Below, one piece after another: positions 1 to 64,000 of a DNA stretch of 64,000 nucleotides. The stretch's first letter is position 1; every line of letters begins with the position of its first letter. Both the position numbers and the translations under genes were made by a program. The notes beneath the pieces were generated by a model. That model was not told the origin of the DNA, ran no database searches, and worked only from the letters and a program-made list of their open reading frames with translations. The stretch spans positions 8,409,366 through 8,473,365 of the forward strand of contig NZ_AP018207.1 in assembly GCF_002367995.1 (NCBI RefSeq), read 5' to 3'. This DNA is from Calothrix brevissima NIES-22 (GTDB taxonomy: Bacteria; Cyanobacteriota; Cyanobacteriia; Cyanobacteriales; Nostocaceae).

Positions 1-2
1 TA

Positions 3-746
3 ACTGGAATCGGTGGTGCTGACACTTTGGAAAATGTCACAGCTGATATGATTTCCAAAGCAGCGACTTTCATGGGAAACTCTCCACGTTTTTGGGGAAG
101 ATATTTCCAAGGTAATTCAAACGAAGGTGAGTACCTTCACAACAAGGAAAATAAGCCCCTCCATGATAAACAAATTCGAGTCTTACCAATTTCCAGACGG
201 ACTAGGATGGTTGGTGGTACAAAAGAACAAGGAAATGAAATTGGTAGTAGTCATGCAAAAGATGTGATATTAACTTTTGGGGAAGATTATCTAGCTTCTT
301 CACAGGGAGACGGCTTGTATTTTTTCCTTGATGTTGAGGGACAGCCCTCATTGTCCAAAGAATTTTACTTAGGATGGTCAGAAGCTATTTTAAAAGCAAG
401 TAGTAAGGTAAAATTGCTTCCTTGCCTTTACCTGAGTGCAAAGCAAGATCCAACTTCAAAACAGAATCTCGGTGCTGCTATGAGAGCAGGCGCACAGTGT
501 CATGGTTTATGGGTTGCTAATTATGGTCATCAAATAACGAAGATTCGCCCTTGGGATCGAGATCAATCTGCACCTGCAACCCCAGTTCCTTGTAAGGTTT
601 TGATCCATCAATATGCTGGAGATATCAACAACAATGGTGTACCAGCAGATAAAACCGAAAATGGTGTATATGATTTTAGCCAGATTAATCCATTCTTAGA
701 CGATCCAGAATTAGTTCTCAAGCGACTCATCCTACCACCAGCATAA
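3..746 (+). CDS. DUF1906 glycoside-hydrolase-like protein, 5' partial
   Basis: The reading frame is open from base 3, so the gene starts outside the window; the first internal start (TTG at 27) is probably not the true one. Visible features fit the Rv2525c-like DUF1906 TIM-barrel family: an N-terminal GIGGAD stretch, FFLDVEG (a barrel-strand acid), LWVANYG and HQYAGD followed by a FSQINPF tail. Family members are often linked to the cell envelope or fused to peptidoglycan-active modules. The next ORF is a broken piece of a peptidoglycan-type enzyme, which fits that theme. Its substrate cannot be read from the sequence. Confidence 0.7.
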   Translation, partial: TGIGGADTLENVTADMISKAATFMGNSPRFWGRYFQGNSNEGEYLHNKENKPLHDKQIRVLPISRRTRMVGGTKEQGNEIGSSHAKDVILTFGEDYLASSQGDGLYFFLDVEGQPSLSKEFYLGWSEAILKASSKVKLLPCLYLSAKQDPTSKQNLGAAMRAGAQCHGLWVANYGHQITKIRPWDRDQSAPATPVPCKVLIHQYAGDINNNGVPADKTENGVYDFSQINPFLDDPELVLKRLILPPA

Positions 747-883
747 TTATTACCTAGAGTGGCAAAGTTAGCTAGAGCAAAAACTCTAACCTAGTAAATT
801 CGTTATTGTTGAAAATTTTGGTTTACTTATTTACGCCTATTTCAACCCTTACAAACCTACTCTAGTTTATTTTGCCGTTCTAG

Positions 884-1195
884 ATGATTACAATGCGATC
901 GCCAATATCGAGCTTGGCAGATAGGACGCACCAAGCAGACAAACCTACGGCACATGAGGCATTAGTGCAAACAGGCGGTGAGGTGAGCGTTCATAGAGAC
1001 TTTGATAAAAACTTCCTGCATACCAATGACAAAATTGATACTGATTTCTTCGGCATTAACCAGCATTTGGGATTTGACTTTCCCCAAAACGATATCAAGA
1101 CAGCCAGTGCTGGTTGCTTAGTAGGGCGCACGACAGCAGGACACAGACAATTTATGGAATTGGTGAAGCAAGAAATTTGTAAACCACTCAAATAA
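884..1195 (+). pseudogene. Truncated C-terminal fragment of an L,D-transpeptidase-like protein
   Basis: Residues from about 24 onward (HEALVQTGGEVSVHRD, then FGINQH and SAGCLVGRT) match the C-terminal third of the 447-residue protein encoded at 55752-57095 on the other strand. The first 20 or so residues, which include a HIP1 site, do not match. The fragment keeps a His, 13 residues, then Ser-Ala-Gly-Cys, a spacing like that of L,D-transpeptidase active sites. It lacks the N-terminal 340 residues and the last 25 or so of the full-length relative. It is most likely a decayed paralogue, although a small expressed domain cannot be excluded. It ends 19 bases before the PatA-like gene. Confidence 0.65.
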
Positions 1196-1214
1196 AGGAT
1201 AAGGGCTATTCTAA

Positions 1215-3167
1215 ATGAATCTTTTAGCTCTTGAGCAATTATGGGCAAAGACTTCCGGTAGCCCCCAAATTTGTATTGCTGTACTCGATGGACTGATTGA
1301 TTTCAAGCATCCATGCTTCCTGGGAGCAGACTTGACTCAGATACCGACCTTAGTTACAGGAGAGGCAAATCCGAATGGCGGAATGTCTTTGCATGGTACT
1401 CATGTTGCAAGCATCATCTTTAGTCAGTTGGGTAGTCCTGTCAGGGGAATTGCCCCTCAATGCAAGGGATTGAGCATTCCGGTGTTTGCAGATGAAGGAC
1501 GGCAGTTGTCTCAACTCGATTTAGCCCGTGCGATCGAGCAAGCTGTCAACGCTGGAGCGCATATCATCAACATTAGCGGTGGACAACTCACCGATGAAGG
1601 CGAAGCGGAAGGGTGGTTACGACGCTCTGTTCAGCTTTGCCAGGAAAAGAATGTGCTGATTGTAGCGGCAGCAGGCAATGATGGCTGTGCTTGTTTACAC
1701 GTTCCGGCAGCCCTACCTGCGGTGTTAGCGGTTGGAGCTATGGATGACAAGGGTAAGCCCATTAACTTCAGTAATTGGGGTAAGAGTTACCAGAATCAAG
1801 GCATTGTAGCACCGGGTGAAAACATCTTAGGAGCAAAGCCAGGAGGTGGGACAACTCAGTTGAGTGGTACAAGTTTTGCCGCACCGATCGTCACAGGAGT
1901 TGCAGCCCTGTTATTAAGTTTACAAATTCAGCGCGGTGAAACCCCGAATCCGCAAAAAGTTAGGGACGCTATCTTAAAGAGTGCTTTACCCTGTACAACT
2001 GCCGATACAACAGACACAAGTCGTTGTTTAGTTGGCAAGCTGAATATCTCTGGTTCACTTGAATATCTTTTTGGAGGTACTGTGTCAGACCCTACAGAAG
2101 CAGTTGCTCCCTCTGGTTGCGGCTGTACTGGAATCAAACCCACTGAGGTAGAAGCATCCGAGCAACCTGCCGCAACCCTTGTCCCTGCACCTGTAAACCA
2201 GTCTCAATTGGTTGCAAGTTCAATCGCGCCCTCAATTCCTCAATCTATAACCCCCTCAATACCTGTTATGCAATCATCTGTATCGAACTTTGTCACCGCT
2301 AGCCAAGCACCTAGCGAACTTGCTGGTAGTCAATTTGTATATGCTTTAGGAACCCTTGGCTATGACTTTGGGACGGAAGCAAGGCGAGATTCTTTCAAAC
2401 AATTGATGCCTGCTAATAGTATTGGTGATATTACCGTGCCAGCAAATCCCCACGATGCACGGCAAATGGTAGATTACTTGGCAGCAAGTCCTTCGGAATC
2501 CAGGTCGCTAATTTGGACATTGAATATCGAATTGACCCCAATTTACGCGATCGAACCCCAAGGAGCATTTGCGCGAGACACCTACGCAGTTTTGCAAGAG
2601 CTATTAGCAGGGCAAATTCAAGCCGAAACCAGCGAGGAATTTGTAGAGCGGGTGAGTATTCCTGGCGTTTTGACCGGAAAAACCGTGAAGCTGTTTTCTG
2701 GGCAAGTTGTGCCGTTGATTGCACCCCAGAACCCACGGGGAATATATGGCTGGAAGATTAATACTTTAGTATCTGCTGCTATAGAAACGGTGCAAACCAC
2801 CGTGGGAGATGCCGAAGAAGAGGCAATTCGGCGCACCTTGGGCAGTTTCCTCAACCGGATTTACTACGACTTACGGAATCTTGGCACCACTTCTCAAGAT
2901 CGGGCACTCAACTTTGCGGCGACGAATGCGTTTCAGGCTGCTTCCACCTTTGCCGAAGCGGTAGCAGCAGGGATGGAACTCGACAGCATTGATATTGAGA
3001 AAAGCCCCTTCTGTCGCTTGGATAGCGATTGTTGGGATGTGAAACTGAAGTTTTTTGACCCAGAAAACAGCCGTCGTGCCAAGAAAATATTCCGCTTCAC
3101 CGTTGACGTGAGTGACCTGATTCCAGTGACGCTGGGCGACGTGAGAACTTGGTCTTCGGCGTATTAA
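1215..3167 (+). CDS. patA: PatA-like cyanobactin maturation protease (subtilisin S8)
   Basis: This 650-residue protein has an N-terminal S8 subtilisin domain with the triad Asp25 (IAVLDG), His60 (SLHGTHVAS) and Ser220 (LSGTSFAAP), plus the oxyanion Asn155 (AAGNDG). A Pro/Ser-rich linker (about 290-372) holds a SGCGCTG motif. From about 374 (YALGTLGYDFGTEARRD) comes the C-terminal domain of unknown function shared by PatA and PatG. In cyanobactin pathways PatA cuts the leader from the modified precursor. The Asp-to-His spacing is short, without the insertion seen in the PatG-like protein at 9218, which fits the N-terminal protease role. The two precursor genes follow immediately. ATG at 1215 gives a normal PatA-like N-terminus. 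Confidence 0.92.
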   Translation: MNLLALEQLWAKTSGSPQICIAVLDGLIDFKHPCFLGADLTQIPTLVTGEANPNGGMSLHGTHVASIIFSQLGSPVRGIAPQCKGLSIPVFADEGRQLSQLDLARAIEQAVNAGAHIINISGGQLTDEGEAEGWLRRSVQLCQEKNVLIVAAAGNDGCACLHVPAALPAVLAVGAMDDKGKPINFSNWGKSYQNQGIVAPGENILGAKPGGGTTQLSGTSFAAPIVTGVAALLLSLQIQRGETPNPQKVRDAILKSALPCTTADTTDTSRCLVGKLNISGSLEYLFGGTVSDPTEAVAPSGCGCTGIKPTEVEASEQPAATLVPAPVNQSQLVASSIAPSIPQSITPSIPVMQSSVSNFVTASQAPSELAGSQFVYALGTLGYDFGTEARRDSFKQLMPANSIGDITVPANPHDARQMVDYLAASPSESRSLIWTLNIELTPIYAIEPQGAFARDTYAVLQELLAGQIQAETSEEFVERVSIPGVLTGKTVKLFSGQVVPLIAPQNPRGIYGWKINTLVSAAIETVQTTVGDAEEEAIRRTLGSFLNRIYYDLRNLGTTSQDRALNFAATNAFQAASTFAEAVAAGMELDSIDIEKSPFCRLDSDCWDVKLKFFDPENSRRAKKIFRFTVDVSDLIPVTLGDVRTWSSAY

Positions 3168-3265
3168 TACAGCCTTCTTCATACAAAAGAAGCGGTCAGA
3201 CCCACCGACTGAGCAACGGCTCGACAACGGGACATCAACAAACAGCAAATTGGAGATAAACTCTC

Positions 3266-3493
3266 ATGGATAAGCAAAAATTAATGCCCCAAGCGGCACA
3301 ACCTGTCAACCGCATTACGACTGGACAATTGCCTGCTGAGTTAGCTGAATTGTCGGAAGAAGTTCTACAACTGTATGGCGACTGTAGCGCATCAGTACTA
3401 GCATCTCGAGTAGAAGTGTGTGCATGTGGTGATTGTGTACCGCCATGCATGGCGGGTGACTGTTTCGGCTGTACGCGAACCTGTATCAGATAA
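3266..3493 (+). CDS. patE1: PatE-like cyanobactin precursor peptide 1, follower out of frame
   Basis: This 75-residue peptide has a leader (1-47) of cyanobactin type: MPQAAQPVNR, TTGQL, then LAELSEE at 26-32, the sequence that recruits the PatD heterocyclase. SVLAS (43-47) sits where PatE has its GLEAS leader-cleavage site. The following core (48-73) carries seven Cys (52, 54, 57, 61, 66, 69, 73). Copy 2 then continues SYDGDDAE, but this copy stops after Ile-Arg. One base out of frame, 3489-3512 reads Asp-Asn-Gly-Asp-Asp-Ala-Gly-stop, so a +1 insertion between 3485 and 3494 seems to have removed the macrocyclase recognition tail. It may be inactive, make a linear product, or reflect a sequencing error. 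A TTGGAGA site lies 10 bases before the ATG. Confidence 0.88.
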   Translation: MDKQKLMPQAAQPVNRITTGQLPAELAELSEEVLQLYGDCSASVLASRVEVCACGDCVPPCMAGDCFGCTRTCIR

Positions 3494-3814
3494 TGGAGAC
3501 GATGCAGGATAGGTTCCTACTCCATTCGGTTCTCAGATCTCTCTCAAAGTTCTCTTTCCGTCCGTACTGGAGCCTGGTTTGTTCAGATGAATTGATCTGC
3601 GATCGCCCTCACCTGGGGGTTTCCGTTATCTGGCACTTATTAGGTTGAGGAAGATGAAGGATTAGGGAAGTTGCGATCGCGCTTCGCCTACCCTAAGTAA
3701 TCGCTTTTCACGGTATATAAAGTGCGATTTTACACAAAAAACGGTCAGACCTACCAACTGAGTAACGGCTCGACAACGGGACACGAACTCACAACAAATT
3801 GGAGAAAAACTCTC

Positions 3815-4051
3815 ATGGATAAGCAAAACTTAATGCCCCAAGCGGCACAACCCGTCAACCGGATCACTACTGGGCAATTGTCTGCTGAGTTGGCTGAATT
3901 GTCGGAAGAAGCTCTGCAACTACATAGTAATGATAGTTCATCAGTACTGGCATCTACCAGTAAGTGTGCTCACAATTTTGCTGGATGTGGATTGTGTGGA
4001 GGGACGCAGTGTGTAGGAAGGTGTTCTTATGACGGAGATGATGCAGAATAA
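3815..4051 (+). CDS. patE2: PatE-like cyanobactin precursor peptide 2, intact
   Basis: The start is ATG 3815, not the longer in-frame extension to 3722: the peptide then begins MDKQNLMPQ like copy 1 and has TTGGAGA 10 bases upstream. The 78 residues comprise a leader (1-42) that differs from copy 1 at only three of the first 36 positions and includes LAELSEE, then SVLAS (43-47) as the PatA-type cleavage site. The predicted core is residues 48-70 with Cys at 51, 58, 61, 66 and 70, followed by SYDGDDAE, a PatG-type recognition tail like the AYDGE of patellamide precursors. The core ends in Cys just before SYDG, as in classic azoline-ending cores. At 23 residues it is long for a cyanobactin. Confidence 0.93.
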   Translation: MDKQNLMPQAAQPVNRITTGQLSAELAELSEEALQLHSNDSSSVLASTSKCAHNFAGCGLCGGTQCVGRCSYDGDDAE

Positions 4052-4256
4052 GTTCCCGCTCCATTCGGTTCTCAAATCTCTCTCAAAGTTCCTTTTCCGC
4101 CCGTTCTGAAGCCTGGTTTGCTCGGATGAATTGACCTGTGCTCGCCCTATCCTGGGGGTTTTCCGTTACCTGGCACCTGTTGGGTTGAGGGGAAGATGAG
4201 GGATTAGGGGAAGCAGGGGAGGTTTTCCGCTTCTCTTGCCCCCTTTGATATCTAAA

Positions 4257-4297
4257 CCAGCTAGAAGTTTATTTCCCCAATTAGACTTTCTAGCTGG
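4257..4297 (+). promoter_or_regulatory. Hairpin between the precursor genes and downstream biosynthetic genes
   Basis: CCAGCTAGAAGT (4257-4268) pairs with ACTTTCTAGCTGG (4285-4297) around a 16-base loop, with one bulged base. No T-run follows, so it is not a standard terminator. Its position after the precursors and before the enzymes suggests an RNA-processing or attenuation site that could keep precursor mRNA in excess. That role is inferred. Confidence 0.5.
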
Positions 4298-4339
4298 CTT
4301 ACCTACACAACGTTTTGGATCATCAAAAGCAACCAAACT

Positions 4340-4570
4340 ATGAAACTTCCTAAACAATCTCCTCCTGTCAAACGTCCCGATTTAATTCAGCCCCACGAGA
4401 CTGTTGATGTGGTTCACGGCAGCGTGGAAGATTTGGTTAATATTCGGATTAAATTACTGCATGGTGCGAACTATAACGACCCCGCAGGGTTTCAATACCG
4501 CAGCTATAACCAACTCAGAACTTCCGGTGGCTGTGGTTGCTTTCACGCCGTCGCTAGGACGTTCTTGTAA
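4340..4570 (+). CDS. Small protein in the cyanobactin cluster; possible PatB/PatC-type gene or divergent precursor
   Basis: This 76-residue protein is not recognised. Its start, LPKQSPPVKR (residues 3-12), resembles the first conserved block of cyanobactin leaders (MPQAAQPVNR in the neighbouring precursors), with P, PV and R aligned. It has no LAELSEE motif and no YDG follower. It ends with a SGGCGCF stretch, and the PatA linker also carries SGCGC. It lies between the precursors and the LamG gene, in the slot where small patB/patC-like genes of unknown function often sit. It could be such a gene or a third, divergent precursor. No strong ribosome binding site precedes ATG 4340. Confidence 0.55.
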   Translation: MKLPKQSPPVKRPDLIQPHETVDVVHGSVEDLVNIRIKLLHGANYNDPAGFQYRSYNQLRTSGGCGCFHAVARTFL

Positions 4571-4612
4571 TTCCATTGACCATAAACAAACTCAATTGAA
4601 ACTGTTGCAACT

Positions 4613-5416
4613 ATGTCTAAGTCATCCGAAAAAGAACAGAACGTACACCTTGAGAGTCGCCTGAAGGTGCTGGTTTTCGATACCAATTCTCAGGGAATTG
4701 CTGTAGGTAGCGGAGCATTAAGACCACAAGGACGGTTCACTATCGAAGCCTGGGTATGTCCTGCTAAAGATGCGAGAAAGCAGGTGATTTTTGCTGATGG
4801 GGAAACGCGGTTTTATCTAGAAGGCGGCGAATTAAAGTTTCAGCCTACCCCAAATGCAGAGGCAATTTCCTCAGTTACTGCGGGTTTGGTGGCTGGTAAT
4901 TGGTATCATGTTGCAGTGGCACGGGGGGGAAGTCGTCCCGGCGATACGAAGCTCTACATTAACGGCGGAGAAAACGACAATAAAACGGTAATTTCTCCAG
5001 TTTTGTCATTTGGCAATACCTATTTAGGAGGATATCCAGAGGTGCCAGACTCCAGCTTTCATGGCAAATTGCTGGAAGTGCGGGTATGGCGATTCGCGCG
5101 ATCGCTAGCCGAAATTCAGGCAAATATGACCTACTTCCTCACTGGGCGGGAACTGGGATTAGTGCGCTGCTGGACATTAACTGAAGGGTTTGGCAGCACG
5201 ATCGGCGATAAAACGACCAATCGAGCAATGGGAACTGTTCTGGGTAATGCTGCTTGGCAAGAGTGCGAGATTCCCATTAAAGTCAATCTCAATGCTCAGG
5301 AACGGTTAACGCGATCGACCGGATTCGAGGATTACGCCTACTGGTATAAGGAAATAGCAAAGCAACAAAAAGCCGAGGCAGATCCTATCTTCCAACGGGG
5401 ACGGATTTGGGCATAG
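4613..5416 (+). CDS. LamG-like (concanavalin A fold) jelly-roll protein
   Basis: The 267 residues contain a LamG-like domain at about 20-215. Typical strands are visible: FTIEAWVCP, TRFYLEGGELKF, GNWYHVAVARG, TKLYINGG, NTYLGGYP, and FHGKLLEVRVWRFARSLAEIQANM. There is no signal peptide, so it is probably cytoplasmic. These domains usually bind sugars or proteins and are not catalytic. The gene lies 42 bases after the small ORF and 62 before patD, in the same direction, so it is probably in the operon. I know of no LamG protein among the standard cyanobactin genes. A substrate-binding, scaffolding or product-binding role is only a guess. Confidence 0.8.
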   Translation: MSKSSEKEQNVHLESRLKVLVFDTNSQGIAVGSGALRPQGRFTIEAWVCPAKDARKQVIFADGETRFYLEGGELKFQPTPNAEAISSVTAGLVAGNWYHVAVARGGSRPGDTKLYINGGENDNKTVISPVLSFGNTYLGGYPEVPDSSFHGKLLEVRVWRFARSLAEIQANMTYFLTGRELGLVRCWTLTEGFGSTIGDKTTNRAMGTVLGNAAWQECEIPIKVNLNAQERLTRSTGFEDYAYWYKEIAKQQKAEADPIFQRGRIWA

Positions 5417-5478
5417 CGATCGCATTTCTCGTTAAAGCTTTTCTACTTCAGATATTCAACATTAGGTTATAAAGTGTC

Positions 5479-7755
5479 ATGAAAATTCCCCAAATTAAAC
5501 CCCACTTCCGCGTCGAAATTGTTGAACCCAAAAATGTTTATTTACTCAGCGAATCTGCTACTTACGCGCTGACAGGTAGCCTTTATTGCCAAATTCTTCC
5601 CTTTCTGAATGGGCAACATACAAGAGAAGAAATAATTCAAAAACTCGATGGGCAAATTCTCCCCGAACACTTTGATTATGTCCTCGATCGCCTGGATGAA
5701 AAAGGCTACCTTACTGATGCTGCTCACAGTCTAACCCGCGAAGCAGCAGCATTTTGGAGTCTGCTGAATGTCGATCCGCTACTCGTAAGCGATCGCTTAC
5801 CCCAGACAAAAGTTTTCGTCACAACTATTGGTGCTGTTGACGGGCAAGATTTGATTGCAGCGTTGCAAGCAGTAGGAATTCCCGTACAGTTAGGACAGCC
5901 AGAGAATTCTACATCGGGGGTTCATTCCCTGTGGGTAGTTCTCACTGATGACTATCTTCAGCCAGAACTAAGCCGGATCAATAAAATGGCATTGCAAACT
6001 CAGCAACCTTGGCTACTCATTAAACCAAACGGTGGGATACCGTGGTTTGGTTCTATCTTTACTCCCCAAGAAACAGGTTGCTGGGAATGTTTGGCTCATC
6101 GATTACAGGGGAATCGAGAGGTGGAGAATTCGATTTTACAACAGCAAGGAAAGACGGGGAATGGATGTTTACCGATTGCTGTAGCTGGGTTACCTTCCAC
6201 GGAGCAAACCGCGATCGCACTCACGACTACCGAAGTTGCTAAATGGCTGGTGCAGCAGATTGTTCCAGAAGCTAAAATTCAGACTTTAGCTGGGAAAATC
6301 ATCACTTTCGATCAAACAAATTTTACCCTGAAAACCCATTCCCTAACTCAGCGCCCCCAATGTCGTGCTTGTGGTAATCCGGATTTAGTTAGTCAACAAG
6401 TTAACAGTGCGATCGCTCTCACCAGTCGTAAAAAGCTGTTTACTCAGGATGGTGGACATCGCGCCTTTACACCAGATCAAATCTTAAAACGTTACGAACA
6501 TTTAATTAGCCCAATTACGGGAGTTGTTAGTAGCTTAACGCGAGCGTCCGATCCAGAAAACCCCTTTGTCCATACCTACAGCGCGGTTCACGCTTTTGGT
6601 TCCGCTTCTAGTTTGGGTCAATTGCGGAAATCCCTTGGTCATAAAAGCGGTGGTAAAGGTAAAACCGATCGCCAATCTCAAGCCAGTGGATTTTGTGAGG
6701 CGGTGGAACGCTATTCTGGTATTTACCAGGGTGACGAACCCCGAATCAAGTCTAAGTTCGCAGATTTGGACGGTGCTATTCATCCTGCACAATGTTTGCT
6801 ATTGAGCGCAACTCAGTATCAAAATCGGGAAGAATTGAATCAAAAGGCGATCGTCGATCACGATTGGATTCCCCAACCCTTTGACGAAACCCAAATCATT
6901 GACTGGACACCTGTTTGGTCACTCACCGAGCAAACCCACAAATATCTCCCCACTGCCTTCTGTTATTACAATTACAAGCTTGACAAAGAACATCGCTTCT
7001 GCTTTGCCGATTCTAATGGTAACGCGGCGGGTGGAACCCTGGAAGATGCTATTTTACAAGGATTTTTGGAACTAGCAGAGCGCGATAGTGTAGCGATTTG
7101 GTGGTATAATCGTCTACAGCGTCCTGGTGTGGATTTAGCTAGTTTTAACGAACCTTATTTACTAGATTTGCAAGCCTGGTATGGCACTCAGCAGAGAGAA
7201 TTGTGGGTTTTGGATTTAACTACAGATTTGAATATTCCCGCATTTGCCGCCGTTTCTCGTTATACGGGTGGAGACCAGGAATACATTATTGCGGGTTACG
7301 GCGCACATTTCGATGCCAAAATTGCCATTTTACGAGCGGTGACGGAGGTGAATCAAATGGGGGGTCACCTACCAGAGAAGTATCCCTCAATCAATTCCGC
7401 GTCTGCATTGGATTACTGGTTTACTCACGCAACTATCGCTAACCAACCCTATTTAGTACCTTCTCAAGCTCCTGCCAAACAAGCCGCTGATTATCCTCAG
7501 CAGTGGAGCGACGATATCTATCAAGATGTCTTGAACTGTGGGGAGATTGCGAGAAAAGTAGGGCTGGAAATGTTGGTACTTAATCAGACTCGTCCCGATA
7601 TTGGTTTACCTGTGGTCAAGGTTATTGTACCTGGTTTACGTCACTTTTGGTCGCGTTTTGGGGCTGGAAGATTGTATGATGTGCCCGTAAAACTCGGCTG
7701 GCTACCGACTCCCTTGGCTGAAGAGCAGATGAATCCTATGCCAATGGTGTTTTAG
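5479..7755 (+). CDS. patD: PatD/TruD/LynD-type cyanobactin cyclodehydratase (YcaO)
   Basis: This 758-residue enzyme is close to TruD/LynD in length and sequence. It makes azolines from Cys (and Ser/Thr) in the precursor core using ATP. The N-terminal RiPP-recognition domain (about 1-85, IKPHFRVEIVEPKNVYLL) binds the LAELSEE leader. An E1-like domain follows, with zinc-binding CxxC pairs in GCWECLAHRLQGNREVE and CRACGNPD. The YcaO domain (about 330-758) contains HSFGSASSL-like AFGSASSLGQLR, SGFCEAVERYSG, DSNGNAAGGTLEDAI and ELAERDS. The C-terminus PMPMVF resembles the Pro-rich tail of azoline-forming YcaO enzymes. With many Cys in both cores, thiazolines are the expected products. Its stop is one base before the oxidase start, so translation is probably coupled. 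Confidence 0.96.
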   Translation: MKIPQIKPHFRVEIVEPKNVYLLSESATYALTGSLYCQILPFLNGQHTREEIIQKLDGQILPEHFDYVLDRLDEKGYLTDAAHSLTREAAAFWSLLNVDPLLVSDRLPQTKVFVTTIGAVDGQDLIAALQAVGIPVQLGQPENSTSGVHSLWVVLTDDYLQPELSRINKMALQTQQPWLLIKPNGGIPWFGSIFTPQETGCWECLAHRLQGNREVENSILQQQGKTGNGCLPIAVAGLPSTEQTAIALTTTEVAKWLVQQIVPEAKIQTLAGKIITFDQTNFTLKTHSLTQRPQCRACGNPDLVSQQVNSAIALTSRKKLFTQDGGHRAFTPDQILKRYEHLISPITGVVSSLTRASDPENPFVHTYSAVHAFGSASSLGQLRKSLGHKSGGKGKTDRQSQASGFCEAVERYSGIYQGDEPRIKSKFADLDGAIHPAQCLLLSATQYQNREELNQKAIVDHDWIPQPFDETQIIDWTPVWSLTEQTHKYLPTAFCYYNYKLDKEHRFCFADSNGNAAGGTLEDAILQGFLELAERDSVAIWWYNRLQRPGVDLASFNEPYLLDLQAWYGTQQRELWVLDLTTDLNIPAFAAVSRYTGGDQEYIIAGYGAHFDAKIAILRAVTEVNQMGGHLPEKYPSINSASALDYWFTHATIANQPYLVPSQAPAKQAADYPQQWSDDIYQDVLNCGEIARKVGLEMLVLNQTRPDIGLPVVKVIVPGLRHFWSRFGAGRLYDVPVKLGWLPTPLAEEQMNPMPMVF

Positions 7756-7756
7756 T

Positions 7757-9148
7757 ATGTCCGATACCTTTACCCTCGCCTTTCGTCCTGAGATTGTCTT
7801 TACCGATGAAAGCGATCGCTTGACTGTGCAATTTGCTACTCACCGTTTCACTCTGGATTGTCCCAAACCAGGATTGCGATCGGCATTAGAACACCTAAAG
7901 CATTCTGCCCTAACCGCAACCGAGTTAACCGCTTTGGTTGTAGAAGCTGATGGTGTGGAAGACGGTTTAAACTTTGAAGCTGAGTTACAAAAGCTGATTA
8001 ACCTGGGCTGGATTTGCCATTCTGTTTTACCGTTAGCAACCGCCATTGCGATCGCTACTGATTATCAATTGATTTCTCCGGTTTTTGATTGGCATCAGCA
8101 TTTTACCCTATCTCGCTTTGCCTTTTTACGTCAAGAAAATCAACAATTCGTTTTAGAATCTCCTTTATCTAAAGCCAAAATTATTCTTCTAGATTGGCGT
8201 GCTGCTGCTGTAATTGGGAAACTGGCTCAGTCTGATTCGTTATTCACGTTAGAGCGTTTAGCAGAGTCGTTAATTGATGTAAAAATAGTGCGATCGCTGA
8301 TTCAATTGCTGATTGCAACTAAGATGATTTCCCTAGAACCTGAAAGTGAAGCGTTAGCGGAATGGCAATTTCACAATCTTTTGTTTCATCGGCAAACCCG
8401 TTCACAGCGATTAGACGATGTGCGAAAGTTAAAAATGCCGAGCTTCGAGGATAGTGAGCGATCGCACTTTATCAAGTCTCCCATGAGCGATGGAGTCATT
8501 TTCTTAGAGAAACCTCACCTAGAAGCCTTAGCCAAAACAGATATTTCCCTCACCCAAGCGATCGAATCTAGACAATCAATTCGTGAGTACGACAACCAAC
8601 CCATTACCCTTAACCAGTTGGGAGAATTCCTCTATCGCTGTGCCAGGGTGAAAGGAGTTTATACCCATGAGGGGGACATTATGAACATTGGAGAATTTAC
8701 AAAACGTCCTTATCCTGCTGGTGGTGCTTTATACGAGTTAGAAATTTATCCTGTGATTAATCGCTGTCAGGGATTGGATTCAGGATTATACCACTATCAG
8801 CCATTGTCTCATGCCTTGTATGCAATCGCAGATGGGAATTCAGAAATTGAAGCCTTAATTTTCGATGCCTGGAAATCAACGGGACAGCAAGATGTTCCTC
8901 AAGTGCTTCTAATTGTAACGGCTCGATTTGGGCGATTGTTTTGGAAATACTATGGCATCGGTTATGGGCTGATTTTAAAACATATTGGTGTTTTGTTTCA
9001 AACATTTTACCTGGTTGCCACTGCCATGCAATTAGCTCCCAGTGCGATCGGTGGAGGAAATTCCGAACTGTTCAGCAAAATTGCCAATCTTAACGAATAC
9101 GAAGAGTCTTCTGTTGGAGAGTTTATTCTCGGTTCACTAAAGCGATGA
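7757..9148 (+). CDS. SagB/ThcOx-type FMN-dependent azoline oxidase, free-standing
   Basis: The 463-residue protein has an N-terminal region of about 230 residues (RRE/peptide-binding-like) and a C-terminal nitroreductase-fold domain from about 265. That domain shows SIREYDNQPITLNQLGEFLY, RPYPAGGALYELEIYP, GLYHYQP and the LAPSAIGGGNSELFSKI ending typical of SagB-type dehydrogenases. It would oxidise thiazolines to thiazoles using FMN. In the patellamide pathway this domain is fused inside PatG; here it is a separate gene directly after patD, and the PatG-like protein at 9218 lacks it. No frameshift or missing motif is visible. Confidence 0.92.
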   Translation: MSDTFTLAFRPEIVFTDESDRLTVQFATHRFTLDCPKPGLRSALEHLKHSALTATELTALVVEADGVEDGLNFEAELQKLINLGWICHSVLPLATAIAIATDYQLISPVFDWHQHFTLSRFAFLRQENQQFVLESPLSKAKIILLDWRAAAVIGKLAQSDSLFTLERLAESLIDVKIVRSLIQLLIATKMISLEPESEALAEWQFHNLLFHRQTRSQRLDDVRKLKMPSFEDSERSHFIKSPMSDGVIFLEKPHLEALAKTDISLTQAIESRQSIREYDNQPITLNQLGEFLYRCARVKGVYTHEGDIMNIGEFTKRPYPAGGALYELEIYPVINRCQGLDSGLYHYQPLSHALYAIADGNSEIEALIFDAWKSTGQQDVPQVLLIVTARFGRLFWKYYGIGYGLILKHIGVLFQTFYLVATAMQLAPSAIGGGNSELFSKIANLNEYEESSVGEFILGSLKR

Positions 9149-9217
9149 ATAACAATCTCTCCTAAAAGTTTCACCAATTGAGCAACTTGATAATACTACA
9201 TTTAATCGATTACTGCT

Positions 9218-11524
9218 ATGCCTGACCTTAATACCATTCCCGGTTTTGCTGCCCTGCAAGCTCTGACTCTTGGTGATTCTCGGATCAAAATTGCTGTTTT
9301 AGATGGATCAGCCGATCTCGAACGTGCTTGCTTTCGGGGTGCAAACTTGAGCAAAGCCACAGCTTTTTGGCAAACAGACTTAGAGCCAATCGAGCCAATG
9401 TATATTCAAAGGGAACTGCAAATTACGAAGTTAGGAGACAAAAAAAAGGCTTTAAAGAAAGCATTGAAGCAGATCGAAAAGCAAGACACGGATACAGCCC
9501 CAGTGCTATCGGTGGCTGAGGTAATGCCATCGCGATCGCACCATCTCATTGCAACCATCTTCAATACGGTATTAGAAAACACAGAAGCGCCGTTAGTAGA
9601 ACAATATCACCAGTTAAAAGACTCCAAGCAACAGCAAACAACTCTCAAACCAGAAATTCCCCCAGACATCAACTATTATAAAGCAGAAATTGAAGCATTA
9701 GAGGTAGAAATCAAGGCATTAGAAGAATCAATTCCCAAGTCGGTGCGCGATCGCCTCGATGCTGTCTTTCATGCAACAGGCATCTTTGGTATAATGTTTG
9801 GGCAACCTGGTTCCCCAGTGCAAGGTATTGCTCCTTACTGCACCGCTATTAACATTCCGCTATTTGAAACCCCAACGAGCGATGAGTCACTCTCACCGTT
9901 GAACTTAGCTCATGCCTTTAACCTAGCATTGGAACTAGGAGTAAACATCATCCACTGTGCTGCCTGTCATCCAACTCAAACTGGGTTTGCCCACGAAATG
10001 ATTCAGAAAGCAGTGAAACAGTGCCAAGATAACAATATCCTAATTGTGGCTCCATCAGGCAACAATAAAGGCGAATGGTTTTGCGTTCCGGCGATTTTGC
10101 CAAATGTCTTGGCAGTGGGTATGATGAAAGACGATGGGCAACCCGCCAACTACAGCAATTGGGGTAGACAGTATCAAAAACAAGGTATCCTGGCACCAGG
10201 CGAAAATATCCCAGCAGCACAACCCGGCACCGATGAGCCGGCACTTCAACAAGGAACCAGTTTAGCTGCCCCCTTAATAACTGGTATATGTGCATTACTC
10301 ATGAGTCTGCAACTACAAAGAGGCGAAAAACCCAATGCTGAAGCAGTACGGACTGCTTTGCTCAATAGTGCCATTAAGTGCGACCCTAAGGAAATTGCAG
10401 AACCGGAGCGCTGTTTAGTGGGTAAATTAAATATTCCCGGAGCCTACCAATTACTAACTGGGCAGCTTTTACCCAACATTCAAGCAAGTTCATTTGTCCT
10501 TCCAGAAATTATTTTGCCAGCATTCAGCAACTCTTTGCCACATAGTTCCAAATCTGCGGTCATCAGTGCCTCCCAACCTCTTAATGAGGTTGGCAATTCT
10601 ACCGCTACTCAACTTGTTACCGCTTCAGCCACCATTGCAGACTCTACCTTTCTTACCCCCTCCACCATCACCCCCAGCGCCGTCTCCACCAAAGTCTACG
10701 CTCTTGGCACCCTTGGCTACGATTTCGGCACTGAAGCCCGCCGCGACACCTTTAAACAACGGATGTCTGCGGTCAGCAGAGATGGCGTATTGATTCCTGC
10801 CAATCCCTATGATGCTCGCCAGATGGTTAATCACCTGGAGTTAAGCCCCTCTGAAGCTAAATCACTCATCTGGACGCTGAATCAGGAACTCACCCCCGTT
10901 TACGCCCTAGAACCCCAAAAAGCTTTTGCTAGTGAAATCTATGCTGTCTTTCAGATGCTGCTAGCTGGACAAATTCAGCCCGAAGAGAGCGATGATTATA
11001 TTGAGCGAGTCAGCATTCCCGGCAATTTAACCGATCGCACCGTCGAACTTTTTTCCGGGCAGGTTGTTCCTGTCCTGGCACTACCCAATATTAGAGGGAT
11101 ATACGGTTGGCAGGTAAATGCCCTTGTGGAAGCAGCCATTAACACTGTTACTCCTGGAGCCAGCGAACCTGACAACGTGAGAATGCGACGTTCTCTCAAG
11201 AGTTTCCTGCATCGCATCTACTACGACCTCCGCAACTTAGGACACCTTGATCGCGATCGCGCCCTCAATTTTGCTGCTACAAACGCCTTCCAAGCTGCCT
11301 CCACCTTTGCTGAAGCCATTAATAGCGGTATGGAACTAGACAGCATTGAGATTGAAAAAAGCCCGTTTTGTCGCCTTAACAGTAATTGTTGGGACGTGAT
11401 GCTGAAGTTTTTCGACTCAGAAAATAGCCGTCGCGCCAAAAAGGTATATCGATTCACAATCGATGTTGCCAATCTTATACCAGTGACCTTGGGTGCAGTG
11501 CGATCGTGGTCAGTGCCACGTTAG
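9218..11524 (+). CDS. patG: PatG-like cyanobactin protease/macrocyclase without fused oxidase
   Basis: The 768 residues contain an S8 domain with Asp29 (IAVLDG), His185 (FHATG, in place of the usual HGTH), Asn282 (PSGNN) and Ser348 (GTSLAAP), so the triad is complete. Between Asp and His lies an insertion of over 100 residues (about 55-180), charged and helical, with a strong coiled-coil-like part (150-175). In PatG a helical insertion at this point caps the active site and allows macrocyclisation; PatA lacks it, as does the protease at 1215. The C-terminal domain (from about 493, YALGTLGYDFGTEARRD) closely matches that of the PatA-like protein. Expected role: cleavage at SYDGD and joining of core ends, or plain hydrolysis. 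Confidence 0.9.
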   Translation: MPDLNTIPGFAALQALTLGDSRIKIAVLDGSADLERACFRGANLSKATAFWQTDLEPIEPMYIQRELQITKLGDKKKALKKALKQIEKQDTDTAPVLSVAEVMPSRSHHLIATIFNTVLENTEAPLVEQYHQLKDSKQQQTTLKPEIPPDINYYKAEIEALEVEIKALEESIPKSVRDRLDAVFHATGIFGIMFGQPGSPVQGIAPYCTAINIPLFETPTSDESLSPLNLAHAFNLALELGVNIIHCAACHPTQTGFAHEMIQKAVKQCQDNNILIVAPSGNNKGEWFCVPAILPNVLAVGMMKDDGQPANYSNWGRQYQKQGILAPGENIPAAQPGTDEPALQQGTSLAAPLITGICALLMSLQLQRGEKPNAEAVRTALLNSAIKCDPKEIAEPERCLVGKLNIPGAYQLLTGQLLPNIQASSFVLPEIILPAFSNSLPHSSKSAVISASQPLNEVGNSTATQLVTASATIADSTFLTPSTITPSAVSTKVYALGTLGYDFGTEARRDTFKQRMSAVSRDGVLIPANPYDARQMVNHLELSPSEAKSLIWTLNQELTPVYALEPQKAFASEIYAVFQMLLAGQIQPEESDDYIERVSIPGNLTDRTVELFSGQVVPVLALPNIRGIYGWQVNALVEAAINTVTPGASEPDNVRMRRSLKSFLHRIYYDLRNLGHLDRDRALNFAATNAFQAASTFAEAINSGMELDSIEIEKSPFCRLNSNCWDVMLKFFDSENSRRAKKVYRFTIDVANLIPVTLGAVRSWSVPR

Positions 11525-12079
11525 CTCGCAAACATATTTTTGAGTTTTTTTGATTGTCTCACGAGTGGTATCGCACGTAAGTTGGAATGATCCAACAATG
11601 TATGTTTAGTTTTATAAATAGCTTGAAACCAAGTATTTTTCAGCTATGCCAGCCACTTTATACTTCATGCCAACTTACTTAAAGCTTATGAGTCTTTTTA
11701 TTTACTCGTATCAGAGAGGAAGTGCGTAATACTTTATGCTACGTTTTGAAGTGCGGAATGTGGGTTAAAGGATGAAACTGCAATTTGCTGGCGGGAGTCT
11801 CCTGGGGGTGTTAGATGATAAACCTTCACAAAGGCGGGGAAAACCCGCCCCTACCCATGACGAATGACTATTGTAAGTAGGGCGGTGCAATTAAACATAA
11901 CTGGCGAGGGCTGTCATTCTTACAAAGTTCTGATCGCCGGAAGCCGGCGCTCAGACTTTGCGCTTTGTCATTTGTCATTGGTCATTGGTAAGGGTTTCAA
12001 GCCTATTTACGTTTCGTAATATAGTTTGGTTTTTTTCCACCGACTTACTTACAGACAAGGGTTATCGCGTCTCTACTGA
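11525..12079. other. Intergenic region after the cyanobactin cluster
   Basis: I see no credible gene in these 555 bases. They contain dispersed repeats: a GGCGGGGAAAACCCGCCCC inverted repeat near 11836, the CGCCGGAAGCCGGCGCTC palindrome at 11935-11952 (also found at 31778), and TCATTTGTCATTGGTCATTG 7-mer repeats near 11967. The sequence TGTCTGTAC/ACAGACAAGGGTTATCGCGTCTCTAC near 12050 recurs at 14665 and 48178. The region marks the right edge of the cluster. Confidence 0.7.
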
Positions 12080-12805
12080 CTATTGACGAACTGTCGCTTG
12101 GACAAAAGCCTGAAAAATTCTTTGATGATGGGGATCTTTAGCCGACAGTTCTGGATGCCATTGTACGCCCAATGCCCAAGGATGATATTCGCATTCTACA
12201 GCTTCAATTACTTCATCTTCTAGAGCATGGGCGACAACGCGCCAACCGGGAGGTACTTTGTGTACTGCTTGATGATGCCACGATACTACAGAAATATGAG
12301 TATTTTGCACGCAACTAGCTAAACGGCTTTTGACATCAATTTTAACTATGTGTTCTGTTGGCAAACGCCTTCCAGCTTCAGGTTCTAGACGATGTAAAAC
12401 TGACGTACCATATACTTCTGGTACGTGGGGAATTAGCGTACCACCACAGCCAACGATGAGAATTTGTAAACCCCGACATATACCCAACACAGGTAAATGA
12501 CTTTCTAAAGCCAGTTTAGCTAGTTGTAGTTCAAAAGCATCGCGCTCGCAATCTACAGAATATATGCTGGGGTGATTGCAACCGTTATAGCAAACCGGAT
12601 TAATATCTCCACCACCAGAAATAATTAAGCCATCGAGAGGTTCTAACAGGATGCTGGGGTCAGTTTCTCCTGGTGGTAATAATATGGGAGTACCGCCTGC
12701 TGCACGGACTGCATCTAGGTAATCTCTGGCAACAGAAAATGGTAATGCTCCATGCTGACCACAGGTAGTAATACCAATCAATGCTTTGTGAGATTTTCTA
12801 CTCAT
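12080..12805 (-). CDS. Class I glutamine-amidotransferase-like peptidase C26
   Basis: The 241 residues match the gamma-glutamyl-gamma-aminobutyrate hydrolase (PuuD-like) family. GITTCG opens the protein, GLIISGGGDINP forms the oxyanion region, GICRGLQ holds the nucleophile Cys, and WHHQAVH and GVQWHPE supply the catalytic His and Glu. Such enzymes hydrolyse gamma-glutamyl amides. The gene lies 27 bases after the small protein gene at 12833, on the same strand, so they may be co-transcribed. It points toward the cyanobactin cluster but there is no direct evidence of a role there. Confidence 0.9.
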   Translation of the reverse strand: MSRKSHKALIGITTCGQHGALPFSVARDYLDAVRAAGGTPILLPPGETDPSILLEPLDGLIISGGGDINPVCYNGCNHPSIYSVDCERDAFELQLAKLALESHLPVLGICRGLQILIVGCGGTLIPHVPEVYGTSVLHRLEPEAGRRLPTEHIVKIDVKSRLASCVQNTHISVVSWHHQAVHKVPPGWRVVAHALEDEVIEAVECEYHPWALGVQWHPELSAKDPHHQRIFQAFVQATVRQ

Positions 12806-12832
12806 CGTCTTTCACCAATTTAGCCGAAAACT

Positions 12833-13249
12833 TTAATCAGTTTTACCCTCCTTTAACATTTGATCTAGCAATTTTCTTGCAGGTTGTGCTTTAGTCAATG
12901 CTGTTTGATGATCGCTATAAGCCCGAATCAAGCGTGTCAAACCGTTGACACCTACCTTAAGTTGCTCTAAATCCTCACCAATTACCAGTTCGCCATCTAG
13001 CATCCGCCCAATTAAAGGTTTAATATCACCTACTTCTTGACGTACTTTTTGCAACTTTTCTAAAGCACTCAACAAACTTTTGAGCGAGTTAACAATTTCA
13101 TCAATATTCTGAGCATCCTCTACTGGTGCAGGAGAATCTGTAGCTGTGACTACATCTTCAGTTTCTGCAACCGCAGGTAATGTTTCTGCAACTGGGGGTA
13201 ATTCCTCGTTAGAAGTTTCACTTTTAACCGCGTTTGTCTTTGCCATCAA
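12833..13249 (-). CDS. Small conserved protein with acidic N-terminus
   Basis: The 138 residues have a low-complexity, acidic, Ala/Pro/Val-rich N-terminal third (to about 45) followed by a helical region (50-138) with heptad-like hydrophobics (SLLSALEKLQKVRQEVGDIK, DLEQLKVGVNGLTRLI). There is no signal peptide or membrane segment. I do not recognise a functional family. It starts MMAK, so either Met may be used. It lies upstream of the C26 peptidase gene in the same direction. Confidence 0.7.
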   Translation of the reverse strand: MMAKTNAVKSETSNEELPPVAETLPAVAETEDVVTATDSPAPVEDAQNIDEIVNSLKSLLSALEKLQKVRQEVGDIKPLIGRMLDGELVIGEDLEQLKVGVNGLTRLIRAYSDHQTALTKAQPARKLLDQMLKEGKTD

Positions 13250-13427
13250 CGCTTCCTCAAGAAATTTACCCCAGTGTATCGTGCTTATCGCTTTTCCATC
13301 ACTCTCAAGTCAGCCAATCGCCAGAAAATCTCACCGCTAGCCTCTAGTCCCTAGCTCCTAGCTCCTATTTTCCTGAAAAATATAGATTTTCGTTATCGAG
13401 AACCGATATATTAAGTTTGTCCATAAA

Positions 13428-14666
13428 ATGATTAGGAAAACTATAGTGACGCCGGAAGCTGAGGGTATTCAGAAAGAGCCGGAAGCGGTTTCCTATAACG
13501 CTTTGACTCCCAAAGAACAAAAGCAGCGATTAACGGAATTAGCAACCATATTTTTGCGCTTGGGGGCGATCGCTTTTGGCGGCCCGGCTGCCCACATCGC
13601 GATGATGGATAATGAGGTGGTAAACCGCCATCGCTGGATGAGTCGGGAGAAATTGTTAGATTTGCTGGGGATTACGAATTTGATTCCCGGGCCGAACTCC
13701 ACAGAATTAGCAATTCACATTGGTTATGAGCGCGGTGGATGGCGTGGTTTACTAATTGCAGGTAGCTGTTTTATTTTACCTGCTATGGTGATAGTTTGGA
13801 CTTTAGCAGCAATTTATACTCGCTATCAAACTGTTCCCCAGGTGGAATGGCTGCTGTATGGTATCAAGCCTGTAATTATTGCTATAGTGCTGCAAGCCTT
13901 GTGGAATCTAGGAAATAAAGCAGCAAAAGACTGGCCGACAAGAATTGCTGCGGTAGTGGCGATCGCAGGTTACTTTGCGAGTTTGAATGAAATTTTGCTA
14001 CTAATTGTTCTCGGTGTTATTGTCATGCTCGTAAAGAATTGGCAAACGAAAAGCCAGACAAACGGTGCCTGGTTGTTACCTTTCTCTGGTATTTTGGCAC
14101 AAATAAGCACAACAACAGCCGCAACCACATCAGTTAGTTGGCTAAGTGTATTTCTGTTCTTTCTGAAAATTGGCTGTGTGTTGTATGGTAGTGGTTACGT
14201 ATTGCTAGCATTTTTGCAACGAGATTTAGTAGAACGTAACCATTGGCTAACCTCCCAACAGTTATTAGATGCGGTAGCCATTGGCCAGTTTACACCGGGG
14301 CCTGTATTTACTACTGCCACATTTATTGGCTATGTGTTAGCCGGCAATGCGGGAGCGATCGCGGGTACAATTGGTATCTTCTTACCAGCTTTTCTTTTAG
14401 TGTTGATAGTTAACCCTTGGGTACCTAAATTACGCCAATCGCCTTGGGCTAGCGGCTTTCTCGATGGCGTAAATGCAGCTTCAATGGGATTAATGGCGGG
14501 AGTTACCTATACTTTAGGAAGAGCCGCCTTGATAGATTGGCTGACAATAATTGTTGCTATTGCCAGTGCGATCGCTGTTTTTCGATTTAAAATCAATTCT
14601 GCCTGGTTAGTGTTAGCAGGTGGATTGATTGGGCTTGGCTCACATTTATTAGTCAATAGTCAGTAG
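13428..14666 (+). CDS. chrA: Chromate transporter family protein ChrA (long form)
   Basis: The 412-residue integral membrane protein has two homologous halves, as in long-chain CHR transporters. FGGPAAH and GPNSTELAIHIGYERGG mark the first half; GSGYVLLAFLQRDLVE and GQFTPGPVFTTATFIGYVL mark the second. About ten hydrophobic segments are visible. The family exports chromate, probably by proton exchange, though some members may carry other anions. The N-terminal 30 residues are hydrophilic. Its 3' end runs into a nonamer repeat block. Confidence 0.93.
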   Translation: MIRKTIVTPEAEGIQKEPEAVSYNALTPKEQKQRLTELATIFLRLGAIAFGGPAAHIAMMDNEVVNRHRWMSREKLLDLLGITNLIPGPNSTELAIHIGYERGGWRGLLIAGSCFILPAMVIVWTLAAIYTRYQTVPQVEWLLYGIKPVIIAIVLQALWNLGNKAAKDWPTRIAAVVAIAGYFASLNEILLLIVLGVIVMLVKNWQTKSQTNGAWLLPFSGILAQISTTTAATTSVSWLSVFLFFLKIGCVLYGSGYVLLAFLQRDLVERNHWLTSQQLLDAVAIGQFTPGPVFTTATFIGYVLAGNAGAIAGTIGIFLPAFLLVLIVNPWVPKLRQSPWASGFLDGVNAASMGLMAGVTYTLGRAALIDWLTIIVAIASAIAVFRFKINSAWLVLAGGLIGLGSHLLVNSQ

Positions 14667-14698
14667 AGACGCGATAACCCTTGTCTGTACAATAGTCT

Positions 14699-14756
14699 TT
14701 GTCCTCCTTGTCCCCCCTGTCCTCCTTGTCCCCCTTGTCTTCCTTGTCCCCCTTCC
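14699..14756. repeat. Nonamer tandem repeat (TTGTCCYCC, about six units)
   Basis: The unit reads TTGTCCTCC, TTGTCCCCC, CTGTCCTCC, TTGTCCCCC, TTGTCTTCC, TTGTCCCCC. The same 9-mer family recurs at about 20741, 31571, 34191, 38791, 44486, 48113 and 57799 in both orientations. Here it fills the gap between the convergent chrA and RCK genes. Confidence 0.9.
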
Positions 14757-14763
14757 ACCTACC

Positions 14764-16752
14764 CTAAGCAATCCGCGCTTGTACTTGAGCTTTACTTAAT
14801 TCACTCAACAAACGATGTGCTTGGTGCTTGTAGAGGGGATATTGTAAAGTTGCTGGAAGTTGGTTCATTAAGGTTCTGGCTGTATGCATATCACAGCCAG
14901 AAACGCGAGAAATTACGGCTGCGCCTTCAAAGGTGGCTTCAGCTGATAGTGCGGATTCTACTTTGACTAAAACTTGGGGTGGTGCGATCGCGCCTCGCTC
15001 GACTCGTTGTAAGCCTTCAATAGTGGCTAAAACTATCAAGCGATCGCCTACAGCTAGTTTAATATCATCAGAGGGCATTAACTTAGAATTTGCCTGACCA
15101 GCTTTAGCATGAAGAATTGGGACAATACCATATCCATAAGCAATTTCCCCTATTAATTTGCCATTGAGCGTATCATTAGCTTCTATTCGATATTCAGTGA
15201 CGAGTGTCGTTTGTCCGTTGAGGCGAAACAGATTCAGAACATTTTCCCCAAACGCCGCCGCCGCAAACGCTTCTGCTGCTAAAGCATAAACACCCAAAAC
15301 CCTAGCATAAGGTAGTAATCGCGCTACATTCTCGCTAAAATGCGGATCGAAGGTGCGAATTACTAAATTAGCTGTGGGATTGCTAGCACGGGCTGTCAAT
15401 GCAATTTCTAAATTAGTTACCTCATCATCAGTAACAACAATCACGCTTTTGGCAGTAGCCAAATTAACTTGATTGAGGGCATTTTTGATATTGCCAACGA
15501 TGAGCGGCATTGTCGATAATATTTCCGAGTCGATTTCCTTGGTATTAATGCCTACCACAGGTTGCTTGAGTTCTTGTAATAGCTGGGCTACCAGTTTACC
15601 AACTCTTCCTAAACCAACTAATACTATATGCTCGGCTTTAGGTATTGGTAGACGCCGCCGAGAAAACTGAAACTTGGCAGCTAAGACACGTTCGGTCATA
15701 ATGGCATAAAGAATGCCGACAAAAACTGTACCCGCTACAGTTTCACTAATGCTGAATAAATGTAACCACCAAGGAATTGCAAAAGGTAGTTGTAGCTGTC
15801 CAAATAGGTTATCATAGCCGCCGAGACTTAAAACTAAAGATACATTCAGGGCATCTTGAAAGCTTAGTTGGGGATATTGCAGTTTGTAAAGTAAAGTGCC
15901 ACAGAAAAACCAACTCATCATAATTAACCCGCCTACCAAAGCAACACGGCGAGTTTGACTGCTATCTTGCCAAAATTGCAGCAGTTTGTGGCGCAAATTT
16001 TGCCACCTGAGACTCAGGATGGTTGCCCAAAAAAATTGTTGGCGACTAGTAACAGATTGTACTGTGGGTGTAGGAAGGCGATCGCTCACTTCAATATATG
16101 CAACTGTATCGCCTCTTTCTATTGGCTGATTCGGCTCCCATTGATAGAATGCTTTTGGTAAAGATTCTCCGGCTCTAGCGTGAGCTAAAACTCGTCGATG
16201 AGCATTATTCAAGTCTTGAATTGGGGAATGGATAGCCCAACGTTGAGAAACATCTACAGGTGCGCGAAACACTCTCAGTAAGCGATTTTCTAACGTAAAT
16301 AAGCCTCTAGTTTCACTACTTAAAGCTCCTAAAGCAAAGCTTTTAGCTGGTAATTCAGTAGCTTCAAAAGCGACAAAATTACCCAAATTTTGACTAAGTA
16401 ATTCATTGAGATTTTCTTGAGCGGAACGAATCACCAAGCGAATTTGCGGATTGAGCGATCGCGCCGCAAAGGCTGCGGCAATATTTACTCGCTCATCGCT
16501 AGTTACAATCAAAATTGCCCGACAATGAATAATTCCCGCTTGTTCGAGAATTTTTGGTTGACGACAATCACCAATTATCAGATTATCTACTAAATTAGGT
16601 AACTCCGGAATTTCCCATCTTTGAATATTTGTAACTTCAATTGCATTGACATTCACGCCAAATTCTTTGAGAACAGAAATACAATATTGTCCCAAGTTAC
16701 CCAGCCCACAAACTAAGAAACTGTTGGCATTGATAGTGGCATTCTGTCCCAT
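14764..16752 (-). CDS. Membrane protein with two RCK (TrkA-N/TrkA-C) NAD-binding modules
   Basis: The 662 residues have a first Rossmann module (about 10-135, CGLGNLGQYC), a linker with a possible TrkA-C-like part (about 155-230), a hydrophobic block with two or more membrane helices (about 275-355), a second Rossmann module (from about 375, VGLGRVGKLVAQLL) and a TrkA-C domain (about 505-590). The order resembles K+-channel/Kef-type proteins. Between the helices, LSLGGYDNLFG stands where a channel would have a TVGYG-like filter, so ion conduction is uncertain. The gene is divergent from the DUF962 gene, with about 30 bases between starts. A role in K+ or ion homeostasis is the best guess. Confidence 0.82.
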   Translation of the reverse strand: MGQNATINANSFLVCGLGNLGQYCISVLKEFGVNVNAIEVTNIQRWEIPELPNLVDNLIIGDCRQPKILEQAGIIHCRAILIVTSDERVNIAAAFAARSLNPQIRLVIRSAQENLNELLSQNLGNFVAFEATELPAKSFALGALSSETRGLFTLENRLLRVFRAPVDVSQRWAIHSPIQDLNNAHRRVLAHARAGESLPKAFYQWEPNQPIERGDTVAYIEVSDRLPTPTVQSVTSRQQFFWATILSLRWQNLRHKLLQFWQDSSQTRRVALVGGLIMMSWFFCGTLLYKLQYPQLSFQDALNVSLVLSLGGYDNLFGQLQLPFAIPWWLHLFSISETVAGTVFVGILYAIMTERVLAAKFQFSRRRLPIPKAEHIVLVGLGRVGKLVAQLLQELKQPVVGINTKEIDSEILSTMPLIVGNIKNALNQVNLATAKSVIVVTDDEVTNLEIALTARASNPTANLVIRTFDPHFSENVARLLPYARVLGVYALAAEAFAAAAFGENVLNLFRLNGQTTLVTEYRIEANDTLNGKLIGEIAYGYGIVPILHAKAGQANSKLMPSDDIKLAVGDRLIVLATIEGLQRVERGAIAPPQVLVKVESALSAEATFEGAAVISRVSGCDMHTARTLMNQLPATLQYPLYKHQAHRLLSELSKAQVQARIA

Positions 16753-16785
16753 AATTAATGCTGATTGAATGGAAATTTAACTTTT

Positions 16786-17364
16786 ATGAATCAAAACTGG
16801 CAAAATCTTCCATTGACTCCAGAAAAGAGCGATCGCCTGATATCGCCTGAAAAACTCCACCCACAAGGGGATGAAGTCTTTGGGCATGGGGAAGAAGCTA
16901 CCAATGCCCTATGCCCTATGCCCCAAGCGGCGGGGCGGCTGTCCCTCTCCACCCACAAGGGGATGGAGTTTCCCGCCGCTTTCAATAAAATCAATAATCA
17001 AATTCAGGCGCATCCGTTTACAGATTATTGGGATATTTTTGTGCTTAAACATCAACATCCCATAAATATCGCTCTCCATATTATTGGTATCTTCTTCTTT
17101 TACAGTTTACTCTTTACTACTTGGAAGCTGCAAAACTTGTGGTTACTCTTAGCCTTACCCCTAACGCAGTTAATTGGCTTAACTGGACACTTTTTATTTG
17201 AGCGTAGCCATATAGATTTACAAGATGCTGTATTTTCTTGGCGGGCTTCTTATTGTTTAGGTAAAATGCTAATCAGAGTAATAACGGGAAAATATCAAAA
17301 TGATATTCGCCAACGTCAAGAAATATTAGATAATTATCAATTGACTAATACCAATTTAAGATAA
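16786..17364 (+). CDS. DUF962 / Mpo1-like membrane protein with repeat-derived N-terminus
   Basis: The C-terminal 120 residues match the DUF962 (Mpo1/YGL010w-like) family: DYWDIFVLKHQHPINIALH, a hydrophobic hairpin, GHFLFERSHID, and a final GKY motif. Yeast Mpo1 is a fatty-acid alpha-oxidation dioxygenase; the bacterial function is unproven. ATG 16786 is preferred over the TTG at 16765. Residues of about 20-65 are translated from repetitive DNA: two copies of CTCCACCCACAAGGGGATG (16855-16873 and 16947-16965) flank an ATGCCCTATGCCC repeat. The ancestral start was probably further downstream or this segment is an insertion. Confidence 0.78.
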   Translation: MNQNWQNLPLTPEKSDRLISPEKLHPQGDEVFGHGEEATNALCPMPQAAGRLSLSTHKGMEFPAAFNKINNQIQAHPFTDYWDIFVLKHQHPINIALHIIGIFFFYSLLFTTWKLQNLWLLLALPLTQLIGLTGHFLFERSHIDLQDAVFSWRASYCLGKMLIRVITGKYQNDIRQRQEILDNYQLTNTNLR

Positions 17365-17426
17365 AAATGCAATTAATCATTTTCAAAAAAATACAGCATA
17401 TTTCAGGTAAATGAGATACGCACTTT

Positions 17427-17450
17427 GGGGCATGGCAGTGCCAATGCCCC
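17427..17450. repeat. Short palindromic repeat
   Basis: GGGGCATGGCA and TGCCAATGCCCC form an inverted repeat with one central base and one mismatch. It resembles the palindrome at 24522-24542 and lies about 100 bases upstream of the first Rieske gene. It is probably a dispersed repeat element. Confidence 0.6.
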
Positions 17451-17550
17451 TACAATAAACAATTATTTGTACCTCACGAACTTGCAATTCGCTGTATACC
17501 TAAAAAACTCTGCTTACCTTGGCGTTTAAACACAAATAAATGGTCTAACT

Positions 17551-18546
17551 ATGCAAATATTTAATAATTGGAATATAGTTGCTAAAGGATGGTATATTGC
17601 TTGTCCTAGTAATGGATTATCTCAAAAACAAGCCAAATCCGTAGAAATTTGTGGACAAAAAATTGCTATCTTTCGCGGTGAAGATGGAAAAATCCGGGCT
17701 TTAGATGCTTACTGTCCCCATTTAGGAACAGACTTAGGAATTGGAAATGTTGAGGGTAATTTAATTCGTTGTGCGTTTCATCATTGGGCATTTGATGAAA
17801 CAGGAATCTGTCAAAATATTCCTTGTCAATCAGCAATTCCCCAACAGGCGAAAGTACAAGCCTACGCAACAGAAGAAAAGTATGGTTTTATTTGGATTTA
17901 TCCCGAAGCTGAAGCACCTGAAAGCGTAGCTGATTTTGATGAATTAAAAGATCAAGAAATTATTGCCCAAGCTGATACAGCATTTGAAAGAAACTGTCAT
18001 CATCATATTTGTATGATGAATGGAATTGACGCCCAACATTTAAAAACAATTCATCATTTAGATATCAAAATGGATTTGTCGTTACATCGTAGTCAATTAG
18101 GTACACAAATTGACTTTACAATGCAGGGAGAATTTCCGCAAACGACATGGCGAGAAAGGTTAGGTAAAAGATTTCTCGGTTCTAATTATGAATATTCCAT
18201 GCGCTATGCAGATGGTTGTATCGGTTTGTTAACAATGATGAAAAAAGTTAAACTTTTTCCACCATTGCATATGTTATATGCATATACGCCAATTGCACCT
18301 GGAAAAACGCGGATTCAACCAATTTATGTAACTGCAAAACGTCGCGGAATTGGGGGATACTTGCTGAGTCGGTTTTTGTTGTTGTGTACTCGCTGGGCTT
18401 ATTACATGCTCCGAGATGAGGATGGTAAAATTTACGATAATATTCGCTTTCAGCCTAAGTTACTTTTGAGCATCGATCGCCCATTGGCTCAGTATATCGA
18501 ATATGTGAATCAACTAGAACCGTCTCGTTGGTCAGTTAGAGGCTAG
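17551..18546 (+). CDS. Rieske non-heme iron oxygenase 1
   Basis: The 331 residues have an N-terminal Rieske domain with Cys55-Pro-His57 (CPHLG) and Cys74-x2-His77 (CAFHHW) for the [2Fe-2S] cluster. The catalytic domain carries the mononuclear iron ligand pattern Asp-x2-His-x4-His in NGIDAQHLKTIHH. The pattern is closest to ketosteroid-hydroxylase/VanA-type single-component oxygenases. It would hydroxylate, demethylate or otherwise oxidise an unknown substrate using an external electron donor, perhaps the ferredoxin at 24633. It opens a run of oxidative genes on the same strand. Confidence 0.9.
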   Translation: MQIFNNWNIVAKGWYIACPSNGLSQKQAKSVEICGQKIAIFRGEDGKIRALDAYCPHLGTDLGIGNVEGNLIRCAFHHWAFDETGICQNIPCQSAIPQQAKVQAYATEEKYGFIWIYPEAEAPESVADFDELKDQEIIAQADTAFERNCHHHICMMNGIDAQHLKTIHHLDIKMDLSLHRSQLGTQIDFTMQGEFPQTTWRERLGKRFLGSNYEYSMRYADGCIGLLTMMKKVKLFPPLHMLYAYTPIAPGKTRIQPIYVTAKRRGIGGYLLSRFLLLCTRWAYYMLRDEDGKIYDNIRFQPKLLLSIDRPLAQYIEYVNQLEPSRWSVRG

Positions 18547-18791
18547 GGGTTAGGGATTGGAATGTGCGATCGCAACATCATACCCCATTAAACCAAAAAT
18601 CAACCCCGTAGGGGCGGGGTTTCCCCACCCTTGTCAACAATCCCTATGTCAAAATCAATAACGATCGCATTTCTCAGTAACATAAATAACCATTTTTAAA
18701 TCTGTCACATTCAACCGTAATCACAGCAATTTCCCCGATAGATTGTTAATGAAGAACATCCCCCTAATCGAGTTTAGGTAAAATCCACATA

Positions 18792-19532
18792 ATGAAAAGC
18801 TGGCTAGTTCCGGTGCAAAAGCTGCAAATGAGCGATCGCATAGCCATGTATGCATTGCTAAAAAATCATTTTCAAGGCGTTACCTGGCAAGGGTTTGAGG
18901 CTGATTTAGCGCGAAAAAACTGGGTATTGTTGCTAAGAGAAGAGATTACCAACAGTCTCAAAGGTTTTTCTACGCTCATGTTACAGTCTACAACGCTTGC
19001 TGGAGAGAAAATTACTGTAGTCTATTCCGGCGATACCATTGTCGATCCTAGTGCTTGGTCAAGTACAACTTTACCCCGCACCTGGATTGCGGCGGTAAAT
19101 TTTCTCCGTGAATACTATACAGAAAATAAACTATACTGGCTGTTAATTTGCTCTGGTTTTCGTACCTATCGCTTCCTTCCCACATTTTGGCAAGATTTTT
19201 ACCCCCGCTATGATATCCCCACCCCTAGCGATGTGAGCAATTTAATGTCAACTTTGGCACAAGAATATTATGGCGATACATACGATCAAGCGACTGGTAT
19301 CATTCGCTTTCAAAATCCGCAAATTCTGCGGGAAGGGTTAATTGAAATCCCCCCAGGAAGACAAACTAATCCCCACGTTCAATATTTTGAGCAAATCAAT
19401 CCCGGCTATCGTCAAGGCGATGAATTAGTGTGTTTAACGGAAATCCGCTACGATAATCTTACCCGTGCTGGGCAACGGATGTGGCATTCGGAATCATTGT
19501 TAGAATTTTTCTGTGAATCTGCACTGATTTAA
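18792..19532 (+). CDS. Unknown protein in oxygenase locus, possibly GNAT-like
   Basis: The 246-residue protein is not clearly recognised. The central part (about 60-145: LKGFSTLML, ITVVYSGDTIVDPSAW, TWIAAVNFLREYY, YWLLICSGFRTYRFLPTFW) alternates strands and helices in a way that recalls an N-acyltransferase (GNAT) fold, but no clear acetyl-CoA loop is visible. The gene is followed after 5 bases by the second Rieske gene, so the two are probably translated together. An acyl transfer step on the product of this locus would fit but is inference. Confidence 0.6.
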   Translation: MKSWLVPVQKLQMSDRIAMYALLKNHFQGVTWQGFEADLARKNWVLLLREEITNSLKGFSTLMLQSTTLAGEKITVVYSGDTIVDPSAWSSTTLPRTWIAAVNFLREYYTENKLYWLLICSGFRTYRFLPTFWQDFYPRYDIPTPSDVSNLMSTLAQEYYGDTYDQATGIIRFQNPQILREGLIEIPPGRQTNPHVQYFEQINPGYRQGDELVCLTEIRYDNLTRAGQRMWHSESLLEFFCESALI

Positions 19533-19537
19533 CTTTT

Positions 19538-20542
19538 ATGCATACTACCAGCCCACAGTTAATCTTTAATAATCCGCAACAATTTGTGCAAGGATGGTAT
19601 TGGGCATTGCCATCCAAAAAATTAAAAGTTGGCAAAGTCAAAGCTGTAACCCTACTGGGTAGAAAACTAGCAATTTATCGGGGAAACAGTGGAAAAGTCA
19701 AAGTGGTAGATGCGCATTGTCCCCACATGGGCGCACATTTAGCGGAAGGTAAAGTAGAAGGTGAGGGAATTCGTTGCTTTTTCCATAACTGGAAATACGA
19801 TGAACAAGGAATCTGTGTAGATGTTCCTTCTTTAGGAAAACCCTTACCTGTATGTATCAAAACCTGGTCAACAGCCGAGAAATACGGGATGATTTGGGTA
19901 TGGGTAGGAGAAGATTCGCCAACTGCGCTACCTTTTGTCCCCGAATTAGAGAATATAGATTGTGACTATATATTAGGAACGCGATTTAGCAAAAATTGTC
20001 ATCCTAACGTGTTATTGATTAATGCAATTGATGCCCATCACTTTAATACAGTACACAATCTGCCTTTAGAAATTGTCTTTGATGCTCAAGATTTTCACTC
20101 TCATGCTATTACCTTTAGCAACATAACTAGAGGCGGTGATGATTCTTTATTAATTCGCCTAATTCGTCCTTTATATAAACAGGAAGTTACCTATAGTATG
20201 TGTTATTGGTATGGTAGTACGGGAACTGTGACATTAGGCCCAGATTTTCTCCATTTCTACATTATTTTTGCCTTAAGAATGTTAGAAGATGGCAAAACTG
20301 AAGGACAAACAATTTTAGTCACTCCCAAGCGACGGGGATTTTTTGGCTGGGTGATTAATCGCTTGTTGCTGTGGTTAACGCAGCAGGTTGGTAACTACTT
20401 TGCTAAAGGCGATACCCAAGTATTTCAAACCATTCAATTTGATTTAAAAACACCCACCAAAGCAGATATTTCAATTCTGCAATTCATTCAGCATGTTAAC
20501 CAACAAAAAGCTTTAACTTGGGGAACATGGAAATTTAATTAG
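19538..20542 (+). CDS. Rieske non-heme iron oxygenase 2
   Basis: The 334 residues carry the Rieske ligands Cys61/His63 (CPHMG) and Cys80/His83 (CFFHNW), and the iron site Asp-x2-His-x4-His in NAIDAHHFNTVHN. It is clearly related to the protein at 17551, with the same domain order and similar spacing, so the pair probably arose by duplication. It follows the unknown gene by 5 bases. A TCATTTG 7-mer repeat begins right after its stop. The substrate cannot be inferred. Confidence 0.9.
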   Translation: MHTTSPQLIFNNPQQFVQGWYWALPSKKLKVGKVKAVTLLGRKLAIYRGNSGKVKVVDAHCPHMGAHLAEGKVEGEGIRCFFHNWKYDEQGICVDVPSLGKPLPVCIKTWSTAEKYGMIWVWVGEDSPTALPFVPELENIDCDYILGTRFSKNCHPNVLLINAIDAHHFNTVHNLPLEIVFDAQDFHSHAITFSNITRGGDDSLLIRLIRPLYKQEVTYSMCYWYGSTGTVTLGPDFLHFYIIFALRMLEDGKTEGQTILVTPKRRGFFGWVINRLLLWLTQQVGNYFAKGDTQVFQTIQFDLKTPTKADISILQFIQHVNQQKALTWGTWKFN

Positions 20543-20791
20543 TCATTTGTCATTTGTCATTAGTCATTAAACCTCTTGCAAAAGTCCTAATTTTCGCGTT
20601 CTTCTTTGCAACGGCAGTTGCTTCAAGTCGGGAAACCCGCCCAACGCACTGCCTCGCCTTTGCGCCTTTGCGTGAGCTTTTTAAGCTGTACTCAACAACG
20701 CCAAAAAATTTATGCAAGAAGTATATTTGTCATTTGTCATTTGTCCCCCTTGTTTTCCTTGTCCCCTTCCCATCTGCCTTATCATATAAAT

Positions 20792-21691
20792 ATGAACAAC
20801 ATTGCTGGACTAGATTTACCACATTTAAATGCTGACGATAAATTACGACGGATACTAACAGCAGCGTTACCCAATCACAGCGATAATTCTGCACAGCCAT
20901 CTTTAGATTATTGGGATGCGCAATTTTTTAATCTACATCAAGTACAAATCTTTCAACAAGCAAGTATCGCGGAACAATCTGCAATACTTCATCTGACTAA
21001 CCGCAGCATTTTTTTAGAATCTTATTTCATTGAAAAAGCTGGCGTTGGTTATATGGCCAAAATGGTATTGTTAGCGGAAACAGTTGAAGAGAGAATGCTA
21101 TATGCATTGTTTACATCTGATGAAGCTACTCACCTTAGCCAAATCGTGAATTTTTTACCAGAACTTGAAGCGAGTCACAGCAAAGATCCCTTTGTGAATT
21201 TACTTGCAGAAGTTGTTGAAAGTGCAGATAAAGCAGTATTGTTGTTTGTGTTGCAAGTGGTTTTAGAAGGATGGGGTTTAAGCCATTATCGCCGTTTGGC
21301 GAAAGAATGCTATCATCCTCAATTAAAACAACTATTCGCCAGTTTTCTCCAAGCAGAATCTCGCCATCACGGTACAGGAACCATGCTATTTAACCGCTAT
21401 CCTGTATCTGCATCGACTCAAGCAGCAGCAATTGATATCTTAGCTTGCTTTCTCTCTATGATACAGATAGGGCCGCAAAGTGTGTTATCTGCGATTGAAC
21501 AGGTAAAAGGAGATTTGACGCGATCGCAAAAAATTCAAATCATGGCAGAATTAGATACACAAACCCACAGTGGTACTAGATTAGAGATATTGCGATCGCT
21601 TATGCATGGTAAATCATCTGAGGCGATTGTTCAAGCTTTAGACGAACGCGGTGCATTTACAGCACTCCCAGCCGATCAATGCGTATCTTAA
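20792..21691 (+). CDS. Ferritin-like diiron protein
   Basis: ATG 20792 is preferred over a longer frame from 20606, because the upstream part is translated from repeats (TCATTTG 7-mers and TTGTCC 9-mers). The resulting 299 residues form a helical protein with possible iron ligands in SYFIEKAG (Glu81), DEATHL (Glu-x2-His, 111-114) and a later AESRHHG (Glu-x2-His). This matches a ferritin-like four-helix diiron site, so oxygenase, desaturase or oxidase activity is possible. It is in line with the Rieske genes upstream and a second diiron-type gene downstream. Confidence 0.75.
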   Translation: MNNIAGLDLPHLNADDKLRRILTAALPNHSDNSAQPSLDYWDAQFFNLHQVQIFQQASIAEQSAILHLTNRSIFLESYFIEKAGVGYMAKMVLLAETVEERMLYALFTSDEATHLSQIVNFLPELEASHSKDPFVNLLAEVVESADKAVLLFVLQVVLEGWGLSHYRRLAKECYHPQLKQLFASFLQAESRHHGTGTMLFNRYPVSASTQAAAIDILACFLSMIQIGPQSVLSAIEQVKGDLTRSQKIQIMAELDTQTHSGTRLEILRSLMHGKSSEAIVQALDERGAFTALPADQCVS

Positions 21692-21926
21692 TTAACGCAA
21701 TTGCGATCGTGTAATATCTTCAAAATATGCGATTTATCAGTAAAACATGGCAATGGCATATCCCCGGAAGCCTCTAGCTTAACAAATCTTTGCCTTACTC
21801 ATCTGGAAAGCGATTAACTTAACTTGATGATAAATATAGTAAGTTTCGCAAAAGTTCACACTGCTGTCAAATCAACATCAATCATGATTCATATCAGTCA
21901 AATATGATGATTCTGACTTCAGTTCT

Positions 21927-22217
21927 ATGAGAGTAAAGGCACAACCTATGAATGAATCTCACCGCATTATCAAAGATAACTTTCTTTATCCCCGCCATCA
22001 GTACTATGGTAAAATTACACCAGAGAACTTATTATTTAATGCAAATCTCCAAGAATTTTCTCAAAAAGTTAGTTACATTTCTTGTTTAGAAACCAACGGT
22101 AAACTTTCACCCGATGAAGCTTATCAGCAGATTAAGCAAATCTGGAAGCAATTAAAAAAATCTAAAAAAGAATTAGGAATTACTGCCAATATCAATGATG
22201 ATGACAACATTTACTAA
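21927..22217 (+). CDS. Small conserved cyanobacterial protein (DUF7219-like)
   Basis: The 96 residues include SHRIIKDNFLYPRHQYYG, LLFNANLQEFSQKVSYI and a helical LSPDEAYQQIKQIWKQLKKS segment. I recall a small cyanobacterial family with this pattern (DUF7219), of unknown function. A second Met at residue 8 (21948) is an equally good start. The gene lies between the two diiron-type genes. It has no signal peptide or Cys-rich motif that would suggest a redox carrier. Confidence 0.7.
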   Translation: MRVKAQPMNESHRIIKDNFLYPRHQYYGKITPENLLFNANLQEFSQKVSYISCLETNGKLSPDEAYQQIKQIWKQLKKSKKELGITANINDDDNIY

Positions 22218-22226
22218 TCTGGCTTT

Positions 22227-22405
22227 CTAATTACCATTAGTTAATATGAAAGCCAAATCAGCAACCCGAGATACAGTTGCAGACGCATCTTCAATTGGTA
22301 AATCCATTGCGACTGTTTGATGTCCTTGCGCTGCTAAATAAGGAATCAATAAACCCAACACCAAGCACCTTGAAAAGCACCATGCACTAAACAAAAAAGA
22401 CTCAT
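22227..22405 (-). pseudogene. Alpha/beta-hydrolase remnant with a frameshift
   Basis: Read on the minus strand from ATG 22405, one frame gives MSLFCLVHGAFQGAWCW, a classic alpha/beta-hydrolase opening with the HGA oxyanion strand. A second frame then continues LLIPYLAAQGHQTVAMDLP and IEDASATVSRVADLAF. A single indel near the WCW codons (about 22353-22360) separates them. The sequence ends soon after, before any nucleophile elbow, so only the first quarter of the gene remains. It sits in an otherwise + strand oxygenase locus. Confidence 0.75.
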
Positions 22406-22439
22406 ATAGCAATCCTATTTCAGTTGTAAAAGATATCGG

Positions 22440-22476
22440 TTTTGACTGTTGACTGTTGACTGTTGACTGTCAACAA
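22440..22476. repeat. Heptamer tandem repeat (TTGACTG)
   Basis: About five units of TTGACTG end in a TGACTGTCAAC turn. This 7-mer family also occurs at about 31866, 33312, 39960, 54150, 57688 and 63388, in both orientations. Confidence 0.85.
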
Positions 22477-22575
22477 CCCTACATGTAATATTTTATCCAT
22501 CATTTAGTATTTGTAAGGTGAGCAATACCCACCATATCCGATTTTATACGTATATTTCAAAAATAAAATAAATAA

Positions 22576-22786
22576 GTTAACATAAAAATGTATTTTTGTA
22601 GATTGGGTTGAGGAACGGAACCCAACATTTTTATAATTTTGTTGAGTTTGACTATGTTCAACCTAACCGACGATTATCAGTTAACATAAAAAATGTATCT
22701 TTGTAGGTTGGGTTGAGGAACGAAACCCAACATTTTTATAATTTTGTTGAGTTTGACTATGTTCAACCTAACCGAAGATTATCGGT
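22576..22786. repeat. Two tandem copies of a 104-base unit
   Basis: Copy 1 starts at 22576 and copy 2 at 22680; they differ at only a few bases. Each unit holds the imperfect inverted repeat GGTTGGGTTGAGGAACG/ACCCAACA and a TTCAACCTAACCGA end. Together with the heptamer array and the hydrolase remnant they fill the 610-base gap between 22217 and 22829. The second copy ends 43 bases before the diiron gene start, so promoter sequences may lie in or next to it. Confidence 0.9.
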
Positions 22787-22828
22787 AACAGTAATTTAAC
22801 TTTTAATTAACAATAGAAATATTAAGCT

Positions 22829-24004
22829 ATGACTAATACTATTCAACAATTATCAGACAACCCAACAACTTATCGCAAATTACAAATTAACCATACCCGC
22901 AACAAACAGCAGGATCATACGGCTTTAATGGATGCAGCCACAGCACAGTTTCACTATAGAGATTGTCAAAATGAATATTGGAATCCTGAAGAATTTTCTC
23001 TGCTATATGCGACACCCTTATGGGAACAATCTACCCCACATCAGCGCGTGATTTTAAATCAACTTTATTGGGTAGCATATTATTCGCAAATTGTTTCTGC
23101 TGAAATCGCCACTATTTATTTTAATCAAACCAGCGCCGCCGGACTTTATGCTCAAGAAGATTTTCGGTTAATTTGCGATACCTTAGATTTAGAATCTGCT
23201 CAAGAAAGAGCGCATATTAACGCTTTTCGCACCATCGCTAAACAAGTTGAGCAAGCATTATTTGGCGAACATATCTTTACTTACCCCATGCGTAGTCCCT
23301 TTACAGAAACGATGGTTTATGCTGATACAAATGCCCTCAAAACTTGGTGGAAAAAAATCCAACTGCAATATTTTGGTTTGATTTCTGCTAATAATACATT
23401 TTTAGCTTGTCAATATTTCACAGTCCGAGGAGTGCGAACGCTAAATGGTAAATTAGTGCAGCACAAACTCAGCAATTATTATCAAAAACATCCGCAGCAA
23501 GACACTGCGCCTATCCCGGCGAAAATTTCTTATTATCACTTCTTAGATGAAAGCTTTCATTTTAATAGTTCGACAATCATCTCACACGATATCGTTACCC
23601 AACTCCCAACCCCGACAGCATTTGAGCGCTTAGTCTCTAATTTAGGCTTACTCGGATGTCAGCGCGATCATTTTCATTTTTCCGCAGCCATTAACGGGAT
23701 TTTTTGGTACGATCCGGCGCTGTATAATCAAATTTATCGCGTATTGCGATCGCCAATTTTTTCTCTGAGCGATAAAGACGCCAAAGAAATGATGCGGCGC
23801 TGCTTTACAGAAGAGTCAGAAGGGTTACATCGCAGTTTTTCCACTCATCAAGAAGCAATGGCATCTTATAAAGTATATGTAGAAAAACTCAATTACCTTT
23901 GGCAACGTAACCGGGAAATGTCACTCATGGGTGCTAATTCCATTCCTCGCTATTTAGCAACTCAACAAAGAGCATTTCAACGCTTCCAACAGCATCAAAG
24001 TTAA
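22829..24004 (+). CDS. Predicted diiron oxygenase, ferritin-like / AurF-like
   Basis: The 391 residues are rich in helices and contain candidate diiron ligands in VSAEIATIY, AQERAHINAF (Glu-x2-His) and FLDESFHFNSS (Glu-x2-His), with further His residues in RDHFHFSAA. This arrangement suggests a large ferritin-like diiron oxygenase, and AurF-type N-oxygenases are one possible relation. It has no signal peptide. The gene is flanked by the small DUF7219-like gene upstream and a 63-residue gene downstream, all on the + strand. The substrate is unknown. Confidence 0.65.
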   Translation: MTNTIQQLSDNPTTYRKLQINHTRNKQQDHTALMDAATAQFHYRDCQNEYWNPEEFSLLYATPLWEQSTPHQRVILNQLYWVAYYSQIVSAEIATIYFNQTSAAGLYAQEDFRLICDTLDLESAQERAHINAFRTIAKQVEQALFGEHIFTYPMRSPFTETMVYADTNALKTWWKKIQLQYFGLISANNTFLACQYFTVRGVRTLNGKLVQHKLSNYYQKHPQQDTAPIPAKISYYHFLDESFHFNSSTIISHDIVTQLPTPTAFERLVSNLGLLGCQRDHFHFSAAINGIFWYDPALYNQIYRVLRSPIFSLSDKDAKEMMRRCFTEESEGLHRSFSTHQEAMASYKVYVEKLNYLWQRNREMSLMGANSIPRYLATQQRAFQRFQQHQS

Positions 24005-24195
24005 AATTCGCCAGAATTTGCAGCCATGAATAGATAATTTAAAACAAGCTCAACCTTGTATATCAGCTAGTAGAAGGATTACCACCAATCGACACAAATC
24101 TTAATCTATATATTTGCTAAAACCAAAGTCATTTACATAATTTTTATCAGAAGATATGTCAGAGGCTATAACTGGACATTAAAGAGGTAAGTATC

Positions 24196-24387
24196 ATGCA
24201 TAAAGAATATATGGAAGTGTTAGAAACATTAATCGATCAATTGACATTATCCGCAATTCTAGAAATGTCAGAGCGTATATGCCACAAAAAAGCCGAAAAT
24301 ATGAGAACTCATTGGCAAGATGAAGCAGCAGCAAAGCGTTGGGAAAAAGCCGCTAGACAGATAGAACAGATAAATATTGATGTTTAA
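24196..24387 (+). CDS. Small helical protein of unknown function
   Basis: The 63 residues (ALxMSERICHKKAEN and EAAAKRWEKAARQIE patterns) are predicted to be helical and charged. AGAGGTAAG lies just upstream of ATG 24196, a good ribosome binding site that supports a real gene. No family is recognised. Confidence 0.6.
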   Translation: MHKEYMEVLETLIDQLTLSAILEMSERICHKKAENMRTHWQDEAAAKRWEKAARQIEQINIDV

Positions 24388-24521
24388 TTAATTAAGCAAT
24401 ATATCGTAGGGTTACGGCATCAATAAAACAACCACATACACCAAAAAATTATTTTTGCCCTATCCCTACAATATCTCTTAACTAAACCAGATTAAATTAT
24501 AAATAATTTCCCAACTTGTAG

Positions 24522-24542
24522 GGGCAAGGCACTGCCTTGCCC
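24522..24542. repeat. 21-base palindrome
   Basis: GGGCAAGGCA and TGCCTTGCCC pair perfectly around one base. It is followed 90 bases later by the ferredoxin start. It is like the element at 17427 and is probably a dispersed palindromic repeat rather than a terminator, since no T-run follows. Confidence 0.65.
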
Positions 24543-24632
24543 TAAACCTCGCGATATGTTGAGTATTTCTTATTTAAAGAATAGTAGCAAACCATTCTTC
24601 ACAAAAATTTTTAATTGTTTGAATATTTGTAT

Positions 24633-24917
24633 ATGTCTGAACTTTGTAAAATATCCTTTCCCGGAACTGATTACCCTCCCCTAAATCTCCAACCTCACCA
24701 AAATTTATCCGAGCATTTAAGCATTCAAAATTCACCTGTATTATTTGGTTGTCGCACTGGTATTTGCGGAACCTGCTTAGTTGAAGCAATTGGTGATATT
24801 CCTCCCCCTCAACCCGATGAACAAGAAATGCTAGATACCTTAGCGCCTAATAATCCTCATGCAAGATTAGCTTGTCAGCTTGAACTTACAGCTAATGTTG
24901 AAATTCGGAAAATGTAA
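24633..24917 (+). CDS. [2Fe-2S] plant-type ferredoxin
   Basis: ATG 24633 (MSELCK) is preferred over the TTG at 24615. The 94 residues contain the cluster motif Cys-x4-Cys-x2-Cys in FGCRTGICGTC and the fourth Cys in RLACQLEL. It should pass single electrons, most likely from photosystem or FNR to nearby oxygenases. It lies 72 bases before the third Rieske oxygenase gene, which makes it the likely redox partner. Confidence 0.92.
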   Translation: MSELCKISFPGTDYPPLNLQPHQNLSEHLSIQNSPVLFGCRTGICGTCLVEAIGDIPPPQPDEQEMLDTLAPNNPHARLACQLELTANVEIRKM

Positions 24918-24989
24918 CTATGAATTTGATTCAAACTTTCACACAGTTGCTCTTTTTATTATCGCTCTCAACAATCCCTACTATTCACC

Positions 24990-26012
24990 ATGCAATTTGC
25001 AGATTTTTGGTATATTGTCGCACTTAGCGAACAGCTACGACCTAACACAGTACTAACACGATCGCTTTTAGGCGAGTGGTTAGCAATATTTCGTGACGAA
25101 GATGGAAAAGCTGTAGCTTTGCGCGATCGCTGTTTGCATCGCAATAGTCGTCTGTCTACTGGTAAAGTATGTCAAGGTGCTTTGCAATGTCCTTATCATG
25201 GTTGGCTATACGATCGCAATGGTAAAGTCATTGCTGTACCTGCTGAAGGCGATGATTTCCAACCTTCTTTGCAGCGTCAAGCCAAGCATTACCCCAGCAA
25301 AGAACAGGATGGATATATATATGTGCGGTTAACCGATAACCCAAGGGAAGACTTTGCACCCTTTTCTATGCCTTATTATGGACAACCAGGTTGGGAAACA
25401 GTGCGGGTAATTAATCGGTTTGCGAATAACGTCACCAATTGCGCAGAGAATTTTATTGATATTCCCCACACGGCTTTTGTGCATCCTGGTGTATTTCGTA
25501 CCTCTCGCCAGCAAAAGTTAGAAATGAATGTAGAAAGGGAAAATGGTGCAGTTTTAGTAGAATATCGCCACGAAACTAGTAATTTAGGCTGGTATAGCCG
25601 TTTTCTTAATCGTCAAGGTGCAGAGATTAAACATTGCGATCGCTTTTACATGCCCAATATTACCTCTGTAGAATATCAAATGAGAGCGAATCGCCATTTA
25701 TTCATTACCAGTCAATCTATCCCCGAAAGCGATAACTCAACTTTAGTTTACACTGATGTCACGTATAATTACGGTATATGGAATAAGTTAGCCCGTCCCT
25801 TGGTATGGTGGACAGCGCAACATATTATCAGTCAGGATATTGATATTTTAAGTACTCAAGGCGAAGTGATTGGTAAATATGGCACACACTTTGCTAATAC
25901 ACCTGCGGATACAATTCATGTATTTGTGGAATCAATTCGAGATGCGATCGCGCGAGGCGAAGATCCGCGATTATTACCAAATAAATCGGTAAAAGTTACC
26001 TTTTGGGTTTAA
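24990..26012 (+). CDS. Rieske non-heme iron oxygenase 3
   Basis: The 340 residues have Rieske ligands Cys48/His50 (CLHRN) and Cys67/His70 (CPYHGW) and an iron site Asp-x2-His-x4-His in ENFIDIPHTAFVHPG. The CPYHGW pattern is more canonical than in the two oxygenases upstream, so it belongs to a different subgroup (VanA/phenoxybenzoate-dioxygenase-like alpha subunits). It is probably fed by the ferredoxin immediately upstream. ATG 24990 directly begins the conserved FADFWYIV block. Confidence 0.92.
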   Translation: MQFADFWYIVALSEQLRPNTVLTRSLLGEWLAIFRDEDGKAVALRDRCLHRNSRLSTGKVCQGALQCPYHGWLYDRNGKVIAVPAEGDDFQPSLQRQAKHYPSKEQDGYIYVRLTDNPREDFAPFSMPYYGQPGWETVRVINRFANNVTNCAENFIDIPHTAFVHPGVFRTSRQQKLEMNVERENGAVLVEYRHETSNLGWYSRFLNRQGAEIKHCDRFYMPNITSVEYQMRANRHLFITSQSIPESDNSTLVYTDVTYNYGIWNKLARPLVWWTAQHIISQDIDILSTQGEVIGKYGTHFANTPADTIHVFVESIRDAIARGEDPRLLPNKSVKVTFWV

Positions 26013-26286
26013 ATCTTTGTCAGCATTATGAATGGATGACACAGTGATTTTATCGCGATCGCCTCGTGCCAGTGCAATGAATGATTGCGCATTCTTAAGT
26101 AAAATTAAATTTTGTGAGGTATTTGTGAGATATTACCTAAATAATCAACCCTAGTACAACCAGGCAAAAGTAAAAAGTCAAAAGGAAAAAGAAAGAATAG
26201 CGATCCCACAAGCCTTTTAGCAATTCCTTATGGTCTGTTTATTTCCGCCGACCTGTACTAGTACATAAATCAACTACAGAAAAGCG

Positions 26287-26424
26287 ATGATAGCTGAATA
26301 CAATTATGTTGTCATTGGTGCAGGTTCGGCAGGCTGTGTAGTAGCTAACTGCCTCACAGAAGATGGTGAAACTACAGTATTACTGCTAGAAACTGGCGAT
26401 AGATATACCAAACTAGAGATTTAA
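26287..26424 (+). pseudogene. GMC oxidoreductase N-terminal remnant
   Basis: ATG 26287 opens a 45-codon frame reading [16 protein letters not shown] then CVVANCL and a LLLETG strand, the FAD-binding Rossmann start of glucose-methanol-choline oxidoreductases (about 500 residues when intact). It ends at TAA 26422-26424 and nothing after it resembles the rest of the enzyme. It is the stump of a deleted gene. Confidence 0.85.
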
Positions 26425-26495
26425 TTTTCCATCTTATATTTATAATAAAATTGTACTGCAAGTATAAATAAAAAGTAAAAATTATTTAATAAAAT

Positions 26496-27242
26496 ATGCA
26501 AAAACTAGCACAAATTATAATTTTTATTGCTTTTATAGGATTACTTGGATGGACAATTAACAATCCATTTGAGAGAAAAAAGCTACAATTAAAAAGCCGA
26601 GAAGATTGGCTCATAGATGGGATAGGATTAACAATTCAAGGCATTTTCATTCCCTTGCTACAAGCCACTCTAGTGTATTGGCTATATCATTATTTACTCC
26701 CTAATCAACAAGGAATTATTCAATTATCACCAATTATTAGTTTTCTTATTAGTTTTATTATCATAGATTATTTATATTATTGGAATCATCGCTTATTGCA
26801 TAGTAAATTTTTCTGGTCAGTGCATCAAGTACATCATACAGTAACGCAGATGGATGTATTAGGTACTTCGCGTAATACAGCTTGGACAAGTTTGCTAATT
26901 ATTTATTTATGGATACATCCCTTATTTTTATATTTATTAGTAAATCCAACAGCTTATTTACTAGGAGTTAGCCTAAGTTCTGCCTTAGATTTATGGCGAC
27001 ATAGCCGCTTAATAATTTCTCAAAATAACTGGCTATATAAATTTGTCTCTTCTTGGTTAATTCTCCCCCAGGATCATGCTTGGCATCATTGCAGTGAAAT
27101 TTATAATTGCAACTATGGTGCAAATTTCAAATTGTGGGATAAATTACATAGTACTTATTATGAAAATCAAGAGTTACCATCTAAAATCGGATTTTCCACT
27201 TCATTAACCTTGAGTCAAAAACTTTTATTCCCTTTTGAATGA
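26496..27242 (+). CDS. Sterol desaturase / fatty-acid hydroxylase family membrane protein
   Basis: The 248 residues have several membrane helices and three histidine boxes: HRLLH, HQVHH and HAWHH. These bind a diiron centre in the fatty-acid hydroxylase superfamily (sterol C5/C4 oxidases, carotenoid and fatty-acid hydroxylases). The enzyme would hydroxylate or desaturate a lipid-like substrate at the membrane. It is downstream of the GMC remnant and 93 bases before the acyltransferase gene. The substrate is unknown. Confidence 0.9.
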   Translation: MQKLAQIIIFIAFIGLLGWTINNPFERKKLQLKSREDWLIDGIGLTIQGIFIPLLQATLVYWLYHYLLPNQQGIIQLSPIISFLISFIIIDYLYYWNHRLLHSKFFWSVHQVHHTVTQMDVLGTSRNTAWTSLLIIYLWIHPLFLYLLVNPTAYLLGVSLSSALDLWRHSRLIISQNNWLYKFVSSWLILPQDHAWHHCSEIYNCNYGANFKLWDKLHSTYYENQELPSKIGFSTSLTLSQKLLFPFE

Positions 27243-27305
27243 AATAAAGGCAGAGGGCAGAAGGTAATTAAAGATATGAAGAATAGACAGAGCCTGGAGA
27301 ATAAC

Positions 27306-27341
27306 AAATGACAAATGACAAATGACTAATAACAAATGACA
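27306..27341. repeat. Heptamer repeat (ATGACAA) overlapping a start codon
   Basis: ATGACAAATGACAAATGAC-type units run up to and include the ATG at 27336 used by the next gene. The same 7-mer family occurs at about 20541, 31486 and 34170. Confidence 0.8.
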
Positions 27342-27941
27342 TTTTTAAGCATAATTCTCTTATTTTTCCCTACTTTTATCTTAATTATTATTGGTGCTGC
27401 AATCGTTTACTTTGCCTATTCACCGAACATTTTCAGTATTTTGGCGCTGTTGTTTGCAATTTACGGATTGCCATTGCTAGTTTACCGCTTACATCAATGG
27501 TTTTACCCTGTAAAAGAGGGTATTAGTTATCTACGTGGTAAAGAATATAGTCCTTGGTGGGGTAGTCATCAAATTCAGGTGATTTACATTACAATTCCGG
27601 TTTTTGAAGCGATATTACGGCTAATTCCGGGAGTATTTTCTTGTTGGTTGCGGTTGTGGGGTGCAAAAGTGGGGCGAGATGTTTACTGGACACCAGGATT
27701 AGAGATTGCCGATCGCGGTTTAATGGAAATAGGCGATCGCGTAGTTATGGGACATCGTGTAGGTATAATTTCTCATGTCATCAAACCCCGCAAGCAGAAT
27801 TTAATGTTGTATGTCAAAAAAGTCAAAATTGGTAATGATGCGTTTGTCGGCGCTGGAAGTGTTCTCTCTCCGGGTGTAGTCATCAGCGATGGTGCATTTG
27901 TTCCGTCTGCAACTCACCTTTATCCGAATCATCATGTGTAA
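27336..27941 (+). CDS. Membrane-anchored hexapeptide-repeat acyltransferase
   Basis: The 201 residues start with two hydrophobic segments (about 4-60) and continue into a left-handed beta-helix: WGAKVGRDVYWTPGLEIADRG, IGDRVVMGHRVGI, then VKIGNDAFVGAGSVLSPGV. That is the LbH acyltransferase fold (O-acetyltransferase-like), with His in MGHRVG possibly catalytic. It could acylate the product of the oxygenase locus. The ATG lies at the end of an ATGACAA repeat array; no strong ribosome binding site is visible, so the start is uncertain. Confidence 0.82.
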   Translation: MTFLSIILLFFPTFILIIIGAAIVYFAYSPNIFSILALLFAIYGLPLLVYRLHQWFYPVKEGISYLRGKEYSPWWGSHQIQVIYITIPVFEAILRLIPGVFSCWLRLWGAKVGRDVYWTPGLEIADRGLMEIGDRVVMGHRVGIISHVIKPRKQNLMLYVKKVKIGNDAFVGAGSVLSPGVVISDGAFVPSATHLYPNHHV

Positions 27942-27999
27942 TCTTCCTAATTAGGAAACTGCTAAGACTTTATAAATAATCTACTGGTAGTTGTTATAA

Positions 28000-28263
28000 C
28001 TATTCTAGCAACATATCGTACTGTGCGTGTGAACCAACCCAAAACCAGATAATTGTGTCTCCATCCAACTGACCAACTGCTCGATAGCTTTTGCTAATCC
28101 GAGCAGAGTAAATTGGTAACTCTGGATGCACCTTCTTAAAGCGCAGGCTAGGATAGCTTGGGTCTTTCTTAAACTGACGGTATGCTGTGCGTGTTTGCGC
28201 CTGAACTTGTGCGGGTAAATCAGCAAATAATTTACGGAACTGGGTGGTAGTGCGTGACTTCAA
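28000..28263 (-). CDS. RelE/HigB-type toxin
   Basis: The 87 residues fit the RelE/ParE toxin fold: an N-terminal helix pair (TTTQFRKLFADLPAQVQAQ), RFKKVHPELPIYSARISKSYRAVG strands, and a WFWVGSHAQYD end close to the HigB/RelE-like consensus. It would cleave mRNA at the ribosome. Its start overlaps the antitoxin stop by four bases (ATGA), so the pair is translationally coupled. It closes the right side of the oxygenase locus. Confidence 0.85.
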   Translation of the reverse strand: MKSRTTTQFRKLFADLPAQVQAQTRTAYRQFKKDPSYPSLRFKKVHPELPIYSARISKSYRAVGQLDGDTIIWFWVGSHAQYDMLLE

Positions 28264-28478
28264 AGTGTTTCTGGATCGAGTTCTTGGGTTTTACCTGCGT
28301 GGTACTCAGCCATTGCTGAGGCTCCGAGTTTTGCCAAAACATCTGGTGAACGAGAGAATGACTCATCCCAACGTCGTTCGTCCTCAATTTCTTCTAAAAT
28401 CATTGAGGCGATCGCATCTTGTTCGCTCTCTGGCAAATTTCTTAATCTAGCGATCGCACGTTCAAGTAACTCAGTCAT
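28260..28478 (-). CDS. Antitoxin of the RelE-type pair
   Basis: The start is taken at ATG 28478 (MTELLERAIARLRNLPES), not the upstream 28505, because this matches the usual length of about 72 residues. The sequence has a helical start and an ERRWDESFSRSPDVLAKL segment typical of short antitoxins that wrap around RelE-like toxins. The gene precedes the toxin and overlaps it by four bases. Confidence 0.82.
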   Translation of the reverse strand: MTELLERAIARLRNLPESEQDAIASMILEEIEDERRWDESFSRSPDVLAKLGASAMAEYHAGKTQELDPETL

Positions 28479-28725
28479 AGCTATTACACTAATGGCAATA
28501 AACACAGTGTACTATCTATTATCGCTGCTTTTAGCTTAGTTGATTGTTAGACCTCTTACAAAAGCATAAATCATCAATTGTAATCTTGAGTAACCAGAGC
28601 CAACCTATCGCCAAAAAAGCTGGCGTTTTCCGAAAATCACTCTGCACCTATGTATTTATATTTAGGGCAAATGACTTGCTAATTCGATTTTATCCTTTAG
28701 CTATTAAATATCTTCTGGAGAATTT

Positions 28726-29265
28726 ATGAGTGTTAAAACAAAGTTAACAGCAGTATTACTGACTGTTGGTACAATCATGAGTACAGTATTACCTGCAATG
28801 GCTCGTCCAGCAAACTTAACAACTGATAGTAATTTGCGTACCAGCGCATCTTTAACAGCAACCGTCGCGGATGTTTTACCATTGGGTAGTGCTGTGGAAG
28901 TTTTAAATATTACCGTAGGCGATGATGGCGATTATTGGTATTACGTACAACCAAGCAGGGGAAGGAGCCTTAAAGGTTGGATACGTAGCGATTTAGTCAA
29001 GTTTCAGCCGAGCAATCAGCGCTATGCAACCATAGTTGGGGAGCGCGGATCTACAATTAATGTGCGTTCCTCTGCCAGCTTAAATAGTAAGGTTCTCTAC
29101 AGTGCAGTATCCGGCGATTTGGTAACAGTAGAAGATTCCTTTCAAAAAGCAGGTCAATATCGTTGGTATCGCATCAAATTCTCCAATAACGTGACTGGTT
29201 GGGTGCGAGAAGACTTGCTATCAATCTGGCCACAAGGATGTATTATCACCTGTCCCACACATTAA
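28726..29265 (+). CDS. Secreted protein with two bacterial SH3 domains
   Basis: The 179 residues start with a signal peptide (cleavage near ALPAMA-RP, about residue 26). Two SH3b domains follow: about 30-95 (NLRTSASLTATVADVLPLGS, GWIRSDLV) and about 100-168 (INVRSSASLNSKVL, GWVREDLL). Such domains bind peptidoglycan or other wall peptides. The protein ends with a CIITCPTH stretch whose two Cys could form a disulfide. A GCCCAAT repeat array begins right after the stop. Confidence 0.88.
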   Translation: MSVKTKLTAVLLTVGTIMSTVLPAMARPANLTTDSNLRTSASLTATVADVLPLGSAVEVLNITVGDDGDYWYYVQPSRGRSLKGWIRSDLVKFQPSNQRYATIVGERGSTINVRSSASLNSKVLYSAVSGDLVTVEDSFQKAGQYRWYRIKFSNNVTGWVREDLLSIWPQGCIITCPTH

Positions 29266-29267
29266 CC

Positions 29268-29304
29268 CATGCCCAATGCCCAATGCCCCATGCCCCATAC
29301 CCAA
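29268..29304. repeat. Heptamer repeat (GCCCAAT)
   Basis: About five units of GCCCAAT/GCCCCAT are present. The family recurs at about 33185, 38930, 44418 and 57595. Confidence 0.8.
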
Positions 29305-29393
29305 TTTTTAAAGTTTTACGAAATGACAATGACGAATCCTGGATCTATTGAGTATTGATCGATCAATTACTACTCCTTTGCTAAGGAGATACT

Positions 29394-31391
29394 ATGTCAT
29401 TGCAATCTGGATTAGATGCCTTTAATCAAGGACGTTATTCCGAAGCTGTTCAAATCCTTGAACAAGTCTGTCGGAATGCGGTTGATCAAAATTCTTCCGA
29501 TTATTTATCAGCCCAAATGTGGTTGATGAAAGCTTATCAAGGGACAGGCGAACTCGAAAAAGCCGCAGTCTTGCATCGCAAATTGTTGATGAGTGAAAAT
29601 TCTCAGGTTCGCAGTTGGGCGGAACAAGCCGGAAAATCTCTGACGCAACCACCAGCAACCCCTTCTCATGCTATCCAAAAGGCTGGGCGTGCGGCTACGG
29701 CTGGTGCAAAATTAGCAATGGGTGGTGTCGGCGGAAGTTTGGTATTAGCTTCTGGCGTCACCATGACATTGCTGTTTGGGATGGTGCTAGCTTTAGGTTT
29801 GAGTTTAGTATTTATTTTAGGTAGCGACGATCCACTCCAAGGATTAGCGATCGCTCTTACCATCACTATAGTTTTTAATCTCGCGGCTTTCTTCCTCTCG
29901 CCTTTCCTCATGGACTTAACCCAAGGTTGGCTTTACCATACCCGTTGGGTAGATTTGGACGAAATTGAAAGCCAAAGTCCGGAAACAGCAAGAGTAATTC
30001 AGCAAGTCTGCGAACAAAAGAAAATCAAAACTCCAAGACTAGGTATTATCGACGACCAAAACCCCACAGCTTTTACTTATGGGTCTTTACCCAATAGCGC
30101 CCGGTTAGTCGTCAGTCAGGGACTTTTTACTTATTTAGATGATGATGAAATTGCTACCGTCTACGCTCACGAATTAGGGCACATTGTCCACTGGGACTTT
30201 GCCGTGATGACAGTAGCTTCTACCTTAGTGCAAATTTGCTACCTAATTTACAGCACAGCGAGGACATTTGGTCGTGGTGGCGGTGATAGCAAAATCAAAG
30301 ACGCTATGCAAACTGCGGCTCTCGTTGCTTATATTTTCTATCTAGTTGGTACTTACCTGATACTCTATCTCTCCCGTACCAGAGAATACTTTGCTGACCA
30401 CTTCGCTGCGGAAACTACTGGTAATCCCAATGCCTTATCCCGCGCTTTGGTGAAAATTGCCTATGGGATTTTAGAAGAAGGTTCCCGCACCCAAGAACCC
30501 AGCCGATTAATTGAAGGAACCCGCGCCTTAGGTATTTATGACCCGAAAGCAGCAGCTTCCACCGGTACCGCCTACCGCATAGCTAGCGATACCCAAAAAA
30601 TCGGTCGCGTCTTTTTGTGGGATATGTTTAACCCGTGGGCTTGGTGGATGGAGTTAAATTCTACACACCCACTTACAGGTAAACGTGTCCGCGCTTTAAG
30701 CACCTATGCAGAACAGTTGGGTTTACCAATTGAGTTTGATATGGGGCGAGTCATTGGTGAAGGTAAGAATCTGAGTAAAAAACGGCTTTATGGCAATTTC
30801 TTTTTAGATGTAGTGCTGTATGGTGCGGAAACTATTGGTTTCTTATTGGGCTTGGTCATCAGCATTATGATGTTATCTAGTTCCTCCCATACTGGTTTGG
30901 TCTTTGGCGCACCATTCATCGGCTTGGGTGTGGGAATTATCATCAAAGCCTTGGTGATGTTCCCCGACTACAAACAAGCACCAGAAACCGATATTCTCAC
31001 TTTAATGTCAGATCCCTACGCTAGTCCGTTACGCGGTCAACCTGCACAATTACAAGGACAACTCATCGGGCGTGGTGACGCAGGTTATAAATTTGGTTCC
31101 GATTTAAAAATTCAAGACCGTAGCGGCATGTTATATCTGCACTATGCCTCACGCTTTGGCCCCATTGGTAATTTTCTGTTTGGGATGAAGCGTGTCCAAA
31201 GCTTGATAGGCGAACAAGTAGGGGCTGTAGGTTGGTTCCGTCGCGGCGTTGCACCTTGGATGGATTTGATTAATCTCCAAAGTGAAAACGGTACGGTTGT
31301 TAATAGTTACCACCGCTTCTGGTCATTTGTACTGGGTGGCGGGGCAGTTATTTTAGGATTGGCCTTGACGATATTTGCGAGTAGCAGTTAG
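29394..31391 (+). CDS. M48 family membrane metalloprotease with TPR-like N-terminus
   Basis: The 665 residues begin with TPR-like helices (1-90: GLDAFNQGRYSEAVQILE, SAQMWLMKAYQGTGELEKA). Two membrane helices follow (about 120-180), then the M48 catalytic domain with HELGH (zinc site), a downstream Glu in REYFADHFAAETTGNP, and more hydrophobic segments near 310, 475 and 650. It resembles HtpX-type quality-control proteases. AAGGAGATACT precedes the ATG, a strong ribosome binding site. Confidence 0.9.
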   Translation: MSLQSGLDAFNQGRYSEAVQILEQVCRNAVDQNSSDYLSAQMWLMKAYQGTGELEKAAVLHRKLLMSENSQVRSWAEQAGKSLTQPPATPSHAIQKAGRAATAGAKLAMGGVGGSLVLASGVTMTLLFGMVLALGLSLVFILGSDDPLQGLAIALTITIVFNLAAFFLSPFLMDLTQGWLYHTRWVDLDEIESQSPETARVIQQVCEQKKIKTPRLGIIDDQNPTAFTYGSLPNSARLVVSQGLFTYLDDDEIATVYAHELGHIVHWDFAVMTVASTLVQICYLIYSTARTFGRGGGDSKIKDAMQTAALVAYIFYLVGTYLILYLSRTREYFADHFAAETTGNPNALSRALVKIAYGILEEGSRTQEPSRLIEGTRALGIYDPKAAASTGTAYRIASDTQKIGRVFLWDMFNPWAWWMELNSTHPLTGKRVRALSTYAEQLGLPIEFDMGRVIGEGKNLSKKRLYGNFFLDVVLYGAETIGFLLGLVISIMMLSSSSHTGLVFGAPFIGLGVGIIIKALVMFPDYKQAPETDILTLMSDPYASPLRGQPAQLQGQLIGRGDAGYKFGSDLKIQDRSGMLYLHYASRFGPIGNFLFGMKRVQSLIGEQVGAVGWFRRGVAPWMDLINLQSENGTVVNSYHRFWSFVLGGGAVILGLALTIFASSS

Positions 31392-31925
31392 CCTGTTCGC
31401 AGAGCATTTCTAATTTATCCAAGCTGTAATTTAATAGGGGTGGTGAATCACTACCCCTGTTTTTTGTTGGTTGGTTATTGGTCATTTGTCATTGGTCATT
31501 TGTCATCCCTTCGGCTTCTCTTCTCCCAAGGGGAGACGCTGCGCGAACGCTCAGGGTGAATTGTCATTTCTCCTTGTCGCCCTTGTCTTCCTTGTCCCCC
31601 TTGTCCTCCTTGTCCTCCTTCCCTTCTAGCCCCTAGAACACCATTTTTGTTTCCAGTCAATCAATTTTGGATTTTGGATTTACGATTTTGGATTTACTGC
31701 ATCCCTTTATGGGTGCAGCTTGGGGATTTTAAATTGACGATTTTGGATTTGTTCCACCCACAAGGAGAGAAGTCAGAGCGCCGGAAGCCGGCGCTCTGAA
31801 CTTCGGAGGCGGGGCATGAACCGAAATAATCTAAAATCTAAAATCTAAAATCTAAAATTGGCGCGGTCAACAGTCAACCGTCAACAACTTAGCACCACCT
31901 ATGTGATATTTGTTATGGGTTGGGA
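31392..31925. other. Repeat-filled intergenic region
   Basis: No gene is visible. The region holds TCATTTG 7-mers (about 31486), a TTGTCCYCC 9-mer block (about 31571-31623), GATTTTGGATTT repeats (31665-31755), a 27-base perfect palindrome (31773-31799) and four AAATCTA 7-mers (31831-31857), then TCAACAG/TCAACCG 7-mers (31866-31886). The promoter of the downstream channel gene must lie in or after these repeats. Confidence 0.8.
31773..31799. repeat. 27-base perfect palindrome
   Basis: TCAGAGCGCCGG and CCGGCGCTCTGA flank AAG. The inner part (CGCCGGAAGCCGGCGCTC) also occurs at 11935-11952. It is a dispersed GC-rich hairpin in an AT-rich background. Confidence 0.85.
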
Positions 31926-33188
31926 ATGATAGATAGATACTACATACAACCCGAAGAAATTCCAATGATAAATGCGATCGCTCGTAGATTCCGCCAATTT
32001 ATGGTCGGCTGGAAAAGCCAGATTACCTATTTTTACAGAGGTTATAGTCAAAATCACAGCAGAAGTTCCCCTCAAGGACGCATCTGGCTAAGATTAATCG
32101 GCGGTGTGATGGCGTTATTGCTAGCGCTGTCTTTCATCCACCCAGGAATAGCTGAACAAGCAGAACCAGCAGCAGCCAATAATAATAATTCCTTCCTTGT
32201 TGCCACCAGGGTAATTCCACCATTTGTAATTTCGGAAAATAATCAACTATCCGGCTTTAGTATCGATCTGTGGCGCAGCATTGCTAACAAAACAGGGATA
32301 AAATCGGAATTTGTTGAGTATTCTACCGTAGCCGATTTACTTTCGGCGGTAAAAGATGGCAAAGCTAATGCCGGTATTGCGGCCATCTCCATTACCGCCG
32401 AAAGACAGGAGAACTTTGATTTCTCCTTACCAATGTTTGCCGGTGGTTTGCAGATTATGGTAAGACCACCAGAAGCCAATGGCGGTGCTTTGGGTAACAT
32501 TTTGCAATTGATATTTTCTCCTACCCTCTTCCAAGTAGTTGGTTTAGCCTTGCTGCTGATTGTCGTCGCCGCTCATATTATTTGGTTATCAGAACGCAAT
32601 CATAAAGAAGGAATGATTGATAAATCATACTTCCCCGGAATTTTTAAAGCTTGTTGGTGGGCAGCCGCAACCTTAGCAACCCAAGCCGACGAAATGCCCA
32701 AAGGCGTAATTGGGCGGGTAATAGCAATTATCTGGATGTTTATCGGCGTTCTTTTCGTTGCTTACTTTACAGCCGCCGCCACCACCTCTCTCACCGTGCA
32801 GCAACTTCAGGGCGATATCAAGAGTGTAGACGACTTACCCGGTAAGTTAGTCGCCACCACTGCTGGTAGCACCGCCGCCAAATATTTGCGCGACCACAAG
32901 ATATCCGTTCTCGAAGTTCCCAAAATTGAGCAAGCTTACGAAGCTTTACAAACCAAAAAAGCTGACGCTGTAGTCTTTGATGCGCCCGTACTATTGTTTT
33001 ATGCTGCCAATCAAGGCAACGGTAAAGTAGAGATAGTAGGTAGCGTTTTCCGGGAAGAAAACTACGGTATTGTCCTCCCGAATAACAGTCCCTACCGTAA
33101 ACAAATCAATAGTGCATTGTTGAGCCTCAGAGAAGATGGCACATATCAATCACTTTATGATAAGTGGTTTGATGTGAAGAAGTCGTAA
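31926..33188 (+). CDS. Ionotropic glutamate-receptor-like channel protein (GluR0-like)
   Basis: After an N-terminal membrane anchor or signal segment (LIGGVMALLLALSFI), the protein has a split periplasmic solute-binding domain (FLVATRVIPPF, FSIDLWRSIA, SITAERQENFDFS). It is interrupted by M1 (FQVVGLALLLIVVAAHIIW), a pore-like loop (ACWWAAATLATQADEMPKG) and M2 (IWMFIGVLFVAYFTAAATTSL), and then closes with the second lobe. This is the layout of bacterial GluR0. The pore has no TVGYG K+ filter, so ion choice is unclear or it may be non-conducting. The start is ATG 31926 or 31965; both leave the domains intact. Confidence 0.85.
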   Translation: MIDRYYIQPEEIPMINAIARRFRQFMVGWKSQITYFYRGYSQNHSRSSPQGRIWLRLIGGVMALLLALSFIHPGIAEQAEPAAANNNNSFLVATRVIPPFVISENNQLSGFSIDLWRSIANKTGIKSEFVEYSTVADLLSAVKDGKANAGIAAISITAERQENFDFSLPMFAGGLQIMVRPPEANGGALGNILQLIFSPTLFQVVGLALLLIVVAAHIIWLSERNHKEGMIDKSYFPGIFKACWWAAATLATQADEMPKGVIGRVIAIIWMFIGVLFVAYFTAAATTSLTVQQLQGDIKSVDDLPGKLVATTAGSTAAKYLRDHKISVLEVPKIEQAYEALQTKKADAVVFDAPVLLFYAANQGNGKVEIVGSVFREENYGIVLPNNSPYRKQINSALLSLREDGTYQSLYDKWFDVKKS

Positions 33189-33349
33189 TTGGGTATTGGG
33201 CATAGGGCATTGGGCATTGGGCATTAGGCATTGGGCAACAGTCAGTAGGGGCGGGTTTATTGAGAATTATCGTTGCTTGGTGAGGATATTTGTGAACCCG
33301 CCCATACAACAGCCAACAGTCAACAGTCAACAGTTAACCGTCAACCGTC
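33185..33349. repeat. Two heptamer arrays
   Basis: A TTGGGCA/TAGGGCA array (about 33190-33236) and a CAACAGT/CAACCGT array (33312-33349) fill the gap between the convergent channel and mazG genes. The second overlaps the last codons of mazG. Confidence 0.8.
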
Positions 33350-34147
33350 CTTTGCAATTTGCGCCTTTGCTTGTTGCCATAAAGCTTCTAACTCAGCCAA
33401 AGTGTAATCCGAAAGGGGGCGGTCAACAACTGCCTCCATTTTTTGTAACCTTTGAATAAATCGCTGATTTGTACCTTGCAAACCGGCGCTGGGATCGAGA
33501 TTATGCCAACGGGCTAGTTGCACAGTGGCAAAGAGTAAATCTCCTAATTCTGCTTGTTGGGCTTCTGGAGTTTCTTCGGCTAAAGCTTTTTGAAATTCGC
33601 CTAACTCTTCATGAAACTTATCCCACACCCCCTCAATATTTTCCCACTCAAAACCCACATCTGCCGCTTTTTGAGAAATCTTCATCGCTGCCATTAATGG
33701 GGGAAGGGTACGCCCATAGCGACTGAGTTTAGCGCTGAGTTTTTGATTTTCTGGGGATGGTTCGCCTTTTTCGGCAGCTTTGATTTCTTCCCAGTTTTGC
33801 CGCACTTCCTCCACACTCGCCACTTCCACATCACCAAATACATGGGGATGGCGGCGAATTAATTTTTGGGTAATCCCTTCAGCAATTTCTTTGAGAGAAA
33901 ACTGTCCAGATTCACTGGCGATTTGAGCTTGCAAGACTACTTGTAATAGTAAATCGCCTAATTCCTCTGCGATCGCCTTTTGGTCACCACTCTTAATTGC
34001 ATCTACCACCTCATAAGCTTCCTCAATCACATAAGGAGTCAGACTTTCCGGTGTTTGTGCCAAATCCCAAGGACACCCACCATCAGGCGATCGCAATTTT
34101 GCCACCACCTCAATTAATTCTTGTAATGCTGCTAAGTTTTGGTTCAT
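33341..34147 (-). CDS. mazG: Nucleoside triphosphate pyrophosphohydrolase MazG
   Basis: The 268 residues match MazG: LRSPDGGCPWDLAQT near the start, EEAYEVVDAI and EELGDLLLQVVLQAQ as the first metal-binding ExxE-D helices, HPHVFGD, and a second similar half (ELGDLLFATVQLARW). It hydrolyses (d)NTPs to monophosphates and pyrophosphate, for housecleaning and control of (p)ppGpp-type stress. The length is typical for the two-domain form. The 3' end overlaps a heptamer repeat. Confidence 0.95.
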   Translation of the reverse strand: MNQNLAALQELIEVVAKLRSPDGGCPWDLAQTPESLTPYVIEEAYEVVDAIKSGDQKAIAEELGDLLLQVVLQAQIASESGQFSLKEIAEGITQKLIRRHPHVFGDVEVASVEEVRQNWEEIKAAEKGEPSPENQKLSAKLSRYGRTLPPLMAAMKISQKAADVGFEWENIEGVWDKFHEELGEFQKALAEETPEAQQAELGDLLFATVQLARWHNLDPSAGLQGTNQRFIQRLQKMEAVVDRPLSDYTLAELEALWQQAKAQIAKDG

Positions 34148-34177
34148 AGTTAATAGTCAATAGTCAATAGTCATTTG

Positions 34178-34840
34178 TCATTTGTCATTTGTCTTCCTTG
34201 TCCCCCCTGTCCCCCCTGTCTTCCTTGTCCTCCTTGTCCTCCTTGTCCCTCTGCCCCCTGCCCCCTGCCCCCCTGCCCGATACGGTTTACGTTTCTTAAT
34301 TTTGCCACTTGGCAGTAATGCCTGAATGCCTTGTTTTTTGACTCGCTTGTATGCAGAACCGCACCAATCGCTGAGGGAATGACTCATAGCACCGAGTTCC
34401 ATACCTAAGAATAAGGCGAGAAATTCAGTGCTGTAGCTGATGAGCGATCGCTTGACTGTACTGCCGATATTTTCCCAGCTAAAGGCGATATTCCCTAGCT
34501 TTTCGGCAATTATTAAGATAAAAATGGCCGCGATCGCAATTAAGCAACTCAGATAAATTACTCTTAGCGTCGTACCAATAATCGGCCCGTGGGATAAAAA
34601 GGAGCGATGACGCAAACTTTTTTGATAGGGTAGCCAAATCCAGCGCAAGAATCCCCAGCGTTGGTATTGAATTGAGTAGATATCTAAATCCGGGCCGAAC
34701 ATCAGCCCCCCAAACAGAAACCCGCCAGCAACGAATAAAGTCACATTGCTACTGCCAGTCTGCCAGAAAGTCACACCCGCCACCAACGGCAGAGCATACA
34801 GCGTAATGCTATCGTGGGTTCGACCAGAGGGCATTTTCAA
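34178..34840 (-). CDS. DUF2227 putative metal-binding membrane protein with repeat-coded tail
   Basis: The N-terminal 185 residues match DUF2227 (YmdB/YfhO-neighbour type metal-binding membrane proteins): SGRTHDSITL, GGLMFGPDLDIYS, RHRSFLSHG and AMSHSLSDW, with conserved His/Asp likely to bind metal, plus three or four membrane helices. The last 30 residues (rich in Gly, Thr, Arg and Lys) are translated from the TTGTCCYCC nonamer block at 34191-34278 and give tripeptide patterns such as RRT and RKT. The ancestral stop was probably lost when the repeat entered or expanded. Confidence 0.82.
   Translation of the reverse strand: MKMPSGRTHDSITLYALPLVAGVTFWQTGSSNVTLFVAGGFLFGGLMFGPDLDIYSIQYQRWGFLRWIWLPYQKSLRHRSFLSHGPIIGTTLRVIYLSCLIAIAAIFILIIAEKLGNIAFSWENIGSTVKRSLISYSTEFLALFLGMELGAMSHSLSDWCGSAYKRVKKQGIQALLPSGKIKKRKPYRAGGQGAGGRGTRRTRRTRKTGGTGGTRKTNDK
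34191..34278. repeat. Nonamer and GCCCCCT repeat block inside the DUF2227 3' end
   Basis: About seven TTGTCCYCC/CTGTCCCCC units pass into three CTGCCCC units. On the minus strand this is coding DNA for the last residues of the DUF2227 protein. Confidence 0.88.
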
Positions 34841-34917
34841 TTTCTCAAAAAATTTTTCTCAAAAATACTAGCGCGATTCAAAATCTTTTGCTATATTATA
34901 TAAATGTGAACGCAAAC

Positions 34918-34990
<73 letters not shown>

Positions 34991-34999
34991 TATTCACTA

Positions 35000-35025
35000 A
35001 AGCCGCTAATTTAGCGGCTTTTTTA
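35000..35025 (+). terminator. Rho-independent terminator after tRNA-Val
   Basis: AAGCCGCTAA and TTAGCGGCTT form a near-perfect hairpin followed by TTTT, 10 bases after the tRNA end. Confidence 0.85.
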
Positions 35026-35228
35026 ATTTGACCCATAATATTGCCGTAACAAGTATATTGAACTCTGGCAAGGTTTTAGTAGATTGCTACATGTACAAAC
35101 TGTTTTTTTGTACTCCAATAAGACGAGAAAATAGAGCTGCATTATTTTGTGCAACTTTATCAATAACTACATTTAAAGCGCTTCTATTGGATAAACCCAG
35201 AATTGCCATACTTTTAGGAAGGTGATTG

Positions 35229-35612
35229 TCAAAACATACTTTCCCAGCCTAAAGTTTCCGCTACCTGATTAGAGATAGTCATCGGGTTGAAAGGTTTAGC
35301 AATCACGCCAGCGACACCCATTTGGGCAAAACGACGGCGATCGCTTGGTTGTACTTTGGCAGTTAACAGCACGACGGGAATAGATTGTGTATGGGGATCG
35401 GATTGCAGTTTTTTAAACACCTCAAATCCATCCATATCAGGCATAGAAACATCTAACATAATTGCATCCCACTTGTCGGTTTGGACTATGATTAATGCTT
35501 CACTACCAGACTCAGCTGTACTGACTTGCCATCCGGCAATCTCTTCTAAAGATACCTGAATAATCCGCCGAATATCAGGTTCATCGTCAATTATTAACAG
35601 GCGTTTACTCAT
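35229..35612 (-). CDS. Single-domain response regulator (CheY-like)
   Basis: ATG 35612 (MSKRLLIIDDEPDIRR) is used; it overlaps the stop of the sensor kinase by four bases (ATGA). The 127-residue receiver domain has the acidic pair in IDDEPD, the phosphorylated Asp in AIMLDVSMPDMDG, Thr in LLTAK and Lys in VIAKPF. There is no output domain, so it acts by protein contact. It is the cognate partner of the kinase upstream. Confidence 0.95.
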   Translation of the reverse strand: MSKRLLIIDDEPDIRRIIQVSLEEIAGWQVSTAESGSEALIIVQTDKWDAIMLDVSMPDMDGFEVFKKLQSDPHTQSIPVVLLTAKVQPSDRRRFAQMGVAGVIAKPFNPMTISNQVAETLGWESMF

Positions 35613-38600
35613 AATTTCCCCTGGTTCACTGGCAACGTAAAATAAAAAGTGCTTCCTTTGCCAACAACGCTTTCTACCCAAATTTGTCCGCCATGCTGCT
35701 GGACGATACTTTTACAAATTGCGAGTCCTAGTCCTGTTCCGCCTTTTTGGCGTGCATCAGAGACATCAACCTGTTGAAACCGATTAAAGATAGTTTCTAA
35801 TTTATCGCTGGGAATCCCCCTACCTTGGTCTTGCACACAAAAGAGAATATAAGAATTATTATGAGCATTTTCTAACTCTGCGGTTAAGCAAACAGTGCTA
35901 TTCACAGGAGAAAATTTAATGGCGTTGCTTAATAGATTGATGAGAGTTTGCACGATCGCATCTGGTGCAGCTGTCATCGTTACATTGAGGGGTTGGAATT
36001 CCAGAGTAATTACCGCTTGAGTAGCGATCGCTTCTACTGCTTCTATCGCCTGTTGCATTAAATCTGCTACTTCACAGCTTTCCATGACTAGCTGAGTTTT
36101 CCCAGATTCTAGTCGTTCCAAATCGAGAATATCATTAACTAAACGTACTAGGCGATCGCAGTTATTCGCCGCAATTGTCAGCATTTCTTTGGCGCGTTCG
36201 GGACGCTTATCAAAAATTCCGGTAGTTAGCATTCCCAAAGCACCGTTAATCGCTGTTAACGGCGTGCGTAGTTCGTGGCTGACGACAGAGATAAACTCGT
36301 CTTTCATTTGCTCAATTTGATGGCGATCGCTAATATCTTGGACTATTCCATGCCAAGCAATCTCGCCATTTTTCCGCCTTTCTGGTCGAGAATTCGCCTC
36401 AATCCATTTAATCTTACCTGAAGGGGTAATAATCCGCCATTCATGCTTGAACTGCTGCATATTTTCTATACTGTATGCCACTGCCTGCTGATAAGCCAAA
36501 CGATCCTCAGGATGAATCTGGTTAAAAGTTATGCTGGCATCTTCTAGGGCTGAGGCTACAGGAATTTCATGAATTTCCGCAAAAGCTGGACTGAGATATT
36601 CATAACGTACCGGGCCGCTGGGATATTCGACAACTGTATAAATTATTCCTGGGGAAGCTGCCGCTAGGTGCTGGAATCTTTCTTCGCTTTGCTGTAGAGC
36701 GGTAGCAATAAGCTTACTATTTGTAATATCTGTTATCCGTACAAGATACATTGATTGTCCTGCCACCTCAATCATCTTGACTGCTAAATTGCCCCAAAAA
36801 GAATTACCCTGTTTTGTGAGATATTCAATTTCTAGGCTCCAAAATCCTTGTTGTTCGATTTCCTTAGCAATTTCTGCTAATTCTTCCTCTGTAAATTGGC
36901 GTTTTTGCAGGATATTTCCCTGAGAACCAATTAATTCTGCCTTACTCTCTAGCTCAAACAAAGTCACAGCACGCTGATTGCAGTCGAGAATGCGTCTAGT
37001 TGGAGGCGGTTCTACCAAGAAGATAGCATCAGTGGATTCATGAAAAATAGCTTCGCGCAAGTCGCGGGCTGTTTTCAGTTCCAGTTCTACTTGTTTGCGT
37101 TCCGTGTAATCTTTAAATACAGAGAGAATGTAAGGCTTACCTTCTAAATCAATCCATTCTGAAGAAATTAAGCCTATTTTCCGTTCTCCTGATTTAGTTT
37201 GCAATTCCAACTCAAAGTCCTGGACTCGTTGCTGCGTTTGTAATAAATGGCACATCTGTAAAATATTCTCAGGTTTGGCAACTATTCCCAGTTCTAAAGG
37301 AGTATGGCCAATTACCTCTGCACGAGAATAGCCAGTCATTTCTAAAAAGCGATCGTTCACCTCTACATAGCAGCCCGTCTCGAAACTAATAATATGGGCA
37401 AAATCAGGCCCGTTACGGAATATTTTGGCAAATTTATCTTCAGACTCATTCAGAGCAAGTTTAGCGCGGTCAAAAGCTTGTTTGAGGTCTTTGGATGTCT
37501 GGTTGAATGATTGAGTAAGTAACCGAAGTTCTGCGATCGCCATTTCTTCTGATAAAGGTTGCTGCCATTCCCCTTGGGCTAAAGCCTGACTAGCTTGACT
37601 CAAACGCACAATCGGCTTAGTAATTCTGCTCGCCGTAAATATACCAATAAAGACCGTAGTAAATAATGTCAGCAAGCATAAGATATATGTATGAGCCTTA
37701 CTAGCCTCCAATTCTCGCATAAAGTCAGATGCGGGAATGGCTGTCACCACTAGCCAATCGAGTCCATAGCGATCGCGGTAAGGAATGATTTGCACAAACT
37801 GCTTTTGCCCATCGAGTTCTAAACTCAGCTGTGTAGTGTTTTCTATGTTACGAAAGCTACTGTATTTTTGCAGTATTTTTTGAGCGAGCGATCGCGTTTG
37901 TGCATCTTTACTCTGGATAGCTGGTAATCTTTGCGGTTCTCCTTGAGCCTTTGGTATATAAGGCAATTCTAAAGTAGAACTAGCTACCAAATTTCCAGCG
38001 CGATCGATAATTAAAGCCTTTCCCGAAGGGGAAAAATTTAACTTACTTAAAAAAGTCCCGATTTCCGATAAACCAATATTAGAAACAAATAATCCTTGAA
38101 ATTCGCCAACATTGTTATATACAGGAGCCATTGCTTGAATTACTAAGGTTGGTGCAATATTAGACACATAAATTGGCGACCAAACTTGTTTTTTTGCAGC
38201 TTTGCCATAACGATACCAAGCTAGCTGACGGTTATCAGAGTCCAGAGTATAAGTTAATTTTTTGGGCTGTCCTTGAAAATCGACCAGATAATGTTTTCGT
38301 TTGCCTAAATCAGTAGTTTTAATTTCCGCCAAAAAGACAGTACCAATTGCTAATTTTTCCCCAGTTAGCCGATTGGCTATATCAACTACCTCTTGACTTT
38401 GAAGTCGTCCGTAACCAATTTCTTCTCCCCGTTCATTGACATAAGTACTGCTACCTAACAAAGGAGATAGAGTTATTTGTTGCCACAAGTAACTTTGCAA
38501 TTGCGTAAAATCTCGGATATTTAATGCACCTTGCTTAACTGCTTGGGCATTAATCGCCATTGCTTGCTGCTGAGTTTGTAAATAATTATCGAGGCGATCG

Positions 38601-38779
38601 CTAATTCGGTGGCTAACTTCATCCATTAACTGATTAGCCAAATTCTCCACCGCTTGCTCGCCACTACGATAAGACAGATAGCCCACTAGCCCAACTGCCC
38701 CGATAGTTTGTAATACAAAAGGAATCACCAATACCCAACGTAGGGTAATTTTCGTCAACGGCAGACGGAGAAACAGCAT
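35609..38779 (-). CDS. Membrane sensor histidine kinase (Cache-HAMP-PAS-HisKA)
   Basis: The start is set at ATG 38779 (MLFLRLPLTKI). Thirty-one further in-frame codons upstream are translated nonamer repeat (LSP/LSS tripeptides) and are unlikely to be native. The protein of about 1056 residues has a first membrane helix (about 15-35), a large periplasmic Cache/PDC sensor (about 40-370), a second helix, HAMP (about 390-445), three PAS/PAC modules (about 460-840), HisKA with VSHELRTPLTAING, and an ATPase with NAIKF, DQGRGIP and GTGLGLAI motifs. It is translationally coupled to the response regulator. The signal is unknown; Cache domains usually bind small molecules. Confidence 0.92.
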   Translation of the reverse strand: MLFLRLPLTKITLRWVLVIPFVLQTIGAVGLVGYLSYRSGEQAVENLANQLMDEVSHRISDRLDNYLQTQQQAMAINAQAVKQGALNIRDFTQLQSYLWQQITLSPLLGSSTYVNERGEEIGYGRLQSQEVVDIANRLTGEKLAIGTVFLAEIKTTDLGKRKHYLVDFQGQPKKLTYTLDSDNRQLAWYRYGKAAKKQVWSPIYVSNIAPTLVIQAMAPVYNNVGEFQGLFVSNIGLSEIGTFLSKLNFSPSGKALIIDRAGNLVASSTLELPYIPKAQGEPQRLPAIQSKDAQTRSLAQKILQKYSSFRNIENTTQLSLELDGQKQFVQIIPYRDRYGLDWLVVTAIPASDFMRELEASKAHTYILCLLTLFTTVFIGIFTASRITKPIVRLSQASQALAQGEWQQPLSEEMAIAELRLLTQSFNQTSKDLKQAFDRAKLALNESEDKFAKIFRNGPDFAHIISFETGCYVEVNDRFLEMTGYSRAEVIGHTPLELGIVAKPENILQMCHLLQTQQRVQDFELELQTKSGERKIGLISSEWIDLEGKPYILSVFKDYTERKQVELELKTARDLREAIFHESTDAIFLVEPPPTRRILDCNQRAVTLFELESKAELIGSQGNILQKRQFTEEELAEIAKEIEQQGFWSLEIEYLTKQGNSFWGNLAVKMIEVAGQSMYLVRITDITNSKLIATALQQSEERFQHLAAASPGIIYTVVEYPSGPVRYEYLSPAFAEIHEIPVASALEDASITFNQIHPEDRLAYQQAVAYSIENMQQFKHEWRIITPSGKIKWIEANSRPERRKNGEIAWHGIVQDISDRHQIEQMKDEFISVVSHELRTPLTAINGALGMLTTGIFDKRPERAKEMLTIAANNCDRLVRLVNDILDLERLESGKTQLVMESCEVADLMQQAIEAVEAIATQAVITLEFQPLNVTMTAAPDAIVQTLINLLSNAIKFSPVNSTVCLTAELENAHNNSYILFCVQDQGRGIPSDKLETIFNRFQQVDVSDARQKGGTGLGLAICKSIVQQHGGQIWVESVVGKGSTFYFTLPVNQGKL

Positions 38780-38790
38780 AGGAGCAGGGT

Positions 38791-38864
38791 GCAGGGGGCA
38801 GGGGGACAAGGAAGACAAGGGGGACAAGGAAGACAAGGGGGACAAGGAAGACAAGGGGGACAAA
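38791..38864. repeat. Nonamer repeat block upstream of the sensor kinase
   Basis: Units of GGGGGACAA and GGAAGACAA alternate, about eight in all. Because the unit is 9 bases long it stays open and in frame with the kinase gene on the minus strand. Confidence 0.9.
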
Positions 38865-39060
38865 CAATTCAAAATTCAAAATTCAAAATTCAAAACTTGT
38901 ACTGAAGCTCTGTTGAAGTTTTGCTCAATGCCCAATGCCCAATGCCCAATGCCCCATGCCCAATAACTAAGTATCCAAGAAAGTTGAGGTAAATGTCAAA
39001 ATTGGGACTAAAGCCTCGTACAATTGATATCACTTATATTTAGCTCAGGAGAATCTAGCC

Positions 39061-39372
39061 ATGCCAATGGCGGTTGGCGTAATAGAAACCTTAGGTTTTC
39101 CTTCGGTGTTGGCAGCAGCAGATGCAATGGTAAAATCAGCAGCAGTCACACTGGTGTATTATGGCCAAGCAGAAAGCGCTCGTTTGCTAGTTGCAGTTCG
39201 GGGACATGTTGCTGAAGTCAGAACAGCTGTGGAAGCAGGAATTGCCGCAGGTGAACAGGTAAAGGAGGGTACAGTCATTACCCATTACATTGTTCCCAAT
39301 CCCCCAGAGAATGTGGAAACCATACTTCCTATCCACTTCACGGAAGACTCTGAACCCTTCCGTATGTTCTAA
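39061..39372 (+). CDS. ccmK3: Carboxysome shell protein CcmK3-type
   Basis: The 103 residues form one BMC domain: [23 protein letters not shown], then VTLVYYGQAESARLLVAVRG and HYIVPNPPENVE. The VYY and HYIVPNPPENV signatures distinguish CcmK3 from CcmK1/2/4. Proteins of this type build or cap the shell of the beta-carboxysome. AGGAG lies 8 bases before the ATG. It is followed after 86 bases by ccmK4; ccmK3-ccmK4 pairs usually sit apart from the main ccm operon, as here. Confidence 0.93.
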   Translation: MPMAVGVIETLGFPSVLAAADAMVKSAAVTLVYYGQAESARLLVAVRGHVAEVRTAVEAGIAAGEQVKEGTVITHYIVPNPPENVETILPIHFTEDSEPFRMF

Positions 39373-39458
39373 ACAAGTTTGCCATTAAAATTGGTAGCGA
39401 AGCTTCGTACAATTAACTTGTAACACCACCTAAGTTTATTCCTACAGGAGATTTTTTA

Positions 39459-39809
39459 ATGTCATTACAGGCAGTTGGAGCGCTAGAAACTAAGGGTTTT
39501 CCTGCTGTGTTAGCAGCAGCAGATGCAATGGTCAAAGCGGGTCGTGTTACCTTGGTTGGGTATATCCGAGTTGGTAGCGCTCGTTTTACAGTCAATATTC
39601 GTGGCGATGTCTCTGAAGTTAAAACCGCTATGGCAGCTGGTGTAGAAGCTGCTGAAAATGTTTATGGTGGTACCCTGGAATCTTGGGTGATTATTCCCAG
39701 ACCCCATGAAAACGTTGAAGCTGTTCTACCTATTGGCTACACCGATGCCGTACAACAGTACAGAGAATCTGTGGAAAATCCAATTATCAGATCGTCAAAC
39801 AGTCGCTAG
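39459..39809 (+). CDS. ccmK4: Carboxysome shell protein CcmK4-type
   Basis: The 116 residues are a BMC domain with [40 protein letters not shown] and [13 protein letters not shown], then a short C-terminal tail. RPHENV and [11 protein letters not shown] fit CcmK4. It can co-assemble with CcmK3 into mixed hexamers that tune shell permeability (known from other cyanobacteria). A CAGGAGA ribosome binding site precedes the ATG. Confidence 0.93.
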
Positions 39810-40673
39810 ATTGAGATTTATCGTCTTTAGCTCCAACTAGAAACAAAATATTACCAGCTGCGCCTTGACAATTCACTCTTGCCAAGACGCAATTAAGCAT
39901 GTCTTGACATATTTATTACCAATTTTTTTCATCTAAATTGCATAACTACTAATAAGGCCTGTCAACCGTCAACAGTCAACCGTCAACAGTCAACAACTTG
40001 AACGGAACAATTTATTTTTTGGAGTTCCCTTAGTATAAGTTTTGTCATCGTATGTGAGATACACATAGCAACCCAATGTAATATTGATGGGGTCACAAAA
40101 TTAGGAAAACCTCAAGAAAAACTTTATTTATGAGAAAATTCTCGCCATCATTCCAGATATTACCCTCATGGGTACTATTAAATTGTCAGTAATCCTATTA
40201 GATAATGGTCGTATATCTTGCCGGAAAATAAAATTAGGTTGCCAAAATGATAGAAGAAAGTTAAAAAATGCGGAGATTCTCACACAGATGTGCTGGAAAT
40301 CTGAAACTTATATGCATCAAACTACGTCTGGATTTGAGGTGAATTTTATTTGCTCTGGCGATCGCGTCCACCATGTCAGCTTTTCTTAACCCCGCTAAAA
40401 AATGGTGTATTTTAATTTACATACACTGGGCAGGTCGCTTTTCTCGAATGTGAATTTATTAAATTTACAAAAATTTATAATTTGCAAATCAGAGAAAAAT
40501 TCCTTGAATAGTTGGGTTTTCATGTAGTTGGCAATCAAAAGTGAAAACTAGCAAAGGACAATTTCTGCATAAGTTGAGTCCTTTGAGACGTAATAAAAAT
40601 GGAATCACTAAAAAATCTTCAACCAGAAGATTCAGTTAGGGGCAGCTGCCAGTTAATAAGTTAAGTGCGAAAA
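39810..40673. other. Long intergenic region upstream of hetZ
   Basis: No convincing gene is seen in 864 bases. There is a GTCAACCGTCAACAG heptamer array (39960-39998), a few AT-rich stretches and a palindrome GGCAGCTGCC at 40641-40650, about 24 bases before the likely hetZ start. The long upstream region probably holds the developmental promoter(s) of hetZ. A clear HetR-type inverted repeat (GGG-N5-CCC) was not found by eye. Confidence 0.65.
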
Positions 40674-41867
40674 ATGGGGGTTGTAATGCAAACTTTAAAA
40701 CAGGGTTTTGAGGAGTACAATCTCACTATGGCAACAGAAGCCAACAAACTGGCACAATATTGGCGACAACGTCTTGTGAGTGATTGTCCACAACAAAGTC
40801 AAACAGCCAGAGAAAGCATAGTCTTTTGGTTGTTGGGGCGTGATAACCAGCGCTTTGATATGCTTAATCCCAAGGAGCTTGAGATTGCCAAGCAAGCGAT
40901 GGAATATCGTTACCGGATTTTGTTGCAACGTTACTTGGGTACAGGTAGGGAACGCGCCTATCGTAACCTCATCTCCAGATTAGCCAGCTTAATGACCTTA
41001 AGGAACAAAATTCAAACTTGGGTATCTTTAAGCCGCGATCGCCAACGTAGTGTCATTGATGTACTACAAGAAATCATTCAAGAATTATTACAAAGCGATT
41101 CTTACATTCAAGATCAAATGGCCTGTATCGCGGAAATTACCACCGATCGCAGGTTAAGAGATACTTTATTATTTGCCAGCATCGAGGAATATTGCTTGCG
41201 TCCAGTGCGCAATCAACCCTTGCTAGTTTATCGCTTTGTCAATTACCTCCGCCGGACTCAACGGGGAGGCTTAACTCAAGTACCCAGCAGCGACTTGATT
41301 CGCCTAGTTTCCGAGGAAATCCTCACAGATGACAGCGATAATCGAATTAACTTAGTTGACAGTCAAGCGATCGCGGAATATGAAGAAGCACAAGAACTAG
41401 AACAGCAACAAATTCTGCGTCAGTCCGTACAACAAGAATTTGAAGTATATTTACAAGAAAATCTCGGCACCGAAGCAGTAGAATGGCTGCGGCTGTATCT
41501 CCAAGGTAAGTCTCAAGACGAAATTGCCAAAGTCCTCAACAAGCAGATTAAAGAAGTCTATAGATTGCGCGAAAAAATCAGCTACCATGCTGTGCGCGTG
41601 TTTGCCCTCAAAGGTAAACCAGAACTGGTAGATAATTGGTTAGCAATTTCCTTGGAAGAACACAACCTAGGGTTAACACCTAATCAATGGCAGCAACTTT
41701 ATGAGAAATTATCTCATCAGGGACAGCAGATTTTAGATTTGCGCAAAGCTGGTAACTCCATTGAAACCACAGCTCAACAATTAAAACTTAAAACCCATCA
41801 GGTGATGGGAGAATGGGCCAAAGTCTATCTCGCTGCTCAAGCTTTAAGAACTCAGGAGTCATCATGA
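40674..41867 (+). CDS. hetZ: HetZ heterocyst differentiation protein
   Basis: About 397 residues, near the 401 residues of Anabaena HetZ. The sequence is helical, with an early FEEYNLTMATEANKLAQYWRQ block, a central region with SIEEYCLRPVRNQPLLVYRFVNYLRR, and a helix-turn-helix-like part (LQGKSQDEIAKVLNKQIKEVYRLREKI written across about 280-306). HetZ acts early in heterocyst development downstream of HetR. GTG 40665, ATG 40674 and ATG 40686 are possible starts in frame. The patU gene follows, as in heterocyst-forming species, which supports the call. Confidence 0.85.
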   Translation: MGVVMQTLKQGFEEYNLTMATEANKLAQYWRQRLVSDCPQQSQTARESIVFWLLGRDNQRFDMLNPKELEIAKQAMEYRYRILLQRYLGTGRERAYRNLISRLASLMTLRNKIQTWVSLSRDRQRSVIDVLQEIIQELLQSDSYIQDQMACIAEITTDRRLRDTLLFASIEEYCLRPVRNQPLLVYRFVNYLRRTQRGGLTQVPSSDLIRLVSEEILTDDSDNRINLVDSQAIAEYEEAQELEQQQILRQSVQQEFEVYLQENLGTEAVEWLRLYLQGKSQDEIAKVLNKQIKEVYRLREKISYHAVRVFALKGKPELVDNWLAISLEEHNLGLTPNQWQQLYEKLSHQGQQILDLRKAGNSIETTAQQLKLKTHQVMGEWAKVYLAAQALRTQESS

Positions 41868-42195
41868 TATCTCAGCTGAAATCCTGAAATAATACTGATA
41901 TTAAAAGTTATCTATTTAACATATAGAAAACTTGATATTAAGTATTACCAAACCCAACAGTTTTGAGTTGTAGATTTTGGATTTGGGATTTATCCCCAAT
42001 CCACAATCCCAGATTTAACTAAGACAACATCCCGATCTACTTTACAAAAAATTGATTTGTATATTCTGATTTTTACTAAAAATTTGTCGTTAATTTAACT
42101 AGTGCTAACATTTATAAAGCATCTTTATTTACTAAAACCTAACTAAGACGCACAATAGAAGGATAAGCAAATAAAAAAAGTATTAAATACATCTT
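41868..42195. other. hetZ-patU intergenic region
   Basis: These 328 bases are AT-rich with an inverted motif GATTTGGGATTTATCCCCAATCC (near 41975-42000, imperfect). No ORF is credible. A separate patU promoter may lie here. Confidence 0.5.
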
Positions 42196-43419
42196 ATGTT
42201 GTCTTCAGAAGGCAATTTTACTGATAACAAAGCGAACACGCCAATTACAGGCGAAATAAAACTCACTAATATTGACCAGTTACTGAGCGATCGCGATCGG
42301 ATATTTTCGTTAATAGATAATTTATTGTCCTTAGAAGTTTGCCTATATCACCAAATTTTACCCTTAGAGTTAAAAGGCAATCAACTCATACTCGGTATGG
42401 TTAATGTAGAAGACACAGAAGCATTAGATTACGTTAACCGAATTTTTTCTTATATGAAGTTAACAATGGTGAGTCTGACAATTCCTAAGGAGATTCACCA
42501 ATCTACCCTTTCAAACTACCTCAGCTACAAAAATACATCTTCCCTAAATCCTCAACCACAGCAGTCAAAGGCTAACTCCAACGCTCATAATAACCCTGTT
42601 CCCCCCATAGAGCCAACAGAGCAAATTAATACCTATGCCACTACCTACATTGAGACAGAACTAGAAATTCCCCCAGCTTCTTTGCACAAAGTAGATTTAC
42701 CTGTAAAAGAAAATCGCCCTTCTGTGTCTCAACCTAGCACAACTAAGCCACAAGAGAGTGAATATAAAAAGACTACGGAGATGATCGCGCCAAATCACCT
42801 CACTGTCTCACCATTACAAACTTCCGAGATATCCAGACCCCTAGAACTACTCACTCATCTACCACCGAGAAAATTACTAGAACAATTATTAGCCAGAGTC
42901 TTGCGTGGGGGAATTGGTCGCTTGTATTTGGAAAGACAGTACGATCAAGGGAGAATACTCTGGAGCGATAACGGAATTTTACAATCAGTAGTCGAAAATC
43001 TATCTCTGGATGTTTTTCAGAGCATTATTAATGAGTTCAAGAAATTTGCTGGTGTACCCTTAACCACGCTTTCAGAAGCAAGACAGGTAGAGAAGGAATG
43101 TAAATATAAAAATGACAATTTATTGTTACGCTTACGATTGATGCCGGGAATTTATGGTGAAGAAGCAACATTACAAGTATTACGGGGAGCAGCCTTAAAA
43201 TTTTATCAACAGCAACAGTTAAGTCGCCTCAGCCGCGATACCTTGGTCATGGCACAAAAACTCAGCTTTAAGTTACATGAACTAGAAAAACGCTTGCTAA
43301 TTAACAATACCAGTCAATCTGAGCAATTAAAAGCTATAGCTGCCATCACTAAAATAGTAGAAAATTTAGACAAACAACTCAATATCCTAGCAGCAGATAC
43401 TCATCTGCCTAGAAAATAG
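42196..43419 (+). CDS. patU: PatU heterocyst pattern protein, single uninterrupted gene
   Basis: The 407 residues have an N-terminal domain like the GspE/MshE N-terminal fold (LLSLEVCLYHQILPLELKGN, ILGMVNVEDTEALDYVNRIF), a low-complexity linker (about 110-215) and a C-terminal domain (PRKLLEQLLARVLRGGIGRLYLERQ onward). In Anabaena sp. PCC 7120 patU is split into patU5 and patU3; here it is one frame, as in Nostoc punctiforme. Its place next to hetZ is the conserved arrangement. It modulates heterocyst spacing. Confidence 0.8.
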   Translation: MLSSEGNFTDNKANTPITGEIKLTNIDQLLSDRDRIFSLIDNLLSLEVCLYHQILPLELKGNQLILGMVNVEDTEALDYVNRIFSYMKLTMVSLTIPKEIHQSTLSNYLSYKNTSSLNPQPQQSKANSNAHNNPVPPIEPTEQINTYATTYIETELEIPPASLHKVDLPVKENRPSVSQPSTTKPQESEYKKTTEMIAPNHLTVSPLQTSEISRPLELLTHLPPRKLLEQLLARVLRGGIGRLYLERQYDQGRILWSDNGILQSVVENLSLDVFQSIINEFKKFAGVPLTTLSEARQVEKECKYKNDNLLLRLRLMPGIYGEEATLQVLRGAALKFYQQQQLSRLSRDTLVMAQKLSFKLHELEKRLLINNTSQSEQLKAIAAITKIVENLDKQLNILAADTHLPRK

Positions 43420-43734
43420 TTAAAAAGAGTAATTAACATTGTAATTTGTCAGTGAAAACGCTGATTTCGATTGCCAGCATAATTGTTATGTTGTACTAGA
43501 ATATTAGACCTAAATACTAATTTTTCATGCCTCAATTTTTCATCAAGAATCCTCAGATTCAACCTGAGATTTTAAGTTTCCATGTCTTGTTGGATTAAAA
43601 AAATAGGATAAACACCTAATTATTCTCAATAAATTTCTCATCGTATTTTTACTGTATTCAGTAGCTGATTGCTGTGTGAAAAATTATCATATCCGCTCTA
43701 ATGTTCTCCTAAATCCATTTTTTACAGATATTTC
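43420..43734. other. Intergenic region upstream of the CRP-family gene
   Basis: I see nothing coding in these 315 AT-rich bases. They probably contain the promoter of the regulator gene. A TTTCATGCATACTGAGG stretch spans the start codon. Confidence 0.5.
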
Positions 43735-44418
43735 ATGCATACTGAGGTTTTTAGTGAACTTTTCCCCTTACTAAGTACAGCCAATCCCCAAACTTTAGAA
43801 TGGCTGTTAAACGTTGCGATTGAACACGAATACCCAGCAGAAAGAGCCGTTTTAATGGAAGATGCTTGGGGAAATGCGGTTTACTTCGTGGTTTCTGGTT
43901 GGGTAAAAGTCCGGCGCACATCCGGAGATAATTCTGTCGCTCTAGCTATTTTAGGTCGCGGTGATTTTTTTGGAGAAATGGCAGTTTTAGATGAATCCCC
44001 CCGTTCAACTGATGTAATTGCTCTTTCGCCTGTAAAATTGCTGAGTGTTTCTCGCGAACGTTTTATTCAAATCTTATTTAAAGACCCGCATTTGCATCAC
44101 CGCATGTTACAACTCATGGTGCGACGAGTCCGACAAATCAACCTCCGCTTGCAAATGCGCTCTTCACCTCCAGCAGTTAAACTAGCCCAAACTTTAGTAA
44201 GTTTAGGTGAAAACTACGGACAAAAATCTGAAAAGGGACGAGAAATTTTTAATATTCCCGTTAAGGATTTAGCAGAAGTCACAGAAATTAGTGTTGACGA
44301 AACCAGCAAAATTATGGACAAGCTGGATGAGAAAGGCTGGATAGAAATTGACGATATTAATAATATTATTTATTTAGTCAATTTTAAACAGTTGATTAAT
44401 TTGGCGGGGAAAGTGTGA
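43735..44418 (+). CDS. CRP/FNR-family transcription regulator
   Basis: The 227 residues have a cyclic-nucleotide-binding beta-roll (about 15-120) with a phosphate-binding cassette FFGEMAVLDESPRSTD, the long dimer helix (RMLQLMVRRVRQINLRLQ) and a C-terminal winged helix-turn-helix (VKDLAEVTEISVDETSKIMDKL). The cassette Glu and Arg-Ser-Thr suggest real cAMP/cGMP binding, as in cyanobacterial SyCRP1-like proteins. Targets are not visible. A repeat array follows its stop. Confidence 0.9.
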   Translation: MHTEVFSELFPLLSTANPQTLEWLLNVAIEHEYPAERAVLMEDAWGNAVYFVVSGWVKVRRTSGDNSVALAILGRGDFFGEMAVLDESPRSTDVIALSPVKLLSVSRERFIQILFKDPHLHHRMLQLMVRRVRQINLRLQMRSSPPAVKLAQTLVSLGENYGQKSEKGREIFNIPVKDLAEVTEISVDETSKIMDKLDEKGWIEIDDINNIIYLVNFKQLINLAGKV

Positions 44419-44563
44419 TAATGGGGCATTGGGCAGGCATTGGGCATTGGGCAGAGACGCGATTAATCGCGTCTGTACAATTGTCTCCCTTGTCTCCCTT
44501 GTCCTCTTATCCCCCTTGTCCCCCTTCCCTTGTCCTCTTATCCCCCTTGTCCCCCTATACCCT
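44418..44563. repeat. Heptamer and nonamer repeats
   Basis: A GGGCATT array (44423-44452) passes through a GAGACGCGATTAATCGCGTCT palindrome (44455-44475) into TTGTCTCCC/TTGTCCCCC nonamers with two longer CTTGTCCTCTTATCCCC repeats (44486-44563). The end of this block codes for the last residues of the protein at 44538-45110. Confidence 0.85.
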
Positions 44564-45110
44564 GTTGCTCCTGCTTGCAAATTCCACCTGTAAGGGTATA
44601 GTTATCTACCTGAACCCAGCTATCTTGACTTAAAGCCCAGAATCCGGTGACGATGTTGTAATCAGATTCACTACCGGTGACGAATCGGAGGGTTAAGGGT
44701 AGATATTGAGGTAATCTGCCAAATTTGATTTCTATAAATGGTTTCTGATTGGCATCTCGCAGTCCAAAGGAACCATCTGTGATATTTTCAGATGTGCGCA
44801 CGTAGGCTTTTAATTCATATTGAGTATTTGGCTGTAATTTAATGCGCTGACTAATACTATTCCAGCCAGTAAAATTGCGCATAGAAATATTATTTTTACC
44901 GGAATTGCTATTTCCTGCTGCTAAATCAACAGTTATGTTACCTTCAGCAACCCAAGGACTGCTGACTGTGGGGCTAGTTTGTTCTTCAAAATCGCCATCT
45001 AATAGAGGACTGGGACAGGCGGCTGTTACTTTAGCAGAGCCAAGATAATGGATAATGCCAATAGTAATAAATAATGCAACTGTGCCGATCGCGAACTGTT
45101 TGCTAGTCAT
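44538..45110 (-). CDS. Secreted protein with a carbohydrate-binding-module-like domain
   Basis: The 190 residues begin with a signal or anchor segment (FAIGTVALFITIGIIHYLG). A beta-sandwich follows (about 35-180) with LLDGDFEEQ, WVAEGNITVDLAAGNS, QRIKLQPNTQYELKAYVRTS and WVQVDNYTLTGG, a pattern seen in CBM4/9-like galactose-binding folds. The last residues (KQEQQGIGGQGG) come from the adjacent nonamer repeat and are probably a read-through tail. It may bind extracellular polysaccharide. Confidence 0.72.
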   Translation of the reverse strand: MTSKQFAIGTVALFITIGIIHYLGSAKVTAACPSPLLDGDFEEQTSPTVSSPWVAEGNITVDLAAGNSNSGKNNISMRNFTGWNSISQRIKLQPNTQYELKAYVRTSENITDGSFGLRDANQKPFIEIKFGRLPQYLPLTLRFVTGSESDYNIVTGFWALSQDSWVQVDNYTLTGGICKQEQQGIGGQGG

Positions 45111-45298
45111 TTACATTGACCTCTTGACTCAGGGGTATTACCCAAGCCAATGAGTATATAATATGTCTCGCAAATCTGGCTGAGGGAAATTACGGAAGGC
45201 TATAATTTGATTTATGAAAGCGATCGCACTAGCTTCACAATCAAAGATAGTTGAAAGTGCGATCGCTAATTAGCAAAATTCTCTACAATTATCCTCGA

Positions 45299-46066
45299 TT
45301 ATCGACCATTAGCGATTTTTCTTTCAATCACCGAAATCCGTTCTTGGGTTGCTGGATGGCTACTCAAAAATGATGGTGCAGAAGATTGACGAACTAATTT
45401 GCGCAAAAATGCAGGCATCGCCTTGGGATTATACCCAGCCCGGCGCATATACTGCAATCCCCGATCATCCGCATTAAATTCTGCTTCGCGGCTATTAGGT
45501 AAGTCTACAGCCAACTGATAAGCTATGGCAGTGACAGCACTTTGATCTAAACCTGCTAGGGAAGCTGCACCTTGCGCCAGTTGTGTTTGTTTTAACTTAT
45601 TAATTAAGTCATTGTTGCAAATATGGGCTATTTCGTGACCCATAACAGATGCTAGTTGGTCTTCATTATCCACCGCATTTAATAACCCAGTATGAACGTA
45701 GACATAGCCACCTGTAGTTGCAAAAGCATTAATACTAGAGTCGCGAACTACATAAAAGCGAAAAGGAATTTGAGAGCAATTACTAGCTTTAGCTAAACGT
45801 TGCCCAACACGATTAACATAAGCGTTGGTTTTAGAATTAGAATCCAGTCGGTAATTTTGTTTTACCTGCTGGTGAATATTTTGTCCGAGTGCGACTGTTT
45901 GCTGTGGGGAAATGTTGGACAGTTGTAATAACTGCACGCCATTAAATATTAGCTGACCCCAAGGAAGTGCACTAGCTGGTTCAAGAGAACTTAAGCCAAT
46001 ACTACAAGCAGTACCTAAACCAAGGATTAAAGAAACACCTTTATGCATTCTCGATTTCATAACCAA
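45299..46066 (-). CDS. M48 family periplasmic metalloprotease
   Basis: The 255 residues start with a signal peptide (GVSLILGLGTACSIGLSSLEPASA). The M48 catalytic region contains HEIAHICNND (zinc-binding HExxH) and the third-ligand segment NSREAEFNADDRGLQYM, then a FLSSHPATQERI motif typical of this subgroup (BepA/YfgC-like without TPRs). It probably degrades misfolded envelope proteins. Confidence 0.92.
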   Translation of the reverse strand: MVMKSRMHKGVSLILGLGTACSIGLSSLEPASALPWGQLIFNGVQLLQLSNISPQQTVALGQNIHQQVKQNYRLDSNSKTNAYVNRVGQRLAKASNCSQIPFRFYVVRDSSINAFATTGGYVYVHTGLLNAVDNEDQLASVMGHEIAHICNNDLINKLKQTQLAQGAASLAGLDQSAVTAIAYQLAVDLPNSREAEFNADDRGLQYMRRAGYNPKAMPAFLRKLVRQSSAPSFLSSHPATQERISVIERKIANGR

Positions 46067-46498
46067 AAATCAACCGGATACGAGTAATAAACAGCAAAAT
46101 TGATTTTTACCTTTGCGGCTAAATTAAGTTTTTTGATAATGAGAAAAACTCAAAATGATACAATTTGATAAAGGTGTATTAATGATAACCAATAAGTATT
46201 AATTGCTCAAACCGAGCATTTATGTAAGTTTAATATATATATTTATTTTAACGAAAAGTGTTGTACATAAAGCCAGCATAAAGGAAGAATTTTACAGGTA
46301 AACTATCCCTGTCAGTATCAGTCTCTAGCATTACTGTGAGAAGTTGTTGGTGGTCAGATCCCCGACTTCTTCAAGAAGTCGGGGATCTAGCAACGTATCA
46401 GCGTTGATCCAAGTATGAGATTATTTTTTTACCAGGTTGAGATCCAAATAGGGAAAGACGACGTATTCCTATTTAGATGATTCAAATATCAATCAATT
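46067..46498. other. Intergenic region with a perfect 33-base palindrome
   Basis: No gene is visible in 432 bases. The palindrome at 46356-46388 is the main feature; the rest is AT-rich and may hold divergent promoters for the M48 gene and the NTF2-like gene. Confidence 0.6.
46356..46388. repeat. 33-base perfect palindrome, copy 1
   Basis: AGATCCCCGACTTCTT and AAGAAGTCGGGGATCT flank a single C. An identical element (central base G) is at 49731-49763. Both are followed by no T-run. It behaves like a dispersed hairpin repeat. Confidence 0.92.
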
Positions 46499-46906
46499 AT
46501 GTCAGTGCAAGTTACTCTTTCTCCAGAAACCATCCAAGCTGTGATTCAGCAATACTTTGCGGCTAGTCGTTCTGATGATAAAGCTGAGGGTATGGTTGTC
46601 TGTTTTGCCGAAGATACTATCAGTTACGATCCTGTAGGTGCGCCAGCATTACAAGGACACAGTCAACTACGGGAATTTTTTCAAGGGGTAGCAGCCTTGT
46701 TTAGCAAGGTGGAACTCTCTGAAGATTTTATTTCTATCAATGGTAATGAAGCGGCTGTTAAATGGACAGGTCGAGGTATCGGTCAAAATGGTCAGGCTGT
46801 GACTTTTGAGGGAATTGATTTATTCGAGTTCAACAGTGAGGGTCAAATTCAATCAATGCGGGCTTATTGGAATCCGGCGGCGATGCTGGCACAATTGCAG
46901 AGTTAA
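46499..46906 (+). CDS. NTF2-like / SnoaL-like domain protein
   Basis: The 135 residues form one cystatin-like NTF2 fold: YFAASRSDDKAEGMVVCFAEDTISYDPVGAPALQG, REFFQGVAALF, and an end FNSEGQIQSMRAYWNP. Such domains act as ketosteroid-isomerase-like enzymes or small-ligand carriers. The alpha/beta-hydrolase gene starts 38 bases downstream, so the two may form an operon. Confidence 0.88.
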   Translation: MSVQVTLSPETIQAVIQQYFAASRSDDKAEGMVVCFAEDTISYDPVGAPALQGHSQLREFFQGVAALFSKVELSEDFISINGNEAAVKWTGRGIGQNGQAVTFEGIDLFEFNSEGQIQSMRAYWNPAAMLAQLQS

Positions 46907-46944
46907 GGCTGATACTTGATTTGACCAAGAAATCAGGCGAAAAT

Positions 46945-48111
46945 ATGCGATCGCGTTTAGGGCTAATTCTCAGTGTACTCGGACTATTTTTAAGTAGCTG
47001 GATTATCATTCCGGCTCCTAACTTTACCTTGCTACCTCTAGCTGTGGGTAGTCCAGAAATCAGCCCTATATTGTTAATTGGCAACTTAATTGCTTTCTTG
47101 CTGTCATTTACCGCTAAAAAACAGATTTTACTCCCTCGGATTGCCATTGGCTTGAGTTTAAGCGGAATTTTACTCAGTAGCCTGCCTTTATTACAGCTAC
47201 CTAGCACAATTCAACAAGCAGATGCGCAAATGCAACCTTTATTGAGCAATTTGCAAATTCCGGCTGATTTACAAGCCAAAATGCGCCGCCATCCCTTTGT
47301 GCTAGCTGATTTATTTACTGGATTAGCAAAACCCAAAGTCCGCCATCATCAACAAAATTTTGCTGCTGCTGATGGAACTCCCCTAAATCTCGAAATTTAT
47401 CAGCCTCTAACTACTGGTAAGCATCCTACAGTTGTCACTATTTATGGTGGCGCATGGCGTAGTGGTGAACCCACACAAAAAGCCACATTCAATCAATATA
47501 TGGCAGCGCAAGGGTATACAGTGGTGGCTATTGACTATCGCCACGCACCCAAATATCGCTACCCCGCACAAATTCAAGATGTGCAAGCTGCATTGAATTT
47601 TATCTTGCAACAGGCGGCTAATTATGAAATAGATTCTAGCCGAATTGCGGTTATGGGCTGGTCTGCGGGAGCGCATTTAGCATTATTAGCCGCATATCAA
47701 CCAGATACTACCCCAATTCGGGCAGTAATTAATTATTATGGCCCGACAAATTTGTTACAAGGCTATAAAGAACCACCATCACCAGACCCTATTAATACCA
47801 AAGCTGTTTTAACAGCCTTTTTAGGTGGTTCTCCTGAGGAAGTGGAAACCCAGTATAAATTAGCATCCCCTATAAATTATGTAAAATCTAACTTACCGCC
47901 AACATTATTAATTTATGGCGATCGCGATCATCTCGTAAAGCCAATTTTCGGTCAGCAACTATACCAGCGTCTGCAAGCTAAAGGTAACACAGCTATTTGG
48001 ATTAACATTCCTTGGGCAGAACATTCCTTTGATAGCGTCTTTCAAGGTATGAGTAATCAAATTGCCCTATATTACACCGAAAGGTTCTTAGCTTGGGCTT
48101 TGGGTGGATGA
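46945..48111 (+). CDS. Alpha/beta-hydrolase (esterase/lipase-like) with membrane N-terminus
   Basis: The start is ATG 46945 (MRSRLGLIL), because the longer frame from 46867 overlaps the NTF2-like gene. The 388 residues have three or four N-terminal membrane helices (about 1-90), then a hydrolase domain with IYGGAWRSGE (oxyanion), GWSAGAH (nucleophile Ser), YGDRDHLV (Asp) and AEHSFD (His). The family is close to carboxylesterase/BD-FAE-type enzymes. It may act on a lipid or ester at the membrane. Confidence 0.88.
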   Translation: MRSRLGLILSVLGLFLSSWIIIPAPNFTLLPLAVGSPEISPILLIGNLIAFLLSFTAKKQILLPRIAIGLSLSGILLSSLPLLQLPSTIQQADAQMQPLLSNLQIPADLQAKMRRHPFVLADLFTGLAKPKVRHHQQNFAAADGTPLNLEIYQPLTTGKHPTVVTIYGGAWRSGEPTQKATFNQYMAAQGYTVVAIDYRHAPKYRYPAQIQDVQAALNFILQQAANYEIDSSRIAVMGWSAGAHLALLAAYQPDTTPIRAVINYYGPTNLLQGYKEPPSPDPINTKAVLTAFLGGSPEEVETQYKLASPINYVKSNLPPTLLIYGDRDHLVKPIFGQQLYQRLQAKGNTAIWINIPWAEHSFDSVFQGMSNQIALYYTERFLAWALGG

Positions 48112-48112
48112 G

Positions 48113-48152
48113 GGAAGGGAGACAAGGGAGACAAGGAGGACAAGGAGGACAA
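48113..48152. repeat. Nonamer repeat (GGAGGACAA)
   Basis: About four units of GGGAGACAA/GGAGGACAA are found just after the hydrolase stop. They are the reverse orientation of the TTGTCCYCC family. ACAACTG heptamers follow at about 48205-48240. Confidence 0.85.
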
Positions 48153-48256
48153 GGAAGCAACTAACAAATTACCATTATACAGACAAGGGTTATCGCGTCT
48201 CTAACAACTGACAACTGACAACTGACAACTAACAACTGACTAATACTGTTGGAAAT

Positions 48257-48303
48257 CAGTGTAAAGCTCGGTATACTTCGCAAGTATACCCCGTTTTACA
48301 CTG
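48257..48303 (+). promoter_or_regulatory. Long hairpin just upstream of the ECF sigma gene
   Basis: CAGTGTAAA (48257-48265) pairs with TTTACACTG (48295-48303), and inside it GGTATACTT pairs with AAGTATACC around CGC. The element ends 12 bases before the sigma-factor ATG, so it would sit at the promoter or cover the ribosome binding site in the mRNA. It could be an operator, an autoregulatory site, or a small mobile palindrome. Confidence 0.6.
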
Positions 48304-48315
48304 AATAATCTCTAG

Positions 48316-48888
48316 ATGGAGAGTTTACCTGCGGCTGATGCTTTACTGTTGACGAAAATTGCCCAAGGCGATCAATCTGCGCTTTCTGCTCTTTACGATC
48401 GCTATGCCAAAATTATTCAGGCGATCGCTTTTAAAAGTCTGCAATCAAGAGAAGAAAGCGAAGAAGTAGTTTTAGATGTATTTGCTCAGGTTTGGCGGAT
48501 TGCAGAACGCTATGATGTGCAAAAAGGCAGAGTTGATACTTGGATATTTACCCTCGCACGCAGTCGCATTCTCGATCGCCTCAGAAAACTACAACGCAGC
48601 AGCCCATCTACGACATTTTCTATGGATGCTATAGAAATTCAACCGCCAGCAGATAATGTAGATTTATTTGAGGAAGCTTGGATTTGTGAACGACGCGATC
48701 GCGTGATGACAGCAATGAATCAGTTACCGCCAGAACAACGCATTGTCATTGAATTAGCCTATTATCAAGGATTTACTCAAAGCCAAATTGCCGCACAGAC
48801 AAATATATCTCTAGGGACAGTGAAAACGAGAATTCGGTTAGGATTAAATAAGTTAAAGTCAATGCTTAATAGTGAGGAAAATTTCTAA
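48316..48888 (+). CDS. ECF sigma factor (ChrR/RpoE-like pair member)
   Basis: The 190 residues contain sigma region 2 (about 20-90: LYDRYAKIIQAIAFKSL, EEVVLDVFAQVWRIAERYD, WIFTLARSRILDRLRK) and region 4 (about 128-182: LPPEQRIVIELAYYQGFTQSQIA, LGTVKTRIRLGLNKLK). It belongs to the extracytoplasmic-function sigma factors paired with ChrR-type anti-sigma factors, one of which is encoded 74 bases downstream. It would direct RNA polymerase to a stress regulon that may include the following genes. Confidence 0.93.
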   Translation: MESLPAADALLLTKIAQGDQSALSALYDRYAKIIQAIAFKSLQSREESEEVVLDVFAQVWRIAERYDVQKGRVDTWIFTLARSRILDRLRKLQRSSPSTTFSMDAIEIQPPADNVDLFEEAWICERRDRVMTAMNQLPPEQRIVIELAYYQGFTQSQIAAQTNISLGTVKTRIRLGLNKLKSMLNSEENF

Positions 48889-48962
48889 TTCATAATTTGT
48901 GATGGGGATTTTTCAAAATTGGTATGGCTGCTTGATAGTAGGAAATAAATTAGAACTTGATA

Positions 48963-49583
48963 ATGCAAATGAAGTCTGAAAACTACTGCTTTTGTGAACT
49001 AGCTCCCCTTTATGCTCTGGATATGTTGAGTGAGTCAGAGAAAGCTTGGGTTGAGCAGCAATTAGCAGAGTTTCCCGAATTAAGCGAAGAATTAGCCGAA
49101 TATCAATTAGCTGTGACTGCAATTCCCTACAGTGCGCCGCAAATCCCAATGGCGGCGGATTTGAAAAATCGTTTATTTGCGCGACTAGAGTTAGATAGTC
49201 CGCCTGCTGTACCTGTCAACAATCCTATTGTACCCCCTGAGTTTTTGGCAGTGCGAGCGCAAGATTTAAATTGGCGATCGCATCGCGTCCCTGGCGCAAC
49301 TGTGGCTATATTACACATCGATGAAATTAAGCGGGAAATTGTCGGTTTACTGCGAGCCGAACCGGGCGTTAATTATCCCATACATCGTCATGCAGCCGTT
49401 GAAGAAATCTATATGCTTTCAGGCGATTTGATAGTTGGCGATCGTGTTTATGGTGCTGGCGATTACATCCGTTCTCAGCCCAGTTCAGTACATGGCCCCT
49501 ATACCAATGGTGGTTGTATGTTCTTCTTTCGCACCTCAATGGATGACGAATATCCTGATGTCGCAGTAATGGCTGAAAATTAA
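48963..49583 (+). CDS. ChrR-like cupin anti-sigma factor
   Basis: ATG 48963 or 48969 is the likely start. The roughly 205 residues have an N-terminal anti-sigma domain (LAPLYALDMLSESEKAWVEQQLAE) and a C-terminal cupin (about 105-200) with HRHAAVEEIYMLSG and SSVHGPYTNGG, the metal-binding His/Glu of ChrR. In Rhodobacter ChrR releases its sigma factor in response to singlet oxygen; a light or oxidative signal is likely here but not proven. The classical N-terminal zinc motif (HxxxCxxC) is not evident. Confidence 0.88.
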   Translation: MQMKSENYCFCELAPLYALDMLSESEKAWVEQQLAEFPELSEELAEYQLAVTAIPYSAPQIPMAADLKNRLFARLELDSPPAVPVNNPIVPPEFLAVRAQDLNWRSHRVPGATVAILHIDEIKREIVGLLRAEPGVNYPIHRHAAVEEIYMLSGDLIVGDRVYGAGDYIRSQPSSVHGPYTNGGCMFFFRTSMDDEYPDVAVMAEN

Positions 49584-50058
49584 GGTGCATTTTCCCCAAT
49601 ATCCTCATGCATGAAAAGGCACGAGAAAATCCGACAATCAAACATAAAAATATCTCTCTCCTAGCCCCTAGCCTCTAGCCCCTAGCCCCTAGTGGTCTGT
49701 CCCATTAATTCTGATAAGTCGCGGATGTTCAGATCCCCGACTTCTTGAAGAAGTCGGGGATCTCGCAGCCTAGCAAAATTAATGAGACAAAGCACTAGCC
49801 CCTAGTCCCTAGCCCTGATAATTTTTTATTCTAGACAGATCCAACAGTAAATATTTGTCGTATACCTCTGTAGTTCAACCAACACAGAGGTTTTTAAATA
49901 TTTGCTTGAGTGTTAGTACTCACACTCAGCAAATAGTCCTTGCCCTTCTTTCTGCTTTGTACCCAATTCTGTAAACAAAAACTGAGCAGTAATTGGTCTG
50001 TTAAGTGAGCATTTCCCACAAGCAATATATCAACATCAAATCAACGGAGTTTAACTTT
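49584..50058. other. Intergenic region with repeats between anti-sigma and DUF4331 genes
   Basis: It holds CTAGCCC/CTAGTCC 7-mers on both sides of the 33-base palindrome (49655-49692 and 49793-49815), then an AT-rich stretch leading to a GGAG ribosome binding site (50045-50048). No gene is seen. An ECF-type promoter for the downstream operon may lie here. Confidence 0.6.
49731..49763. repeat. 33-base perfect palindrome, copy 2
   Basis: It is identical in both arms to the element at 46356-46388 and differs only at the central base (G instead of C). Confidence 0.92.
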
Positions 50059-51324
50059 ATGGTCAGCACAAACATCAAAACTCAAGCAACCACTAAACAA
50101 AAATTTTGGCAACGTTTAGGTCTTGGTAAAATCAAAATCCTTCCCGGTATTGGCTTGTTAGCTTTAAGTTTGACAGTAGGTTTAGCAACCTTAGCACCGA
50201 AATACGTCACAGCTTCCGACCATGACGATGGTGAAGTAGACACCAAAGGTCGTAACCTGAATCTTACCGATTTATACGTCTTCCGCGAACAGGATCAGAA
50301 TCCAGCCGCCCGTAAAGACGACTTGATATTAGTAATGAATACAAATCCGCGATCGCTCGCTCGACAACAGTATTATTTTAGTACTAATGCTCTTTATGAA
50401 TTTAAAATTAGCCGCGTTGCTAATAAAGATGCAACCCCCACCGGTAAAGAAGATGTTACCCTCCGCTTTCAATTTGACGAGCCTAACAACAGAGGCGAAC
50501 AACAATTTAAACTCACATTAGTTACTGATGGTCGTCAAAGAAGCGATACAGGTAGAACTACACCTCTAAGCGTCAACTCTAACGATCCCACCATTAACAA
50601 CTTATCTTTAGGCGATGGTAAAGTTAAAGTCTTTGCTGGATTGCGTGAAGATCCCTTCTTCTTTGATGTCGAACAATTCTTTAGAGTCCGTGCAGGTGCT
50701 TTAGGTATCGGCCCGGCTGTCGGATTCCGACCAGCTAACCAAGCAATTGACTTTGCCAAAGGCTACAACGTTAATTCTATTGTCGTCAGAATACCCCGTG
50801 CTTTATTGGCTGGATATACTAATGCTACTACCTTTGATGTCTGGGAAACCATCTCTATTAAAGACAATCGCAATGGGAAATTCCAACAAGTTGAACGCCT
50901 CGCCAGACCTGCAATTAACGAGGGTTTAATAGTCACCAACGATTTTCTTAACGCATTTAATAGCATTCCGCCCACAGCAGATTTAAGTTCTGCCGCTAAA
51001 CCCGTAGGTGCAGAAGCTAAAAAGACACTCAAAGCCCTCGGTAATAATGACCAACGCGCCAATGCCCTTCTTGGTGCTTTCCTTCCCGATGTCATGCGTA
51101 TAGATACCACCGTCCCTAGCGGTTACGGTAACGCCCTCAATGCTAAAGGTAGCCCCATCGCTGGACGGAAAATCACCGACGATGTCATTGATATTACCCT
51201 CAGCGTTCTTACCAACGGAGCCGTAACTACAGATAACGTCTCCTACGAAGGTACTCCAGGTAACCCATCTCAAGGACACAACCCACTAGAACCGCAATTT
51301 CCCTATCTAGCTTTACCTAATTAA
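50059..51324 (+). CDS. Secreted DUF4331 domain protein
   Basis: ATG 50059 is preferred to GTG 50005 because GGAG lies 10 bases upstream. The 421 residues start with a signal or membrane segment (ILPGIGLLALSLTVGLATLAP), then ASDHDDGEVDTKGRNLNLTDLYVF, the hallmark of DUF4331. A second SDHxDG-like acidic start and repeated strand patterns follow. The family function is unknown; it often accompanies ECF sigma factors and HupE-like proteins. The TPR and HupE-like genes follow on the same strand. Confidence 0.85.
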   Translation: MVSTNIKTQATTKQKFWQRLGLGKIKILPGIGLLALSLTVGLATLAPKYVTASDHDDGEVDTKGRNLNLTDLYVFREQDQNPAARKDDLILVMNTNPRSLARQQYYFSTNALYEFKISRVANKDATPTGKEDVTLRFQFDEPNNRGEQQFKLTLVTDGRQRSDTGRTTPLSVNSNDPTINNLSLGDGKVKVFAGLREDPFFFDVEQFFRVRAGALGIGPAVGFRPANQAIDFAKGYNVNSIVVRIPRALLAGYTNATTFDVWETISIKDNRNGKFQQVERLARPAINEGLIVTNDFLNAFNSIPPTADLSSAAKPVGAEAKKTLKALGNNDQRANALLGAFLPDVMRIDTTVPSGYGNALNAKGSPIAGRKITDDVIDITLSVLTNGAVTTDNVSYEGTPGNPSQGHNPLEPQFPYLALPN

Positions 51325-51446
51325 GATAGTACTCCAACACTCCCCAAACTTAGCCATTACCTCCCTCAATCAACAGCACAGAAGGCGCAAATAAAAACCC
51401 TTTGCGCCCCTCTGCGTTTCCCTTCGCGTACCTCTGCGTTAAAACC

Positions 51447-52835
51447 ATGAACCAAATACAAATTTTTCACTATAAATTCCCTACAAAACTTATCGGACTA
51501 TTAATTGCAGCACCAATAGCAACAACCCTCTTTTTCACCCTCGCACCCCATCAAAGACAACAAACACCTTACCGCTACAACTTCTCACCATCCCTACCAG
51601 GTACAGAAAATCGCCGCGCCACATTGCAAGAAGAAATTACTTTTTACCAAGAAAAAGTCAGACAAAATCCTGATAGTGCTTTGAACTTAACAGCCTTAGC
51701 ACAAACCTACTTAAAAATGGCTAAAGCCACAGGAGAAAGTAACTGGTATTTATTAGCAGAACAAGCAGCCCAACGCTCTTTATCTCACCTACAATTTAAT
51801 AATCAAGGGGCAATTATGGTATTAGCGCGTGTCGCCCAAGCAAGACATGATTTTACCGAAGCAATTCGCCTTTCCCAAGAAGTATTAAAACAGCAATCTA
51901 ATAACGATAATGCCCTCGCTGTTTTGGTAACATCCAACTTAGCAATGGGTAAATTACCACAAGCAAAAATTGCCGCCGATACCCTTGTCAACAAACTTCC
52001 TACCCAAGGTAATTTAACTCTACAAGCCTTAGTATTAGTAGCGCAAGGACAAGATAAAGCCGCACTGGAAACTTTTAAATATGCTTTAGCTGCTGAAGAA
52101 CCGGGAGAACTAGGTACTTCCGCATGGACAAGGGTATTACTCGGTCAATTTTACTACAAATATGGACAGTTAGAATTAGCAGAAAGCTTGTATAAAGAAG
52201 CCTTGCGAATTCTACCCAGGTATCCTCTAGCACTTTTGCATTTAGCAGAACTAGAAACCCGTAAAGGAAATTATCAAATAGCAGAAAATTTTTATGCGCA
52301 AGTGTTACCAAAATCGCAAAAATCAGCCACTATTTTTGACCATGCAGTATTGCGAGGTAAAGCTAAACTTAAACAATTACAAGGTAAAGAAGTAGAAGCA
52401 AATCAACTTTTAAATCAGGCAGAAATTTTACTGCGACAAGAAAATGCAACAGGACATAGCAACGGTTCTTTTGGACATCGACGAGAATTAGCAAGGTTGT
52501 TATTAGAAAAGAATAATCCTCAAGATACGGCTGAAGCTTTATCCCTCATGCAAGCCGAAATTAATATTCGTCGCGATGCGCAAACTTTAGATACTTTAGC
52601 TTGGGCGTTATTGCGTTCTGGAAGATTATCAGCAGCACAAGAAAATATTCAAGCAGCTTTGCAATTAGGTACAAAAGATGCAGGGATTTATTACCGTGCG
52701 GGGATAATTGCTAAAGCCTTGGGGAATCAACAACAGGCTTTAAATTATGAGAAAATTGCGCAAAATATTGACCCTACTTTTAACGAACAAGCGCGGAGAA
52801 TGTCTGGGTTAGGGTTGGAAAATTTGGGGATTTAG
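51447..52835 (+). CDS. TPR repeat protein with N-terminal membrane anchor
   Basis: ATG 51447 (MNQIQIFHYKF) is used; 15 codons upstream are translated from a TCTGCGTT-type repeat. The 462 residues have one membrane helix (LIGLLIAAPIATTLFFTLA) and then about ten TPR units (for example ALNLTALAQTYLKMAKATGE, AIMVLARVAQARHDFTEAIRL, ALLHLAELETRKGNYQIAE, IYYRAGIIAKALGNQQQAL). It probably scaffolds envelope proteins, perhaps its DUF4331 and HupE-like neighbours. Confidence 0.88.
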   Translation: MNQIQIFHYKFPTKLIGLLIAAPIATTLFFTLAPHQRQQTPYRYNFSPSLPGTENRRATLQEEITFYQEKVRQNPDSALNLTALAQTYLKMAKATGESNWYLLAEQAAQRSLSHLQFNNQGAIMVLARVAQARHDFTEAIRLSQEVLKQQSNNDNALAVLVTSNLAMGKLPQAKIAADTLVNKLPTQGNLTLQALVLVAQGQDKAALETFKYALAAEEPGELGTSAWTRVLLGQFYYKYGQLELAESLYKEALRILPRYPLALLHLAELETRKGNYQIAENFYAQVLPKSQKSATIFDHAVLRGKAKLKQLQGKEVEANQLLNQAEILLRQENATGHSNGSFGHRRELARLLLEKNNPQDTAEALSLMQAEINIRRDAQTLDTLAWALLRSGRLSAAQENIQAALQLGTKDAGIYYRAGIIAKALGNQQQALNYEKIAQNIDPTFNEQARRMSGLGLENLGI

Positions 52836-52987
52836 ATGGGGATTAGTCTCACGCAAAGACGCAAAGGCGCAAAGGGATTAATATTAGAAGTTTAAAGAAA
52901 ATAAGTATTTCTCTCTTCTCTCTGCGTTCTCTGCGTCTTGGCGGTTTTAAAAATCATTTCCTTAACTTTGACACAGTAAGAATCACC

Positions 52988-54079
52988 ATGAAAAATCACT
53001 GGCGCAGATATCAAATTTATCTCATCTCCTTTATCGGAGCATTATTACTAACAATTGGTTTTTCTACTCCCAGTCAAGCACATTGGGCAGATTTAGCGGT
53101 GGCTGAGATAACAGTAGAACCGACAAAAACCGGAATTATTTTGACATTTCCTACAGGCTTAGTAGTAGACGCCGATGATAACGGCGATGGAAAACTCTCC
53201 ACTAATGAAGTTACCAGCCATCAAACAAAACTAGAGAAATTTTTAGGCGATCGCATCCGGCTGATCGACAATCAAGGCGAAGCTGGTAAAATTGCTGTTG
53301 CAGCTACCAATAATTTACCAGCGAATCTCCAAAGTAATACTAATACTCACACCACCCTAGAACTAACTTACACTTGGTCACAACCAGTTAGCGCACTCAC
53401 CATCAACTACAATCTATTTCTACCAAATGTCCCAACAGCGCGATGTCTGGCAACTGTCATGCAAGAAGGACACACGCGCAATTTGGTATTTACTCCCGAA
53501 CAGCAGGAATTTGCGTTAATTGACGCTTCTATATGGCAACAAATTAGCAGTTTTATCTTGCTAGGAATAGAGCATATTATCACAGGATATGACCATGTTT
53601 TATTTTTGATAAGTTTATTAATGTTAGGCGGTGGTTGGCGTTATCTACTGAAAGTAGTCACAGCCTTTACTATTTCTCATTCCGTTACTTTGTCGTTAGC
53701 AGTATTGAATATTGTCAGTTTACCAGTGCGTTTTGTTGAAAGTGCGATCGCACTCACCATTGTCTATGTAGCCGCAGAAAATTTCTGGCGTAAAGATGTA
53801 CGTGGACGCTGGTTACTGACATTTATCTTTGGACTCATTCATGGGCTGGGTTTTGCTGGAGTTCTCAAAGAGATTCATCTGAGTCAGTCTAATTTGGCTG
53901 TATCCCTGGCTAGTTTTAATATTGGTGTAGAACTGGGACAAATTGCGATCGTTTCTCTTGCATTTTTGGTGTTGCGTACTATCCAAAAATATCCTTGGGA
54001 ATTAAATCTGCGACGCTTGTTATCTGGTTGTGTTGTCGCTATGGGCTTATTTTGGTTTATCCAACGAGCCTTTTATTAG
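52988..54079 (+). CDS. HupE/UreJ-like membrane protein with EF-hand motif
   Basis: The 363 residues have a signal peptide (to about TPSQA), an extracytoplasmic N-terminal domain and a C-terminal HupE/UreJ_2 domain (about 195-360) with GIEHIITGYDHVLFLI, FTISHSVTLSLA and FGLIHGLGFAGVL. The conserved His and Asp may bind nickel or another metal. The N-terminal domain contains DADDNGDGKLSTNE, a canonical calcium-binding EF-hand loop. Metal transport or secondary permease activity is plausible. Confidence 0.85.
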   Translation: MKNHWRRYQIYLISFIGALLLTIGFSTPSQAHWADLAVAEITVEPTKTGIILTFPTGLVVDADDNGDGKLSTNEVTSHQTKLEKFLGDRIRLIDNQGEAGKIAVAATNNLPANLQSNTNTHTTLELTYTWSQPVSALTINYNLFLPNVPTARCLATVMQEGHTRNLVFTPEQQEFALIDASIWQQISSFILLGIEHIITGYDHVLFLISLLMLGGGWRYLLKVVTAFTISHSVTLSLAVLNIVSLPVRFVESAIALTIVYVAAENFWRKDVRGRWLLTFIFGLIHGLGFAGVLKEIHLSQSNLAVSLASFNIGVELGQIAIVSLAFLVLRTIQKYPWELNLRRLLSGCVVAMGLFWFIQRAFY

Positions 54080-54379
54080 ATCTGTGCTGAGTTTATAGGA
54101 TAGAGAATAAATAAGCTAATGGGCGTCTAAATTGCATACAAATAAGGGCTGTCAACTGTCAACTGTCAACTGTCAACTGTCAACTGTCAACTGTCAACTG
54201 TCAACTGTCAACATCTCTCACGATAGATTGTGCAGACTAAACATTGATACAGAAATTTTCAATTAAACGGGTATTGAACCGCCTTGATCGATCGCTATCC
54301 TTCCCCACCCTCAGTGCAAGGTGGGGAAAAATAGACTGTTGTTGAAAAAACTTAACTCAAGGCTGTAGGCTGTTAATAA
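54080..54379. other. Intergenic region with a nine-unit heptamer array
   Basis: Apart from the array at 54150-54212 and a CCCCACC/GGTGGGG inverted repeat (about 54304-54328) near the end of the epimerase gene, nothing coding is visible. Confidence 0.65.
54150..54212. repeat. Nine perfect heptamers (TGTCAAC)
   Basis: A 63-base run of the 7-mer TGTCAAC/CTGTCAA without mismatch. It is the longest and most regular member of the heptamer family in the window, so it is likely young or actively expanding. Confidence 0.93.
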
Positions 54380-55330
54380 TTAGCTATACAAAGATTTGAT
54401 CCAATGCCATTCTTGAGTCAAACCTTCTTTGAGAGAGACAGCTGGCTGATATTGGAGAATTTTTCTGGCTTTCGATACATCTGCTGCGGTATGGCGTGCA
54501 TCTCCTATCGCTTTTTCTATATGGTTGGTTTTGATTGGTTGACCAACAATTTCTGCCATTGTATCTAATACTTCAGTTAAGACTACTCTGCTACCACCAC
54601 CAATATTAAAGATTTCGCCCACAGCATCAGGCGCAGTAGCGGCGGCTAGGTTAGCAGCGACAGCATCGCTAACAAAGGTAAAGTCTCTGGTTTGCTGTCC
54701 ATCACCATAGATGGGAATAGCTTCATCTTGCAATACAGCTTTGAAAAACTTATGAAATGCCATATCCGGGCGCTGTCTGGGGCCATAAACTGTAAAATAG
54801 CGCAAAGATACAAAAGGTACGCCAAAGTTTTTGTGATATAAACTGCATAAACGCTCGGCTGCTAGTTTGGTAATACCATAAGGAGACACAGGACGAGGTG
54901 GAATATCTTCGTGAGTAGGTAGAGTTTCGGCATCACCATATACACTAGATGTAGAGGCAAATACTAGCCTTTGCAAGTTTTTCGCATCTTTAGCAGCTTC
55001 TAGTAAAATCTGTGTCGCGTTAATGTTGCGTTCGGTGTAAGCACGGAAACCGCTACCCCAACTAGCTCTAACTCCTGCTTGTGCGGCTTGATGGTAAACG
55101 ATCTCTACATCTTGCAGTAATGTCGGCCAATCTAATAACTGAATATCGCCTTCAACAAGTTTAAAGTTAGGATATGCTTTTAAAATTGCTATATTCTTGT
55201 GTTTTAATGTCGGATCGTAGTAATCGTTAAATTCATCAATACCTATTACTTCTTTATCTTGTTGCAGTAATGCTTCAGCTATGTGAGAACCAATAAATCC
55301 AGCTGCCCCTGTAACAATGATTTTGGTCAT
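54380..55330 (-). CDS. NAD-dependent nucleotide-sugar epimerase/dehydratase
   Basis: The 316 residues are an extended SDR: TGAAGFIGSHIAEALL (NAD site), YHQAAQAGVR, STSSVYGDAE and the catalytic YGITK, then RYFTVYGPRQRPDMAF. It resembles UDP-glucuronate 4-epimerases and related UDP-sugar epimerases, for surface polysaccharide synthesis. It is on the same strand as the downstream lysozyme cassette but separated by 421 bases. Confidence 0.9.
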   Translation of the reverse strand: MTKIIVTGAAGFIGSHIAEALLQQDKEVIGIDEFNDYYDPTLKHKNIAILKAYPNFKLVEGDIQLLDWPTLLQDVEIVYHQAAQAGVRASWGSGFRAYTERNINATQILLEAAKDAKNLQRLVFASTSSVYGDAETLPTHEDIPPRPVSPYGITKLAAERLCSLYHKNFGVPFVSLRYFTVYGPRQRPDMAFHKFFKAVLQDEAIPIYGDGQQTRDFTFVSDAVAANLAAATAPDAVGEIFNIGGGSRVVLTEVLDTMAEIVGQPIKTNHIEKAIGDARHTAADVSKARKILQYQPAVSLKEGLTQEWHWIKSLYS

Positions 55331-55751
55331 ATCTCTAATTTTTATATATCCTCTTCATCTTTGCATACACAGATTAATACTTCGGGTGGTAAAAGTCACT
55401 ACTTACCCGGTATTTTTATTTAATCTTTTTAATCAAGATAAAAAATAAAAGAGGTCTTTATATATTAATCAGGTTGAGTCAAAAAAATTCGTCTATACAG
55501 AAAAGGACAACACAGAGGAGAGAAAATAGCCTTACCTGAACTGTATTACTCTCTAGAAAGATGCAATTTGGTTGCTAAAATTATACCAAATTCAAGAGAG
55601 AATAACACAAATTGGTAGAGAACAAGGTTCATACTTATGAACTAGTAGGAACCATGTATCAAGTTTTCATTCATTGCCAGGACAACCAATTCAAATTGAC
55701 CTGCAATGTGAGCGATCGCCAAAGATGCTGCTTTGGGCGATCGCGATAACA
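55331..55751. other. Intergenic region upstream of the epimerase
   Basis: These 421 AT-rich bases hold two HIP1-related CGATCGC sites (near 55713 and 55741) and no ORF worth reporting. The epimerase promoter probably lies here. Confidence 0.55.
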
Positions 55752-57095
55752 TCAATTAGGGAACTGTGCTAGCAGGTCTTTGCCGTCAATAATGGTACTA
55801 GTAAAGACAAACTGGCGGTTAGCTTGGTAGCGTGGATCTGACTTAATCATCGCCATAAAATCGCGATGTCCCTGTTTTGTCCTACCTACTTGACAGCCAG
55901 CACTCCATCTGCCTACGTCAGATTTAGGGTTATCACCTCCCCAATGTTGGTTAATGCCAAACATTCCTGAGTCCATAGAGTCGCCTTGATCGCGTCTGCC
56001 ATTGCGATTGGCATCTCGATGGACGGTAACTTGTCCGCCAGTTTGCACCAGCGCTTCATGTCCGCCACCTGGTGTATGAATTCCTACTTGCCATGCACTG
56101 TATTGCCCAAAGGCGATCATTGCTGCACCTTTGGGGTTCATAGGCTTGTAGGTATAGTACTTACCTGGGTTGGTTGTGGCTTCCCAACAGCCAATCATTT
56201 TTGGCTTACCATCTTGAAACTCAATCACCGTGCGGAGGTCGTTCCAGACATTCAGGGTATTGTCATTGAGCGTTCCGTCTGGATTCATGCCTTCGATGTA
56301 GATAATATTCTTTTGTCCAGGTTGTTTGTCAATTCTGTAGCCCTTCTTCTCGCAATAAGCAACGATTTTCTCGGCTAGAGTTTTCGGCTTAACCGTGACT
56401 GTGGCGATTTTGGAACCATCAATCTGTACATGTCCGCCATAGATAAACCAAACGCGCCGACTCAAAATTGGAGTCTTGAGCATCACTCGCAGATGTTGGG
56501 CATCTGCGATCGCGACTTCGATAATTTCCAAATCTCTCCCCGCTTTGACGGTGGTTTTTTCCGATGCTTCCAGCTTGTTAGAGGGCAATGAACAGCTTTT
56601 TAACACCGAGTCAGAAGTCACTTTCAGATTAAACTGCCCCTGCTCAACCTGGTTATCTTTGAGTCCAAGCGCTTGCAGAAAGTACAAAATTGCCGCACAA
56701 CCAGGAACTGAATCAATAGTTTTGGTGTGATTAGTCCCAGCCCAAACAAACGGCGTAATTCCTTGGTTATCTTTACCCTGGAAATCGTTGCACGCATCGA
56801 AGGCGAGTAAGCGAGTAGAGAGCTTTGTTGGTATCTGTTCGCCCTGAATCTTACTCAGCTTGCCCGTGATTTGCTGTAAAAATTGCTGATAATCCGGGAA
56901 ATCTGCCTTAGCATGTAATATTCCTGCCCAATACCAAGGTAAATTGGGATAATACCACTCAATTTTTTCATACAAACCGCGATCGTAATACAGCTTCTCA
57001 GCTATTCTTTCTAACTCTGGCAAGAGATTTGATTGCACTTTGCAGCTTTGCCATAGTTCTGTATATTTTTCTTCTATATGTACAATATTAGCCAT
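55752..57095 (-). CDS. L,D-transpeptidase-like multi-domain protein of unknown function
   Basis: The 447 residues have no signal peptide. The N-terminal 180 residues contain a helical region (LERIAEKLYYDRGLYEKIEW, FPDYQQFLQQITGKLSK) reminiscent of lysozyme-like fragments, then a FNACNDFQG-like and a SH3-like stretch (190-230). The C-terminal domain (about 300-430) has GIHTPGGGHEALVQTGG, FGINQHWGG and SAGCQVGRT: His, 13 residues, then Ser-Ala-Gly-Cys, like L,D-transpeptidase catalytic signatures. It is the last gene of the SLOG-lysozyme cassette. A truncated relative is at 884-1195. A peptidoglycan role is inferred. Confidence 0.6.
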   Translation of the reverse strand: MANIVHIEEKYTELWQSCKVQSNLLPELERIAEKLYYDRGLYEKIEWYYPNLPWYWAGILHAKADFPDYQQFLQQITGKLSKIQGEQIPTKLSTRLLAFDACNDFQGKDNQGITPFVWAGTNHTKTIDSVPGCAAILYFLQALGLKDNQVEQGQFNLKVTSDSVLKSCSLPSNKLEASEKTTVKAGRDLEIIEVAIADAQHLRVMLKTPILSRRVWFIYGGHVQIDGSKIATVTVKPKTLAEKIVAYCEKKGYRIDKQPGQKNIIYIEGMNPDGTLNDNTLNVWNDLRTVIEFQDGKPKMIGCWEATTNPGKYYTYKPMNPKGAAMIAFGQYSAWQVGIHTPGGGHEALVQTGGQVTVHRDANRNGRRDQGDSMDSGMFGINQHWGGDNPKSDVGRWSAGCQVGRTKQGHRDFMAMIKSDPRYQANRQFVFTSTIIDGKDLLAQFPN

Positions 57096-57214
57096 TTTTG
57101 TGATAAATGCTTGGTAACTAAAACGGCTGGTAGCTTTATTTTTTAATCATCGCCAATAAATCATCGCCAACAGCTAGAACAGGCAACACTAGCATCCACT
57201 TTTAAACAGTCCAG

Positions 57215-57550
57215 CTATGCTTCGTTAGAAGTATAACTTGCTGTGTTCAAGCTCCAGTTTGAATTTCTTGGCTGTGGATTGTTCAGTTCTTCATTATGGA
57301 CTTCTGGATATCTATTATCTTGATTTTTCACCTGTTCTATGCGTTGGCAGAGGCTATAAATGATAATCGGATCGCGAATGATTTCAGTTATAATGCGGGC
57401 TTCATTAAAGTCTCTAGCATCGCTTCTTAAGTCACGCAACACCAAATCGATTAACTCCGGACTCATTTCTATTTCCAAAGAAATGTTAATCGCAATATTT
57501 GGCCCTGTTTTGTCGATATCGATGGAATACTTTTTACTGTTACGAATCAT
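57215..57550 (-). CDS. Small unknown protein in the SLOG-lysozyme cassette
   Basis: The 111 residues are not recognised. The first 75 residues contain strand-helix patterns (IAINISLEIEMSPELIDLVLRD, EARIITEIIRDPIIIYSL), and the C-terminal 35 residues are Asn/Ser-rich and likely disordered. It lies between the lysozyme fusion and the transpeptidase-like gene, in the same direction. A regulator or immunity-type function is possible but unsupported. Confidence 0.55.
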   Translation of the reverse strand: MIRNSKKYSIDIDKTGPNIAINISLEIEMSPELIDLVLRDLRSDARDFNEARIITEIIRDPIIIYSLCQRIEQVKNQDNRYPEVHNEELNNPQPRNSNWSLNTASYTSNEA

Positions 57551-57594
57551 AATTGTGTCCTATAAAATTTTTCCGTGAATGGTTTAGTTGAAAA

Positions 57595-57870
57595 TGGGCA
57601 TGGGGCATGGGGCATTGGGCATGGGAAAGACAGATTTTCATGCTTGGTTGTGCCAAAACCTAGCGTGAATGACTGACTTAAAAATAGCGTTGACTGTTGA
57701 CTGTTGACTATTGACTATTGACTATTGACTCTTAATAAGAGATTTTCATGTTTGGTTATGAGATTTACTCGTAAATAGCTGACATGAAAGATTAATTTCT
57801 CCCTTGTCCTCCTTGTCCCCCTTGTCCCCCTTGTCCCCCTTGTCCCCCTTGTCCCCCTTGTCCTCCTTCC
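57595..57870. repeat. Three stacked repeat arrays
   Basis: GGGCATG heptamers (57595-57625), TTGACTG/TTGACTA heptamers (57688-57731) and TTGTCCCCC nonamers (57799-57870, about eight units) fill the gap between the small gene and the lysozyme fusion. GATTTTCATGCTTGGTTGTG and GATTTTCATGTTTGGTTATG are two further near-copies (57631, 57741). Confidence 0.88.
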
Positions 57871-57920
57871 CTTATCTCCCGTCGTCTGCAAACAAAAACC
57901 CTCAAGCAAATATTAGACGA

Positions 57921-59321
57921 TTAAGTGTAGGGTTTTAAGAAAAGATCGGCTTCAGCTTCTCTTCGTCTCCTCAATCCTTGCTCAACATTTGTTCCCGGAT
58001 TGCGATACTTAATGAAAGTTTCGCGCATATTAGCCCAATCACGATTATTTATGACTCTGGTCATGGACTCGAAGCCAGAAGAGCCGTAGAATCTACTCCC
58101 CAAGTTATAACCAAAGCTGAGTAAAGCCCCTTGTTGGTTAGGGTTGAGTTCGCCCCAGCAAGGTATTTTCATTAAATCCGGTAAGTAGCTTGTTTCCAGC
58201 TGATAAATCAACAAATCGTCAGCTTCTTGTTGGGAAATACTCTCTCCCAGATACCACGGACTACCGTCACGTTTCCTCGTCGTACCCCAGCCTATTGTGA
58301 TTGGTAGCCCTCCACTTAAAGGATCGGGGTATGCTTTAAGATAGCAACCTTCAAACTTTTTAATTAGCTCAACTCCACACATCGGTAGTTTTGTGGAGAC
58401 TTGTTTAGTTTCGACGAGCTGGTTTGGTGCTGTACCGTTTCTACTAATAGGATTGTTCTTAACCTTAGCCAGAATCTCGTTAGTACTCAGATACTGTACT
58501 GAATCAGCGTTGAGGCTGGTGCTATCACGATCCTCTTCGTCATCTTGCCAGAAATTGACCGCAGAATTTAAGTCAGTTTGCCCATCTGAGTCGCCTTGGG
58601 CTACTTGTTCGTTATTGCTTTGTTGTGGAGCAGAACGCTCTTGTTCCCACTGCTGTTTTTCAGCTTGGATGCGCTGTTTCTCAGCTTCTAGTTCCTGAAG
58701 TTGGGCTTCATATTGTGCTCGTAACTGCAACTGCTCGTTGAGATTTTCTAGAGCAAGTTCTGCATTCTTTGAGACTGTTTCTTGTGTCTGCTTACTACTT
58801 CCCTCTTGTCGTTCTGTTAACTGAGAAATAAAGCCCTGTACATCTTGTTGAATATACTGTTCGACTCGTTCGGCAAAAATGGTGTATGCCTCAGAGTGGT
58901 TATTATATTGACGATAGGGGCCAGCCATTTGGAAAAACTGCCACCCTTCAATTTTCAAGCCTTCAGCAGTATTACGATAGCTGCGGTACTTCTCACCATG
59001 ACCAAAAAACTCTTCAACCGCCGCAGATACGGCTACTACCTGACTTAAACCAAAAGCTGACCAGCCAACAATTTCTTGCCACTTCTGGTTCCCTTTCTCA
59101 AAACCAATGAGTGCAGGGACAATTACCCCACCAATGATGGTAATCATTCTGAGGTTATGATGGGCATTGCGTTCTTTGGTGGCTCGCCCCTCCAACCACA
59201 TCACTTGATCGAGCCAGCGATTTTTCAGAAAGTCTTTGCGCAAGTCTGACAAGTCGAGTCGGTCAATCAGTCCATAGAATGTCTGTTTAAGGTATTGACT
59301 ATAGTCGTTTTTCTTAGCCAT
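57921..59321 (-). CDS. DUF4231 (SLATT-like) membrane domain fused to a GH24 lysozyme
   Basis: The 466 residues have four parts. Residues 1-165 match DUF4231, a SLATT-type two-helix membrane domain (WLDQVMWLEGRATKERNAHH, then IIGGVIVPALIGF and SAFGLSQVVAVSAAVEEFF, and YRSYRNTAEGLKIEG). Residues 175-230 are a coiled coil (LRAQYEAQLQELEAEKQRI). A Gln/Asp-rich linker follows to about 310. Residues 315-466 are a phage-type GH24 lysozyme with catalytic Glu324 (KKFEG), Asp333 and Thr342 (ITIGWG). SLATT domains are effectors in nucleotide-based conflict systems. The lysozyme end suggests muramidase attack on the cell wall. A SLOG gene is just upstream. Confidence 0.85.
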   Translation of the reverse strand: MAKKNDYSQYLKQTFYGLIDRLDLSDLRKDFLKNRWLDQVMWLEGRATKERNAHHNLRMITIIGGVIVPALIGFEKGNQKWQEIVGWSAFGLSQVVAVSAAVEEFFGHGEKYRSYRNTAEGLKIEGWQFFQMAGPYRQYNNHSEAYTIFAERVEQYIQQDVQGFISQLTERQEGSSKQTQETVSKNAELALENLNEQLQLRAQYEAQLQELEAEKQRIQAEKQQWEQERSAPQQSNNEQVAQGDSDGQTDLNSAVNFWQDDEEDRDSTSLNADSVQYLSTNEILAKVKNNPISRNGTAPNQLVETKQVSTKLPMCGVELIKKFEGCYLKAYPDPLSGGLPITIGWGTTRKRDGSPWYLGESISQQEADDLLIYQLETSYLPDLMKIPCWGELNPNQQGALLSFGYNLGSRFYGSSGFESMTRVINNRDWANMRETFIKYRNPGTNVEQGLRRRREAEADLFLKPYT

Positions 59322-59439
59322 AGTTTTAAATTTCTCAAAAGCTTCTAGCTATAGTTAAATAAAAATAATGGTTACTTGTTCTTGCGGGAAAAATTCCCGA
59401 TATGGACTTTTTTTGCCATTTTTGTCTCCTCAATGTAAA

Positions 59440-60177
59440 TTAAGTAGACAGTAAATGTTTAATTGTCTGGGTTAACTCCTCCACTTCTGCTTCTAAATCA
59501 ATTGTTTGTAACTTCCCAGACGCAGCTAATTTTTCAGCACGTTCATCTGTGGCTTCTCCATGTAGTGCAGAGACAAGTTTATCGGCTGTTCTACCGCTAC
59601 CTGCTATTACCATCACCAAGCGTCCGGCGACGACGCTATTAGCAGCATCCAAAAAGGTGATTTCACCACCATTAATCAACACTGTTACTGAGGGTGCGCC
59701 ACCAGCTATTATGGTTGCTACTTTGACGATCCAAGGAGACTCATCGCCCCAATTATCACCGGGAACTAGAACAAAATGAGTATGATGTGGTTCTAGGGGT
59801 GCAGCATCATCAGCAGCTTCAGTTTGATTTGGTAAAATCACCTTTCCTATAGGTGCTACACCAATCAGAGGAAATGTAGACTTGGTTTGCTGACGAGCAT
59901 TACCTATCAGTTGCATCACTCCTGCATCTGTACCGCCATCAACAATATAGGCTCCTAAACTCTCGGCTATTGGGGCTAATACTTCCACAAACAAGCTTTG
60001 GATACGCCCAAAATCTGCTGCGCTAATCTGACTTGCACCACCGACGATCACTAAAATAGGACGCGAACCAATTAGCCCCATTTGCTCAAGCACATTAGAT
60101 AATTCTGTAGATTCAGAGACTCTAGCGGCTGTTGCTGTTTGCCCTTGGTCGAAACTCAGGCTAAAAAATTTTTCCAT
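59440..60177 (-). CDS. SLOG-family (LSDAT/TRPM-like) nucleotide-sensor-type protein
   Basis: The 245 residues contain a Rossmann-like SLOG domain: ILVIVGGASQISAADFGRIQ, GAYIVDGGTDAGVMQLIG, FPLIGVAPIGKV, then HHTHFVLVPGDNWGDES and VLINGGEI. This fits the LSDAT/TRPM-SLOG branch, which binds nucleotide-derived ligands. In conflict systems such sensors are often encoded next to SLATT effectors, and the downstream gene (118 bases away, same strand) is a SLATT-type fusion. It is the first gene of the cassette. The ligand is unknown. Confidence 0.85.
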   Translation of the reverse strand: MEKFFSLSFDQGQTATAARVSESTELSNVLEQMGLIGSRPILVIVGGASQISAADFGRIQSLFVEVLAPIAESLGAYIVDGGTDAGVMQLIGNARQQTKSTFPLIGVAPIGKVILPNQTEAADDAAPLEPHHTHFVLVPGDNWGDESPWIVKVATIIAGGAPSVTVLINGGEITFLDAANSVVAGRLVMVIAGSGRTADKLVSALHGEATDERAEKLAASGKLQTIDLEAEVEELTQTIKHLLST

Positions 60178-60789
60178 GACTTGGAATTGAAGTGTAGAAA
60201 GTCACGCTCATTATTCTACAAGAATTTGCTTTGTCGTCATAAATCTTACATAAATACATCCAACAATGGGTAGATATTATGTATTACTTTATCATAAATT
60301 TATGGTATCTTTACTTAAGCAACATGAATTTATACTTTTTTTCCATGAAAAACCTGTAGAGTACTAGAAAATATACTGTCATGGTATTCTGTTATAGTTA
60401 GAACTAAAAACCGTAAATCTTCGTATTTTTAACGTACTCAGCACTAGCACTCTTCATAGGCTTATTTGCTCAGATGGTTTGAGAGTCGCTCAACTCAGTC
60501 CACACTGACTAAAAAAGCAGATGAAAACTTTTATCAAAGATTACGGGAAACTAACTCCGCAACTGGGGTGAGAGAGATAGACATCCCGTAGCTACTATTT
60601 TGCCATTTGTCAGTATTAAGTAGCAAAAACAACTTGCCACTGATAGTTCATCACGGGTGGGGATGAGTCTAACTGTCCTGCTATGTGCAGTTCAGCATAG
60701 CTTTCCATGTAAGTATTTACACATCTAATAATTTATTTTGGTCTTGGAATCGATTATTTTGTTTGTATAGAAAATCACAAATTATTGAG
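60178..60789. other. Divergent intergenic region with a possible structured leader
   Basis: These 612 bases separate the SLOG gene from the exoprotein gene on the other strand. No gene is seen. Three inverted repeats cluster at 60495-60589, about 200-300 bases before the exoprotein start, so the exoprotein mRNA may carry a long structured 5' leader. Confidence 0.5.
60495..60589 (+). ncRNA. Candidate structured RNA leader of the exoprotein gene
   Basis: TCAGT/ACTGA (60495-60499 with 60504-60508) forms one hairpin. ACGGGA (60543-60548) pairs with TCCCGT (60584-60589) and encloses ACTCC/GGGGT (60554-60558 with 60565-60569). This nested fold suggests a structured leader; no known riboswitch class could be assigned by eye. 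Confidence 0.3.
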
Positions 60790-63345
60790 ATGAGTAAAAG
60801 TAATTGTTTCGATAGATTCAAGCTTTTGTCTGTAGTAACAATAGAGACTTTAGCTCAATTTTTATTGATACCTATAATTACCAGCAATCCCACTCTGGCA
60901 CAAATCGTGCCGGATGAGACATTGGGTAATGAAAGCTCCCGCGTGACTAGTGATGTCACAATTAAAGGTAGCGCTGCTGATTTGATAGAAGGTGGCGCAC
61001 TCAGGGGAAGCAGTCTGTTTCACAGCTTTACAGAATTTAATATCAACGAAGGGGAACGAGTTTATTTTGGTAACCCGACAGGAGTTGAAAACATTTTCAG
61101 TCGTGTGACGGGTAATAACGTTTCTAATATTTTGGGAACATTGGGCGTAAATGGTAGCGCCAATCTATTTTTACTCAATCCTAATGGTATTTCGTTTGGG
61201 AAAAATGCCCAGTTAGATATCCAAGGTTCGTTTTTCGCAACTACAGCCAACAGTTTTCAGTTTCCTGATGGTAGTGAGTTTAGTGCAACGAATCCCCAAG
61301 CGCCGCCAATGTTAACAATGAGTGTTCCTGTGGGGGTGCAGTATGGTTCTCAGTCAACGGAGAGTATTAGTAATTTGGGAAATTTGGTAACTGGAAAGGA
61401 TTTGACTCTGAGTGCAGGAAATTTGGATTTGCAGGGACAACTCCAGGCTGGTGGTAATTTAACTTTAGAGGCGGAGGATACTCTAAACATCGAAGATAGT
61501 AAGAGCGATCCTTTTATTGCGGCTGCTGGTGGAAAACTGGTGGTACAGGGTAATCAACAAGTCAATATTTCTGCTTTAAAACACCCCGATAGTGGCTTTT
61601 TCTCTGGTGGGGATATGGTGTTGCGCAGTAGTAACGCAGTTGGTGGCGATGCACATTACTGGGCTGGGGGTAATTTTACCATCGAACAGTTAGATGGCAA
61701 TTTGGGTAATCTGTTAAGTCCCAAAGATCCGATGATTCGCGCTCTTGGGGATGTGAGTTTTGGTAGTTATGAAGGTGCTTCTTTGCAGATTCTAGCGGGT
61801 GGGAGTGTCACTATTAAGGGTAATGTGAAAATCACGGGTGTAGACACAAGCAATTTTGTTGAAGAACTCGTCACGCTGTCAGATGGAACAAAATTAGAGA
61901 TAGATGGTAGCGAGAAACCAACATTAGACATTCGAGCAGGGGTAAGTTCTAGTGCTATTGGAACTCCAGAATTTGAACCAGATACTCTATTTGGATTCAA
62001 TGCTCAAAATCCTACGATAACCAAAAAACCAACAGCTGCTAATATTACCATTAACGGAGGCATTTATAATCTTTCAAGTGCTGCGTCTAACAGTGGACAA
62101 ATAGTTATAACTAATCAGTACAATCCGAATGAATTAGCGGGTAATCTTAAAACTAGAGTGATTAGTACTTATGGTAATGTCGCCATCAATTCGCGGGGTG
62201 ATATTCAAACTCAGGGAGTTATTGATACTCGTCCTGAAGATAATAATACGATTGGTGGTGATGTCAAGATTCAAGCTGTTGGTGATATCCATGTTGCTAA
62301 TATAACAGCTACTAGTGTTAATGATAATGCTAATGATATTAATAAAAATTTTAGTACTATCGAGATTAACTCTACAGGAGGGTCTGTTTATTTAGATGGT
62401 TCTAAATTAAGTACTAGTAACTCTGGTTCGGGTTATGCAGGAGATATTATTATTAACTCCAGTAACGAAATTTCTCTTCTTAATAAGAGTGAAATATCTA
62501 GTCAAGGAAATAATGGCAGGATCTTTATTGATACCAACACTCTAACTTTGAATAATTCATCGATTACTACAAATACTGAAAACGGAACTACTGGCGACAT
62601 TAACATCACAGTACGAGACTTTTTGCTACTGCGCGATCGCAGCAAAATTACCACTACAGGTGTTAATGGTAATGGCGGAAATATCATTATTAATGAGAGT
62701 GGTAAAGCTGGATTTGTGATAGCAGTACCATCAGAAGATAGTGATATTGTTGCCAATGGTTTGGAAGGAAAAGGAGGCAAGATTGACATTAGCGCTAACC
62801 GCGTTCTAGGTTTTAAAAATACTCAAGATCGGGGAAGGTTGCCAGACTTGAAAAAGATTCAAGAAAACGACATCAGCGATCTCAGCGCCAGTTCCGATAT
62901 TGGTGATGATGGAGAAGTATTACTTAATACTCTCAATATTGACCCTAGTCAGGGGCTTGTAGCACTGCCGACTGACTTAACAGATGCCTCTGGATTAATT
63001 GCTCAAGGCTGTGGTGCTGGCGGTGGTAGCGTGGCTAAGGGGCAGAGTGAATTTGTGATTACTGGGCGGGGTGGACTACCGCCTAGTCCTGATGATGCTT
63101 TAAGTGCGGGGGCTGTGTCGGCTAGTTGGGTTAATCGTGATACTAATACATCAAGTAATAATAATGAAAAAGATTCTGTGAAAGCGGCGAATGTGATGGA
63201 ATTTTCATCCGGTGGGACTAAGCCTTTAGTGGAAGCAGTAGGTATGGTACGGAATAGCAATGGTGACATTGTGTTAACGGCTAAACCGACAACGGCTACT
63301 CAGCTACAGTCTCGGTTATCTAGCGCATTCTGTAGTGTTAAGTAA
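60790..63345 (+). CDS. Two-partner-secretion exoprotein (filamentous-haemagglutinin-like TpsA)
   Basis: ATG 60790 (MSKSNCFDRFKLL) is the probable start, followed by a signal peptide ending near TLAQ. The N-terminal TPS domain (about 25-260) has the hallmarks FTEFNINEGERVYFGNP, NGSANLFLLNPNGISFG and SFFATTANS. A beta-helical repeat region follows. The C-terminal part has the CGAGGG and FVITGRGGLPPSPDD signature seen in cyanobacterial TPS exoproteins. It is exported through the TpsB protein encoded next. Confidence 0.92.
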   Translation: MSKSNCFDRFKLLSVVTIETLAQFLLIPIITSNPTLAQIVPDETLGNESSRVTSDVTIKGSAADLIEGGALRGSSLFHSFTEFNINEGERVYFGNPTGVENIFSRVTGNNVSNILGTLGVNGSANLFLLNPNGISFGKNAQLDIQGSFFATTANSFQFPDGSEFSATNPQAPPMLTMSVPVGVQYGSQSTESISNLGNLVTGKDLTLSAGNLDLQGQLQAGGNLTLEAEDTLNIEDSKSDPFIAAAGGKLVVQGNQQVNISALKHPDSGFFSGGDMVLRSSNAVGGDAHYWAGGNFTIEQLDGNLGNLLSPKDPMIRALGDVSFGSYEGASLQILAGGSVTIKGNVKITGVDTSNFVEELVTLSDGTKLEIDGSEKPTLDIRAGVSSSAIGTPEFEPDTLFGFNAQNPTITKKPTAANITINGGIYNLSSAASNSGQIVITNQYNPNELAGNLKTRVISTYGNVAINSRGDIQTQGVIDTRPEDNNTIGGDVKIQAVGDIHVANITATSVNDNANDINKNFSTIEINSTGGSVYLDGSKLSTSNSGSGYAGDIIINSSNEISLLNKSEISSQGNNGRIFIDTNTLTLNNSSITTNTENGTTGDINITVRDFLLLRDRSKITTTGVNGNGGNIIINESGKAGFVIAVPSEDSDIVANGLEGKGGKIDISANRVLGFKNTQDRGRLPDLKKIQENDISDLSASSDIGDDGEVLLNTLNIDPSQGLVALPTDLTDASGLIAQGCGAGGGSVAKGQSEFVITGRGGLPPSPDDALSAGAVSASWVNRDTNTSSNNNEKDSVKAANVMEFSSGGTKPLVEAVGMVRNSNGDIVLTAKPTTATQLQSRLSSAFCSVK

Positions 63346-63387
63346 GCTATTGTGCTGTTAAGTTGCACAATCCATTGTGAGGGTTGT

Positions 63388-63412
63388 TGACAGTTGACAG
63401 TTGACAGTTAAC
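63388..63412. repeat. Heptamer repeat (TTGACAG)
   Basis: Three to four units of TTGACAG between the exoprotein and its transporter gene, a member of the window-wide heptamer family. Confidence 0.8.
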
Positions 63413-63576
63413 AGCCCTGATTAGTATTTGTGTACATTTAGCTGAAAGTAGTTTGCCTAAATTTCGGGATGTTTCAGCAGGTTTTATGCTGGTGAGAAAT
63501 TTAACAGTATAAATTTAACAATTCATCGGGTGCTGACATTGCAATGTTTATTTTACCTATATAGAGAATTTTTATT

Positions 63577-64000
63577 ATGAATCGTTTATCGGGCTGGCGA
63601 TCGCGCAGTCTATATTCTCACAATTCTAGATACAAGTCTTCTGTGTCTTGGCGCAAGATGTTGATGCTGATGACAGCTATTATTCCTAGCTTGCAGGTGG
63701 AACGGTTAGCGGCGCAAGTCCCACCGGTGGAAGTTAAACCGCCTTCAGGACAACAGCAGCCAAAATTAGAACCGCTACCACCTTTACCACCACCAGAACA
63801 ACTCTTACCCAGTTCGCCGGGTACTATCACTCAACCAGAATTTACTCCGGAAGCACTACCTGAGACGTTAACAGTCGAAAAATTTGAGTTTGTCGGAAAT
63901 ACGGTATTTAGTACAGAAGAATTGGCGAAGGTGGCTGCACCTTATACTAAACGCTCAATTACTTTTGCTCAATTAGTAGAGTTACGCTCTCAGTTAACAA
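63577..64000 (+). CDS. TpsB outer-membrane transporter (ShlB/FhaC family), 3' partial
   Basis: ATG 63577 opens a frame that stays open to the window end (141 codons). It has an N-terminal signal region (MLMLMTAIIPSLQ), a Pro/Gln-rich linker (about 47-88), and from about 100 a POTRA domain (LTVEKFEFVGNTVFSTEEL). TpsB proteins secrete TpsA exoproteins; the gene follows the TpsA gene on the same strand. The beta-barrel part lies beyond the window. Confidence 0.88.
   Translation, partial: MNRLSGWRSRSLYSHNSRYKSSVSWRKMLMLMTAIIPSLQVERLAAQVPPVEVKPPSGQQQPKLEPLPPLPPPEQLLPSSPGTITQPEFTPEALPETLTVEKFEFVGNTVFSTEELAKVAAPYTKRSITFAQLVELRSQLT

Follow-up and report, generated by a model that had tools for sequence, protein, structure and literature searches.

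A cyanobactin cluster in Calothrix brevissima NIES-22 with two precursors predicted to carry long, cysteine-rich cores

Introduction

Described cyanobactins surveyed in PMC4663559 are 6-20 residues long, and those that bear heterocycles 6-11. As to ring size, cyanobactin enzymes have yielded a macrocycle of 22 residues in vitro (PMC4663559), and PatGmac works efficiently on a peptide of 14 residues but less well on one of 29 (PMC10043927). Linear cyanobactins of the aeruginosamide/viridisamide type are assigned to clusters with a bimodular methyltransferase/prenyltransferase gene (PMC4663559). In the muscoride pathway, MusD removes a terminal Gly-Val by ATP-driven hydrolysis to give a linear cyanobactin (PMC10885120).

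Three clusters serve here for comparison. The thc cluster of Cyanothece PCC 7425 (cyanothecamide) encodes ThcOx; among solved structures, that of ThcOx (5lq4) matches the oxidase in our locus best (E 4.6e-180). Unlike the cores reported here, the products described for the thc cluster are seven residues long and carry a single heterocycle. The trichamide (tri) cluster resembles our locus in having an oxidase gene separate from the protease (PMC4663559), but differs in its single precursor, 11-residue product with two thiazoles and bidirectional gene order. An uncharacterised locus of Calothrix sp. PCC 7103 (L040) has the same enzyme gene order as ours, with PatA 91% and PatD 92% identical, and likewise contains a precursor that lacks a C-terminal follower and ends Cys-Ile-Arg-stop (CIR-stop), beside long Cys-rich cores with the follower SYDGDDAE. 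It differs in having four precursors, cores of up to 43 aa and 15 Cys with different sequences, and a block of PatA tail, precursor and PatC piece between PatD and the oxidase. The A gene of Calothrix PCC 7103 has been reported to fall together with that of Cyanothece PCC 7425, from which it is nonetheless far removed (PMC3877893).

The cluster and its enzymes

The window, that is, the whole 64,000-nucleotide stretch of C. brevissima NIES-22 DNA analysed, holds a cyanobactin cluster at positions 1215-11524, encoding PatA, two PatE-type precursors (E1 and E2), PatB, a LamG-PatC protein, PatD, a separate ThcOx-type oxidase and PatG. The features are as follows.

1215..3167, + strand: PatA-type N-terminal protease, 650 aa, PatG_D and PatG_C domains (TIGR03895, 937 bits)
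3266..3493, + strand: precursor E1, 75 aa, without in-frame follower (TIGR03678, 47.8 bits; PF19155, 62.2 bits)
3266..3406, + strand: E1 leader including LAELSEE and SVLAS (translation; phmmer to PatE entries)
3407..3490, + strand: predicted E1 core RVEVCACGDCVPPCMAGDCFGCTRTCIR, 7 Cys (translation)
3486..3512, + strand: follower-like SDNGDDAG-stop in another frame than E1 (sequence)
3815..4051, + strand: precursor E2, 78 aa (TIGR03678, 56.3 bits; PF19155, 76.4 bits)
3956..4024, + strand: predicted E2 core TSKCAHNFAGCGLCGGTQCVGRC, 23 aa, 5 Cys (translation)
4025..4048, + strand: E2 follower SYDGDDAE, presumed tail for recognition by PatG (translation; role of AYDG-type tails as described in PMC10043927)
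4340..4570, + strand: PatB-family small protein (TIGR04220, 122 bits, cut-off 55)
4613..5416, + strand: PatC-family protein with N-terminal LamG domain (PF13385, E 4.3e-20; TIGR04447, 42.7 bits, cut-off 30)
5479..7755, + strand: PatD-type YcaO cyclodehydratase (TIGR03604, TIGR03882, PF02624, PF21084)
7757..9148, + strand: ThcOx/SagB-type azoline oxidase, separate gene (PF22767, PF18679, TIGR03605)
9218..11524, + strand: PatG-type macrocyclase protease, 768 aa, with a long Asp-His stretch (TIGR03895, 821 bits)

In profile searches with TIGR and PF models, every named gene exceeded its curated family cut-off (421 bits for PatA and PatG with TIGR03895; 39.6 bits with TIGR03678 and 25 bits with PF19155 for the precursors), and PF19155 had no match in any of 14 control genomes searched as a chance control. 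An earlier note on this DNA had identified PatA-, PatE-, PatD- and PatG-like genes and proposed a cyanobactin cluster; all four were recovered in place, and the family matches of both enzymes and precursors support that identity. The locus combines PatA and PatG proteases, LAELSEE-bearing PatE-type precursors and PatB and PatC relatives, as a cyanobactin cluster should, together with the cyclodehydratase and azoline oxidase genes expected of an azol(in)e pathway. No bimodular methyltransferase/prenyltransferase family was found among the scanned cluster proteins. PatB (4340-4570) and LamG-PatC (4613-5416) are cluster genes that were missing from the earlier list.

PatA matched TIGR03895 with an E of 4e-282, and also PF00082, PF18047 and PF18065; its best solved relatives are 4h6w and 4h6v. 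The PatG-like protein (TIGR03895, E 5.5e-247; solved relatives 4uvq, 4h6x and 4aks) retains Asp, His and Ser, with 155 aa between Asp and His. PatD scored 1010.6 bits against MusD, 1003.5 against TruD and 1000.3 against LynD, and its C-terminus resembles those of TruD and LynD in alignments. MusD is a close solved relative, but with all three scores at about 1000 bits it is not singled out, and the sequence does not assign this PatD a MusD-like specificity.

Compared with a related locus, L036, the cluster enzymes gave dN of 0.033-0.059 and dS of 0.15-0.35; because dN is well below dS, they are under constraint. Recombination inside the cluster is visible in PatG. An AlphaFold model of the PatG N-terminal part from five sequences had a mean pLDDT of 36.9, and we therefore make no structural claim about the long stretch.

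Precursors and their cores

LAELSEE and SVLAS, proposed earlier for the precursors, occur in both; the follower SYDGDDAE proposed with them is in frame in E2 only. The E1 leader matched the PatE entries 4v1u, 4v1t and 2kya in phmmer searches. SVLAS deviates from the PatA cleavage consensus reported as G(L/V)E(A/P)S (PMC10885120), and we infer its role as the cut site from its position and conservation. The E2 core spans 23 residues with 5 Cys and runs directly into SYDGDDAE. That of E1, with 7 Cys, measures 26 aa up to the last Cys and 28 aa up to the stop codon, ending Cys-Ile-Arg-stop. These values agree with the 23-26 residues and 5-7 Cys given before, and the predicted cores are, as also claimed, longer than the 6-20 residues (6-11 with heterocycles) of the cyanobactins described in PMC4663559.

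The E1 core of the window recurs in two congeners, with a different first residue in one of them; at the DNA level, all core codons are identical in L037 and all but the first in L036. This conservation was rejected as evidence of selection, because silent sites are equally unchanged: codons 2-28 show zero silent and zero amino-acid changes against L036, and the chance of no silent change is 0.013.

Related loci

The gene order, called unusual in the earlier note, is so only against described clusters; it is shared by 11 of the 13 loci of one PatD group, which rejects uniqueness. In PatG, Asp and His lie 151-177 residues apart in all 13, compared with 69-71 in nine other loci. These 22-locus comparisons omit the second copies L039, L043, L045 and L048 (of L037, L108, L105 and L104), as well as L042, L044 (on the contig of L114), L050, L051, most loci of one further set and some of another; one locus enters as L041 in the tree and as L107 in the PatG table, and in L104 and L105 the locus ends within PatG, with Ser outside the sequence seen.

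By regular expression, 85 precursor-like reading frames were collected from the fetched loci, some of them multi-cassette, truncated or mis-cut. By these rough cuts, 6 of the 13 loci with the long stretch (the window, L036, L037, L040, L111 and L112) have a core of at least 23 residues and 7 have shorter ones only; among the nine with the short stretch, L113 has a core of about 25 residues with an uncertain cut site. At most, the distribution hints that an enlarged PatG stretch goes with long cores. Long Cys-rich cores are not unique to the window: Calothrix PCC 7103 surpasses it in both length and Cys content, with follower-bearing cores of 32 residues (8 Cys) and 43 residues (15 Cys). Further examples are long single cores in G189 and G350 and Cys-dense cores in G552 (L066).

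Precursor rows of the 13-locus group, also collected by regular expression (n = 35), contain a follower in 26 cases, each time with Cys directly before it (26/26), and lack it in nine. The CIR-stop form is found in four loci (the window, L037, L036 and L040), in all of which leader, SVLAS and start are intact.

Proposed processing and alternatives

From the gene content and precursor sequences we propose that the locus is complete and belongs to a distinct cyanobactin subclade in which E2 probably gives rise to a large azol(in)e macrocycle, while E1 yields a linear product or is a precursor that has lost its follower. PatD would bind the LAELSEE leader and convert core Cys of both precursors to thiazolines, the ThcOx-type enzyme would oxidise some of these to thiazoles, and PatA would cleave after SVLAS. 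PatG would then take SYDGDDAE off E2 after the last Cys and join the ends. The resulting azol(in)e macrocycle of 23 residues would have a neutral monoisotopic mass from 2153.80, with five thiazoles, up to 2163.88, with five thiazolines, in steps of 2.016. Provided that the cluster is expressed, we consider this E2 product likely. In its favour count the enzyme matches, the retained PatG residues, the constraint on the enzymes, the Cys before each follower of the group and the ring sizes reached by cyanobactin enzymes; against it count the shorter length of described products, the weaker performance of PatGmac on 29 residues, the deviation of SVLAS from the PatA consensus and the signs of decay among precursors of the group. 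The cyclic product suggested before for the second precursor thus stands as a prediction, E2 having the follower that PatG needs. E1 should not be cyclised because it lacks the follower; if processed, it is predicted to give a linear peptide ending Cys-Ile-Arg, of mass 2824.03 with seven thiazoles (range 2824.03-2838.14), or, with Ile-Arg trimmed, one ending at the last Cys (2554.84-2568.95). E1 has two residues after its last Cys, as many as MusD removes. In agreement with the earlier note, no described product fitting the cores was found in searches of an open-access library, a weak negative.

We give E1 nearly an even chance of being a functional linear precursor. It may instead have decayed, a reading we hold somewhat further below even: a one-base insertion after the last Cys codon would have shifted the follower out of frame, leaving no E1 product and E2 alone in use. 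SDNGDDAG indeed lies out of frame at the expected follower position, in four of the nine follower-less rows Cys is absent beyond the leader motif, which would fit decayed genes, and Nostoc linckia FACHB-104 has lost its E2 follower. The unchanged core codons (p 0.013) could reflect recent gene conversion; recombination within the cluster is seen in PatG. However, the CIR-stop form is present in four loci with leader, SVLAS and start kept, and in L040 the core between SVLAS and CIR differs yet remains open, with 10 Cys. Alternatively, a programmed +1 frameshift after the last Cys might restore the follower and produce a second macrocycle of 26 residues, since the +1 frame runs on through the follower-like stretch to a stop. 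Between the window and Calothrix PCC 7103, though, that stretch has 4 base and 3/8 amino-acid changes and the in-frame E2 follower 3 base and 0 amino-acid changes, so it does not behave like a follower under constraint, small as the comparison is; against L036, in an equally small comparison, the out-of-frame stretch has 0 amino-acid changes and the in-frame follower 1. In our judgement there is also no recognised slippery site at the E1 end, and a frameshift seems very improbable.

The cores, with their high Cys content and CxC and CxxC spacings, might also end up as peptides held by disulfides or metal that contain few azoles or none. Disulfides are described for the ulithiacyclamide group (PMC4663559), and a conference abstract mentions new cyanobactins with disulfide formation (PMC7024214). 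Against this, the cluster encodes both PatD and a stand-alone azoline oxidase, each under constraint, and a sequence comparison of E1 gave no match to a solved metal-binding protein, a weak test; we regard such maturation as quite unlikely. Somewhat less unlikely is a silent or broken cluster that yields no product in this strain, as reported for an inactive cyanobactin cluster in Microcystis (PMC3428304), but all enzyme frames are open, the PatG catalytic residues are kept and dN is well below dS.

Beyond the E2 macrocycle, and by analogy, the enlarged-PatG subclade may produce large polyazoles generally (reaching 43 residues with 15 Cys in Calothrix PCC 7103), and its E1 branch may have abandoned the follower, with a PatD-type enzyme trimming the conserved Ile-Arg in a MusD-like manner to give linear polythiazole acids beside the E2 macrocycles; we consider this full scheme a speculative and rather improbable extension. 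If E2 matures as predicted, we know of no azole-bearing cyanobactin as large as its product would be, and the window PatG would be an enzyme that naturally closes large rings, a task that PatGmac performs less well. E1 offers a test case for linear peptides made by the same pathway without a follower.

The cyanobactin cluster and its surroundings

The source genome comprises 9.26 Mb in 9 contigs, and the genes of its cyanobactin cluster lie on the same strand, each scoring over the curated cut-off.

Genes of the cluster (window positions; all on the same strand)
1215-3167, PatA, N-terminal protease
3266-3493, precursor E1
3815-4051, precursor E2
4340-4570, PatB
4613-5416, LamG-PatC
5479-7755, PatD, YcaO cyclodehydratase
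7757-9148, ThcOx-type azoline oxidase
9218-11524, PatG, macrocyclase protease

By sequence comparison, solved cyanobactin enzymes are close relatives of the PatA, PatD, oxidase and PatG of the window. A whole-genome search (E up to 1) returned E1 and E2 as the only TIGR03678 precursors, while two of nine matches to the PatA/PatG protease profile TIGR03895 passed the cut-off, both in the cluster. Directly upstream of PatA, a 103-aa reading frame (884-1195) shares 54% identity over 76 residues with the protein encoded at 55752-57095; counterparts lie upstream of the clusters of Nostoc linckia FACHB-104 and genome G389, and a family search gave no match for it. Elsewhere in the window, three Rieske proteins are encoded close to a member of the fatty acid hydroxylase family (17551-27242), with weak AurF-like and ferritin-like matches, both below the Pfam cut-off; these genes possibly form another pathway. 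A phage-lysozyme domain is fused to a DUF4231/SLATT-like domain at 57921-59321.

A group of loci with an enlarged Asp-His stretch in PatG

When PatD sequences from 22 loci are arranged in a midpoint-rooted tree, the window falls within a group of 13 (support 100/100). The order A-E-B-C-D-Ox-G on one strand is kept in 11 of these, some with added precursors or PatC pieces in between; the exceptions are L049, which is rearranged, and L114, whose contig begins before B. The Asp-His spacing of PatG is 151-177 residues in all 13 group loci, with FHATG at the His, and 69-71 in the other 9; the same stretch of PatA proteins spans about 40 residues (from motif starts, 6 loci). Because the macrocyclisation helices of PatG presumably lie in the Asp-His stretch, and solved PatG-type macrocyclases align on either side of the extra residues in the window PatG, the additional 80-100 residues may represent an enlarged macrocyclisation insert.

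Precursors and their distribution

E2 is organised canonically: the leader and SVLAS precede a core of 23 residues, 5 of them Cys (the last residue included), and SYDGDDAE follows. By the roles established for PatD, PatA, PatG and the oxidase (passages in reviews, including PMC4663559 and PMC10885120), it would mature to a 23-residue azol(in)e macrocycle. Followers occur in 26 of the 35 precursor rows of the group, with Cys immediately before the follower in 26/26, which fits the proline/thiazoline requirement of PatG named in the title of PMC5708355. E1 has the leader and SVLAS, and its core, RVEVCACGDCVPPCMAGDCFGCTRTCIR, runs into a stop codon. This core is common to the window, FACHB-104 and G389. 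The second precursor is not alike in the three strains: G389 has a 10-residue core with follower, against 23 residues with follower in the window, and that of FACHB-104 has no follower.

PF19155 precursors were found in 7/388 genomes of the class sample, 35/388 of the order, 15/217 of the family and 3/8 of the genus, samples that overlap and count the source genome where it was searched; the family of G350 gave 4/63 and control genomes 0/14. A pattern scan of an 84,980-species collection returned 52 stretches, 14 of which encode relatives, spread over 13 loci. The DNA element for the Cys-Ile-Arg-stop end of E1 (up to 3 mismatches) occurs in 4/217 family genomes, namely those of the window, FACHB-104 (same genus as the source), G389 and Calothrix sp. 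PCC 7103; a reversed-pattern control gave no matches. This precursor type is absent from L041 and L108, two of the window's six closest neighbours in the PatD tree.

The Calothrix locus has its own such core (31 residues, 10 Cys), follower-bearing cores of 32 residues with 8 Cys and 43 with 15 Cys, and one further, degenerate precursor. Its PatD and oxidase are separated (L040:14699-15295) by a PatA tail, the degenerate precursor (at 14929-15114) and one PatC piece; together these resemble a partial copy of the cluster. L066 (G552) encodes two further candidates for polyazole peptides, precursors whose cores are rich in adjacent Cys (8 and 6 at a rough cut). In L111 and L112 (G350, G189) the cores are Gly-rich and some 29-37 residues long, and each cluster has three extra PatC-like stretches. 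A second, distant cyanobactin cluster in G389 (L038) encodes a three-cassette precursor, and its PatG has the short Asp-His spacing.

E1 as a linear precursor or a decayed gene

As E1 has no follower, its product should remain linear, and the readings of E1 as a working linear precursor and as a decayed gene are nearly balanced. A working precursor is favoured by the form being common to the window, FACHB-104, G389 and Calothrix, where the core is a different sequence, still open and Cys-rich. Decay is favoured by a recognisable remnant of a lost follower, SDNGDDAG-stop, which starts out of frame one base past the last Cys codon, and by the group's nine precursor rows that lack a follower, four of which have a decayed appearance. 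The E1 cores of the window and G389 (L036) differ in 1 of 28 codons, the first, in contrast to a leader dS of 0.295; since silent sites are also unchanged (P 0.013), this strict identity may reflect gene conversion. Elsewhere in the cluster, the PatG of FACHB-104 (L037:10955-13258) also looks recombinant, with 89% DNA identity to window 9218-11524 against 98-99.6% for the other enzymes, and is nearer to G389 over most of its length. Programmed frameshifting could restore the E1 follower; however, between the window and Calothrix 3 of 8 residues of the out-of-frame follower are changed and none of the E2 follower, which, at few sites, speaks against it.

Relation to described cyanobactins

Searches of an open-access library found no described product of the cluster, a weak negative. 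According to a passage in PMC4663559, cyanobactins span 6-20 residues and heterocycle-bearing ones 6-11. The predicted cores of the window are longer and Cys-rich, one precursor type has no follower, and the PatG of the 13-locus group departs from other cyanobactin PatG, whereas the remaining enzymes and the presumed chemistry are shared. The cluster is therefore a variant within the cyanobactins, set apart from the described ones by predicted core length and Cys content, by the PatG of its group and by its follower-less precursor.
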